Source: Onchidella celtica (taxonomy: Eukaryota; Mollusca; Gastropoda; Systellommatophora; Onchidiidae). Taken from it: a stretch of 64,000 nucleotides of DNA. Shown here piece by piece: positions 1-64,000 of this stretch. The notes under the pieces were generated by a model. It did no database searches, was not told where the DNA came from, and saw nothing but the letters and a program-made list of their open reading frames with translations. The stretch is from contig OZ007570.1 in NCBI GenBank assembly GCA_963931925.1, positions 43,546,187 to 43,610,186 on the forward strand. Direction: 5' to 3'. The first letter of the stretch is position 1. Each line of letters starts with the position of its first letter. A program made the translations under genes and the position numbers.

Positions 1-414
1 GTCAGCTGAGGGTGGTCCCACTGAGTAGTTTCTGTTGCATGACTGAAAGGGACAATAAAAGCAGAAATGATAAACATTTAGCAAGCAATCTCTGTTGTTG
101 TTGTTGTCCCTTCAAAAGAAGAAAAAAAAACTGCTACCAACTATGACATAATCTATTAGCGCTCAGGCAGAGGGTAACATTTGTGTCATTTAATGGCCTA
201 TATAGCCCAATTATTTTAGCTCATAAATCTGTGGTAAGCATTGTCTGGCAGGTGACATTTTATCAACTGATCTTTTTTTTTTCTCAGCTCCATGCTGCTT
301 GTAGCTGGCTATAATAGACAACACACGAGACATCCTCCCTCAACAATGGTCAGAATCACGTCATTGTAGAATGCAAGGTTTTGCTGAAATGATCAGCAGA
401 TTTCTATTAGCTTT

Positions 415-560
415 GGCACACACTAGCCGACTATTTGGATGGTGACAGTGAGGTTTAGTAAGGCCACGCCCACCAGCCGACTAGTTGGATCTCATTGAAA
501 GTCAAGGTGGTGATGTCACTAGCTAATTAGTCGGCCTTTCAGAATTAGCTAGTGTGCGCC
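415..560. mobile_element. Small MITE-like element with 13-bp inverted ends
   Basis: GGCACACACTAGC (415-427) faces GCTAGTGTGCGCC (548-560), 12 of 13 paired. Inside, GCCGACTA occurs twice directly (429 and 477), each followed after two or three bases by TTGGAT, and TTAGTCGGC occurs once in reverse. No clear target duplication was found. Confidence 0.45.
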
Positions 561-3004
561 CTGGCTCATCGTTAATGTCGCCATGTTATACGATCTCTAC
601 ATACACACATACCGCAGTGTCATACATCACTCACAATGCACCACTACCAATTTCCTTTTGAATGGTATCAAACGACATTAAGATTTACTCTAAATCTCCC
701 TGCATGGATAAATTACATGTATCGTTAAGTGTCTCTTTCTTCCATCCAGTGGCAACCTACATAGGCCACTGCCTCAAACAGAAAATGCATAAGAAGACAG
801 ATCTTCAACCACAGAAAATGCTGCTCAGTGGCCATATTGACATGATTGCTAACTTAGCTTTCAGCATCAACAACAACAACAAATCCACACGGTTGAAAAT
901 AATGTAGGTTAAACATTTACATGTACAATACATCAATCTGTATTTTTGCTGAAACAAATTCTCTTTAGAATGCCCACCCATGAGGGCGGACCTGTTATGT
1001 AAATTGGTGCACAGGAAGGCCTTAATTGTGGCCGAAGTAGGCCTCGTGTATTTCAAATTCCGGTAATTGAAATAACCACTGTTGGTCTGCATGTGCTAAC
1101 TACACTCGATTTCATTTCAATACATTTTAAGGAGAACATCATCAATGGCAGCAAATGGTTACTGTATGTCTTTCTCACAATAAATCTTTAAAGACGACTG
1201 CCGTCCACTCTGCCGTTTGAACGGATAGAATTTGGACCAATTTTCATTAAGCCAATTGTTATAAAGATGTAAATGTAATGTGCAAAACAAACAAACGCAC
1301 AAACAAACAACAAGAAAACTTCAGGGCGGATATCAAAACCAGTCCTGTCCAATTCTACAGCAGGATTAAACATTTAAATATTTCCATTTGAAGGTCTGAG
1401 TTTGGTAGAACAACACTGTCAAGCATTTACCCGCTCACTGCAATCCCTATGCTTCTTTCCTGATGCTTTTCTTCCGCAGACCTAGTTTTTGCCTAACATT
1501 TCACAACAGAAGGACATAGATCTATACAAGGGACGGTTTCATTTAATACAATGAAAACTGCTCTACAACAATCTTTTATTTCACAACATAAACGCCGGGA
1601 GGTGGGGGATTACAGAATAACTATAAGTATCTCAAAACTTTATGAAAGAGAAACAAAATAACTGCATGAAAATACCCGTAAAAAGAATATCTTACAGACA
1701 GAATAATCGTATGTCTAGCTTCCGAATTACGTCACCTCTTTCATTTGATAAGGAGGGAGAGAAGACGGAAAGTGGGAAAAAAAAATAGAGAGGTGTATCA
1801 GATTTGTCCCAATACCACCAACGCTTAAGTTCTAAAATAAAAGAATAACAGCCATAATAACCACAACATCAGACTCAAACTCAAACCTTAACAAACCACA
1901 ACAGACAATCAAAAACAAAATAATGACTGACTGTCCAGTCGGTTGACATGACAAAATATTTCCTCATTAAGTAAATTCATGTCTACTTACTTATACTCAG
2001 ACACTGAGTTGACACACTGAATGTCAATCGCACTGTTTCATCGAGCTATTGATCCCGCGTTCATAAATGATGTGAACCAAATGGCTGTTATATATTCAAT
2101 ATTCAATAATTGATTCGTTGGCTATATCAGTTAATGCTACTGGGTGTATTTACATGAAATGGATGAGAAAAGGTGTATGACCGATTGTGGCACTGGCAGT
2201 AGAATTACATACAAGTAGGTTAGTTACTTGCATCACGAACTACACCTTATTCTCACACACACAGCTCTTACTCATGTGATACGTGTAAAAAAACACTTAC
2301 GCACCAACCATATGATGAGTATTCCAGTGAATTTTACATCATATTGTTAGACCTGTCTTTGAGGTACATGACAATGTATGCCTACTTCCTTAGTTTAGAG
2401 AAACGTACCACCGATTATTTAATTAACACCTCAAATTTCTTCACTAACCAATGGAACTTTTCCGCATTTCATATAGAGGGTAGGAAGAAAAAAAATATGG
2501 GGCAGGGTGGCGAGGGTGGAAGTGGGGTAACTACACAAGGAAGCAAAGGAACAGCAGAGTTCATCTCTTTCTCTGTTGCGACATGATTAAAATAATATTC
2601 TCTCTCTATCTCTCTCTTGAAAACCATAACACTTTTTCCTAGCTCTTCTTTGTCTAACATCGATCTTATACTTTTCAAACACAGCATGCAATGTGAAACC
2701 ATAATACATGTCGCGCATCTAATCATGAACTTCGACTTGAAATGGGTCCGTATTTTAATGTTTAAATTAGTGGCAATTCAGTTTTTTCTTAACTCACATC
2801 AACCTACTTAAAAGTGAAACGCCGTCGTTTCTTATTTAATAATCTGGTTTAATGACTGGTCAACAGAGATTTAACAAGTAACATAATTATCTTTTTAGCC
2901 TGCTCCACTGTCGTCCTAACCCTGGCACGGTGCACTGAAGTTGTGATGTCTACAACATGTCAGGTAATGGTGATATAGACCTGCTTCAGGGTTTTTTTGA
3001 GTTC

Positions 3005-3155
3005 GAGTTTGGACGAAACGCGTCGACACGATGACGGTCACACTGTGGTAGGACCAAGCAAGATGATAGACTGAATACAATTGCTCGCCTCGAATACAAC
3101 AGAACGACAGGTCAGCAGGAGACCGCACCAGAAGCGCCAATCGACCACCCGCCTG
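3005..3155 (+). repeat. Dispersed repeat of about 130 bp, copy 1 of 3
   Basis: It shares, in order, GAGTTTGGA, GTCGACACGAT, CACTGTG-TAGGA, AGCAAGA, ACAGAACGACAGG, CAGGAGACC and AGAAGCGCC with copies at 9021 and 30811, all in plus orientation. I do not recognise the family. Confidence 0.7.
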
Positions 3156-3848
3156 TTCATGGATGTAGCAGAGCGTTTCTTTTACGTATTGACACCAAAT
3201 CACCCCAATATGATCGAGACTTTCCAGGTACAATTAGAGCCACCTTTACTGACAGAAACTTTGGCTTACCGTACTTCTCTCTGAGTTCATTCTTGTTGAT
3301 CAGACTGTGGGCATCGTTTACTCTTTCACTGGCGATTTATACTTGGTGTTGGTGAAAACAACAACATTATCAACATCAACGACAACAACAACAACAATTC
3401 TCTATTTATTTTTTCCGACTCTGGTGTCGATAAACCCATACATCAACAGTAGCAAACGGTCTTAGGCTCCTACAGAGCGACCAATTCAACAACATACAAC
3501 ATCAAATTCTGACAACCATCCCTTGAGATGTTAGGTTGACAGATATTCAGTAACAGTCATTACTTCCCCAGAGTTACAGTTCGACCGACCCGCCATGGTG
3601 TTCCACCGTTTACACAGACAAAATATTGACTGATATTAGAGCACTTGAAGTAAAATCATGACTATCCTGCTTGACTTAAAATTGGAGTTGTTTAAGTCGT
3701 GGCAATTCAATGATTCCTTGACTCAAATACCAACTTCTTTAGGAAAACCGAAACACGACTTCGACGTCAGTTTGAATATTTTACAGTACAGAAGCATTAC
3801 AGCCCGTAAGTTTTGTATGTTTGTGCAGAAAGATATTTGTCAGTACGA

Positions 3849-3915
3849 GAGAGAAAAAGAGAGAGGGAGAGAGAAAGGGAGGGGGGAGAGGGAGGGAGAG
3901 AGGGAAAGGGGGGAG

Positions 3916-3990
<75 letters not shown>
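3849..3990 (+). repeat. (GA)n microsatellite
   Basis: Interrupted GA/GGGA from 3849, uninterrupted GA from about 3921 to 3987. The frames open through it are translations of the repeat only. Confidence 0.97.
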
Positions 3991-5744
3991 AGAGAGAAAA
4001 ATTCTTTGGTGTTTTGGTCGATGTAATAATGCAGTTGTTTAGAACCGTGATATCAGTGCAAATTCTGCCAGTGCCAGCGTGTAATTAGCCGGCTGTCTAC
4101 TCTGTCTATGCCCAGCAAACGATTTTTCAACGACGTCTAGTATATCTTCGCACTCCCGACCCGCATAAATAATCATAAGGGCAGTTAAAGGAAAGATCTC
4201 AGTGTACTATAGATCTTGTATAGACATATTCCTTGGCCATGCCACGAGGAAAAACTCAAGAGTTTGGGTTTGACTTTCATTCTGGGATGCCCATTTCCGT
4301 TGTCGGTACACCGGCGTGACAACCAAACCGTCATTCTTCGGTGAACTCCATAACCATTATTTCTCCAGTCCATGCTAAAACTGTCCCAGTGCTAGTTATT
4401 GATCAAATTTCTCATAAGACGTTTCTTTTTCAGACATATATTCTGTACTATCCTCAACAGCCTTCCGGACAATTTTCCTAGAATACGCCTAACTAAGGGG
4501 GGGGTTTAGGCATACTAAATCCGGAACGTCAGTTGCTGCCAACTAAATGTACACCCAAGAAATAATGGCAGAAGCTGACTGTGTCTGGCCGGGCCTAGTA
4601 TGATAATCCCGCATTTACTATGAAAATATAAGAAATTATGGTGAGCAGTTCTTGCCTGCTAGCAGCTGACTGTGCCGTTCTGGGGTTAGTATGATACAAA
4701 ATACATGTAATTAGAGTCATATAATAATAATAAAAACAACAAAAACAAGGAACTTTGTCTCACAGACAAAACTAGAATTCTGTCATTGACTGAACTGAAT
4801 ACCATCACAACTGTTATTGCTACACACAGACATCACGGGGACACAGGGCAGTTTGCTACATACTTACTTTATGTAATAAGGCACTTTGTTGACTGCGACT
4901 GCCCTCTCCCAAGGACTGTCAACAGAATCTGAAACAACAAACAAAGAAAAAAAGAATATCATCCCTTCAAATAACATCAATAACATCAAGAATTATGATG
5001 GTAACAGAGTCCACCAACCACATAATAATAAGCATACAGAACATCACAATCTCCCACTGCAGATATCATTTACACACATGATTGGCCAAGCATCTTGGAA
5101 TGGGATGGCTTGATCGAGTCATTCTTTTTTTCTTTTTTTCAAATTGGATCTGTTGATTATCAGTATCAAGATTCACTGAGAAGCACCAATGAAAAACCAA
5201 TAAAATCGCATACAAAGAAAAAAAAACGAACATAACAACGATTTGGCTGGAATTCGTCACCTCGGCTTTACAGCAGAACTAACTTGAAGCACAGCCGAGG
5301 TAAGAACTTCAGAGGAAAAACTATTTCGAATTTGTACAAACAAACAAACAACAACAATGCTTCCTTGTTTTTCAAGTGGCCAAGTAATCTCCACACCAAG
5401 TATGAAGACCTGAAAATTAAAGTGCAATTAGTGTGCTTATTTAGCAAAGTGCAAGATAGCAGATTTTGGAAAAATTTTTAAAAAAAAATTCAAATTTCCA
5501 ATCAACACCAGGTACTGGATTTCTGATCTACCTTATTACAATCATGTATTATTCTTTTTCTAACGGTTTTCCCTCTCAATCAATGACGGGTACAACAACG
5601 CACTGCTATTCTGAAGCTGAAACGCCATGGTTTTCTTGTTGATATTTTCCATTTCAGTTTTACTCTTTGCACAGTAAGTTTACTTTTTCTGTAAAGCACA
5701 GAGGTAACTGACGGCAGCCCACAGGCGGCTTGCACTTTTGCAAA

Positions 5745-5910
5745 ATTGTTGAAGTCTTTTATTGTTCGATTTAAATTTTTTTTTTTTCACTTAACAAAGG
5801 CGAAAGCCGAAAGTTTTGTGTATTTTCTGTCTTCTCTTTAGTTTGCTTTGTGTTGTTTGGGTTTTATTTCTCACGCAGGGTTTCGCAACATACAACCTTT
5901 TCTTTTTGCC
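5745..5910 (-). repeat. Dispersed repeat, same family as 50179-50424
   Basis: On the minus strand it has GGTTGTATGTTGCGAAACCC and TGCGTGAGAAATAAAACCCA, and on the plus strand AAAGGCGAAAGCCGAAAG, corresponding to arm and tip of the other copies, but more diverged. Confidence 0.5.
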
Positions 5911-6633
5911 CAATTTTGACTTTGCACTTTTGCAACATTTTAAGGAAACCTCTCGCTGCCACCCCGCATCCTCTTCTTTTTAAGACCTTAAACTGATTTT
6001 TTTTTTAACAGACATCATGTCATGAGCACCATCTACATAGATATGACTGGCGCACACATGACTGTGACTAATAACTGTCACTTACAATATCTTTTATAGG
6101 CACTAGATTTCCACTGTATAATGCTGTGAGTAACATTTTCATGACACAAGCCTTGTCTCTCTTTTCAATATAAAAACGAGAAATAATTACAGTTTTCAAG
6201 AGAGTTTGAGGAAATGCGTCTTTGTGATTCATCTTCTACTTCCCTCCGTGCTAAGAATTTATCCTAGTTTTGCCTGTTTCCGGAGGTGTTGATGTTACCA
6301 TGCCAAAAAACTAATAAGATACTGGAAACTTGAAAACCAGGCAATTTTTTATGCAGGACACCATGAGAAAATCATTAAGTCCCTGGCCTCCCCGTCTGCC
6401 GTTCAAAAAATCTATTAGGTTAGCCATTGGCTGAAAAGTGGTATGGAAATGTAGTGCTATTTCAGACACCCAAATCAGGAAAACTACAGATCTACTACGT
6501 TACCTTGTCTAAAGAAAATGAGTGAGAAAACTGCATGAAGTGACTAACCATTCGATACATCGAGCAAAACGGACATTAATGATGTCTTAAGTACACACGC
6601 GAACTAGCCACCTCACGTTCGCCAGTTCTACAA

Positions 6634-6803
6634 CAGTTGAACAGTGCGATTACTATTTCTTGCACTACAGTTGAATTGTACGACTACTATTTCTTGCACG
6701 ACAGTTGAATTGTGCGATTACCATTTCTTGCACTACAGTGGAATTGTGCGATTACTATTTCGTGCTCAACAGTTGAATTGTAGAATTAAAATTCCTGCAC
6801 TGT
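6634..6803 (+). repeat. 34-bp minisatellite, five units
   Basis: The anchor CAGT(T/G)GAA recurs at 6634, 6668, 6702, 6736 and 6770, an exact 34-bp period, with GCGATTACTATTTCTTGCAC in most units. Confidence 0.92.
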
Positions 6804-7322
6804 CTTCTCAGTTAAATAATGGTCAAGCAAGACTAGAACATGTGCAATGGCAGCAGAGCATAATAGGTTTTACCGATAGTGGTGGCTCACTTTGTAATGT
6901 CTAGACGCAGTTTTTACACAGATATGCTTTTCTCCTAGGCAGTCAAATTTGACAACTGAAACATCAGCTTCCTCTCCTCCTTTCCCCATTTCCTTGCCCT
7001 ATCTCTCACATAAAACCATATAAACACAATTCAAAATTCCTGTTTACTTCACATTCCCTGTAGTTTCACCAAGACCCACTATACCAAGACGGTGCAATCG
7101 ATCGTTAAATATAAAGGTAAAGAGTTCCACCGCGTGCATTGTCTGCTAGACTGACCCAGCGCGTATGGTGTGCCCAGTCATGGCTCGATTAGCAAAGATT
7201 TAATGGTGGCATGAAGTACGCAGTGATATTTTCTTTATGTCCTATTGGATGAGATGAGGTTAATACACTACCAAGACTACCAAGAACTGTACAATAGAGC
7301 ATCTATTCAAAGAATTAATTTT

Positions 7323-7668
7323 ATGATTAAAGCAAATAAATGAGTATAAACTGCAAACTTTGAATGGAGTTCCTACATACATTAAACCAAAGGGGAACTG
7401 TACCGGTACATCTTCTAATCTTATGAAAAAGTGTAGGGATAACCAGGGTAGCAGAACAAGAGGAATGAAGTAGGCAAAGAGACCAGATAGGCCATTATTT
7501 AAATGATTAAAGCAAATAAATGGGTATAAAACACAAACTTTGAATGAAGTTCTCACATACATCAGACCAGAGAGGAAATTCACATCTCCTAATTTTATGA
7601 AAAAGTGTAGAGATAACCAGGCTAGCAGAAAAAGGGTAATGAAGTAGGAAAAATGATTAGATGGGCGA
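7323..7668 (+). repeat. 180-bp tandem duplication
   Basis: ATGATTAAAGCAAATAAATG starts both copies (7323 and 7503); both continue with TTATGAAAAAGTGTAG, GATAACCAGG and AATGAAGTAGG. The reverse strand is open for 108 codons with the same peptide motif twice (LMYV...FKVC...FICFNH), a result of the duplication. Confidence 0.9.
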
Positions 7669-9020
7669 TATAAAAAATCAACAAAAACTCAACAAAATCC
7701 AGCCGCAGTATTCTGATGATAATGAACGTTGAAAAAGTGTTATTCATGTTGCAGCTTCTTCAGTTTTCCAACTTTCTTTCCTGAAATTTTCTGTTTAGGG
7801 GCACTATTTCTGATTGAATTTCTATTGCTTGAGGATTAATAAGGAAAAAGTAATAAAGAAAGAAAGAAACAACAACAACAAAACACTTCCTCAAAAAGAT
7901 ATTCGGGATGATCAAGTGGAAAAGTTCATTCACATAATTATTGATTGTACGTATGGGATTCCTTACCTTTGAGAAAGTTTATCAGTATTTGATCGATGAC
8001 ATTTTACGGCTTCCTCAAAGAAACCGAAAGTTGAATTAGCAGTTAGATTTTTACTACCCTCCCTCTTCACAAACACATAAACACACAGCTGATGATCTCC
8101 ATAGCACACATGCATTAGTTCAAACACAAAAATATTGGGACTGTAACTATGAGGAGTGCAAAGGCGTACGTCTGAAGTCCAATTTACTATAACAGACATA
8201 AACTTCAAGTAGGCAAACAGCTTTGCAAAGCGTTAATTTTGATTCTTCACAAAGGAGCACTGGTCTCCTCGATTAACGCGTACGACGAACCGCATGCCTG
8301 GGTTTACGACTGTACGCGCCGGACGATTTTTAGAAACTCCTGGCTCGGCGGACGGAAGTGCTTGAATTGCACCGTCTTGGTATAGTGGGTCTTGGGTTTC
8401 ACTGTCTGCCACCACAACATGGCACAAGTGAATGACTTCCACCTTACTCCCCACCAGTATTCCCCGTATTTTCCTCACGCGCTGATTCCCTCGCTCTCAA
8501 CTTCATCTTGGAGCGGTTTCTGTCTGTCCCACATCAAACCTGGACAGTGATCATTGCTGACCTCAAGTGCAGAAGAGACAAACACCAAAACGAAACAAAC
8601 AACCCCCCCCCCCCCGCCCCGCAAACACGATGTCAACCAAACACGACCCATGACACGTTCAGTGCTAACCCTGGAATGACTGCGTGACCACACAGGAATG
8701 GTCGTCACGTCATTAATTCCACATCCAATTTACACGTTCACACAAAAATCTTCTCACTGCTGGGCTTCCCTGTCACCTTTGCTCTGCCTCGATCTCTCCA
8801 TCTTACATCTAAGGACACCAATAATTACCGTCCCTCAACAAAGGAAAATTGACACTACGGCCATGACATTTCTACAACAACACACCGATAACAGTACTGG
8901 GAAAACACCAAGACTGACTTTGTCTCAACCCCTCGGTGTTCTCACACTTCGGCCTTTGTTGTTAACCTCACACAAAATAAACATGTCACAAAATGCAACT
9001 GCCACAACATCAAGACTACA

Positions 9021-9152
9021 GGTTTGAGTTTGGAGAAAGAATGTCGACACGACAATGATCACCTTGTGCTAGGAAGAAGCCAAGGCGATAGCCAGAATAG
9101 AACAGAATGACAGGGCAGGAGGAGACCCAAACAAAAGCGCCCACCAACCACC
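9021..9152 (+). repeat. Dispersed repeat of about 130 bp, copy 2 of 3
   Basis: Contains GAGTTTGGAGAAAGAATGTC, TGTGCTAGGAAGAAGCCAAG, AGAATGACAGGGCAGGAGGA and AAAGCGCCCACCAACCACCC. Confidence 0.7.
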
Positions 9153-9925
9153 CCCCTCAAGACCCACAGCAACACAGGCTAAAATGGTTACAACAAGCAT
9201 AACTACAATCATTCACTAACACAGTAAAATGTCACACCTCTGTCTACCTACCCAGCGCGCACAGCACAGCCGTAGAATCCACGATTATTGTCACTTTCGT
9301 CATGTTTCAACGTGAGAGTATCATTTCCGGTTATAGACATCACAGAGCCACTGGTTAACCATTCTCTTTAACTTTAACTCAGTTTTTACTTTCTAGGAGA
9401 CTGACTTCGCATACTTGTGTATATTATATCTAAACGACACAACCAGTAAATATCTATCATTAGCCTTACAGCAGCACGCCACACATTGTAATTATTTTCA
9501 TCTTAAGACAGCAGCATCCAAAATATTGATTCTCTCCTTCCGATAAAGCATTGCAACTGGTGGATGCTATCTTAGCATCCCAAGCTATGCACGGCAGCCC
9601 CCCCCCCCTTTTTTCCGGTAAAAGTGCCACAAAATTGAGTTGCCAAAAAATCCGCGTAAACAACTCAAAAGCAACTGCCTGAACTGAGCTGTGACAGATC
9701 AACTGATGCTACTGGTGCAGAGACAAGAAATTCACAGGAAATAACAAGAATGTTCACAACACTGCAGTTTTCACTGCCAGAGATAACCAGAACACAGGTA
9801 AACAAAATATCCTGCTGTCCCAACAGTGAAAAATCAGCAAACAGCAATGTTCTCCACAACCTGTTTTTAAAACTCCTACCCTTTCAGAAATTACGTTAAA
9901 AAATCGCTTAGCAAGGCTCCGACCC

Positions 9926-9945
9926 TCTCTCTCTCTCTCTCTCTC
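9926..9945 (+). repeat. (CT)n microsatellite
   Basis: About ten CT units followed by CACACACA. Confidence 0.9.
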
Positions 9946-10959
9946 ACACACACATACACCATCAGCAAATGAACTTTAAACAAAATTTTAGGTTCTACTA
10001 AAACTCCAAGCCATTCTAGTATAAAACGACATAACTGACAAACTGACTTTAGTTACAAATCTTCTGGGTTAATGAAGGCGTCATCCCACACACGGTTTTT
10101 CTCAGACACTTGTTTATCAGTCTGTAAAACTTAAGTCCCTCGGGACAGACAACTACTGTCTTGCGATTCCAAGACTTGCATACATTTAAAATCCGGCCAA
10201 CATATTTTTCCAAGATGAGGAGAGAACCCTAAGGGCGTTATTTCCAAACCAGCATTTGTTATTCTATTTTCACAAGAGAAGACAACACCGCAAACCAGCG
10301 TCGACGATTATTCTATTGAATAATATACAATACTTTACAACACAAATTCTTGCTGCTCTACATCTGTCCTTGTTTTCCTGATCTTTTTCCAAAGAACATG
10401 GAAGGAAACGGGCCAAGGCAAAAAACAGAAAAAAGTCCCGTATTTTTCAATACATTTCTGACTGAATTATATTTTATTTGAATGCCATAAATGACTAAAA
10501 AAAAAAAAAAAAGGAGGGGGGGGGGGGGAAGAGAGACTGTGAGGCTTTATGTGGCTATACGAGTATCCAGCCTCTACATGGCCTGTTGTTGAATTTTACT
10601 ATCTCTTTGTTATCGGCATCACCTCTCTCTTTCTCCCCCTCTCTCCTCCATTTTCACCCACCAACAGTGGGACCAGGAGGCAGACTTCTCTCGCCAAACA
10701 TAAACTTAGTTGCTATTTAGAGTGATTTGGTGAGTGGTCGACGCCATGGATAGCGGTAGCGCTGTTTTGTTTACTAACAACACTGATTACACTCACCACT
10801 GGTACCATAATCATCATTATCACTGATGGTTTTATTGGAGTTCGCAGAACTATGACAGTCACTGCAGATTGTGTTCAATGCAAGATTCATGTACCACTGG
10901 TGTGAACAGTACACTAGAAACCAGTGAACTGTACACTTTAAACCGATGCCCGTGGGTGC

Positions 10960-11280
10960 TGGGCGCTATTTAAACTGCATTTACAATGGCCATTGGTGAT
11001 CGTCCGCACCAAAGGAACTGAGTCCGCTGGAATCACAGAACTGTTAGTTAAGCTGGGTTTTCTGGTGTATGGAAACGTCAAAAACCCTCCAAGTAGTGAA
11101 ACAGAAACGTGGTTTTCAGGTGGACAGAAACGCCCTTTCCACACACAAGGAAATACATTTTTTTCCCCTAGATTTACTTGATGGATTTTTAACGCTTCCG
11201 AAGCCGCTCCGTACACATGAAAACACAGCTGTACACACATAATGCAGTGGCCGCTTTCCGAGTCCGCAGTGACAGAGCCA
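10960..11280. repeat. MITE-like block with repeated TTTTCA-n-GTGTACGGA-type motifs
   Basis: It contains variants of one motif in both orientations (GTGTATGGAAACG, TTTTCAGGTGGACAGAAACG, CCGTACACATGAAAACAC) and GAGTCCGC twice. Such subterminal motif clusters are seen in some hAT derivatives, but ends and target duplication are not clear. Confidence 0.3.
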
Positions 11281-12550
11281 TTATCCAGTTTTAGCCAACA
11301 TCATCACACAAAATGAAAAAAAAATGAAAACAAATCGGAAAAAATCCCATGAACTACACACACCAGACAAAGGCAGCTTAATGAATATCCGTCCTACAAA
11401 ATAGAGAGAATAAAAGAACAGGCATGAATGACTGAATGACAAAATGAGAAGCTTTAGATGTGACTGGCAGGGCGGGGAAAATAAACTTATCCGCATCCTG
11501 CAGATTGATGAGTCCTGAGTATTATGCGGGAGAGATGGGCGGAACGTTCACAGACAGAATGGAAAAAGAAAGAGATTGTGTGCCTGCAAGAGAATGCACG
11601 CAAGAGAATGAAAACAGAAAATGGGAAAAAGAAATCATGGGTTATTATGCCAACAGCGCCACTCAGTGCCCATCTCTGTCATACGGAAAAGAAAAAAAAA
11701 TGAAACAAAAAGCGAAACAGGAAATTCTCAATTTCCAAAGTTATCCCGGGGTCATAGCTGACTTTGGAGATCACAGCCAAAAAACAGAGACGTACATGTA
11801 CGTATCTATCTATCTGCTTAACTGGCGCCTGAATGACCATCAATGTTTCAATCCACCCAACATTTCCCAACTAGGGGTGCCAACAACGACAAATCTTTTC
11901 CCATAATGGAGGGTTTCACAATAGCTGAGTGGCCGTTCTTTGAATGTATTTTCGAACACTGCTTCAAACACTGCTTCATTTGTACTAGTTTTTGTGAAGT
12001 TTCTTCATGATTTGTTTATTACACGGGGCTTTGAAGCACACAACATTTACTGTTTTTATCACACTTTAACTTAAAGCCTATTTCATTGTCTGCCTATTCA
12101 ATTCCTACCTCTCGATTTCACGGCCCAGAAAATTAAGTTTCAACCGAGAAGAGTGGATGTCTCCACCGAAGCTGTATCTACGTCCTTTCATCTCATTGAA
12201 CTGATGCATATCAAGGCAAAAATGCCAAATGCAATCCTTTAAATGCACACTGTTAATTTCGTTTTGTGACAGTGAACGTCCTATATCCGAATATCGACCC
12301 AGATCTCTTTTGCCAACAGCAATTCATTCAGTTTCCCATCAACTGAAATCATTTGACAACGAACATCAATTCCACTTCGTCCCAAAACTCAATATGCCAG
12401 CATTCATTGAGAAGTAATTCACCGAAATCCCTTAAAGCGCACACACCCACTCGGTTCCACAAATATGATTTCCACAGAGAAATTTCTGAATTTTGCATCG
12501 AAATTTCAAATCATGAAATGCCCGTCAATTCAATGACATTTCTTAAAACG

Positions 12551-12795
12551 CTAGACTGGAGTTTTAAACACAGCGGCATGGATTTCTGGAAACGAGCCAT
12601 ATCCGCAGCTTCACACCAGTGAAATTTTGGATATCACGCCAGAACCAGAAACTAGACAGTCGAGAGACTACAATATCAACATCACACATTCCAATTTAAA
12701 ACCCTATATTGGAGTTTGTAACACACCAGCAGCAGGAATTCACTAAACGGGGCATATCCACAGCTCCACTCCCAATGAACATTAATTTGAAAATT
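12551..12795 (+). repeat. Diverged direct repeat, spacing about 155 bp
   Basis: Two parts resemble each other: TGGAGTTTTAAACACAGCGG ... GAGCCATATCCGCAGCT near 12557 and TGGAGTTTGTAACACACCAG ... GGGCATATCCACAGCT near 12712. Confidence 0.5.
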
Positions 12796-13178
12796 AAATC
12801 CAGTAACCGAATGTAGTACAGTGAGACTACAGAACACACCCCCAGAAGCTGACACAACCAGGAGAACACGTGAATCCTGATAGACTGAAGATGACAGCAC
12901 TGCCGACTATGACGGGGAGGGAAGGGGGGGGGATGAACAGCTTTGTCTCGTCTCCTCCCGCCACCAAATTTCCCTCCCCTTCCCCAGACATAAACTGCAA
13001 CAACAACGAATTGATCTCAAATTGATTCAATGGCGCTGCCGCTGCTGTCTGTTGCTGGCCAAGTGTGGTGGTACAGGCGAAGTGTGCCCTGTCATTACTA
13101 CTACTCACACCAAGGAAGCCACAGTAACGTGCGGGCCTAGTGGTCGGCCACCAGTTATAAGATGCAGGACAGGATTTT

Positions 13179-13569
13179 TAGGGCGGATGGCCCCGCTCCC
13201 ACGTATACAAAAAATATCAATTTGACTTTGTTGTGTCAACTGTTGAGTCAGGCATTGTTATCTACAGAAACTAAAGAGTACATAGCAGTGTAGCTATGTT
13301 CTTTGTAATATGTCTTACCCAACAAATTTACTTTGAATTTTGCTGGAATGTATTTACACGTACACATGTATTTACTTCAAATATACAACTCACTTAACCT
13401 TTCTATGCACATGTATATGTATAACTTGTCGGTTCCCGGCCCCCATTCCATGCAGTAAATGTATTTCAATGTGTAAATTTGGTGATTTGCCATGTATTTT
13501 AATTTGAAGGGTCGACCGAGCCCGAAGGGCCTCGCTCCCCCCCCCCCCCCACGTCTACATCCGGCCCTG
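13179..13569. mobile_element. Probable hAT-type MITE (391 bp)
   Basis: The left end is TAGGGCGGATGGCC; the right end in reverse is CAGGGCCGGATGTAGACG, followed by a G-rich run. CAGGGCCGGAT ends are common among animal hAT elements. Flanks AGGATTTT and AGATTAAT are only roughly alike. Confidence 0.5.
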
Positions 13570-16087
13570 AGATTAATGATCCTGCTTGCCAGAATGTGAT
13601 TGCCCCAGATGAGTGCTAAGCTGTGTCAAGAGGATAAAAGTGCCATCTTCATTAAAAACAACTGCAACAAGAACGAACTGTAGGTATAAAATCACATACC
13701 CCTTAACATCAATAAACAATAATGCTAACAGTATGATAAAAACGGGATTTCAACGCTGACCCATATTCTGAAGAAATCGAAGGCCCCTGCAAAAGGATCG
13801 ATGACATACATCATATTCAACACACACACTCTCACTTGCATTTCAAAGACTGTCTGAAAATTTATTGATCCCCGTTCTGAATTCTTGTTAAATGAACATT
13901 TTCCAGGGTTCCATGTATTGAACATTTAAGCAACAATAAATTCCCTTTTTTTCCTCCTCGCTTAATTTCCATTTCTCATTCTTTCGGCAGTCTGTACCTA
14001 ATGCAGGGCTTTGCATAATACATTTTTTTTCCTTCACACTGTCACTTGGAGACGAGCCCAAGGCTGTCTGTGCATGTGTGTGGTTTTTTGAACAATTTCT
14101 TCATTCCGGTTTTTCTGCCGTTTACCATGACAACAATTTACAGCAAAGTGAAGTTTGTTTCAGAGTTCCCAAAAATTTAATAATTTTGCAGAATTTCTCT
14201 CACATTTATGACAAAAAGTCTAAGGGAATCTGAGTGGCCTTTCAATAAAATGCAGGCTACCGGTCTGCGTAACTGTTGTGTAAAAAAAGCTGCATACATA
14301 CAGTGGAACAAAGATACCTGGAATGCTACGGCAAAAAAAAAAAAAAAAACCCAACAAAACGGAAATTGAGATGAAAATCTGCAAATGTGCATCATTGGAT
14401 TTGACAATTTTGCAGAATTTCTCAGCTTATTTCTCTCGATTGATCAGATGTACTGGCATTGTGACAACCGAAGAGAGCAGGACTGGACTTGACAGAGAGC
14501 TGAAATCTCGCCATCCACGACTCCGTCCTGAACTTGGCTACGGAAAGATGAAAGCCGAGGGAGCAGTTGGCAGATAACTGGATAGGACAATGTGGGAAGG
14601 GCAGAGGAATGGATTGAGGAAGTGATGAGAGTTGCAAAGTGGGGGTGAGGGGGAGGGGTGGGGTGGGACACAAGTCAGATCAAAACTAAATTAAACAGAA
14701 AGAGTTAGTGTAAATAAATGGTGTCTGTGCGGTGTGGTGCAAGTTAGGGGTGGTGATGGTGGTATGTGAGTGACAGAACTGAGTTAGTGCGAGAGGGAGG
14801 AAAAATCAATAGCCTGGATTCTATTTTTTACTTTTGAAAGCTACGCTTCAGGACCCATGGGATGGCTGAACTCAATCTCGCAACCTCGTTTCAGTAGCAA
14901 AATATTTTGTCAGACTCTTGCGTGTAAATAAAGTGTGGTTGCTGTCAAAAAGTTATAATATACTCAAATTGACATACATCAATAATTAAAATGGTAGATA
15001 GAAATAGGCCCTATCTTTGCGGTCGCATATGAGTTGTTGTTTTTTCACAACAGCTCGCCCGATTTTTTCTTACCGCAAACTGATTCAAATTAATATTGGA
15101 AAAAATTAATTATACACAAAACTCAACTTAAACCTTTACGAATGCACTTCCTCACATCTTACTATATACAATAAATCATAATCAGAATTAGAAATGAAAA
15201 AAAAACAACAGCCCAAGAACTACACAACAATAAGCTTTCAATCTTCAATGACCTTCATCAATTTTTTGGGGGCCACATTTTAACACATAAAGCAATGCAT
15301 ATCAATTGAAATATAAATATTTACAGAGATCTGCCTGCCTCCGATACCATGCACAGCATCTGATAAGAATAAGGCACACCTATTAGTGCAATGTAAAACC
15401 CAGGCTCATAAATCTGTGGTTTCAAAATCCGCCATTTGCCTAACAGTAAGGGAGTGAAACAGAGAATGGTGTAGGCACCAGACTGCTGGCTGGCCGCCCA
15501 TAAATTCTGCTTCACACTAACACATTAGGCACTGCCCATGCCGCAGCCTTAGTCTGTTTCACCCTTAATGCTTAGATATACATACCACTCGGTTCAATGG
15601 CTTCAGTGTTCACAGTAGCAACGCATAATGACCTCAATACTAACCATCATGAATGACTATAGAATCCATTTTAAGTTTAAATTTCAAAGAAACACAATAC
15701 TTATCCGCAGGTATCTGACATTTGAACACTTCAATTTTGCGTATGGATGTAATACTTTGTTGTCTCACGTTTTCCAAAAAAAGTTCCCTGGTTTTGATGC
15801 TGCAAGACTCAAGCAAGAACGTATACGTCATGTATTCATTTTGGCAACGTTAATACATAGACAATGCATTAACAGCAAGGAGAAGCGATCGATTTTTAAT
15901 TTTTAATCACACCCAGAGGAGCCATACGAGCATATCAGGCCAAAAAGATAAATCCAGCTTTCAGCAGCTAGTGTTGACTGTCTCCACGGCGGCCACTAAA
16001 TAATAAGCAAAATCTGAGATCCAGCATCCATCCCGGCCAGACCTGTGGCAAAATGAGTCAACCTCGCACTGGCCTTTGTCTCTACCC

Positions 16088-16177
16088 CAGGGGTTTTCAG
16101 CATTTTTTTTGCTTCTGACCCCATTCAAAACCCAGATCACCACCTGCTCCCCCCCCACCCCCCCCTGAAAACCCCTA
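16088..16177. mobile_element. Short hAT-like relic (90 bp)
   Basis: CAGGGGTTTTCAG at the left and, in reverse, TAGGGGTTTTCAG at the right form a 12 of 13 inverted repeat. Flanking octamers CTCTACCC and TTCTAGGC share five positions. Confidence 0.5.
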
Positions 16178-16544
16178 TTCTAGGCTGTCATCACACGCTG
16201 CTGAACCACTAATGAGCAGAACGTGTAGTAAAACACCCTAATTTTTTGCGTCTGGGTTTTGGTCAGTAATGAAGTTCAGTAATAATGGCTCACTATCGGC
16301 CTCGTCTGTCACATGGACTGCTCGTCCGTCTACCATACTATGGTGACGGCATTTTTGGGCTTTAATGAAGGAGAGAGAGAGAATTCTGTCCAAGATCATT
16401 AAATGCTGATTAAACGAACCCCCCTAAAGGCTGGCTGGTAATTTTATTTCGTCAGCTGTGTAAGATAAATGCTGTTTGAAATAATACTTGCCTACATCAC
16501 TTTTCTAGAACAAATTCGATTTAAAAAAAAATCATTCGGTGTCC

Positions 16545-16764
16545 TTTACCCTCCTACTGTCATACGACAAACTGGCAGTTTTGTACATCGCCGAGCAGCC
16601 AGAGTCCATTAAATCAGCTGTCTAGAAACAGGAATACCGGTATGACACAAATGTATACCCTGTTGGGGTTTCTAAATCTAAGAATCTAAGACAGCCTCAA
16701 CATCATATTTGTTCTCTGTAGACTTGCAGCTCAAACACCCTTGTGTGACAGTAAAAAGGGTTAA
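16545..16764. mobile_element. Probable decayed piggyBac-like MITE (220 bp)
   Basis: The right end in reverse reads TTAACCCTTTTTACTGTCAC; the left end is TTTACCCTCCTACTGTCATA. Length matches the two other copies. The left TTAA has become TTTA. Confidence 0.42.
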
Positions 16765-17302
16765 CAATTAATGTAATTTAGATGTCCCCATCATAATCTG
16801 CAACCAGAATTGCTTGGCATGTGAATTTAAAGGATTTTTCCCCTCTCATTTCCTCGGAACCCCTCAGTTTGACCTAGACATTTTGAAAAAAAAAAAAAAG
16901 ACAATAAGAAGGAGCATAACCCTTTGGATAAAATGTGAACCGTTTCATGTCTAGGTAGCCACAAACAGCATTTTTCTGCTAATTACACAAGTTTAAAGGC
17001 CAAGCCGCGATCCTCGTCCATCACTTTCTACCCCCTATACATCTGCCTCGTCAAGCAGCAGGATATTCTGATGCTCTAATTTTAGACGCGTGCATGTCGA
17101 GTAGTTTTAGTCAGCCAGTTTGGAGTGTTCATGTCTTGTGCCCGTGAAAAAAAAGGATCCGGGGGGGGGGGGGGGGAGGAGGAGAGAGAGAGAGGAGAAT
17201 AGCAGATAGTGACACAAAACAAACTCAGAAAAATTGAAAAACCAGTAAAAAAAAATAAAAAATCGGAACTTCGGTGCACCTTCCAGGGTATTTGAAACCC
17301 AC

Positions 17303-17782
17303 ATGCAAAATTTGGTTACTGTAGGTGGCCTAATAAAAAAGCCTTTTGCGTTCAAAGGTGGAGAATTTGTGAATTATATTATCTTACATTACAGAAAGGC
17401 ATTTATTTCAGCCCAAACCTTCTGCCATCAAAAGGTGGCAGTTATGAGAATTGCACAGTACAAAACTATAAAATATCAGTTTTACAGCAATGGCGATGAA
17501 AGGGTGAAACTGTTGGTAGTAATTTCAGTGTTTCTTCTGAGCAAAAAGCCATGTAATTCTGATCAAACATATATACTTTGTGCAATTCTTCATCCACAAG
17601 ATGCAAGATGTGTAGGGAATACCACAGGAATTGCCAGCCAAACATGTTCAGTATCTACAAGAATGTCATTTATTTATGGAATGTGTGCAGGAGAAAATCT
17701 GAAGAGAAATAGTGTTTCAGACATTGTTTTAGACCTTGACCAAAAACTGTGGACTGATTGGATACCCTTTTGCCGTGACTAA
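17303..17782 (+). other. Unrecognised 159-codon open frame in AT-rich DNA
   Basis: Open for 160 codons in AT-rich DNA where stops are frequent, starting MQNLVTVGGLIKKPFAFKGG and ending LDQKLWTDWIPFCRD. It has several Cys (CHQK, CNSD, CAIL, CVGN, CSVS, CAGE, CRD). No motif, no splice evidence and no relative is recognised. It may be part of a worn transposon ORF or chance. Confidence 0.15.
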
Positions 17783-18714
17783 GATTTAGTACACTCCTCT
17801 ATCTATTCTTTTGAAATTAGCAATAACTTCAGATGATCATTTGAACAGAATAAATGGAACTATTTTAATCACTTCAAGGTGACTGCTATTCATGAGATTT
17901 ATGTCCAAACTGAAAATTAAGTCATCACATAGACCCTTGAATGACAGCAGACAATCTTTGTCCTTCATTTTAAAATTATTTTCCACGACTATACAAGAAA
18001 ATTTCTATAGAGGGTTTTATCATGACTGGAAATAGCTAATGGGACCAGTTACTCCCAATTAGGAATCATGCCTGACAGGGCCCATCAGAGTAATGTAGTC
18101 CTGTCCAGCACACACAAGAACATATTGCAACATACACCTAATGTTGTCACCTTAAAGATTTTACAGAGAACAGCAATGATTATAATTATTGGGCCCCGGG
18201 GCTCAAAGTGTCTGGGTTCTAATATTAAATAATTATACAGGTACTTTGTCCATTTTTTTTATTCAAGCCCAGGGTTTCTTATCTTTAATTTCCTTTAAGG
18301 TATAAATGCTTTACATTATATTTACATATATTTGACACCAATCATCACCAACATAAACAGTTTTGTTCATACACCAATAACATTCATCTGAATGCTATTA
18401 AGCAGCATAAAAGTGACAACACAAAGTCCAGTCAACAAAATTAAAATAAATTCACAAGTGTCTTTGCCTACATTCCCACAAATAATCGAACTACACTGAC
18501 ATGACATAACTGAAGCTGTTTAATAGTTAGTTACGACACATACTGAGCTAATTTATACTGAACAGATCACAAATTGATGACAAAACACATGGTACTTTGA
18601 ACTTCCATTCATTCCTCAACAGTTGTCCAGCTTCCTTACCATGTGTTTCATTCAGTATTGGAAAAGCTGTTGTGAGGGAACCATGGTCTTTTACATTACA
18701 AGCCATAGCTGAGT

Positions 18715-18774
18715 AGTGAACACAGTTCAGTAGTTTCTCTATTGGGCTTTTTCATTAGACTCTTGTCCCCTGAC
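18715..18774 (-). repeat. 60-bp block with a twin at 29339-29398
   Basis: The partner of the block at 29339-29398 (49 of 60 identical, no gaps). It starts about 76 nt downstream of the exon-61 donor, the same spacing as its twin. Confidence 0.7.
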
Positions 18775-18849
18775 AAAAGTCTACTGGACAATAGAGCAGC
18801 AACAGAAAGGAAGTGGACAGATGAAAATACAATGGAAAAAACTTCTTAC

Positions 18850-18944
18850 CTGATAAGAAATGCTGTGAGTTTGGACCATAAGCATTAAGGGCATCTTGTA
18901 GATGCTGCAATCTGTCTTGTAGCATCTGGTGCAATGCGCCCCAT
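18850..18944 (-). CDS. Dys: Dystrophin-family exon (human exon 61 equivalent), end of last spectrin repeat
   Basis: A 95-nt exon with acceptor ATATCACAG|ATGG (phase 2) and donor TTATCAG|GTAAGA (phase 1). It reads (R)WGALHQMLQDRLQHLQDA and then LNAYGPNSQHFLS. Human dystrophin has RWKLLQVAVEDRVRQLHEAH and RDFGPASQHFLS. The (F/Y)GP-x-SQHFLS signature marks the end of the last repeat, directly before hinge 4 and the WW domain, and is nearly invariant in the family. The phase-1 donor equals the human exon 61/62 junction as I recall it. The ATG at the exon start is only the splice-junction context, not a start codon. The next exon (WW domain, PWERAISPNK in human) is not found in 1-18849. Confidence 0.96.
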
Positions 18945-19852
18945 CTGTGATATGGTGATGAGATATGGTTTTACAGAGAGGGGAGAAAAAACAACAATCC
19001 CAAAACTCACCGAATTTGAATGTGATAATTTGGCACATTCTTTGAGAATCAAATCACACAAATTTGAAAGAATTTGCTGATCCTATCATCTGACTTCCCT
19101 GTTGTATCAATTTTAATTGCAAACTATATGAACAGCAAAATGACTAAGAAAAAACACAAGTTCATGTATAATTCCATTTTTGGTGATGAAAAAGACAGTC
19201 ATTCTGAAAATACGGGATAATATGGATCTTAATGTGTAAATACTCTTGCGAGTAAAATTTGATCATCATGCCAAGTTTGGAAAGAACGATGAAACAAGGG
19301 AAGCAATTTAATAAAAACAGGTCATGTAATGGGTTCTTTTCTCTTGGCACACAAAGCACTGCTGGTAGGTCCAAAAATAACGAAACAAATTGTGCAAACA
19401 CTTCATTGTATACTTTGTATATGCTGTCATAATTTGATAACTTGGAGGCTTTTCACTTTCTGAAAAAACTGCTGAACGTACAGACATGACCAATCTTTAA
19501 GAGATGAAAAGTAATCACATAAGACAGTTTTTTACAGAGCCAGTTTGTGGATACGTTTGAAGGAAAAGTTCTTTGAGAAGCAATTAGCCAGTAAATAACG
19601 TATTGAATCTTGTGAGGTGGTGGTGTGGGTTTCCTTCACAACATATTGAGAATCTGATTCTTGACTAAGGGCCATCAATCCATAAAAAAACTCAAAAGCA
19701 CTGCAAGCAGTTCTCTCATTCTTTGAAGGAATAACCATGCTTGTTGAAAATAATATGAAATTTGTATTGGCATGCGTGATGCAGTGCAATGGATACCTAT
19801 CAAGAAGCCATAGAAAATTTGCAACTAATACAGTTTTCCTTAGAAAGCACAC
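18945..19852 (-). other. Dystrophin intron between the exon-60 and exon-61 equivalents (908 bp)
   Basis: A GT-AG intron (GTGTGCTT ... ATATCACAG) in phase 2, AT-rich, with no recognised element. Confidence 0.9.
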
Positions 19853-19980
19853 CTTTGAGTGAAATCCTCCAACCTATGTACATTATGATGTGAGAGAATG
19901 ACATCAGCCTCTTGTAGCCTGTTGGCTTGATCAGTGACCTCATCAACTTCTCCCTGGAGTGGATATTTCAGCTGGAAGCT
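19853..19980 (-). CDS. Dys: Dystrophin-family exon (human exon 60 equivalent), spectrin repeat
   Basis: A 128-nt exon with acceptor GTCTCCAG|AGC (phase 0) and donor CAAAG|GTGTGC (phase 2). The product has SFQLKYPLQGEVDEVTDQAN, then RLQEADVILSHNVHRLEDFT. Human reads LRGEIAPLKENVSHVNDLAR, then QLTTLGIQLSPYNLSTLEDL. The register is conserved (LEDF against LEDL), although identity is lower than in the neighbouring exons. The splice boundary differs from the human one, as I recall it: here the intron interrupts the Arg codon of the conserved RW pair in phase 2, whereas in human it lies 16 nt further on in phase 0. The summed size of the two exons (223 nt against 226) is nearly the same. Confidence 0.93.
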
Positions 19981-20896
19981 CTGGAGACAGGGCACAACAA
20001 TACATTACAATCATGACAAATGGAAAGAATCAGCATAAATTTTTATTTTTACCACTAGGTGGGATTTTTGCCAGATTGGAAGTGTGGAATGGAATTTGGA
20101 ATTTTCAAATTGGGTATTTTTTTTTTTTTTTGAAACCACAGGATGGAACCAAATCCATTGTCTTCTCAAACATTGGAAAATATCTATAAAGCCTCCATCT
20201 TTTGGGAACTCGCAAAAAATGGCCTGATGACTGAGGTATGAGAAACATTCTAAATTATTCTAACAAACAGCTGAACTTGAGTTTTATGACTTGTCTCTGC
20301 CATAAATGGCTGAAGAGAAATTCAAACCACTATTATACCAGAATATTGTTGTATGCCAACAGGAGGGACTCTCCAATCTGTGGGAAACGTCATTTTTTTA
20401 ATGCAATAATTGAGTTTGCTGCCAGCTGAAGGGCTTCTGGTGTCTGAACTTACATGGGAAAACAGAGGAAAAGAATATTTTTACTTTTTATTGAATTTTG
20501 CCTTTTGCCATAGCAGTAAATTAACCAGCACTGTACAGTTTCATTAATGGAATTTCTCCAGGTATAATTGCATAGCGTGGAGGCAAATGCAAATGCTATT
20601 ATCACTGTGCAGGGTCTTTCATTTCTTATCATAGCATTTCCACACCAAATGAAACATGCATAGATTTGTTTTATTTGTAACTAACATCTACATCTATTAA
20701 ATCCTTACTTTTGATGCTGCCCTTCAACAACAAAATGCAATCTATTAGAGTTTACATCACTGATCAGACGATTGCATTGGAATGGACAACTGTCCTTTGA
20801 GTGAGGCCTCCAATGTTGTTGACTGTCTGGTAAAGTAAAGTTTTGGAAAGCATGTCAATATTAATGTCTTAGCAGAGAAAACTGAGTAACTTTTAC
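19981..20896 (-). other. Dystrophin intron between the exon-59b and exon-60 equivalents (916 bp)
   Basis: A GT-AG intron (GTAAAAGT ... GTCTCCAG), AT-rich. The open frames it contains are short and not coding-like; no repeat was recognised. Confidence 0.9.
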
Positions 20897-21031
20897 CTTT
20901 GTTCTGTCTATCTCTGTCTGTAACTCTCCAATAATGATGTCTCCAACATTTGGCCAGTCCTTGACCTCGCGCTCAGCAGCCACCAGATGATCATGGAGAC
21001 AATCCATGGACTCATGAAACATACCCATGCG
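20897..21031 (-). CDS. Dys: Dystrophin-family exon (second half of human exon 59 equivalent)
   Basis: A 135-nt exon with acceptor TTTCTCTCAG|CGC (phase 0) and donor ACAAAG|GTAAAA (phase 0), exactly 45 codons. The product contains MDCLHDHLVAAEREVKDWPN followed by VGDIIIGELQTEIDRTK. Human dystrophin reads TDELDLKLRQAEVIKGSWQP followed by VGDLLIDSLQDHLEKVK. The W-x-x-VGD(L/I)(L/I)I core is diagnostic for the last repeat of the dystrophin rod and is shared with utrophin and DRP2. The exon can be skipped without a frame change. Confidence 0.96.
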
Positions 21032-21521
21032 CTGAGAGAAAGGCATGAAAATACTCGTAAAAATAACATATATAACCTACCCAGACATTTTATTTAAAAG
21101 GAATTTGCAGTACAAAAAAACCCCAACAAAACAAGTGAAATGAAAAAAATACAGATTCCACCTGCCAATTAATATTGTGGGCATACATCATTATGATTGT
21201 TCTGACTCTATTCCATCTGTAGCAAATAAAAATTTCTCATTATAACACGGTGTAAACTCTAAAGTATCGATAATGACAAAAATATTGGAATGTCAAAAAA
21301 AGTTAAAAAATATAGCCCGCAATAGAAAAGTAATGGTGTTGATACCAATAAAATAAATTAAAAAATTAATTTAGACTGAGTGGGCATTTTTTTTTCTTGC
21401 CCGGTTTCAGAATCTATCAACATCCCACCTGACAATCTTGAACCAAGTAACTGGGAAACTAGTTGATGACCGTAAAACCCATAGCCTAACCTATACTAAG
21501 AACTGAGAGACAAGCCCTTAC
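21032..21521 (-). other. Extra dystrophin intron (490 bp) with no human counterpart
   Basis: A GT-AG intron (GTAAGGGC ... TCTCTCAG) in phase 0, splitting what is one exon in human dystrophin. It is AT-rich with A- and T-runs and no recognised element. Confidence 0.88.
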
Positions 21522-21670
21522 CTCTGCCACCTCGTCTAATTTGAGCTGCCACTTGTGGCAGTTCTGGTTCAAGTCTAACCATTTCTTGCTCAGCAGTCTG
21601 ATTTGACGACGAATCTTGCGTATCAGATTTCGTGCATCTTTCTCTGGTGTGCCCTCAGGGCCACTTTCAT
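21522..21670 (-). CDS. Dys: Dystrophin-family exon (first half of human exon 59 equivalent)
   Basis: A 149-nt exon with acceptor TTTACCCAG|ATGAAA (phase 1; G+AT gives Asp) and donor GCAGAG|GTAAGG (phase 0). The product includes GTPEKDARNLIRKIRRQIRL, then LSKKWLDLNQNCHKWQLKLD and EVAE. Human dystrophin here reads LPPEERAQNVTRLLRKQAEE, then a TEWEKLN and ADWQRKIDET. Both repeat tryptophans are kept (KKW and HKW). The vertebrate region is a single 269-nt exon as I recall; here it is divided in two (149 + 135 = 284 nt, five codons longer) by a 490-bp intron placed at a codon boundary after EVAE. Confidence 0.94.
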
Positions 21671-22674
21671 CTGGGTAAATAATATTTCAATGAAGAATTA
21701 AAGCTCTGAACCCTGAACCCATCATTTGAAAATCAGATAACAAAATCAGTGAACATTTTGTTCTTTTGGAAAAAAAAAACAAAAAAACAACCTAATACAA
21801 AATATAAAATTACATTTGAGATGCTGCTGATTGAAACATAACTTCTTTTTGACTTCAGAAAAATAATTAAATAGTTCCCTTCAAACTCAAATTCACCCCT
21901 GAAATATTCAGAAATTGTATAACTCGATGGTGTGGGTGGAGACGATCAACAATCCGAATTCTATAAATATGGCCAAATGTTCATTAAAAAAACAGCTCTG
22001 CTCTTACAAAAACCAAAACCCGTTTAACTAAACTACTTAGCACACTGTCTGTCTAAGAAAGAAGAAGACAGATTCAGAATAATGGCAGCAATTCGAGCAG
22101 CAAAATAAGAAAGTGGAATAAAAGGGATAAAATTCTCCTTTTTTAACAGTGCAAAGGACAGAAATAGAAGAGTAAATGATTAGACAGATGAGGAGAATAA
22201 AAAAGAAGTCCATTCACTGAAGATTTAGTCCACAGGATTGGATTCCATCCTGATCCTCTAAGACTCAAACAGAAACTGAAGCAAAATCAATTTTCAATTT
22301 TGGCCACTGACAGCTGTAGAAATACTGCGTGGTGATTGATCTATTTTCTGTGTGCCAGCCTCATTAGAGAAAGACTGGCATCAGTGTGGATACCTCTGTC
22401 ATATGTGACATTTCAATAAATGAATCTGGGCATTTTCTTTATTATTGTCTCATCAGAACTATATTACAGCATCAATTCTCAATCTTTCATTGTGTCAAGA
22501 TTCTGCACAGTAAATATCTACTTGCTGAGACACCCAGCACTCCCTGCAACAAATCTGCCCTCATGCTGGTTTAATGTGCACAGACTTGTCCATTTCTATT
22601 ACTGTGTGGTAAAAGTGTGTGACATTTCTGAAAGTGCAAGAAAACATTGCCATACTGCTGCAAACTCATCTTAC
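21671..22674 (-). other. Dystrophin intron between the exon-58 and exon-59a equivalents (1004 bp)
   Basis: A GT-AG intron (GTAAGATG ... TTACCCAG), AT-rich, with no internal feature that I recognise. Confidence 0.9.
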
Positions 22675-22795
22675 CAGCACTTTCTCCACCACTGTCATAG
22701 CGAATGTCTTCACCTTCCTCCCTCAGATAAAACTTGCCAGCTTCAAGAGTCTGTTCCACAAGAGGCCTCTTCAGCTCAAGCTGCTGCTGCAAACG
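22675..22795 (-). CDS. Dys: Dystrophin-family exon (human exon 58 equivalent), spectrin repeat
   Basis: A 121-nt exon, equal to the length I recall for human exon 58. The acceptor is TCCTAACAG|CGT (phase 0) and the donor is GTGCTG|GTAAGA (phase 1). The product starts RLQQQLELKRPLVEQTLEAG and continues through KFYLREEGEDIRYDSGGES. It aligns with human FKRELKTKEPVIMSTLETV followed by RIFLTEQPLEGLEKLYQEP. It forms the second helix of the repeat and an acidic linker; the linker is less conserved and contains DSGGES instead of the vertebrate YQEP region. The open frame on the opposite strand (about 22420-22968) is a shadow of this exon. Confidence 0.94.
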
Positions 22796-23558
22796 CTGTT
22801 AGGAATGATTTTAGAAGAATGAAGACAGTGAAAATAAAATGTTCCTGTATATTACAAGTTAAACATCATATCCAAATTCCATTAAACTGCATTCACCACA
22901 CTTGCTTAATATCCTATTCAGATCTGGAGTCTGCTTTTTTTTGTATCTGTGGCATTCATCCTGTGTAAGTTTCTATGTTTTGAAAGGCTCAATCAGACAT
23001 TTCTTTGCTTGAGTTCTTCTTCCAGTTCTGCATCATGACAAAATCAAATATTTGATGCTATATATATATTTCATTTTCTCCATGCCACAGCCAAGTATTA
23101 CTGTCAACAAATGACAATGACATTCACAAGTGTAACCAAGAAATGTTTGACCACTGATAAAGCCAGGGTGCAGTAATTTGAGTTGTTTTACAGTTACACT
23201 CATAGAAGGGCAGTTCCAGAAAAAATTATCATTTGAAAAAAAATTTTTTTTCTTGTAATGGGGTTTCTGATAAAATATGGTACCATAATTAATGGACCAT
23301 AAGGAGCAAGACAGCTTATTTTTCAGGGCGGCTTCCCCTGACTGGCAGCTGTCTTGTTTTGGAGATAAACAATGCATGTACTCTGAAATGTACCAAGTCA
23401 CTGTATTTCGAAGTCCTCTTTTTGACAGAAAAAGCAAGTTGTTTCAAGACAGCATTAGTTTGGCAGATCTAAAGGTCAACTAACAGGTAAGCAAGTATTT
23501 TGAACATATTATTTATATTTACATCACACCAGGAAAAAAAAAGGATACTCCAAAATTG

Positions 23559-23573
23559 TGCCACATCAGTTAC
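23559..23573 (+). repeat. Single variant copy, TGCCACATCAGTTAC, left of the ORF
   Basis: One mismatch from the consensus core (CACATC for CACGTC) and about 490 bp upstream of the mobile-element-like ORF. It is in the same orientation as the right-hand copies, so together they bracket the ORF as direct, not inverted, repeats. Confidence 0.7.
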
Positions 23574-24066
23574 ATTTTGGTAGGATATGTTGTTCTTATT
23601 TGCTAGCCTATATGTACAGGTGGGTCATATTTATGCATCCTTTGATTTTCAACCTTATAGATATCTGTATGAAAAATAATTGGAATCTGTTGGTTACTTT
23701 TGGAGAAAACTCTGTGGCAGACGTGGCAGATTTACATCTATGTCTTAAAATACACAGCTGACAACTGCTGTATGTGTCAAAATTGTGTAAATCTACTTTT
23801 AAATGCTTCAAGTAAGTCATTTAATAAAATATACAAAGGATTTGTTAAAACACAATTGTGTGCTATTTTTTTCTTTTTACATTTCATTGATTTTAAATTT
23901 TTATTTTCCATACCTCAACCCAAAATTTTTGAAAACTAAAAAAAAAATAAAATTAAGCTTCAATTTACCTTTCTTTACTTTTATTTTATATGAAGAGATG
24001 TCATAAGTTCAAAACTATTGTTATTTTTTCTCCAGATATCTAAGGAGAGTCACCACAAATGGCACA

Positions 24067-24691
24067 ATGCCTGCCAAATCAGCTGCAGAGCGGATGCAGC
24101 AATACCGACAACGCATGTCAGAGGAGACAAAGAATGAAATGAAGAAAAGAAACAGTGAGCAGCAAAAGAAGAGCAGATTGAAGTGGGATGGAAAGAGAAG
24201 GAAAAAAGAAAGCACTGCCAGTAGTTTACGTAAAGAAAAACTCAGATTAAAGATGAAGGGATGTGCCAACAGCAATAATGTGGAGTACACAAGTAGAATA
24301 TTGGAGGGGCACCCCATTAGAATCATAACAGAGTCATCAGATATTGTTTTTGGACAGGCTGATTCAACCAGACCAACTCTCTACATGAGGTATATCGCTA
24401 ACATACAGCTCTACATCTCCATCGAACCAGAGCATGATGACTCGCCAGAACCTTGTGTCACTTACATCGGCGTAGAGAAAGAGAAATACAATGCAGTGGA
24501 CTATGTTGGGTGACGCCAAACGTTTTTGGTTTTACTCCATGAAATTTCTGCACCAAATGAGCAAGAGTGGAATTTTACATTTTTACTGGCCCAAGAAAGA
24601 TGATTGTGATGATGTTTTCTTTGACACAATTTTTTATGGGCCCATTGAGTTGCAAGGGTGTGGCGAGTTCACCATCAAGGAAACTGACTAG
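24067..24691 (+). pseudogene. Frameshifted, internally shortened mobile-element-like ORF in a dystrophin intron
   Basis: The first 148 codons (24067-24513) start MPAKSAAERMQQYRQRMSEE, a Lys/Arg/Glu-rich, probably helical and nucleic-acid-binding N-terminus. After ...EKYNAVDYVG a one-base excess in GTTGGGTGAC brings a stop; reading continues in the next frame (about 24509-24691) as GDAKRFWFYSMKFLHQMSKS, then ILHFYWPKKDDCDDVFFDTI and GEFTIKETD. This begins and ends like a large family of uncharacterised proteins, often 600-900 residues, repeated in genomes of marine invertebrates and fish: an SAAER-type basic start and an end of the form FLHP-x-FYWP-x-(K/R)DD. The central catalytic-like part is missing, so this is probably a non-autonomous deletion derivative. 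Family membership rests on my recall of that architecture. It lies antisense to dystrophin. Confidence 0.5.
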
Positions 24692-24801
24692 CCTAAACCA
24701 ATGAATATATTATTGCAGCATTTTTATCCTTCATATTGAAATTTGAAGATAAATATTTAACTTGTACTTTCCTTTGCAAGAATATGTTTTTATAGTTGCA
24801 G

Positions 24802-24838
24802 TGCCACGTCAGTTACACTTCAGTGCCACGTCAGTTAT
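24802..24838 (+). repeat. Two tandem 22-bp units of the TGCCACGTCAGTTA(C/T) family
   Basis: Cores at 24802-24816 (ending TAC) and 24824-24838 (ending TAT), again spaced by 22 bp, about 110 bp after the stop of the mobile-element-like ORF. Confidence 0.9.
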
Positions 24839-25178
24839 GCTTTAATTTTCCTTTATTTTATGCAGAAATGGTTTGGTTTCATGTAAACAATTTTTTTTCC
24901 ATTTTATAGATTTTGTATGTGTTTCACAAGTTGAAACAAGTGGAATTAATTTGATTTTGAAGAAATGCTGTTTATCTGCAATTTAATTAATACTCATCTG
25001 ATCACTTTTACTTTGCTGTTGGTATAATTCCCTTCAAATGATACAAATGAGATAAAACTATCCCTTTGGGATGTATTTACATTGCATTTGAGTTGTTACA
25101 ACTTTTGAGGTAAAATTAATGTGCTATAAAATAAAATAAGCTGCACTTTAAAAATTTCTTATAATGTTTCTTTGTAAA

Positions 25179-25237
25179 TGCCACGTCAGTTACGATGACA
25201 TGCCACGTCAGTTACGATGACTTGCCACGTCAGTTAC
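25179..25237 (+). repeat. Three tandem 22-bp units, each with TGCCACGTCAGTTAC
   Basis: The 15-bp core occurs at 25179, 25201 and 25223, an exact 22-bp period, with linkers GATGACA and GATGACT. Read on the minus strand each core is GTAACTGACGTGGCA and contains TGACGTGG, which matches the unfolded-protein-response element consensus TGACGTG(G/A) bound by XBP1 and ATF6 in animals. Other copies lie at 24802, 24824, 25392 and 25563, and a variant at 23559. Confidence 0.9.
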
Positions 25238-25391
25238 GTTAAAAACTGTACATCATGCAAACTGTGTTTGCACAAGAAAGTTGCTCTCTTTATTTTTTGC
25301 AAGGTTGTTATCTTACATTTTATAGATTTCAAACTCAAGCTGGTTGCTTTTTTAGTTTCACAGGTTTTTCGCCAAAGAAGGTGATAATTTT

Positions 25392-25406
25392 TGCCAGGTC
25401 AGTTAC
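25392..25406 (+). repeat. Single variant copy, TGCCAGGTCAGTTAC
   Basis: It differs from the consensus core at one position (CAGGTC for CACGTC), which removes the TGACGTGG match. Confidence 0.8.
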
Positions 25407-25562
25407 GTTTTTTTCATGTTCTGTTAAAAATTCCTGAACATGTTTTTATTCAATCTCTGTATTTTGAGTGTGTTGTTTTGGAAAGATCCAGCCTAGTTTC
25501 ACTTTGAAACAACATCTGTTATATTTTCTGTGACTTTTTATTTTCCTGAAAAGCTTTGTGAA

Positions 25563-25577
25563 TGCCACGTCAGTTAT
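25563..25577 (+). repeat. Single copy, TGCCACGTCAGTTAT, close to the exon-57 donor
   Basis: The last copy on the right, 64 nt from the end of the dystrophin exon (25642). It probably marks the right side of the inserted element. Confidence 0.85.
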
Positions 25578-25641
25578 GCTGGAACTGCCCAGAAAACCTA
25601 ACAGTTTGGAAGTATCACGTGTAAAGCCTATGCTAACATAC

Positions 25642-25798
25642 ATTATTCTCCACCACTTGTCTCTGAACACTGGCCAAGTCTCCACCAATTGGCTGCTGCT
25701 GTTGGAGTTCAACCTGCCTCTCCATGACCCAAGTCACTAGGCTCTGAAGGGTTTTCACTAGCCTAGCCCATTGCTCAGCATTGCTTTCCAGGCGACCT
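25642..25798 (-). CDS. Dys: Dystrophin-family exon (human exon 57 equivalent), spectrin repeat
   Basis: A 157-nt exon, the length I recall for human exon 57. The acceptor CATCAG|AGGTCG joins the previous AG to give Arg (phase 2 in), and the donor AATAAT|GTATGT leaves in phase 0. The product reads GRLESNAEQWARLVKTLQSL, then a V-x-W and QPIGGDLASVQRQVVENN. It matches human HLEASSDQWKRLHLSLQEL and APIGGDFPAVQKQNDVH. The Trp of EQW and the PIGGD loop are hallmarks of this last repeat in dystrophin, utrophin and DRP2. A nearer apparent acceptor (CAGAG|GTCG) is rejected because it breaks the frame. The donor lies only 64 nt from a TGCCACGTCAGTTAT repeat belonging to the intronic mobile element. Confidence 0.95.
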
Positions 25799-27147
25799 CT
25801 GATGGAGACAAAGTAGATTTTAATGGTCAGGCCTGTGACATTTCTCTTGCTCTTATACCCATAAAAGATTTCACTACAACAGATCACACCATTTCAAGGA
25901 CCATATAAAGGAACAGGGAAGCTAAAGATTAAAAAAGTATTATTTAATCAAGGAAGTTAACGCATACTGCTTCGCATGCTTCTCTAGCGATGGCCGTTAT
26001 AGAGCAGCCTGCATTGTCATTGTAAGGGTATTCCTTGACCACTATAATGGAAAAGTAACATCCCGTGATGCTGAACCTTAAAAACAGAATTCTTGATAAA
26101 GCTTCCTATGCCCTAGCGATACGACATGTGCGATAAGTATGTAGTTTGGACAGCTGTTGTGTGTAAGATGATCTTTGTTTACAAATGCAGAGTACAGTAC
26201 GGCGTATAACCATAGGAAGTGCTCTGGCCAGAAGTGGAATGCTGTCCCGTAGGGAAAGAGTTAAAAATGCACGGAAACATCAATGATGATAAACTACAGT
26301 AAAACTATGCCATTGCAATATATGAGATTTCTACATTGCCGTGTTGGAATTATTATTGCAACCCCTTAAAACCCTCTGTCTTTTCTCCAAAAAAATGATG
26401 TATTATAATATTTATGCAAGCTCACTAGGCACTTCGGCACATAAACGTGGGAACATATTTAGACAAACTGAAGAGACATATAGATCTAAGCTTTTCAATA
26501 TCTGTCATGGAAAATTTTTTTATGGAAGCTTACCCACTTCACAGCTGTGAAAAAAAAATCATGAATTTTGTCAAAATTTGCAATTTGAAAACACAACAGA
26601 AGACAAAACAAAAAAAAACAACAAAAACAGAGAGCCCTATAAAAATCTCTATGTGTGGTTATGAGGAAAAAGTAGGCCAACTTCAAATGGCTTGCAAATC
26701 CATTGAAGTTTTAAAAATAAACAAAAAACTATAACAAACTCATATTTTTAGAAAATGATGATATAATAAAGAAAAATGTTTATTTTATGCTTTTCTTTGG
26801 GGGGCGGGGGTGGGCGGCCACAAGTAACATGCAATTCTGCGCACAAATTTAATATTAAACATAGACTAGTTACTGTATGAGAAATCAATGAATTCCATCA
26901 CAATTTACATTCGCATTGAGAAAAAAAATGAAAACTCACAAAAGGCGAAAAATATTTCTTGCAACAGTTTGGAAAAACACGTAATCCAAGTATTATGCAA
27001 ATCCATTAAAGGTCGGACAAGTTATTTTTAAACTGTTGACAAACCATAGAGTAGACTTTTGTTCCGTTCGCTTCCTTCACCACTCCTATTTCCACAATTT
27101 TCCACCTCGCCATGTTTGGCAGCTCCTGCATCGTCCTTCCATCTTAC

Positions 27148-27202
27148 CTTCTTTGTCTTCTGCAGATTTTGATATCTGCCTTGCCATTGTTCTACGTCCC
27201 AT
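27148..27202 (-). CDS. Possible first coding exon inside a dystrophin intron (unrecognised)
   Basis: On the minus strand ATG GGA CGT in good context (G at -3 and +4) opens MGRRTMARQISKSAEDKE and meets a consensus donor GAAG|GTAAGA in phase 1. Upstream sequence looks like a TATA-less promoter (separate entry). A phase-1 donor would fit the exon starting at 21670 (phase 1) and would skip two dystrophin exons, giving a shorter isoform, or it could fit an unseen exon of another gene. I recognise no protein family in 18 codons. It could be chance. Confidence 0.25.
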
Positions 27203-27330
27203 CTCAAAGGTAATCCTCAAATGCCGCTGTATAGTTCGCAGTGAGAAAGATTTGTTTACATTGTTGGTAGCAACCGGAACTGAAGGAAGTGAAAGTAACG
27301 TACATAGCTGCACATGCGCGAATAGACACT
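27203..27330 (-). promoter_or_regulatory. Promoter-like block with NRF1-like and ETS-like motifs
   Basis: Reading the minus strand towards the possible exon at 27202 there is CGCGCATGTGCAG (close to the NRF1 site GCGCATGCGC), then ACTTCCTTCAGTTCCGG with ETS cores in both orientations, then GTTGCTACCAAC. There is no TATA box. Such mixtures are typical of animal CpG promoters; function here is inferred. Confidence 0.25.
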
Positions 27331-27520
27331 GATCCGGATTACTGGCCGGTGTTCATGCTCAATAACTATCCGATGAATTTTACGGTTGGCACTGACAAGA
27401 TTTGGCGAGGCAGAGGCATTGCAAAATGGCTCAAACTTTGCTAGGTCTACTTTGCACGACTGTATAAAGAGATTATGCAGAAAACTGACGCAAACGGACA
27501 GAACATTGAAAAGCTTTGCA

Positions 27521-27815
27521 ACCATTACACCGTGGTCTAGAGGCAAGGTGCTCGCCTCTCATGCCGAAGACATCGGGTTCAAATCCCGGTCGGTGCAGGC
27601 ATGTTGGAATTTTTCTATTTTCCTGTCCCTGATCCTATGGAAGATAGGACCGAGCACCTAGTCTTCTCTGAAAAGAACGAAAACTTCAGAGGGCCCGTGT
27701 GCACATTCGGTGGGCCCGTGTGCACGTTAAAGACACCGTGGCAGTTGGAAATCAAAAAGAGAATGCCGAACAGGCCGCTGCCCGGGGAAAAATTAACTAA
27801 AATTCACCCCCCCCC
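27521..27815 (+). mobile_element. tRNA-derived SINE
   Basis: A tRNA-like head (about 27526-27598) has an A box TGGTCTAGAGG at 27533, a B box GGTTCAAATCC at 27576 and a 5-bp T stem (TCGGG/CCCGG). The anticodon-loop position reads CTC, as in tRNA-Glu, but the acceptor stem is imperfect, so it is not a working tRNA gene. The body has the sequence GTGCACGTTAAAGACACC and GGCAGTTGG, which resembles mollusc SINEs as I recall them. It ends near the poly-C/poly-A run at 27810-27826. Confidence 0.75.
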
Positions 27816-27981
27816 CCCAAAAAAAAACCGCCGACCGGACCGGCGACGACATTACTTTGCAGTCATTTTACAGAAGCAGTTTTGTGACGGGATCTGCTTT
27901 GGTGATAATAATTTCCATACAATTATGAAAGAAAGGGATCCGTGTACTGCAACTTTATTATAGGTACGATGCTGAACTACC

Positions 27982-28204
27982 TTAATCCTTTAGTATCTAG
28001 GATACCACATTCGGAACATTTCATCAAGTTACCAAAAGTTCCGCATTTTGGACAAATTTAATTTCTCATTAAACTAGTTTACTTAATTATAATAATGATT
28101 CCCCCACCCCGCCCCGTCCCTTTTCCCCTATTACTTTAAGATAAATTTTGTGGGCTTCAAACTTTTTGGACCAGACACTTTATGTGTGGGCACTAGAGGG
28201 TTAA
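27982..28204. mobile_element. piggyBac-like MITE (TTAA-flanked, 223 bp)
   Basis: The left end reads TTAATCCTTTAGTATCTAGG; the reverse complement of the right end reads TTAACCCTCTAGTGCCCAC. Ends of the form TTAA-yCC-TyTAG with TTAA at both borders are typical of piggyBac-type insertions. It has no coding capacity. Confidence 0.6.
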
Positions 28205-29064
28205 AATCGATAATCTGGCTCTACTTCAGCTATTTCAACTACCTTGTCGGAGAGTGATTAGGTATCCCGATAAAACTGATTTTCAAATTTTTGTTTTGTT
28301 TACACGTTTTCATGCGCATTGGGGATGGGGGGTCTGAAGAGCATACGTACGCTTTTCAATTGCAGTAATGAAGTAAAAAAAAATTGTTTTATTCACTTTG
28401 TTTTTTCAATAAAAAGTTGTAGGATTATATCAAAATAGAATCTAGACTGTGCATCTCATGAAAGAGTCAAATAGTCCATACAAAATGCCTCTCAAAGTTT
28501 TAAAACACCAAAATCTTATCATGGACATTTATCACTCTTATGGTCGTCCGCTAATACAATGGGGAGGGGCGAACGGGGGACGGGGAGGGGGAGGGATGCT
28601 GAAGCCAACCCTATGAAAAGTGTACATGGTGGGCTCAAAAACCGAGCGTCAGTACTATTGAATGGTCACATAGATCTTGCACCTAAATTCTTGGAAGATT
28701 TAAAACAAAAATCTCCGGGCAAATGGTAGACACGACTGTAATTGCTAAAAATTCGCCACGGTGTTTTTCATTAATCACGTGGAATAGGTGGCAGCCGCTA
28801 TAATTCAGACTGTTCAACATCAGGAAGAACAAAGTCACGACCACAACTACAGTCATCAACAGAAACAACATCAACATTATTATCACTTGCAAAACATCTG
28901 CAATCTGGCATCCATAATGAGCAACAACAGTACATGAAACAACAGGATGCTCAACATAACAAATGACAATATAAAAAAGGGGGGACAACAACAAACGGTC
29001 GATCGACCTTTGGAACCTCGTTAAAACTAGCCTTTGAACTGCGGTTGTTAAGGGACCTAGTATA

Positions 29065-29310
29065 GGGAACGGGATTGAATGACAGTTACTATATTTAGAT
29101 TTACGTCATGGGACATTCGAGCTGTTCAACGCGGCGGTTAAGCAGTTATGGAGTTTGTACACACTTTTCGTGTGCAGTTGATCTTTGTGCCTCGAATTGC
29201 CCTTACAAAGTCCATAACAACTGTGCTTAACCACCGCGTTGAACAGTTCGAATGTCCCATGACGTAATCGGTAAATTTAAATATAGTAACTGTCATTAAA
29301 TCCCGTTCCC
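29065..29310. mobile_element. Foldback MITE with arms of about 100 bp and TA target duplication
   Basis: The left arm starts GGGAACGGGATTGAATGACA; the right arm read in reverse starts GGGAACGGGATTTAATGACA and the pairing continues for about 100 bp through TACGTCATGGGACATTCGA and GTTCAACGCGG. A loop of about 40-60 bp separates the arms. TA dinucleotides flank both ends (29063-29064 and 29311-29312). A transcript would fold into a long hairpin. It lies 163 bp downstream of the exon-56 donor. Confidence 0.85.
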
Positions 29311-29338
29311 TATTTTACACAGACAGCTACAGTGGTAC

Positions 29339-29398
29339 AGTGAACACAACTCAGTATTTTCTTTAATTGGCTTTATGATTAGACTGCTGTCCCCTAAC
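29339..29398 (-). repeat. 60-bp block with a twin at 18715-18774
   Basis: Aligns without gaps to 18715-18774 with 49 of 60 identical positions, including AGTGAACACA, TTAGACT and GTCCCCT. It starts about 75 nt downstream of the exon-56 donor. Confidence 0.7.
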
Positions 29399-29472
29399 TA
29401 CAGCTATTAAAGACTAGCCTTGACGAGATTCCAACAGCTGATACACCGACTAAATGTTGCCTAAAGCCCCAC

Positions 29473-29642
29473 CTGATTTCCATGGACTTCTCCATCAAAT
29501 GCAACCATCTCTTGTTCATCTCCTCCAGCCTTGCCTGTAGCTTGTGTGAGTCAGACGCCCCCATGGTTCGAGCCACTTGACTGCCAGTATGGTTCAAACT
29601 GTCAAAGGTGTTTTGATGGGAGTCCACTTCAGCCTGAAGGTC
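29473..29642 (-). CDS. Dys: Dystrophin-family exon (human exon 56 equivalent), spectrin repeat
   Basis: A 170-nt internal exon with acceptor GATTAG|GAC and donor ATCAG|GTGGGG, entering in phase 0 and leaving in phase 2. The product starts DLQAEVDSHQ and contains LEEMNKRWLHLMEKS and ends MEIR. It aligns along its length with the part of human dystrophin beginning DLQGEIEAHT and containing LDNMNFKWSELRKKS, including the conserved repeat tryptophan (KRW / FKW). Human exon 56 is 173 nt as I recall, with the same two phases, so this exon lacks one codon. It forms one or two helices of a triple-helical spectrin-like repeat near the end of the rod. Dystrophin links cortical actin and microtubules to the membrane dystroglycan complex; this part acts as a spacer and lies before the dystroglycan-binding WW/EF/ZZ module. 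Invertebrates usually have a single gene equivalent to dystrophin, utrophin and DRP2. Confidence 0.93.
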
Positions 29643-30137
29643 CTAATCAAAGACAACAAAAGACAAACTTGATGTTGCTGGACAGAAACTGTTATGATAA
29701 GGATAAACTAACCTGAACTGGCTCACACAGGGGAGTCCTCATGGAAGATGTGCCGTGATAGTTACTGAAAGTTCCACGAATCGACATTAATTAATAAAAA
29801 TTGTCCACGACAATGCAATCCGAAAGAACAGATTATTTAATTATTTAAATCCTTGTATCAGAAAACGCATAGCCGTGTCATGTTCAAGGCTACAAGATAA
29901 ACATAATATAAGAAAAGAATCGGTAAAATATATGCCCCGAGATGCTCAATAATTTGAGGGGGGGGGGGGGGTGAAAAGAGGTGGAAATGGTGAAAACACA
30001 ATCAAAAAATGAAGAGTTCTGCTGAGTTAAACTGCACTGAAAGACACAATTAATGAGATGCAAAATAGCAAACTGAGGGTAATGAGGCGGAAATAGTGCG
30101 ATATAAATTGATGGGACTGGGTAATAAAATATCATCT

Positions 30138-30162
30138 CCCCCCCCCCCCCCCCCCCCCCCCC
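30138..30162 (+). repeat. Poly-C run of 25
   Basis: The longest homopolymer in the window, ten bases before a piggyBac-like relic. Other long G or C runs are at about 8602, 9598, 10514, 13539, 17161, 27808, 29958, 37627, 55766, 62611 and 63401. Confidence 0.97.
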
Positions 30163-30171
30163 AATATCGTC

Positions 30172-30404
30172 TTAACCCTCTAGGCTCCGCCCCAATTCCT
30201 GCTTGTGGGCCAATTCTGAATTCGTGGGAATTTGTTTTTAGGAACATTATTAAGGTGCTTTTCATGATCATTTAGTTGATTTATTGTGTATAATATAGAA
30301 AACACTAAAATGCTTTGCACGCGCTGAGTTCTTGTCGGAACTGCAAGTCGAGGGATAAATATGTGTGTATCACTGGTGATACATTCTGGTGACTAGAGGT
30401 TTAA
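30172..30404. mobile_element. piggyBac-like MITE (TTAA-flanked, 233 bp)
   Basis: The left end is TTAACCCTCTAGGCTCC; the right end read in reverse is TTAAACCTCTAGTCACC. Size and ends match the element at 27982-28204, so the two probably belong to one family. It abuts a 25-base poly-C run. Confidence 0.6.
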
Positions 30405-30810
30405 AAGCTTTCACGACATGGCACGTCCTCAAAATCAAAGCAGCTCTGTCCGGACGCACGAGTGCGCCTGCATGTATGTGTGTCAAAGAGCGTTAGTGGT
30501 CTGGTAAGATATACATAAATGAACTGCTACTTTTTAAATTTTTTTTCCGTGAAATCATTATGACTTGTGTTCCTAAGAGAAGCATTAGCAGATAGACCAC
30601 CTGTTACCAATGGGACTGCATAGTTCTACAGCAAACTGTTGGGTGACATCCAAAGTTTTCCGTGACCTTTTTGTTGAGTGTCATTTTGTTTTACAGTCTC
30701 AGATGCTTGGATTACACGCCCAAAACATGCGCATACAGATATGGTTACAGTATTTATTTGAAAAGGGACGCTCCGAGCATTAAGTTTGTGTCTGACATTA
30801 TTAAGGAAAG

Positions 30811-30928
30811 CAGGTTGACATGATAACGGTCACGCTGTGCTAGGAAACAGCAAGACGAAAGACAGGATGTAACTGCACGGTAGGACACGAGGAAACTCTA
30901 CCAGAAGCGCCCAACAACAACCCGCACT
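30811..30928 (+). repeat. Dispersed repeat of about 130 bp, copy 3 of 3
   Basis: Contains ACGGTCACGCTGTGCTAGGA, AACAGCAAGACGAAAGACAG and CCAGAAGCGCCCAACAACAA; its left part is shorter than in the other copies. Confidence 0.65.
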
Positions 30929-31290
30929 CCGAGCATAAACGAATTGCTGGTATTTCCGACTATAAGAGAATAGTAGAAAGACTACCCATCATGTGCGATG
31001 TTGGCGATGATGCACGAGTTGTTTACCGGTCATAAGCACCGACCAAATCTTCTGAGAAATAAGAGAAAAGCCGCCAGTGACGTACAAACTGAGAACCTGT
31101 CAATGTAAATAAAAGGAGAGGTGCCCTAGCAACAGATGTTTGTATGGCGCAGTTGGTTAACTGGTGATGGCAGAATTGTGTTAATTGCTTCTACTGGTAG
31201 AAAAGTCTCCGCTCAATAGATTGGTTGGTGGTTATCTGTTCCATCGGCCCCAGTCCAGGACGGGTAGAATGTATGGCTTCGTTTACGAGG

Positions 31291-31351
31291 TTACACGAGA
31301 GAGAGAGAGAGAGAGGGGGGGGGGGGGAGAGAGAGAGAGAGAGAGAGAGAG
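31291..31351 (+). repeat. (GA)n with internal poly-G
   Basis: GA units split by a run of eleven G. Confidence 0.95.
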
Positions 31352-31793
31352 ATTTAGATTTGCTGAGTTCGGCCAGGACGTAAATAATGTCCAAACATAA
31401 CCACTTGTCTGATGGTGAAAAGGAGATTTGGCTGGCTTAGACGAAGTGAGCTAAACAGTTAGGACCTGAAATCTACAAACTAGGTCATCTCGTTAGGCCA
31501 TCGCCACCTGTCCAGCTAAAAAAAAATCAAGGCATTTGCAGGAAACGGATACAGGTAAGTGGAGGGCATGAGAGACTAGGAATATGAACACGTTGGCCGA
31601 GACAGACAGGAAAAGAAGAAGAAGGAGAATACCGAGAGGAAAGTGACAGCACGAAATGGGAGAGAATGAAGATAGAAGCAGGAAGCCGACAGGTTAATAC
31701 AAACATTATGATGGCTCTCAGTGGAAAAAAAAGGCATTCAACGGATAGATAGATAAATTGATAGAAAGGCACACAGGCGATTAGCCTAACTAA

Positions 31794-31899
<106 letters not shown>

Positions 31900-33810
31900 A
31901 GAAAGTACCGATCGATTTTACCCCTCTCTTTCAGCCGTCCATCAAATCGGACTTACGCTAATGATCGGATCCCTAAACATGACACAGAAAACTTGAGAAC
32001 TTAACAAGAAACATTTACAGCACCAGTTATTGTAGCCATTGAACATCAACGACAACAGCAACAAGAACAACAGCTGCGAGAACATCAGTTGCAATGACAA
32101 CAGTGCTTTGTTACCCAGCAAAGTTTTAAGAGCTAGGGAGCCCTCTGGAATTTAAACTTCTTCTACTATAGAAGCGGCAAAGGTCAAGTAGGTACAGCGA
32201 AAAGGGTTTACTAGTAAGGGGGGTGGGGTGGGTGGGGGTGAACATACAAGGGAAAATGTACACTCTAAACAGCAAAGCTAATGCGCGAGTCTAGCCATCG
32301 AACGTGATTACAAGGATGAATTACTTGTTCATCCATTACAGCCAAGTCAGATTTTCTTCTCCAGCTTACTTAACTATTCGTTTTTGTCCGCGTGTTTCTG
32401 ATGGGGAATTAATGGCTCATGAATACATATCAATGCTTGCACAGAACAAGCATATAGGATTTGATGCATAGACGCGCTTAGAACAAACACATCAGAATCT
32501 GAACGTAATATTGGCCGTCGAGAAGACAGGCCAGTGTGCGTGCACTGATGAAGAATTAATGCATTCCGGGAACATACTGGTAAGTGGAATTACCGAATTC
32601 TGAGAATGTCTTGGGAGGAATGGCATGTTTTTGTACCGCTACATCGGGCGCATGCGTTCTGTGGATCTGAACTTATGTTAGTGTCTCTGAGAAATGGCTT
32701 CTGTTTCCTGGAGGTTTTCTTTTCCACTTGTTCACCCACCACCTCTTCCTCCACCGAGGACAGTCTCCTAGGGAGTTATCACTGTTTCCAGCACAATGTG
32801 CACGAAGCATGGAGGGCTCGCAGACGACGTTCTAAGGTGAGACCAGGTCATGTTCGTTTTACTCAAGTAATCTCCATTTTCAGGAAATCGCATGACAGAT
32901 TTGACATTAGGGAAACATTGGACTGAAAATCTCCCTGATATTGAAAGTATCGTTGTTCACAGTCCGTGGCTGTCACGATATGCCCGAAAAATCTATTCTA
33001 GATGGTGATGTACGAGAGATCCTATGCTTAGACTACAGCTGGAAACAGATTCAGAGAAAGGTTCACGGGAAGGATTACAATACACAGTTACTTTGCGTCG
33101 GGTTGGGTTTAGGGATAGGATTAGGGGCCAACAAACAGAGCTGGAACTGGGTTTATGGACAGGGTATATGTTCTGTTTTATTTCTAGTTTGGCACAACAA
33201 AGCCTAAGGTCATGAGTTTAGTGTCTTGGTTCTTACGACCAACCAAAAATGTCGAACTCACCATATATTTTTTTGTTTTGAAATAAACTTTAAAGTGCAC
33301 TGTGTTTCTCATTTCAGGTTTAGCTAAATGTAAATCATTCAAGTATATTCCTGAAAACTCCTGTGTGATGGCACAGATAATTTAAGTGAATGAGTGCACT
33401 CACGTAAGTCAGCTGGAATCAGTGACATCCCGTGTTACCATCAATTCTGTAATGTTTATAGTTACGACAATTTACGAAGGGATGCCCGGTGTTAATTTTC
33501 CGTCATTATGATAAAGGTTAACAGGAAAATCGTGATGTCTGAGCTGACGTTTTGTCATTTTCACATTCAGGTTGTGATTACCCACATGTCGCAAACAGTC
33601 AAGGTAATTCGAGCTTACTTATACATTCTAAGTGATCATCAACTTCTGGTCATTAAGCAGTTCTGTATCTAGGAACTCGATGTAGATTTACACTGAACAT
33701 TTTGTGAGGGGATAGCTGAACTTGCAGGAATAACAATGAGAGGAAAGATTTCACGTCACAACGCGCTGAGGAGGCCCCGCAAAGATTATACTTCCCGACC
33801 AAGCTGATAA

Positions 33811-34080
33811 GACTACACTTTCCAGTTCAGACTCAGCAGGTTGTTAGTCATAATAAAGTGATAGACTACACTTTCCAGTTCAGACTTACCAGCCTATTAG
33901 TGATAATAAAGTGATAGACTACACTTTCCAGTTCAGACTTACCAGCCTATTAGTGATCATAAAGTGATAGACCACTTTCCAGTTCAGACTTACCAGCCTT
34001 TCAGTCATCATAAAGTGATAGACTACACTTTCCAGTTCAGCCTTACTAGCCTGTTAGTGATCATAAAGTGACAGACTACA
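33811..34080 (+). repeat. 53-bp minisatellite, five units
   Basis: GACTACACTTTCCAGTTCAG begins units at 33811, 33864, 33917, 33970 (3-base-shorter form) and 34021; the remainder of a sixth starts at 34074. Period 53, once 51. Confidence 0.95.
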
Positions 34081-34467
34081 CAATTTCTCTGGAACAGACT
34101 AGCAGTTCACTGACAGTAGCTCACACTAGATGTTTCGTGCTTGGGTGTTCTGATGTCTGTGTCGTTGTTATTCTACAGAAGGCGCAAGTTTCTTGATGCT
34201 GTTTAGGATTACTAGAATGCTTATCTGATGGAGGTTCCACCACCGTGAAGGAACTACTTGATTCTGTGATGATTGGGGAAATGGTAGGGCTACACCAGAA
34301 GATGACACCGTGGCCATAATCCTCCAGCGCCCAGAATAGCATCCTTGTTACATAAAGTACTGCCCGTGAGGACATAAATATGTTTAATCTCACGGTTATG
34401 GAGATTGGGAATGTGTAGTTATGTGGGGTAGAGTACAGTAAATGACTGTGCGTGGGAGAATGGGGAG

Positions 34468-34501
34468 GGGGGAGAGAGAGAGAAGGGAGAGAGAGAGAAG
34501 G

Positions 34502-34547
<46 letters not shown>

Positions 34548-34655
34548 GGGGAGAAAGAATGGGAGAGAGAGGGGGAGAGGGTGGAGACAGGGGGGGTGAG
34601 AGAAAGACAGAGAGTGAACGGGAGAGAGAGTGAGGGAGAGAGAGAGAGAGAGATC
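34468..34655 (+). repeat. GA-rich microsatellite
   Basis: Imperfect GA/GGA repeats; the reverse strand reads as Ser/Leu repeats. Confidence 0.95.
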
Positions 34656-35088
34656 ATGCTAGATGGGGGAGGGAGGACACAATTTCAGTAAAAACACAAC
34701 CATCAGCCCAGACAGACATAAATGGAATTGTCATGTCAACTACAGTAACACATCCATACAGAGGATTATCAGATATCTAATTATTATGGTAGTATAGTGC
34801 GAAAATGCATCATTTCGAGGTTTCCAGGGAATGGAAAATTAATTGCATTCTCAAGCAAAAATAATCAATCTAGACCACTTGATGTCAATGTAAATCAATG
34901 GTCCTGACTTCAAAGATGCTCGAATCTGATATTTATGTAAGCTCATTTTCGTTCCAACAACAAAGTGCATGGCAGGAACTCGACAATTTACGATAATATG
35001 ACAAAGCTGTACCGTACATGACAAATGGCTTACCATAACACTGAGCAGTGAATCCTAAAGCAGTTACTAGGATTGGGTAAAGTGGCAA

Positions 35089-35298
35089 CAGAAAGAGAGA
35101 CTGAGAAAGAAAGAGAGGAGAGAGAAAGAGAGGAGGATAGAGAGAGAGAGAGAGAGGAAGAAATAGAGGAGAGAAAGAGGAGAGAGAAAAGAGAGAGAGG
35201 AGAAGAGAGGAGAGAGAGAAAGACAGGGGGAGAGAGAGAGTGAAAAAAAAAGAGAGAGAGAAGGAGAGAGAGAGAGAGAGAGAGATAGAGAGAGAGGA
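35089..35298 (+). repeat. GA-rich microsatellite
   Basis: Imperfect GAGA/GGA/AGAA repeats over about 210 bp. Confidence 0.95.
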
Positions 35299-35727
35299 CA
35301 TAATATAATATTAAAAAAGCAGTAAGGCAGGGAATTATACCATAATGAAAACGGCTTTGCTATCAATGTAAATCATTTTCTGTTAGGACTTTTTGTATGT
35401 GATTAGAGAAAGTCGAGCAAAAAAAGCCCATGATTCACCGCCAACCAATATTGGAAAGGTGGATAATGCCAGGCTTGAAACCACGTCAAACGGGAACAAA
35501 AAAGCCACCGTGCCATTAACTGACAATATGTTCGATTGCATGAGAGGAAAAAATTGTCCCGGAGAAATGGAAAATCAGGTTCATTATTTCTGCGGTTCTA
35601 ACGAAAGGGGAAAGTGAAAGGAGAGGGAAAGAAAGGGCGATTCAGGTCGCTGAGGCTAGGAGAGGTGGATGAATAAAGGGGATTGGCTGGGGTGCGGTGG
35701 GAAAGGAGGATAGTGAAAGACATAATT

Positions 35728-35850
35728 GAAGAAAGAGAGAGAGAGAGAGAGAAAGAAAGGGAGGGGGGAGGTGAGAGAGAGAGAAGGGGGGAGGGAGGGA
35801 GACAAAGAAAGAAAGAAAGAGGAAGAAAGAGAGGGAGAGAGAGAGGTATG
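35728..35850 (+). repeat. GA-rich microsatellite
   Basis: Imperfect GA, GGGA and GAAA units. Sequence around it (about 35700-35720) and around 35930-35975 is also repeated: GGTTGGC or GATTGGC, then GGGAAAGGA or GGGAAGGGA, and ATGAAAGACGTAATTGAAGA against GTGAAAGACATAATTGAAGA, a local duplication about 240 bp apart. Confidence 0.9.
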
Positions 35851-36393
35851 AACATAGGGGCCATTCTAGAGTTCTAACAAAAGGGAAAGAGAAAGGACAG
35901 CAAAGAGGAGAGATGGACGAATAAAGGAGGTTGGCGTGTGTGGGAAGGGAGGACCATGAAAGACGTAATTGAAGAAACAGGAATGACAGAGGAGTTGGGA
36001 GGCCGAATAATTGATGCTGCACAGTGACACTGGGATGTGGGTGTGAACGGGGGGAGGAACAAACAACAGAACAGGAGGTGAGATGGGGAGGTGGTAAAAT
36101 AGCAGTTATTAACTTCCGGCTTCTCAGTGTCCACGGCAATCAATGAGGGAGACAGCAGCCATCTTGAGCTGGCCCCTAGTGAGCCCGGAATCAAGAGCTC
36201 GCCATTCAAACGCGGTCATGCAGAGAACTGAGGGCAATGGGAGACAGAGAGGCAATGTCATAAAGAGTCTTTTCTAGGCCCGGCAGCACGGGCTAGTTTG
36301 GTCAGCTCTGGGATGGTAGAGCTGCAAACCACAGAATAAATATAACACAGAATTACAAATCGCCTCTTCGGTATGTTCCGCCAACGCTCGGTC

Positions 36394-36403
36394 CGCCATT
36401 TTA
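36394..36403 (-). promoter_or_regulatory. YY1-type AAAATGGCGG with an open frame
   Basis: On the minus strand AAAATGGCGG opens MADRALAEHTEEAICNSVLY and about 20 more codons to a stop, without a clear donor. It is 0.95 kb from the similar motif at 37342, and the two face away from each other. Confidence 0.2.
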
Positions 36404-36540
36404 ATTTGTCGTATGCGACAGCTGTTTACATCATTCTGTGGTTTCCTCGGGACCTCATGGTCATTACGCACATTTTTTATCTTTCGACATGGAGGAAAGT
36501 AGGTCTAATTCTACATGATAGCAAGCTAGTTAGATGTCGC

Positions 36541-36762
36541 CATTCATTTAGCCATCCATCTATCCATCCATCCATCCGCCGGTCCGTTTGGCCGTCCATC
36601 CACCCATCCATTCATTCATCCATCTATCATCCATTTACCAGTGCCTCCATTCATTAATCAGTCTCCTTATTCATCATCCATCAATTTAATCCATCCATCC
36701 ATTCATTCATCCATCCATCCTCTTATTCATCCATCCAATCATCCACCCACTCATCCACATGC
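36541..36762 (+). repeat. (ATCC)n-like microsatellite, degenerate
   Basis: CATC, CATT and CCATCCAT units with interruptions over about 220 bp. Confidence 0.95.
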
Positions 36763-37341
36763 AGACTTGGGATCACACTGTAATCCTCACGAGAAATGCA
36801 ACCCAAAATGAGGCAAGGCAGAACCTGCTCACTACCACACATACATGTTGCGACACGTGTGTTCGTAACCGTGCCACAAGTTTCGCAAGTTATAAAATAC
36901 TCGTGATCTAGATAGCCTATGGTGATGTGCCCACCTTCCGGAAGATTCGAACACTGGAAATTACTGACAAGCCTGAAATTATTTTTTATTTCAGTCTGAA
37001 CACGGAGAAGGCACATGTTCAAATGAATCAATTGTTCTTTATTAGGCTAATAAGATTGCAATTTTAAAAGTATTAGAGGCCGAAATGAGGGTACGTCACC
37101 ATAGACCTAGATTTTCCTAACTTAAGAAACTGATTACATTTAAAATAGATCTCTGTCTAGATCTAGCATCTCTAGTAGACCTCTAGTCTTGATTTCCATT
37201 CAGCCGAAATCTTAAAAATGTCACAATACACGATTAACAAGGGTACACGGTATGATGTTCATATTGATAGCCAACTTCGCACAATGCAACGCAACGCACA
37301 GTGGGCAGCGCCTATAGATACGAGGTATCATACGAGAAAAC

Positions 37342-37376
37342 AAAATGGCGGGTCGAGAACCAGTTTTGTGACGTCA
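37342..37376 (+). promoter_or_regulatory. Promoter-like pair: YY1-type AAAATGGCGGG and a full CRE
   Basis: AAAATGGCGGG at 37342 matches the YY1 core that often overlaps start codons of housekeeping genes, and the palindrome TGACGTCA lies at 37369, 17 bp further. The ATG opens only eight codons before a stop, so no protein is predicted. Confidence 0.25.
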
Positions 37377-40300
37377 CTCAATGGGGATTGTGCGTCTGCC
37401 TAATTATAAGTCTGTGTTGCAAACTGCAATATCGGTTACACATTATTTTCGGACTCATGGTATACCGACAGTTTGGAAATACAACATCCTGATAAAGGTT
37501 TGGAGGGACATAATATATACCGAAAAACAAAAAGATAAACAATTTCATTATCGTACAGTTTGCATCAATGGTTCCAAATGCTTTCAAACCTGTTTTGTCC
37601 CATATTCGTGTTTCAAGGCTTCATATCCCCCCCCCCCCCCCCCATGGACACCCACATACATGCACACAGCAATTCAAGTTTTCTTCCGTAGTTATACATC
37701 AAAACTGCTAATGTGACCCGGGTCAAAGTAATTTAGCAATGGAAATAGGGTTGAATGTCAGTGGAGTATTATACACAACCCCGAGTAAGAGAAATGAAAG
37801 CGAATGTGTACTTTTACAATTCATTCAACGTGCATTATTCAACGGCCTAGATTTATCCAGCCTAGAGGACTAGGAATCAGACTGAGAGATTTATACCGGG
37901 AAAGACAGAACAAATATTGCTGAACAGCGATTCAAAGAACACACGTACATCAGCGACAACAAAATCAAGAGCTTAAAGTGTATTGTCCACTTGTGACAAT
38001 ATGAACGCTTTTTCCACGCCAGTAAACAGAATGCAAAGGTCTCAACCTATCATTCCATCCTCACCTTCTACCGACACTACAATGCTTTTTTCTCTCACGT
38101 TCCTTTTTTTTTTCTTTTTGGCCCACCATCACTGGACTTCAAAGAGCAGACCAAAATGCCAATCAATGTTTGCGCCCTCTAGCTGGCCAGCCTGATGAAC
38201 AGGACCAGCGAGTAACCGCTTACACATCTTTCCATTTAGTCTGTTTCGCCGACAAAGCCAGATTCTATTTGCTCAGACAGACAAACCGGGGACGTTGGTT
38301 GCTCTCCCGCCTCTCTTCAAATACTTTCTCCTAATTGGACAGAAAACACAGGTCTGACTTTCCATGGGTGCCGGACCACCCGAAAGTGATCAATCCGGGT
38401 GGGACAAGATGGACATCAGCACTAGATCATGTCCAATTTGTCAGTCTGATTATCTCATTTACCGACACCAAATGGCCCGCGCTCCTTTAGATCTAACTTG
38501 GCTGCACCTTTCTGCAAATTCTTCGTTCTATCTAAAACGTTCCATATTTCTCATGTTTCGGTAGACGCACGACAAACCTGACCTAAAGAGGACGACCCTC
38601 ATGAACAGTTACGGTAATATAGTGGTTTGACGGTCTTTGCATTTGTGGAAAACGAAAGACTTTTAAACTATGAAAGAAGACTATTACTCTGTGTTTTTCA
38701 GAAGTAAAAATGAAGAAAACCTACTTCTTTTGTACAGACGAGATCAGATGCATGTAAAAATTCATACCCTTTTGTACTCATGCCATCAAGGACGTGGCGG
38801 ACTATTTTCTTACATGATTCATTTTCTTCTGATCGGCCCCACTTTCCGTCTACCTTTTTTTTTCTTTGAGGAAAGGGGAGGGGGAGGAGCTGAGAATCCA
38901 TTTATGATGATTGATCGAATTTGGGTTTCACGGTCCGACTTGATTACGGCCAGACTGCGCCCTGCATGGGTCACTGGTGAGAGGTCTTATCGTTAAAACA
39001 ATGGAAGCTGAGAAGCTGCCGACAATGGCCCATGGCTGGGAGCGCTATCTGTTCTCATGAAAAAATGTATGTACACTGTATGGAAAATGCTTCCATAGAA
39101 ATAAACAAAAATTTCACTCAAAGTAATTTCTCTCGTGTTTACCTCAATGGCACCTGCAATTCTTTTTATTCCCGAGATGGCGAGACTTTAAAGATCTCTG
39201 CTATTCTGGCAGATGTGAAGTTTTATCCTGCAGATGACAAAGTGTACGGACGATACTGACCAATATAAAACCATTCGGGTTCTACAAAGAACTATACAAC
39301 TATTATTACTTGTAGTAAATACAGTAAATGAACAAAATCACCTAACAAAGAAATGTCAGGCCGACAGACCGGGTTGAAGAAGAAATTCACAGCTGCTGCA
39401 AACTGATCCCTGTCCCGAAACTGTGCATTAAAGAAAACATGCCATTAGATGGCCTGTTCACTGTGAGTATCTTATTGGTAGCACAGTGTACCCATCATAA
39501 CAGTTACACAATGCATGACCATGAACGAGCCTGAAACCACTGGCACAAATATGCCCTGATTTAACTAAATATAGAATACACTCTGCGCATTGGCACCGAT
39601 TCCCGTGTGTCCTGATACAGAAATAAATAAAACTACAAGCTTAAGTACAGTAACCGATATAGTCCGACTACAAAATTAATCACGTTTCTCGTGTCATGCT
39701 GACCTACCGCAACAGACTTATTCTGTCACTCTCCTGACCACCATAAGTCATATGAATACATCACAGCTACATATCTGCCCATGTCTAGTTGTGGGCATTT
39801 AATCTTGGTAAAGTGAGAGATGGCGATGGAGATGAACTGAATATAATTATATCGCCTTTAAATGGCCAAAGGTTACCAGGCTAACAACGGACGGGGTAAT
39901 GGAGTTCGCATGACGAGCGAAACAAAGCAGCCGGATGACACAGGAAGAGACGATAAACAACCAGAGCATCACATCGTCAATAACAACAACACAGCGACGC
40001 GGTCAGTAAACTGCAACAACTCCAGAATAAACTAAATGGATCTGATGGACAAACTGCCCCCATTGTGGAAGCCATTCTGATGATTCAGACACGATAGGGA
40101 ATGGGAAAACTGTGATCCTCTCTCGTATAGTTCAGCTACTGACACTTGGAAGTAGAAAATGATTACTGCGTGAATAAAACGCTGAAATTCAGGAGTTTTG
40201 AAACTGTCCACAAGAGGCACTGAGCACCAATTCACATGTACATCAAAACCATAAAAGAACACAATAAATTGTATACAATACAGACCCATACACACACACA

Positions 40301-43300
40301 CTTGCAATTGACTGAATTGACATGTGCACTAAGATATGGCCACTGAATGAAGAACAAAAAAAAAAAAAAAATGCTTGTGATGAGGGCTTTTCATATAAGC
40401 TGGTTGTGAAGGTCACAACGACAGGCCTGAAAGTTGGGACAAAGAAGGAGATTCTACAGTATGAGCCATTGTGGCACTGAGAGGCCCTAGGGCAGAGCCT
40501 TCACTGCCCCTGTCTAACTGCGGCCTGTTTGCGATCCTCTTCGCCCGAAGGAAGTAATATGGCTATGAGAGCACAGGAAGAGGAGCATTCCTCATTGAGC
40601 ACAGTGGCCAATTTGTGAGAGCCATCCCTGATAGCAGAAACGTCCAGTCAGTGGAATTAATTAATGGTCTCCAGGCACACGAGAAGACAAACGACCACGA
40701 TAAACCAGCAACAGTGAGCTACTCAGATCTGGTATGCTAGAACATGGTAAATCACTGTCCTAGCGTTTACGGGGGCATCGGCGAAGAACGGGAGACAATA
40801 TGGGAGATCCCAAAATGCCAGGCATGTGTGGGTAAGAGACGAGGTCGAACGAATGGGAATGCTTGCAAAACTGGAGAACTGGTGAGAAAAACGTGTTCCT
40901 CGGCAATTAGAAAAGTATGCGCTGATGTTCTTACAGATTGGCATCCGCCGACAAGTAAATATAAACAAACCAACACGACTTGTGAAATTAAAAAAAAGAA
41001 AAAGATCAGGATCGAAAGAGGCCTAAACGAAAGCTGGCACAGACGTAGGAAAAAAAAAAGAGTAGATTACGTACATTATATCATTTATATATACAAACAA
41101 AACAGCCACCTGCGCACTAACAGTCAATCACTACCCCAGCCCCCTTGATGACTAGATGGTCTTAGTGGACTCCGACTGACGAACAACACAAAATTAATAT
41201 TTATCTAACATTCAAAATGCGAAACCGCACAGCCAGTGGGATCACCTTGTGACATCTCCTCACGACAATTTTATAACCTCCTTGCCTCACGATGAAACCT
41301 TCTCAAACAAGAAGGAGGGCACCGACAAAACCCAGGACAAGAAACAAACTCCTTACCAGCAAAAGATGTTTGATCCTACCCAAATACTTGCTTCCGTTTG
41401 TCAGAACTGGCCCCCGACTGATTTTCTACTGACAGTTACTTCCCCTTGCCTTACTTTGAAGCATTTCGACACCGGATTTTGGCTGGCAGCAAGAGCGACT
41501 AGAAAAAGCAAACCGGAAACTGCTAGGTACGAAACAATGTAAATAAAGCAAGAAACCCCAAATTCCCTAGCGGCCAAACAGTCACACAAATAGACCAGGT
41601 AAAAATCGGCCCGTACCGACAAGAATCACTGACGTGCAGCCAGGTCGGAAGTAGCAAAGAATTTCGGAAGGTAAGTCTTTACCTAAACGTCAAACGATTT
41701 CCTCACCTGTTTTCTAAGGAATAATGCCCGCAACCTGAAAATTCCATACTACTTCAAAGTTAATCTCTGAAGAAAAATAAACACAATTTTTTGTGTGCAC
41801 TCTAAGACACTCTCTGCCCAAAACCCGAAAATCTTTCCTAGAATGTTTAAACTTGAACATCAGAACTGTTAACTTTTTCACTTCAGAGTTACTGTAAAGC
41901 AAGCGTTAAGTTCGAAAGTAACTCACAGAACTCCTCCCCAAGAGGAGACTCTCAACTCTTGTTTTCCCGGTTGTTTTACACGTCAAAAATTAGTAGTTGG
42001 GCGATCTGAATTTCCAAATGTGCAATAATAAAATGTTTTCAGTTGAAACACTTGCTGAACACAATGATAAAGTTGTACAAATTAGAATAAATCAATGGCT
42101 TGTTCATTTCATTTGCATTTTGGTCTCTTTCTTGTAGCGAATCCATTTCAGCCGAAGATGACAGAGTGATTGTCCTTCTTTCACGTTTTGAAAAACGAGG
42201 TCAATTCAGTTTGCAGCTCGTGCAGTTACACTTGGAAAAAAAACACAAGGCACCCCGAAATCCTCACGAGTTTCCATACGGCACCATGGGAACCGCAGGG
42301 GGGAAAGACAAGAGAACGTTTCTCTGTTTCATTTGTTTGGGAACGGAGCCTGAAAGGCCAGACTGATACAGAGATAACTGGGAGATAACAAACGAATACC
42401 AATGAAAACCGATACCGCTTTCCTTCCCGGTTGAAACAGAACTGTGACAAGCCGTGCGTTCAAAAGTAAACAGCTGATTAGGGTGAGTGCCTTCTGTGAT
42501 GTGCATACAGAATGTGATACCTAGAGAAAGCTGTTACATTTTTTTCCGAGTCAGCTTACCAACGTGTCAAGAATAAAAGTAATAGACCACCATGGTTTAG
42601 ATAATTTTTTGTCTGCAGCATTTATGAATTCAAACCGGACCAGAAATAACTAATGCGGTATGGAGCAGACATAGCCAATTATGTTTGCCTTTTTTTTTCA
42701 ATGACGAGCGAAGAGTGTGAATCAGCACAGCAAATGTTTACATCTTAATGAAAATGGCCTTGTCCGTGTGAGGAAAAACGAACAATGTACAGGCACACAG
42801 AATGTAAAATAAAATGTCTCTATCATGATGTTAAATTACAGAAAATAACAGGACAATTCGTCAGTTACACAGGCGGGTAATTTGATAACGCTGAGGAAAT
42901 AAATCTAGTAACAGGAGAACAGCACATATACAAATTTTAACGTGGCAATGAAAGATTCCACATGCTGAGAAATCGTATTTTGGGTGTCAGGTGTTCCTCG
43001 CTGTCCCAACCCCTCAGTACAATTATTTCCATTTATTCCAGCTCCCTATTTTATTTTCTGTCTCATTAATAATCAAACAGAATCGCAATCAGCTTACTTC
43101 AGGTACTGGATGTTTAAAAGCCAGGAATACGTTTGGAGACTTGGTAAGGAAAGGTCAAACTTGACGAACAATCGTGTGGATAAAATGCTACGATGTGAAG
43201 ATTTTCGGAGGGAGTTGTGAAGATTTTCAGAAAAGTACCCACAAATACAAGAAGCATGCAGAGGCAGCAGTATCCGGAACTACTGCAGCACACAGGCTTT

Positions 43301-46300
43301 TGTTCGATTTCACATTCAAAACTGACAGGCTAGCGAACAGGTTAATGTAGTGATCCTAGTGATAACACCATGCAGTGTCAGCAGGTGGAACGTTTTACAT
43401 GTGACCTGGTGTTTACGGCTAAAATATGGCTGTGTCAAAGAACATTTCTGTACAGGCCTAAACACTCACGTGCTCAAAATGGTGGAGTAAGCGTTTCAGA
43501 GTGAAACTGAGCTCTATCATCTGAGGGCAATAGTCCAGGTAGCTAGCCAGCGTTCCCACCTGTTTGCTGTCCCCAGCCAACACCAAGGTACGAACATCCA
43601 CGTAAACAACAGCATCAGTAGGTGTACAAGTTGAACATGGATCAAACCGAAAGCCTTAATGCTGACACCACCTTGCACACAACATGACTCCCAAAGTGAC
43701 TGGACTTATTTGGATGCACAAGTGTCAACATTTGCAACGTAATTGATTTCAGCTTAATTGCCAATTGACTTTTAAGTGCGTCCCTTTAGCTCTCTTGTGT
43801 GTAACCAAACCATAGAGCCATGTTGGATTTGATCGACCCTGTGATCCTCAGATATCAGGTTTCTTGTCACCGGTATCTATTCCATTAATTATAGGAACAT
43901 GTAATGAGACACAAGCCGTGCTGACGAATCCAATACATTGCCCATACAACCCTGCGTGCCAATGTTAAGTGGACATGCGAGTCATTCCGCATTCTGACAA
44001 CTGTCCAAATAGAGATAAAAAAAAAGTTCTATTCATTCTTTTTCCAGTCTTCACGGATTCACACATTTATCTATCTTAGTGTGTCAAAGTAAATAATATG
44101 AATAGCTATTATGAGCACCCAGTTTTCCCTGTTGAGCTGGCCATAGAAATGAGGAAAAAGTTACTCAATAGCTTCTTGAGGAAAAATGGAACATTTTTTC
44201 CCCCTGGTATTGCCATGGAACTGAATTTCCTTTGCTTGCCTGAAAATCTTATCAACATCTGCTCCACCGTTAGAGCACTGAAACAGAACGGTAAATCACA
44301 AAATCACACACAGAAATCACAATCTTGTCCAGGCACAAACGTTAGAAAACACCCCGCAGTCAGTTGACCACAGTAACCACTGTCCATCATGGCTAATCTC
44401 ATCACGACAAACTGTAAGTTTCGTCTGTTTTGAACACTGTCTTGGGCTCAATGTACTCTTTGATTCAGTAACTAAATCAGACGTGTTCAAGCCGAATGAA
44501 AAAAGCACGAGTATACACAAAATCAGCAGTTCAATTAATACAGTTTGCTCTAAATTCCCTGCACACATTTCCCAACAGTTTCTTTCATCCATGACACTCT
44601 CGACATTCAACAGATTAAAACAAATCACTTATTCATTATTCTAATCAATTTAAAATGTAAAATATGAATTATGAATATGTGAAAATAAACACATTAAAGA
44701 ACATGTAAAACAGAAACTAATGTCAAAGAATACGTTTGTAAATTAACCAGCTTTCATTTGCACAAAGCTGAATAATTCATCGCCATAACTAAGGCTATGG
44801 TCAATTTATAAGGAAACCAGTGTTCCACAAAGCCGGTCTAACTTTGATTATCCATAAAGTCTTTCGGGATTTGAGCTGGGGTCAGATAGTACAGTCTTTG
44901 TCAAAGGTTGATACTATAAAAACAGTATCCTACATTCTTTTTGGGTCAACAGCTATCACTCAGGCGGTTCGCACTCTGCCAGAATATGATTCCCTTTTTC
45001 TTTTTGGTCCTATTTAAGTTTCGATAACGAGTAGCTTTTCCGATGCTTGGATACTCACAATTCACATACTGAGAGTTCAGCTTAAATGTTAATACACCAC
45101 TGGGACGCAACGTGTTAATAGTGTGTGTTTGCACCAATTGCACTAGCGGTAGTGTGTAGAATGCTAACGAATCATCTGTAGCCACAATATAATGGTATTG
45201 TTTGATTTTTTTTTTAAAAGGTGGCTATGAATGCAAGACCAACCACTATTGATATAATATGAAATACTTAAGGTAGGAGGACTTGTAAGGTAGTAAAAAC
45301 TAGTATACGCCTGTAACTGTCATGCAATTCCACACACCTTGACGTAGAGTTTGCTGTTAGTTATGAAAACGTGGTAAAACTGTCCTACGTTTCATCATTT
45401 AAGATAGAATCCCCTTCAATAAACAGTAATTTTATCATGGGTGGCAAAAAAAGGTGGTCTGGAGTTTTGATATTTTATACGAAGCTTTGTTTTGTCTTTC
45501 ATATTTCGTGCTCTGACCAGCGAGAACTTCACATGTGTTATAACATTCAAAGCATATTCGTTTAAGGTCAACAATGGAAACTCAGCGATGTCAAAGGCCT
45601 GCCGGACTGACTCATAAAGGTCATACCCGGTATTATAAGGCATAAATGTAAATACTCGAGACCCACAGAGCTTTAGTGGATAGACCAAGGGTAAGCTCTA
45701 GAACTACTGGCTCCAGTTTTTACTAATATGACTGATGCCAAAGAAATATCCCCAGGGTAAAGGGCCATGTGCTCTATCACTTTTGAAAGCTATACCCAAC
45801 AGGCCCACCACCCATTTAACTACAAAGAACACAACCTGGTTCATACAGGTACCAGTATCGCTTTCATTTACCTCCTGGGGTCTGCGTGGCATTGCATTCA
45901 ATTAGTAACTGGCTCTTTTAATACCTAAACTAATACAATACACATACTTTTCTTGCACCATTCAGTTACTTTATTTGAGTCTGACTTCTGCCTATGCCAC
46001 CAATCCAGCATACCTGGTGGGCCACAAAGCAATCAAACACAACGTATACTAAAATTCGCAACCTTAAAAAGATTCTGATGTCGAAATTCAGAGGGTATCG
46101 GTGAAATTGGCTGGTTTGGTTTCGAGGGTTAAAAAGTTCCTGTCTCAAGTTTTTAGTGCAATTGTGGCAATCGACGAAACCTTTTGCAATCATGAAAACT
46201 ACAGCACAAGCATTACAAAGAACAGCGCCAACAAAGAAGCTGTTTTGATAAGGTCTTAGGAAACTGATTATTTTCCACTAACAAGGATTAAAAACACATT

Positions 46301-46728
46301 AAGGCACTATTATTCCTGTCTTAATGAAGAAGGAGCTTCTGAGCACTCTGAAATTTCTTATTGATCTGACGCATAAAACTTGCAAGAAAAACGCGACAAA
46401 AGTTGATACTGTGAAGATTGGTTTCACTATGATTACGATCTTGGACCAATGAAGATCAAGGGTTATCGATTCCTTTCATCATTAGAAAGAAACGAACCTT
46501 TATGACAGACGTAAACGGATTTGAATGCGTGAGACATTCAAGAACACTCACATTTATTATATGCCGCACTCTCAAAACGTGCGCCATTGATAACTGGCCT
46601 GTTTTGGATTTTGGTTTATGACTATTTCTATGACTTATCCCCCGTTCGCGTTATTTGTACAAGTTTGAACAAGTCATTGGGTCTATTGGCAGTCTGCGAG
46701 CTACATTCACTGATACAAGCCATCAAAT

Positions 46729-46772
46729 AGTTCCTATCTCCGTCCCTGACAGTTCCTATCTCCGTCCCTGAT
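46729..46772 (+). repeat. 22-bp tandem duplication
   Basis: AGTTCCTATCTCCGTCCCTG plus two bases occurs twice in a row, differing only in the last base. Confidence 0.9.
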
Positions 46773-47180
46773 CACACCTATGGCGAACCCAAATACGTTA
46801 TTACAGAGAGAAAGGATATTACAACACAACATTACGGGTTCAATCAGATTGACGTACACGTTGCTACGAAAATAACTTTAATTAGCCCAGGCGGTGTTGC
46901 TTTGTTTCTGTCAGAACACTGAGCGAAACGATGAAGCGCCACCGAGTTTTTTTTTGTTTTTTTTTAGCAGTAGAATGTGAACATTTTCATCCTACGAACG
47001 GCACTTTACAATTAAAAAAGACAAGAAGAAAACAATAAACACTTTATACAGCCCACCTTAATAAAGCACAGATGCATATTTCAAACTGTAGCACATCTGA
47101 ACCAATACATCCGGTGCACAGACTGCAGTGAGAATGTAGCAGTCGGATGATGAGACACAAAAAGCAAACGTTGCACGTAA

Positions 47181-47412
47181 ATATCACTTTTCAATAACTT
47201 ACATCCAGTAAACGGTCAAGTCATAGAGAAATATCACTTTTCAATAACCAACATCTAGTACACGGCTAGAACATAAAGGAATATCACTTTTCAATAACTA
47301 ACATCTAGTACACGGCTAAAACATAAAGAAATATCACTTTTCAATAACTAACATCTAGTACACGGCTAAAACATAAAGAAATATCACTTTTCGATGGTTA
47401 ACATCTAGTACA
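47181..47412 (+). repeat. 50-bp minisatellite, five units
   Basis: ATATCACTTTTCAATAAC or a near copy begins at 47181, 47231, 47281, 47331 and 47381, an exact 50-bp period; the rest reads ACATCTAGTACACGGCTAAA. The last unit is diverged and truncated. Confidence 0.95.
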
Positions 47413-49142
47413 CCACGGATGGCTAAAGAAAATTACCCCCAAAACAAAACATTTTGGTACATGAATTGCCAGCGATCACACAAATGGCTGTAATGGAGGA
47501 AAGCCCACGTGAAAAAAATCAATTCCAGGTAGGAAAGTAGGAAAACTTTTCCATAGACTAACACGGTGCGGCGATGGAATAGAATGGTATGAGCTGTAGA
47601 AGGTGGGGCAACAGGGAAGGGAAAAGTCCTAGGAAAACTAACAAACACACGGACATATCACTTCAAGGGAGATAACGCGGGAAGCCAAGGAAGGGGGACA
47701 ACCACGTACCTAATCTTACTACGTGCCTCACTGGTATTAGTGCGTCCAGCGGTATGTTTCTGTGCCAACCTGTGTTCTGTACTGTTCTGGTGTACATCAC
47801 AGTGCCCAGTATGAGCTCGAAGAGACCAGCAATAAATTTCGTGACCTCTTATGCCATTCTTCTTTCATTAATCTCAATCTAAGTTAGTAAAGACGGCAAC
47901 AACTATGAATAAATCGAATTTAACGATGACCTTTGACGCTGGGTGATTTACTGAAACACTATCTGTTCAACTCGTTTAGAGTAATGTTATGGTGTACTTG
48001 GAACGGACTTTCTGAAAGAAATTCCTTTCCTGAGATGATCCATTAGGAAACTTCTCTCTTTCTCCAGCATGCCTCTCCATACAACTTTATACCGGATGTG
48101 TTACAAAGCTTTTTCCTTCCTCTACCTAGAATGCTGAACACGACAAATGGCATCATGACATGGGGCCAGCGCTTATTAGGCTTTGACAATCAAGTGTCAA
48201 CTATGTAAAGGTCCTTCGGCTATTTTTTTATGCTGTTTCACTATCTGCATCAAAATGTTCCGCGTGTTTTATTATTTTTTTCCCTAAGAAATCGGCTATT
48301 TTTCTTATACTTTGTGGAGTTCTCGAATCAAAATGTCCCTTCATATTTTACAGTTTGTCAGAAAAATAGAAGCATTCCTGAGAGCTGATCAGTGTCATCA
48401 AGAAGAAAGCGATGAATGGAATAGATCAGAGTACAGAAAGAGACAGAAGAAGCAACGTTTTGCTAGCATTAATGTGGCACCGACTAACAGTGAGGAAACC
48501 AGATTTGATAAGGCTTTGCTGACCATGGGTGGGTGGACTCGAACAAAATACGTCGACTGCAGTAAAGACATTGAACACAACACATGTATTCTGTCATCTT
48601 GAAAGAACCATATATGACATACACTCATACAGTATCAGCTGTCCAGCTCGTCTACACTTCGCGGCTATGATAACAACAGTAATGGCACCAGTCCCACGCA
48701 GAAACACCCATACAATAAAAGAAACATAAACAAATAATGACAATAAAATAAACAAATATGACTGAACAATACAATGAAATAATAATAAAAAGAATTTCTA
48801 TAGCGCATTTCTAACAAAATTATTACTCAATGCGCTGTACATTGCATCAATGATTCATGCATACACTTTCCAAATCTCATACTAAAACACACACTCTCAT
48901 CCATACACACTCTCATTTTCACACACATAGACGCTCTTAGTCACACAGCATTAGCTAATATAATCAATCATAGCATCAAAGTACAGAATAGAATTTTGAA
49001 AATTTAAGTTTCAGAGGAAAAGGTGATGTTTTACGCTTTTCTTAAAGCTTTCAAAATTCGGTGATTCACAAATGCTTAAGGGTATCTGATTCCAGATAAA
49101 AGGTCCACGATAATTGAAGGATCTATGGCCTATAGTTTTATA

Positions 49143-49226
49143 GTTTTTAGATGGGATTCTAAAGATTGTTTTGTCACTTGATGATCTTAGTGAACGAGAT
49201 GGTGTGTAGACTTGTAAAGAATTTTT
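49143..49226 (-). repeat. 84-bp segment duplicated inside the LINE (source copy)
   Basis: Encodes LKNSLQVYTPSRSLRSSSDK and following residues in the C-terminal block of the RT ORF; a perfect second copy lies 714 bp away at 49857-49940. Confidence 0.95.
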
Positions 49227-49856
49227 GAGATAGCTGGGTGCGGTGTTATTTAAACATTTGTAGCAAAAAACAACAATTTTGTATGTAATTCTTTGTGTTT
49301 TAGGAAGCCAGTGCAGTTCTTTTAACAAAGGCGTAACGTGGTCAGCTTGTTTTTTCTTGGTAATCAATTTGGTTGCGTTGTTTTGAACGACTTGAATTTT
49401 AGACAGTTCATCTGATGTTATTCCAGCAAGAATAGAATTGCAATAATCTATTCGAGATAAAATGAGTGAAGTAACTCAAGTTTTGGTAATAGCTTCTGTG
49501 AGGAAATTTCGAACCCTGCTGATGTTTCTTAGTTGGAAACGTGCATTTCTGCAAATATTATTTACTTGAGATGTGAAAGACATATCAGAGTAAAAAAGAA
49601 CGCCACGATTTTTTATGCACGAAGATGATTGTATGATATGTCCGTCGACGTTCAACTGGATGTTTGGTAGATCACTTATTTTAGCAACATAAGGGTTCGT
49701 ACACAACATGGCTTCAGTTTTATCTTCATTAAGTTTTAATCTATTGCTGTTCATCCATTCTTTTACTTTGATGATACAATTGTTGGTACAAGAAATTAGA
49801 TCTGAAAGATGATCTACGTGAGAACTTTTATAAATTTGACAATCGTCTGCCTATAG

Positions 49857-49940
49857 GTTTTTAGATGGGATTCTAAAGATTGTTTTGTCACTTGATGATC
49901 TTAGTGAACGAGATGGTGTGTAGACTTGTAAAGAATTTTT
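49857..49940 (-). repeat. 84-bp segment duplicated inside the LINE (insert copy)
   Basis: Identical at all 84 positions to 49143-49226, which is the natural place of this sequence (peptide KNSLQVYTPSRSLRSSSDKT). Here it sits between the QGSVLGP part and the ADD motif of the RT. At its left border the source has TTTTATA between CCTATAG and GTTTTTAG, which the insert lacks. Confidence 0.95.
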
Positions 49941-50178
49941 TACAAAGTAAAATAGCTTCATATCAAAGCTTGTCAAAATATCAATGAGAGGCTGAGTGTA
50001 CATGACAAACAAAATGGGACCTAGGACAGAGCCTTGAGGTACATCCCAATCTATAAGAAATGTCACAAATCATACTGTCCACCAATAGTGGGAGCCTTGC
50101 CCGTTCTTGCATTTGTACAGGATATCATAAAAATCACAGAAAATTTAGTGGGTCGCAGCTGATTCAAAATATGGCAAA

Positions 50179-50424
50179 GAAGTTGAAGGAGGAAAGCCTC
50201 GCGTAAGCAATAATACCAAAACGATACCATAAAACCCAAAGGAAATGGAAAGACAAATCAAGCTTGTTTAATTTCTCCATCAGTTCAATTTTCCAACCTT
50301 TTTTTTTTTTTTTTTACCCGATGAAGCTTTAAACACCGAAAGCTTAACTTGTCTTCCTTAACCTTTTACTGCATCGGTTTGGTATTATTTCTTACGCCCG
50401 GCTTTGCTACCTACAACTTTTTCG
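50179..50424. mobile_element. Foldback repeat with GATGAAGC...CCGAAAG hallmark
   Basis: The left arm (50179-50265) contains GGAAAGCCTCGCGTAAGCAA and AATACCAAAACGATACC; the right arm (50340-50422) read in reverse contains GCAAAGCCGGGCGTAAGAAA and AATACCAAACCGATGC. The arms face each other over a T18 run. Single-arm relatives lie at 5745-5910 and 56691-56830. Confidence 0.65.
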
Positions 50425-51104
50425 TTTTATCATATGTTGAATTTGCATTTGGACATACATGTTTAGAGCTAATTCCGAGCTGAACGCTGAGACAGAAGGG
50501 AATGGATAAAGGATCAGAGGCGCAAAGTGGATGATTGATAACAGGCGGCAGAGAAGAGGGAGGCGTGGCAGAAGTCAGCATGATTTGTTTCTGGTGTCTG
50601 GCATGCGGGTCCTAATGTCCAGCCTACACGCACTGGCCAGGTTAAGAAGCTCCAGTTTGCAAAAACTGAATCAGCCAAGTTTATAATTCAGGAGTGTAGA
50701 ATATCTGATTCTGTCTGAATATCTGAGCTTCGCTCTTTGCTTGAATATGAAAATGCTAAGAATCCATTTCGCTTACACTTCCCTGGAGACTTGAAATGCC
50801 CGAGGAAGTACAATCACAATATACAAGACTGCCTCACAGGTCCACAATGTAATCGTGCAAAAAAAAAGAACTCCAAAACACTTCATACTAGGGGCCACAG
50901 GATCAAGCCATCGCTGGTGAAAACAACGACCTGTATGTACTATTGTGGGTTCAAAACTATACATGGCTTCTGCACCAGCAGAAACCTGCCCGTAAGACGT
51001 ACGGAAAACACATGAAAACTAAGGACCTATGAAGGCTTCCTATGAGTGTTAATATATATGATGCAGGTACGGCAGTAAAAGTCATTGTTTGTTATTATTT
51101 ATCT

Positions 51105-52532
51105 CAGTGGTTCTCAACTTTTTTCAGGCAATGGCTCCCTTGGGTCCCAAATTTTCTGACCTCGCCCACCCCCCCCCCCTTACCCCGATCCCAACATGCA
51201 CGGGTTAGACATAAATTACGTTAAGGTTTCCGAAGATTTTTTAATAGCTCTTGATTTACTGATTATTGAGATATGAACAAAAATAGAAAATATCCTTCAT
51301 CAAATGCATCAACAATTGGTTGTTCCAGTTCATAAAACCTATGCACATGAATGTACTGTTAACATGTCGGCGACTTTCCCGCGGTTGGTGTGCTGTGGTC
51401 GGCTATGTAATGTCGGTGTTTGTGGGAAGCAAACGCAGATCACCCTCCCACACAATATCTGCTGTTCCTGTGTTTGAGATATATTTATGCTGGTCTCGAT
51501 CCTTTTCCTACAAATCAGAAACATGGGGGAAAAGGCCACTAGATGGAGAAGGAACGCCTTTCCAGAGGGAAGAATAGATGTTCTGCTGTTTTATCCTGAA
51601 AGCTTGGTACTATGGTAGCCCTCTTGTTGGAAAATGTCTTGACCCTCGATGCAATGCTGGAAATCGAGTAATTCCTCTTGCAAACGCCTGGCCGTCACGT
51701 CGCATGGTAACCACTAGGGTTAACAATCCACCCAGGGGCATCTAGACCTTGGAGGTCCTAAAATCGCCTGCGCATGACTTTGCCAAGTTGAGGAAAGTGA
51801 AGAATTTGTCCCCGTTTTCCATAAATCCAGCTCGACAGAGAAATTCGACAGGATATAATTACTTTGCCTTAACTAGATTGTTCTGTTCAGGTTCACTTCA
51901 TTAAACTCGGCAAGAATTTTAATGTGCAGGCAGCTTCTGTATCCTCTCTCCGGCTGGCATGCTGAATGTTACTGCTAAAAAAAAAAAAAAAAACACTCCC
52001 GCACTGATTCAAACAGCGCCAGAAAAAGTTGAAGTCAGTTACTTATTGTCAAGCAACGGATCTAGAGAAGAAGTCGCTCAAACCTTTCAGCTTTCAAGAT
52101 ATGGATGGCGAGAAGGCCAGAAACCTATTTTTATGAAAAGTCCATGAAGCTCTGGTGACATCCCATTATTGATGGCTGCTCCACCTGTTACAACTGAAAT
52201 TATATTGGTCATCATATGGCTTTCTCCTCTAAAGTAATCCTTCACCTACTATCTTTAGATCTACTAGCATTTTTTTGAAGGTCAAGGAAATTGAACAGCG
52301 TGAACTTGACATGATTTTTTTTCTAACAATGAGCATAAATAATAAAATAGGGTTCTACACTTAACTATGGCCAAGACATTGTGCAAAAATGCAATCTCTA
52401 GTTTGGAAAATTAATTCGCCCCCCTATCACCCCCTTCGTCGTTCTCGCCCCTTTTGTCCTCCCTCTCCCACCCCCCACCCCCGACTCAAAATCGCCCCTA
52501 GGGCGGAGATATGGCCCCGTTGAGAACCACTG
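51105..52532. mobile_element. Non-autonomous hAT transposon (1428 bp) beside the candidate first exon
   Basis: The left end is CAGTGGTTCTCAAC; the right end in reverse is CAGTGGTTCTCAAC, an exact 14-bp terminal inverted repeat of the hAT type. The flanking 8-bp direct repeats are ATTTATCT (51097-51104) and GTTTATCT (52533-52540), 7 of 8 identical. Subterminal DNA is C-rich. Internal frames are short with no recognisable transposase. It was inserted 120 nt downstream of the first-exon donor. Confidence 0.87.
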
Positions 52533-52659
52533 GTTTATCTGTTTAGGAGAGACAGGTCGGGTAAATCGAACATTGTCACAGATCACGAATAATATCTGAT
52601 ACTAACAAGGGCTGACAACAAGGACAACAACTAGAGTTAGGTCCCCTGTGACCAATTAC

Positions 52660-52794
52660 CTGAATGTACGCTCTCTGATGAGCTGCTGCAATCGCCGCAC
52701 GTGCATTGAACTGACGGAAGTTGTTTGGCACCGATGATGACCCACGTGCTCGATGATCCTCGCCAAAGTACCCATCTGCCATAGCACAAATCAT
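52660..52794 (-). CDS. Candidate first coding exon of a short (Dp116-like) dystrophin isoform
   Basis: Reading the minus strand, an in-frame TAG lies 15 nt before ATG ATT TGT GCT ATG GCA, so the reading frame cannot continue from an upstream exon and this looks like a true first coding exon. The second ATG (52782) has the better context (G at -3 and G at +4) and may be the real start, giving 41 rather than 45 residues. The peptide runs MADGYFGEDH... to ...HQRAYIQ, is rich in Ala, Arg and Ser, and has no domain I recognise. It ends at a clean donor, CAG|GTAATT, in phase 0. The next recognised minus-strand exon (29473-29642) starts in phase 0 with GAC CTT CAG, and is the equivalent of human exon 56, to which the Dp116 first exon is spliced. 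Seen: start, stop, donor and phase. Inferred: that it joins across a 23-kb intron. It could instead belong to another gene on the same strand. The donor lies 120 nt from a hAT insertion. Confidence 0.62.
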
Positions 52795-52990
52795 GAAAGC
52801 GGTCCACTATCCACGCAAGTCCTCTGCCTTTCTCCACTGGAAGACTTCCAAGATTTCTACAAATTTATGTCTTTTTCTAAGGTCGGATCATCTTCATTGT
52901 CTGTCTTTCAAGCAGACATTACCTCCACTCTGACCAGTTTTCCACTGGAATTGGAATAATCGATGCACTGCTCAACAAACCCACTGTACG
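52795..52990 (-). promoter_or_regulatory. Putative 5' UTR and promoter of the short dystrophin isoform
   Basis: This is the DNA immediately upstream (higher coordinates) of the candidate first exon. On the minus strand a TATA-like CATAAAT occurs at about 52863-52869, roughly 70 nt before the first ATG, which would leave a 5' leader of about 40 nt. The block has two near copies of CCAGTGGA and a palindromic GAAGTCTTCC, but no GC box. A weak alternative reading is that CCTTAG near 52876 is a splice acceptor and a non-coding exon lies further upstream; its pyrimidine tract is poor. Confidence 0.22.
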
Positions 52991-53599
52991 GCGCGAGGAT
53001 GAGCTAACTTTAATCTCACTGCAGATCCTCATCGTTCTTAATTGAAACTAATTCTGCCAAAAGAAAAACAAAAGAGTTCCTGACCACAGACCGATGCTTG
53101 GCATCATTTAGATGAACTGTTTGTTTTCCTTTTGCGGTCCGTATTTTCACATATCACACAACCATGATGCTACGCTTACAACACAGATTCACGAAATCAA
53201 GGCACACGGATCTTCTTCCCAAGTTGTACTCACACATTTAAATCGTGAAACCTTACTAAGGATTTGCATCAACTGTTGGTTTTCAGGTTGAATCTTCCTA
53301 ATATCCTAAAGGTCGGTCTGGGATTAATCTCTTTTCATTTCTCTGACAGCATTCAAGAAAGTATCAGTTTGTCTCTTTTCATGAACTGTTTTAACACCTG
53401 GTTTTCACAGATTATGCACACATAAATATTTCAAAGTTCTTAACTAAATTTGTAACTGCGGTTTGACTAACTAGAGGTTGTGCATACATCATTAAGAAAC
53501 CCCTAGATCTCATGGATCAAATTTCAGAACTCGTTTATAAACTGCATTGGTTACATATGCATTACAGAAATAGGGACAGAGAGAGCGGGCGGGGGGAGG

Positions 53600-53640
53600 G
53601 AATGAGAGAAAGAAAGAGAGAGAGAGAGAGAGAGATGAGG
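53600..53640 (+). repeat. (GA)n microsatellite
   Basis: AGAAAGAAAGAGAGAG-type repeat. Confidence 0.9.
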
Positions 53641-54071
53641 AGGAAAATGTCCATCATGTGTAAGTGCGTGGGATAAAAGTACACAAAGAGTGGCCAAGTT
53701 CGTTGTGTCCACTCCACGTCCCTCCCCAGTCCACTCTACCTTTCTTATGCATGCCTGAAACCCAGACCATCTGGAGAGCAAATCAGTCCCGTGTTGCCAG
53801 ATTTTGCGATCAATGACGTTGACGTATCGATGGTTTCCAAGAGCTAGACACCGGATATAGTAAAATTGTTTCTAAATTGAGATGTGCAAGATGTAAAGAG
53901 TGTTTACAATCACTGCCTTTATACCCAGCAGTCTGCCCCGAAGGACAACACGTCCGACGGGCGCTCAAAGCTCTGCTGATGCCAAAATAAAAGTTTAAGA
54001 AAGGAGCAGGCATTAGTTCTTGCTGAAATACGTGAAGAGACGCACAGGCGCCCACCCTCGCCCACGCACAC

Positions 54072-54146
<75 letters not shown>
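54072..54146 (+). repeat. (GA)37 microsatellite, uninterrupted
   Basis: A perfect GA dinucleotide array of about 75 bp, the longest perfect one in the window. Confidence 0.98.
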
Positions 54147-54148
<2 letters not shown>

Positions 54149-54409
54149 GTGAAATTAATTATAGATATACATGTGCTGTACTTTTATAAATGCTAACGCC
54201 AAGGAACGGACACGGTATTCGAGACGGCCGCGTCTGAATCACTAACAATAACAAAAAGGACAGACAAGCATATATATTCAAACATGGATATTATTAATAA
54301 TACAACCATGAAAACTAAGAGACTTTGTTAGGTCTTCACGTCCCTTTCAGCATAATGAATCAATATCGGAGACGAGACTTCAGCCTCTGTATCAGGCCGC
54401 CGACGACTT

Positions 54410-54530
54410 ACTACCTTAAAAACACCAATCCAAAATTAGTTTGGATTCGCCACGCACAGGATTCAAACCTCGGAACTCTCACACCCACGCCAAACATTCT
54501 ATCCATGGTCACTACACATGTACAGACAGG
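54410..54530 (-). mobile_element. Possible tRNA-derived SINE fragment
   Basis: On the minus strand GAGGTTTGAATCCTG resembles a B box, preceded at about the expected distance by a weak A-box-like TAGTGACCATGG. There is no proper acceptor stem. Confidence 0.25.
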
Positions 54531-55260
54531 GGTTTGATAAGAGTAAATAGATCGATATAGCAGCAGGCAAAAAAAAAAAAAAGTTTTCTTTCAGGCAAGT
54601 GTCAAAAGGAAAGAACAGGAGCGTCAAAGGAGAAATCACATATACAACGAAGGAAAGAATGAATTACCCAAGAGGGTGGTAGATTAAAAACAGAACGATA
54701 ACATAATTAACTTCCCTAATCCGCGTGCAAAGAAAGCCACACGCAGGAATGTTTACAATTGCCTCCCTGGCCTTCTGTCGGTCACCCAGATTTAGCAGCG
54801 TGGCAGTTCATCACGCACGTGAAGAATTAAATCTGAAAATTTCTCCTCCTTGGAACGAAGCGCCTGTCCTTTTCCTTATTTCCCTGCCCCTCTGGGCAAT
54901 CTCATGGTTTTTTCAGAGCTAACAATTTTCACAGAAGAAAATTCATGTGGCAATCTCGCCTCCAGCGAGTTGACTGCTCCACATAACGTGACACTGTTTG
55001 GTCTGTGCTGGAGAAGTAATCGCTATCAGTATTACAAGTCACCAAATTAAAACGGTAAAAAACAACAACAACAACAACAATAACACACCCAGTGTCATTT
55101 ACGTCATGCTAGAGAAAAGAATTTCCCTGCCTTAAAATTCCCAAGCCCTCCGAAGACACATTTTTTGGTTGGGAGCGCACTGAGTCACGTCTGTCTCGCA
55201 TCTGTTTTGACTCGGTGTACGAGCTCTCTCTTTCCGCCATGCCAGCTGACACAAGACCGT

Positions 55261-55465
55261 TTCACTGACTTCTTTCGCTACAGGTTGTAAACCCATGAAC
55301 TGAGAAAACCACGAGTTTCACTGATTTCTTTCGTCATTGATTTATTCATCGATTCCTTTTACCACAAACCAGAGAGGATTGCTCTGCCACAGATTGTAAA
55401 CCTGTGAACTAAGAAAAAACCACCAGTTTCTCTGATTTCTTTCGCCATATGTTGTAAACTCATAC
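55261..55465 (+). repeat. Diverged tandem repeat, three partial units
   Basis: Each unit combines TTTC(A/T)CTGA(C/T)TTCTTTCG with GTTGTAAAC or ATTGTAAAC and GTGAACT or ATGAACT then AGAAAA. The middle unit carries an insertion of about 45 bp. Confidence 0.7.
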
Positions 55466-56690
55466 AATTATTCTAGATCACCGACGAGAACAGCTAAATC
55501 AATACTCCAGGGGGATAACCAACCCACACTGGATGAAGTGCCGGCGGCGACAAACTACAATTAATTACGGCCAATCAATAACTTACTTTCACTGATAAAG
55601 GGTCTCAATGAAAAGTTACAAGAGGAACGCATTCAAGTTATGCCCGTTTATTGAAAGACAATCGATCGTTTGGGCAAATAATGCACACTTCATACGACGG
55701 GCTGACAGAAATGGAGAGTAGGACTCACTTATATTCGTGTCTGGCAACCAGGCACACCTCCTCTCCCCCCCCCCCCTTCTTTTCACGCTTTGATTGCGGG
55801 ATAATTTAGTGCTGCATTCAATATTGGCATTTGAACTACTGGTTAGTGGTTGGAAGATCGCGGGTGGAAGTGAAGGATGAAGGAAACTTCACGCCATGCG
55901 AACACTTCAGGTAAACCACAATAAAACAACGGCACTGTACCGTACAGAATTTTTATACTACTAAAATTACTGTTTGCTCATAACACTGCAACACATGACA
56001 GCATAGTGCAAATTCTGGTTTTACTACAATTTACTTTATTTTGTTATTTCAATAAAAAAAATTATGAGATATTTTCTTAGTTCACTCTATATTACTGTAT
56101 TACATTTTATTTTATTTAATTTTATCTCATTGCTTTTTGGTCCATCTCTTCAATGGAATCAACACATGGTTAAAATTCAACCTTTACGTGATAGAAGATG
56201 TGGAGATTGGGACCGTTTTTTTTTTTATTGTACGGCAAAGGAAGTTCAACTGTCCAATTAGGACAGGCAAACTATTGATTTCTTTGAGTACAGCAAAATG
56301 ACTCCGGTTCTCGCATGCCACACCGGCTTTAGGTGTGTGAGTCGCTCAGGGTTATTTCCAGGCCTAGAGTGTGGATAGACGGATGGACAACACAAATCTT
56401 GCTGACACAGCTGTTGAAGACGATATAAGGGTGAACAAAACATGCAATATCTGTACATGTATGACCATAATTAAGAAGAACAGACACAGCACAGTTACAA
56501 AATTATGTTAAAAAAAAACTATTTCATGGATCCGCCCAAAGGTGAAGACCAAATAGAGAACACTGCTGTAAACAAACAGTTTGAATTTTACATGTATTTC
56601 TCGACCACAAAGCCCATTATTAGCGGTACCATCTTAAACGAAGGATCTAAAGGTAGAACAACATGCGGACATATCAAAATTTGGCAGAAA

Positions 56691-56830
56691 GAAAAAGTTG
56701 TATGTAGCAAAGCCTCGCGTAAGAAACAATACCCAAACGATACAATGAAACGCAAACTAAAAGAGAAGATAGAAAATGGCCGATATTTCGGCAACAGCCT
56801 TTTTCAAGGGGAAAAAAAGCCCGCGCCTAT
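56691..56830 (+). repeat. Dispersed repeat, same family as 50179-50424
   Basis: Contains GTAGCAAAGCCTCGCGTAAG, then AAACAATACCCAAACGATAC, and later GGCCGATATTTCGGCAACAG. It overlaps an open frame of 148 codons (56505-56951), which is therefore probably not a gene. Confidence 0.6.
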
Positions 56831-59428
56831 AGCCTTGCTGCGACCCCACAGTTTTTCTGTGGTTTTTACAGTTCGTCAACATGAGGACATGCAGCAGTAC
56901 TTTAATAATGGTGCCATGCGTCTCTGCTCTGGATTTTTAACAATATTTTAAAATGGTTTCATGAATCACATTATGACATCTTGTTCTATCCCACGAGATT
57001 TCGCACGGAATTCCACACAATCACCTGCTGATAAAACAAAAAAAATCATTACAGCCTTCACAAGAACTCAATATATTTTTTTGTTGCTTAATTTTATTTA
57101 TTTATCTATTTTTTGCAGCGCATAACTCGATGAAATTTCTCTGTATAAAATATCTGACTACGCCGTTTTCCACAACACAACTCATTTCACAGGCGACTGA
57201 TAAACAAGAATGTGCCATGAAGTTTATCTACGCATGAATTTAATCACCCGCTTTTTCTTTTTACCCCGAGCATTCAGTAAGGATTTATTACCTTCCATTC
57301 TCATAGGAATCACTGAAATAACAAACTTTCAACAGATTGGAGAACGATGAAGTACTTATCAATGTAAAGATCTTAATTACCAGGCGATTCGCGCTTTTGG
57401 GAATCCTGAATGGATGCCAGTTTGAGTTCATGATAGATTTATCATAATCACCGTTCCATTTTGCCACACCGGATAATTGATATGCTAATAAATTCCTTGT
57501 ACAGAATGTTCGAGTCCGCGCCAAGCTGTGATAACATGATTTCTCCTCAAGCTGAGCACTGATTGTTCCACACAGCTTTAAGCAATGGTCGCTCATTCGG
57601 GCGCGCATTGCGTTTGTGTTGCTCCGGCTGATTGGCAGGTCTGACCCTTTTACTTCCTCATTCAAAACCTTTCATTCTGTCATAAAATACGAGCAAGAGA
57701 GCCTAGAGACATTGGATCTCTTATACACTCCAAATTTATTGTCAGTGGCCTAGCTAAGAACAGCAGGAGCCATATTCATCAAACCTGGGAGTCTCAGCCA
57801 TTTAAGACAAATTAATAGCCCTTGAAGCCTGAGCCCAGTTGTTCGAACATTTTCACCGAATTATTGTCCACCTCTTTGCACAGGTCCCGTTGCCCTTGTA
57901 AAATACTACGAAGCCGCCAAGTTTTGGCAGCCTGCATTACACGAGGGAACGTTACTGCGCTGCACAAAATATTATAGAAAGCGTTTGACGGAGTATTTAC
58001 GACTAGGAGAGGATTATGTAATTGGAGGTTAATCCCACTGGTAAGTCAAATCATTTTGTAAATGCTTGCAGGGAAAAGAGTTACATTAGCACTGCTGGAA
58101 AGACTATAAATCTACCATTACTGGGGCTATCAAGCTATGTAAATTATTATTTTGTATAAACTCCGGACCACATGTATTGTTTCTTTCTTCGCACCTTTAA
58201 TGACGTGAAACTAATTTCATACGTCCATTCTTTACACAGAAAAATGAGCGTATATTAACTCTTTTAACCAGAGCATCATCAAACAGAAACGCCCTAAAAT
58301 GTATTTTTCAACATAATGATAATATACCTGTAATCATCAATTTTATTAACGATCATTCTTACCGTTACATTACCGGATCTTTGAGTAGGCCTTTAATTTT
58401 GAACATCTACTTTCCCCGTAAATGCCACGTATTAAAAAACTTTCACCCATGTTTTCCTACACTCGATATGTATTATGATGTACAACTCACATATTCGCGA
58501 GTACTCAAGTACTACCTGTAACACCCAGATCGTAATGTCATTTCCCTCAAGAATCGTTGTTTAATATCACTCTTACAGCGCCTTGTTTGCCCAGTATCGA
58601 ACACCATGAATCACTGCTTAAAATTAGTCGGGGCCAGCAGTTCACCATGAAATGAGATGGGAGATGGGACCTAACTGGGAGTTCTCACTGCCAGGGCTAA
58701 CATTGATTTAAGGCTCGCATATTGTATCAATCTGTGAAAACTAGGAACTGAACGCACTCCTTTGTTCTCCTCGCTAAATTTCTCTCGGTATTAAACGAAA
58801 ATCGGGCCCAAACAATTATAGAACTATGACCTCAATAATTCTTTTTTTATTTTTGTTTTCAAATGACCTTAAAGCTATCTCCGCACAGTGAAATCTATAT
58901 TTGTATGCATAAAAACAAGAAATAAAAAAAAACAACAACCCAGCAAGACAACAAAAAGACCATTCAAAATTATAAACACGAGACATGCCTTGTGTAAATG
59001 CTCTTACAGCATCTACTATTACTATCACAATTGCTGTCAATAGTAAGCTAAGAAAACGTTCTTTCTCCACTAAATTATTTATCTCTAGGGTAGCCAGAGT
59101 GTTAGAGCTGCGCCAGCCAATCTTCACAGAGACATTCTGCAAACTAGCAAAAAGTTGTTGTGGAAGCTCAAATCTTCTGACAGTCCCTTTATCTTCCCAG
59201 CCCCCACTTTCAACTCGACCCATCTCACCAAAATTATGTATGACGTTTAATTCTAAACCACTTTAATGATAAGTGTATCACACAGAGCCAACTGCAGGCA
59301 TCAGATAAATTGGCATCGCTTTAAATGCCCGGGTGTATGCAGTTTTTATTCCTCTAGAGAAATTCTGTCAATTGTTTAAACACGCGGATGGGAAGTCTAG
59401 AACAAAACAGGAAAACCAAACCCTAGAT

Positions 59429-59452
59429 TTTCTCTCTCTCTCTCTCTCTCTC
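59429..59452 (+). repeat. (CT)n microsatellite
   Basis: About eleven CT units. Confidence 0.9.
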
Positions 59453-59801
59453 CAAGGCTACATAATGGTTCATGCATTTCTGTGTACATTTAGAGATCAA
59501 GCCGTAAAAGGTTTCAAGAAATGACTACCAGACACACCAAGAGAAAGAAGAAAGCAGGAAGGGGATGGGCAAGGGGGAAATGACACGTCACTTGGTCCAA
59601 GTTCACGTCCATTGTGAAATGGAAAGGCAGAATGGGCCCTGGAATTTGGCATCAATTTAAACATTTTGCAGACAATTCCCATGTGACGATGGTGCATTCT
59701 GCCCAAAAACAAGGACTATAATCTCTCTCGGAGCTATAAGGTCCACATCACATTATCGGAATCCGAAAAGTGTTCGATGTTCCAGACTTGTCTGTCTAGA
59801 G

Positions 59802-60135
59802 CAGTGATGGCCAAACTTTGCACACGAAAGGCCGATTTTAAAACTAACTCTCAGAGCTCAACATTCCTTCAATGATTACTAAAGAAAACACCCATAAGTT
59901 CATCACACATAACACTGTATTTTACATGTTTCATTAAAATCTCATATAGAATTGCTGCCACTGCTATGATTTAGATATTTTCAAATATCTCTTCGCTCAT
60001 GATATATTCTTGTGAGCAGACTGAAACAGTGAACTCATTACAATTAATTTAATTTATTGGCGATTCATGAAAGTGGGTAAGTGTTTTTTTTTTCTTTCAA
60101 ACTTTTGCTTCAGAGCCGTGGTTTGCCCACCCCTG
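59802..60135. mobile_element. hAT-type MITE (334 bp)
   Basis: The left end is CAGTGATGGCCAAACTTTG; the right end in reverse is CAGGGGTGGGCAAACCACGG. Flanking octamers GTCTAGAG and ATCTACGG still share TCTA and the last G, fitting a decayed 8-bp target duplication. Confidence 0.72.
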
Positions 60136-63072
60136 ATCTACGGAATAGGAGACTAAATTTTAGATATAACCCATCCTTCACGGTTTTGAAGACCTTCTCT
60201 GAATAAAAAAAAAACCTGGGAAACAAAACAATTACAGATATCAATTGCCAACGCTGAGCAATTTAAGATCATCAGATTCATACAATGCAATATAAAAAGA
60301 AAGCCGGTGATCATATCTAATTCTTAAAAAAAAGTAACTGATACTGTAATAAGAGCTCTCTAATCTCACTGAACTTCGCCAGGAAGGATTTGTAATGCCA
60401 ACTGTTCTGTCACTGTGGAATGCTGAATTCCCGAATTTTCTATTTCTCTTCTATTTATTTTTAACAGAATCGGTCAAAAGTTATTTCACAGAATATTAGT
60501 TTATTAACAGAGTTACATTATAACTGAAACGAGTATTTCCGCTAGCATAATGTATTTGAGTTTTAATCTAAAAAAAAAATCATGTACATGATGTACGCAT
60601 ATTTGAAATATAATTGGAGCACACTCTATTTAGCTGAAGTATAACTGTGTTAATAAAGTAATATTATGATAAAGTAATGTCTGGCCTACCCTGTTTTACG
60701 TTCGCTAGAAGTTAATTCCTGCTTTGGAAGTAAAGCTACACACTACTGAGAAGAAATCAAAGAGACAAACATACCAAAGTCACGATACGAAACTGGACTG
60801 ATATTAACGATGACCTGTTTCATCCAAAATATTATCAGTGGCAATCCACATAATGTAAAAAAAACAAACATTCTTCTCTTCTAGAAGACTTGAGAAGGGA
60901 CACTGAAAGCCTGTGAGAGATTTTTACCACAGACAGCCGCGAGAGTATACTCAGCCAATGAGAATCTTATGTGACACGATTTGAGGTGTTCATACAGACG
61001 AGGCCAGAATTTCACGAAAGGAAGCCCTGATGTAGGAGGGGGAAATAACCGTCACAGGGGAAAAGAAAAAGCAACGCATAAAAAAAAAATGCCCATAAGG
61101 TTGTAATGGAATGTGATTCCTCATCCTTTCAACAATTATTGATCTTTTTCTCATTCTATCACGGGAAAACATCAGGTTCCGATACACGTGGAGAAAAAAA
61201 AATCGGGGCAAGGGGCTTTTTCCGCACTAAAACGCTCACCATTCCAACGGGCAGCCTTGTGACTTTAAACTCTACATTTCAAAGAAACAAACCCAGACAG
61301 GTAACAAACACGTGTAAATTTAACCTGGTCGCCAGTAATATACCGCATAAATGTCCATACTTCCTCCGAAATACCAGCATGCAAGGGATACTCCGTTAAG
61401 ACTATTTCAACTATACAGTACGAATAGTGACCAAAATTTTTCATACTCACACCCCCTTCTCATATTTTCATATATTAGCTTGATTAAAAAATTTTTTTAA
61501 AATTCTTGGGAGAGAAATGGGAAGCACAAAAAATATTTTTCTACGGTATAGCATTTACTGGCATATCATAGCATCGGATATTTTATTTCTTGAGCGTCTC
61601 GATGTAAACTGGTGTCGAGAGCTACATACACTTTCATGAAATAACAGAAGTCTTTGTGTCACCTGCAGAACGATGCTGCATCAACACAGCAACACAAGAA
61701 AATGTCACATCAACCTACAATGATATACTCTGTCACCCAAAAATCTGTCCTACCGTTTTTCTGGACAGTCAAAATACACCACATAAATAACCGGCGACTT
61801 GCTTTAAAATATCTATCTCTGAATTACAGCACGCCGTATAACACCGGCAACCTTTTCACACAATGTTCAAACGTGACTCAACCAGCCATCGGTGATAAAA
61901 TTAGGGTTAAACTGACTCATTCTTGTTTGAAACCGAGGCTTACCTAAACCCCGGTCTCGATAACAAATTTTTCAAACACTGGTCACTCTAAACACTCGTA
62001 GACAACATCCAACTGTTATTTCTACCTCTACAAACATTTTATCCGATGTCCCCAAGTTCATGCACGGCTGCTGCACGCGCTGTCGTCTGCGAGTAAGGAC
62101 CACACGAGGACATCGTCTGCCGGAGGCTGCGACTGGGTATCGATCCACAAAAAATCTATCAAAACCGTCAACTCCGGGTTTGCCTATTCCGCGCGAGATG
62201 GCGACACGAAGAGTTTGAAGCAGGGAAAAGACATTGGCAAACCGTGTCACCAGCTCTCTTACAATAAATTTAAAGGTGTCACAGTAAATCGCTAAGATTC
62301 CGTATTTTTCCTACCCATCACGGTCATCAGCTTTCTTCTTCATCTTTTTTTTTTATGGTACAAAATTTCTGTTACACCGAACATTATACAGCCACATGTG
62401 CATTTTATTTGTTTTGAAAAATAAAATGCGCCAAGCAAATAGGGGATAAAAAAAGTTTTCGAAGGGTCATTTTTTTTTTCTGCGCTCGGATATTGTAAAT
62501 TCCTGAAACTAATGCGGTATTTGACATTTGACTCTTTCTGCGCTCAGTTTGGGGACAGTTTAGGAACAGAAACGCAACGCATATTTGCCGAGAGCTGGAA
62601 GGCCATCACCCCCCCCCCCTCGAAAAAAACAACAACAACAACTGAATGTTTCTCGTGCATTCGCACATGACGATAGACCTGACATATCCGGTAGATCCCG
62701 ATGGAATTTTGGAGAGAACGTGGATTTTTATCTTGGCCAGATTCATGGCGATAAGCTGTAGGGCGCTGTCTTTGGTGCTGAGTCCTAGGTCGACACTGGA
62801 CTATGGCTGAGATCTGGTGAAGTATCACTGGAAGTGCTTTACACGGGCAGATAACTCTATTAAATTGTTTAGAAGGCGAACATTTTTCAACACCTCAGTC
62901 AGGTAAGAACAGCACTCTCCCTGGGGACAACTTGCATCTTTTTTCTCCCCCCACCCCCCCCCCCCTGCATTTTTTTGGGTGGAAAACATGCTGGCTGCAC
63001 AAATCTTTGAAAAAAAAACACAACAACCTTTCCGTCTTACTGAAGTGTCAAAGAGTGAACACAGTGACATTA

Positions 63073-63075
<3 letters not shown>

Positions 63076-63113
<38 letters not shown>

Positions 63114-63130
63114 AAGAGGGGGGGGGGGAG
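63076..63130 (+). repeat. (GA)n followed by poly-G
   Basis: A GA dinucleotide array, then GAAAGAAAGA and a G run. Confidence 0.95.
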
Positions 63131-64000
63131 GAGATACAAAAGAAGAAAAAAAAGGGGGGGGGTGGGGTAAATATCAGAGGACAGATAGAAGTGGGAGGTG
63201 CGGGGAATAAACACTTTTCAAACAGCTTATAGAGGCCATTCTTACAGGATGCTACCACAGGTCGGGAGATACAACGGTCAAGATAATAGATCACTCACTG
63301 TTTCTCTCCAGCATGTGCAGCCGCTGTAAAAAAAACAAACAAACCAAAACAACAACACAACAATAACAAGAAATGCAGGAGACAGTGCCAAGATATCACT
63401 CCCCCCCCCCCCCCTTTTGGTTTGCCGTTGTGTCACTCCTCCTCCTTTCCCACCAAAGATCTCTGTGTTGAATTATATGGACATTTGCGTGACCCGTTCT
63501 TCCCTGGCGCGCTGTCCATTCACACATTCCGAGCCGCAAGCACATCATAAGAAAGCACCCTGCAGAAAAGGAGACGGCGAAGAGGAACAGATGTTTTACA
63601 GCATCCAGACATCGTCTTTCACTTACTGCCATCTACAAATCTACCAACACACAACGCACATGTTTATTACTATCGACGGACGCACTCGCTCACTCGCACA
63701 TTTTGTTGCATGTATACCAACACCAGGACCAACTTCTCAGACAAGCACTGAAAACCCCATAATCGCCCCCTCAAAATGACAAGGTTCTGTTTCTACTTTT
63801 TGGCTGAACTGACTTACACACTACACACTACTTCCACAGGCCTTCTCCATTACGTGTCATAGTATCAAGCGGATTCGATGTGTAATTTATGAGTATTACT
63901 AAAAAATATATATATATAACACTGTATGATATATTATACATGTATATATATCTAAAAACTATAAGCACATGAAACTTCAATTAAATCAATATCTCATATG

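Follow-up and report, generated by a model that had tools for sequence, protein, structure and literature searches.

A candidate Dp116-like first coding exon in the intron 55 orthologue of a mollusc dystrophin gene

Nerve, glia, and retina make use of short dystrophins, and the question raised by this locus of Onchidella celtica is whether a mollusc dystrophin gene carries an internal first exon that is joined to the same dystrophin exon as in vertebrate Dp116. The window, that is, the whole 64,000-nucleotide stretch of DNA analysed, contains on its minus strand a short open segment (52794–52660; termed below the private exon), which we consider probably to be the first coding exon for a short mollusc dystrophin resembling Dp116.

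The exon to which the candidate would be joined (29473..29642, minus strand) is orthologous to exon 56 of human dystrophin. It is 170 bases long (173 bases in human exon 56), enters in phase 0 (..TTAG/GACCTTCAG, the slash marking the exon boundary; translated DLQ...), and leaves in phase 2 (ATCAG/GTGGGG). The segment 29642–29473 aligns with human dystrophin from DLQGEIEAH at 36% identity (E = 7e-8) and matches residues 2733–2789 of PDB dystrophin 9c3c_D (E = 3e-14), in agreement with the original prediction of a phase-0 exon 56 equivalent beginning with DLQ 23 kb downstream of the private exon; a search for exon 56 in viral contigs gave no match. Farther downstream on the same strand lie the orthologues of exon 57 (25642..25798), part of exon 59 (21522..21647), and exon 60 (20897..21034, 5' limit approximate; weak match, E = 0.12), two dystrophin spectrin-repeat coding pieces of the exon 61 region (19853..19962, weak match, E = 0.12, and 18850..18946), exon 62 with the start of the WW domain (4868..4935, 5' limit approximate), and the start of exon 63, also of the WW domain (1..42), which continues beyond the window. 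The pieces coding for the WW, EF-hand, ZZ, and coiled-coil segments follow on the same strand and in order up to the coiled-coil region, four off-order matches (E = 0.13–1.9) having been set aside as noise. The possibility that the locus is not dystrophin was rejected on the basis of the human and PDB dystrophin matches and the ordered exon orthologues. In intron 62 (4867–45), we found no Dp71-type start in the form of an ATG exon of at least 6 codons with a phase-2 donor scoring at least 3.5, thresholds that leave room for a weaker donor or a noncoding first exon.

The exon 55 orthologue was located at 77698–77509 (minus strand; E = 4.6e-4) on the scale of the window, in DNA beyond its 64 kb, and ends in phase 0 (AAG/GTTAGT). 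Since the human alignment passes directly from it to exon 56, the two have no further exon between them, and, since its phase-0 donor is 47.9 kb upstream of exon 56, the private exon, at a distance of 23.0 kb from exon 56, lies inside the intron 55 orthologue. It has the right strand and phase for exon 56, and the frame is open across the would-be joint. The intron is the largest of the 23 mapped gaps (next, 17.4 kb; median, 1.0 kb), which matches the association of intragenic dystrophin promoters with large introns reported in PMC1790709, citing Neuman 2005. In the 23 kb between the private exon and exon 56, a Pfam scan, which is blind to short exons without a Pfam domain, detected in three minus-strand frames, at an E threshold of 0.01, a weak reverse-transcriptase remnant alone.

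The private exon itself (52660..52794, minus strand; MICAMADGYFGEDHRARGSSSVPNNFRQFNARAAIAAAHQRAYIQ) has the parts originally described for it, namely an ATG from which 45 codons are open, an in-frame TAG (52807..52809, minus strand) separated from this ATG by four codons, and a phase-0 donor (CAG/GTAATT). A second ATG (M5; 52780..52782, minus strand), in the context GCTATGG, is the better start codon and would give a private peptide of 41 residues. Among 7 phase-0 candidates, the private exon is the sole one with the full Kozak context at both positions. Its donor has T at +5 and scores 4.59, compared with 1.98–7.01 for eight donors of the same gene. Ahead of the ATG, a putative splice acceptor (TTTTGTTTTTCTTTTGGCAG/A; 53054..53055, minus strand) has 14 pyrimidines in 16 positions and C at −3; its use would imply a noncoding 5' exon and a promoter further upstream. 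Taken as a promoter mark, the CpG ratio around the private exon is ordinary for intron 55 (rank 294–466 of 950 windows); by CpG count, the exon ranks in the top 2.8%. The surrounding 511 bp gave one match in the 1.14-Gb genome in a DNA search that skips very common words, and, within the reach of that search, the single match led us to reject a repeat.

The coding potential was evaluated with a codon model built from dystrophin and 17 kinase stretches, in which the private exon scored 0.116 per codon (coding mean, 0.112; noncoding mean, −0.148). Among 80 coding samples, this value ranks at the 54th percentile, and of 604 noncoding open stretches, which overlap one another, 3.3% scored at least as high. 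A candidate of 23 codons at 33943 did equally well (0.119). A dystrophin-only model, which is biased to spectrin composition, was neutral (−0.03 per codon). In helix propensity, the C-terminal 20 residues of the private peptide were equalled by about 2 of 8856 open peptides, a count that includes the private peptide. Among the 156 open peptides with a fair donor, none but the private peptide reached this value. AlphaFold2 predicted a helix at residues 24–43 (block pLDDT, 79 and 86), and the peptide had no match in Pfam or PDB.

Vertebrate Dp116/Dp118 has a coding first exon (S1) in the same intron, in frame with the same acceptor exon 56. As described in PMC5664101, human S1 is separated from exon 56 by 755 bp and encodes two cysteines in a peptide of 10 residues, or of 24 if an upstream ATG is used, whereas the mollusc exon lies 23 kb away and would encode 41–45 residues with a predicted helical end. 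The original view that the private peptide has diverged completely is doubtful. Local (unanchored) alignment was unremarkable, with 11.7% of the null as good, whereas the junction-anchored similarity to the 24-residue vertebrate peptide, though weak, was equalled by 41 of 3000 random open peptides (1.4%), with a shuffle p of 0.0065–0.0165. This weak similarity takes the form H-[RQ]-[KR]-x-Y and then a hydrophobic residue before the end. G-utrophin (Up113), a vertebrate paralogue, also has its first exon in intron 55; the peptide encoded there is reported to be strongly alpha-helical (PMC1790709), as is predicted for the end of the private peptide.

Two invertebrate forms, sea urchin SuDp98 and Drosophila Dp205, are both reported from the orthologous intron, SuDp98 with an internal start of translation and Dp205 being larger (PMC1790709). 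The mollusc exon 56 has a Met codon (29517..29519, minus strand; LEEMNKRW) that matches human NMNFKW and may serve as an internal start; this Met is described as conserved in vertebrates and insects (PMC1790709). From Dp205 and SuDp98, Jin et al. 2007 inferred that the intron 55 promoter is ancient, as stated in PMC1790709, and the ancient start position is therefore not new. Expression of Dp116 in the adult Drosophila heart is mentioned in PMC5664101, citing another paper. Among the matches listed for open PubMed Central papers, no title or abstract opening concerned a mollusc Dp116-like start.

The anatomy of the private exon, that is, ATG, upstream stop, and phase-0 donor, is by itself near chance. 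Open reading frames of at least 41 codons from ATG with a phase-0 donor at least as good as that of the private exon number one on the sense strand of intron 55 and two on the antisense strand, and simulations gave 0.56 (Markov-1; probability of at least one, 0.455) and 0.48 (Markov-2; 0.378) per intron, or about 0.5 for an intron of such size. The segment 52794–52660 could thus be a chance frame ending in GT, any short isoform starting elsewhere in intron 55, which we regard as somewhat unlikely. When the full Kozak context is added, one frame is left on each strand (simulated P, 0.06), so that the antisense strand also carries such a frame, and the neutrality of the dystrophin-only codon model points the same way. 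This reading is, however, opposed by the coding score, the helix propensity of the peptide end, the Kozak context, the single genome match, and the weak resemblance to the vertebrate peptide when anchored at the junction, features that favour the private exon.

A Dp116-like start at a second, poorer candidate exon (29713..29787, minus strand; MSIRGTFSNYHGTSSMRTPLCEPVQ), which the original description had overlooked and which is separated from exon 56 by 70 nt, is highly improbable. In this small segment, an in-frame stop closely precedes the ATG; the segment has a phase-0 donor (CAG/GTTAGT; score, 4.63) and adjoins exon 56, as human S1 is likewise near it at 755 bp (PMC5664101); nevertheless, it is without a Kozak match, scores as noncoding-like (−0.108), is not helical (91st percentile of the null), and resembles the vertebrate peptide no better than 25–31% of the null, and the intron thus formed would be 70 nt. 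It is also improbable that 52794–52660 belongs, as a first or internal exon, to a nested minus-strand transcript of another gene or to a noncoding or poison exon of dystrophin spliced through the acceptor at 53053, as the good acceptor ahead of the ATG and the length of 53053–52660 (394 nt, which would break the frame of the long transcript) might suggest. The phase and helix of the private exon suit a dystrophin acceptor, and the intervening 23 kb offers a nested transcript the weak reverse-transcriptase remnant alone, exons without a Pfam domain being undetectable there.

From the orthology of the exons, the place of the candidate in its intron, its phase and open frame, and the coding and helix statistics, we infer a promoter, transcript, splice, and protein of a Dp116-like form. 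Transcription would begin within the intron 55 orthologue at some point ahead of the ATG, and perhaps ahead of the acceptor at 53053 as well, so that the protein would lack its actin-binding domain and the greater part of the rod. Translation would start from M5, with its strong context, or from M1, and the phase-0 donor would be spliced to exon 56, whose acceptor at 29642 is the next one in the dystrophin gene. The product, about 110 kDa as extrapolated from human Dp116, would comprise the last spectrin repeats and the WW, EF-hand, ZZ, and coiled-coil segments. The private peptide would consist of a loose head (about residues 1–23) and a helix (24–43) running into exon 56; since exon 56 starts part-way through a spectrin repeat, this helix could replace the lost beginning of the repeat.

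Whether the private exon itself, rather than the start position, predates the split of protostomes and deuterostomes is a further matter, and we consider it unlikely that the short dystrophins of mollusc and vertebrates have one such coding first exon in common, with an end of the form H-x-[RK]-x-Y.../DLQ rebuilding the broken spectrin helix of exon 56 and a diverged head. If the Dp116-like first exon is real, its location would bring in the mollusc as a third major branch beside the fly and sea urchin cases and would allow selection on the private peptide to be tested. The locus also suggests a simple structural explanation of why such a start exon should be coding, in that exon 56, beginning in mid-repeat, may need a helix in front.

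The window lies at C4:43546187-43610186 of the 1.14-Gb assembly (43 contigs). A tblastn search of its minus strand, using a human dystrophin probe, matched exon 56 (29642), exon 57, part of exon 59, exons 60–62 and the start of exon 63 (numbered by their human orthologues), all in order, which bears out the exon-56 identity assigned in the original prediction. When flanks of 130 kb on the upstream side and 70 kb on the downstream side were added to the map, the exons remained in order, downstream to the coiled-coil region and upstream across several spectrin-repeat pieces. The pieces at 89723 and 78875 and exons 60 and 61, individually weak in the extended search (E 0.29–0.66), were kept on the grounds of order and splice sites, four out-of-order matches (E 0.13–1.9) were left out, and exon 58 gave no match to the human probe over the window and both flanks. 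Judged by its sequence, the gene is a dystrophin orthologue. Between exons 57 and 59, at 24007-24510, the plus strand has an open frame of 168 residues whose start is basic and rich in Lys and Arg. Elsewhere in the genome, the haemocyanin beta-sandwich domain PF14830, which we take to be a mollusc mark, had 33 matches, all on one contig (C7) in three clusters near 0.3, 2.5 and 59.3 Mb, and none in 14 control genomes.

The exon-55 orthologue ends in ...EEFLEQYK/GTTAGT at 77509 (alignment to the human exon-55 end, E 4.6e-4), and the human sequence runs straight on from there into exon 56 (DLQ), found at 29642. Because these two ends adjoin in the human alignment, the candidate first exon (52794-52660, minus strand) is, by sequence, within the orthologue of intron 55. 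At 47.9 kb, this intron exceeds all others among the 23 gaps that separate the mapped dystrophin pieces (median 1.0 kb), in which unmapped exons may be hidden; the next, of 17.4 kb, depends on a spectrin-like piece (107271-107130) chosen by eye. A LINE-like element with disrupted reverse-transcriptase frames also lies in intron 55 (49014-50069, minus strand; RVT_1 E 6.4e-5, under the curated cut-off).

The predicted ATG, in-frame upstream TAG and phase-0 donor are all present, giving 45 codons from the first ATG or 41 from the second, which has G at +4 and a purine at −3. Seven phase-0 donors on the sense strand of intron 55 score 3 or more and close an ATG frame at least 10 codons long; of these, only the candidate's has a full Kozak start. 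ATG frames of at least 41 codons whose donor is no worse than the candidate's numbered one sense and two antisense in intron 55, and 20 over 264 kb of both strands, real exons counted in; simulation gave a mean of 0.56 (Markov-1, 200 runs; P 0.455) or 0.48 (Markov-2, 400 runs; P 0.378). With a full Kozak start, the intron held one sense and one antisense case (Markov-2 P 0.06). The anatomy picked out in the original prediction is thus, alone, weak evidence for a real exon.

The codon score of the candidate was 0.116 per codon under a model trained on 22 dystrophin pieces and 17 kinase stretches, against means of 0.112 for coding (SD 0.108, n=80) and −0.148 for noncoding open stretches (SD 0.177, n=604, overlapping). 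It was reached by 3.3% of the latter (likelihood ratio about 5); a dystrophin-only model gave −0.03, and another short candidate at 33943 (23 codons) scored 0.119. Single-sequence AlphaFold2 placed a helix at residues 24–43 of the private peptide (mean pLDDT 67.6). The helix-propensity value of its last 20 residues was 0.274. Of 8856 open 24-residue peptides (overlapping) that precede a GT, about 2, itself included, were as low, and of the 156 with a donor score of 3 or more only 1, the private peptide itself, in a test picked after both this helix and the reported helical G-utrophin exon were known. Similarity to the vertebrate Dp116/Dp118 peptide was matched by 1.4% of 3000 null peptides (sampled from the 8856) when anchored at the splice joint and by 11.7% unanchored, with shuffle p values of 0.0065, 0.007 and 0.0165 at three gap costs. 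The 511 bp around the exon, like the private peptide, matched only themselves in the genome. The codon, helix, similarity and single-match tests partly capture the same properties, so their results are not to be multiplied; we consider the exon likely to be real and its splice to exon 56 putative.

In the Pfam spectrin-repeat profile (105 positions), the match of exon 56 starts at position 45, and therefore a protein starting with this exon would begin mid-repeat; the predicted private helix would continue into this repeat. The exon-56 Met (LEEMNKRW; 29517-29519, minus strand), which Jin et al. (PMC1790709) describe as shared by the dystrophins of vertebrates and those known from insects and as the ancestral start of DRP2, is kept here, so that a sea-urchin-like internal start is possible. 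A second candidate (29787-29713, minus strand), 70 nt before exon 56, has an ATG, upstream stop and phase-0 donor and scores poorly for start context, codon use, helix propensity and resemblance to the vertebrate peptide. A scan of the intron-62 orthologue, which spans only 4.8 kb here (4867-45 on the minus strand), found no start exon of the Dp71 type with 6 or more codons and a phase-2 donor score of 3.5 or more.

Human exon S1 is described in PMC5664101 as lying within intron 55 at a distance of 755 bp from exon 56 and encoding 10 residues, or 24 from an upstream ATG; PMC2958114 lists three short products of Drosophila internal promoters (Dp186, Dp205 and Dp117). Jin et al. (2007, PMC1790709) report the G-utrophin and Dp116 first exons as conserved across jawed vertebrates, the former as helical, and trace sea urchin SuDp98 and fly Dp205 to the orthologous intron, with an ancient promoter. 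The main evolutionary point is therefore already in print, and the proposal that the promoter position predates the protostome/deuterostome split was largely anticipated. The new element would be the mollusc case and, if the similarity holds up, a hint of a shared private-peptide end.
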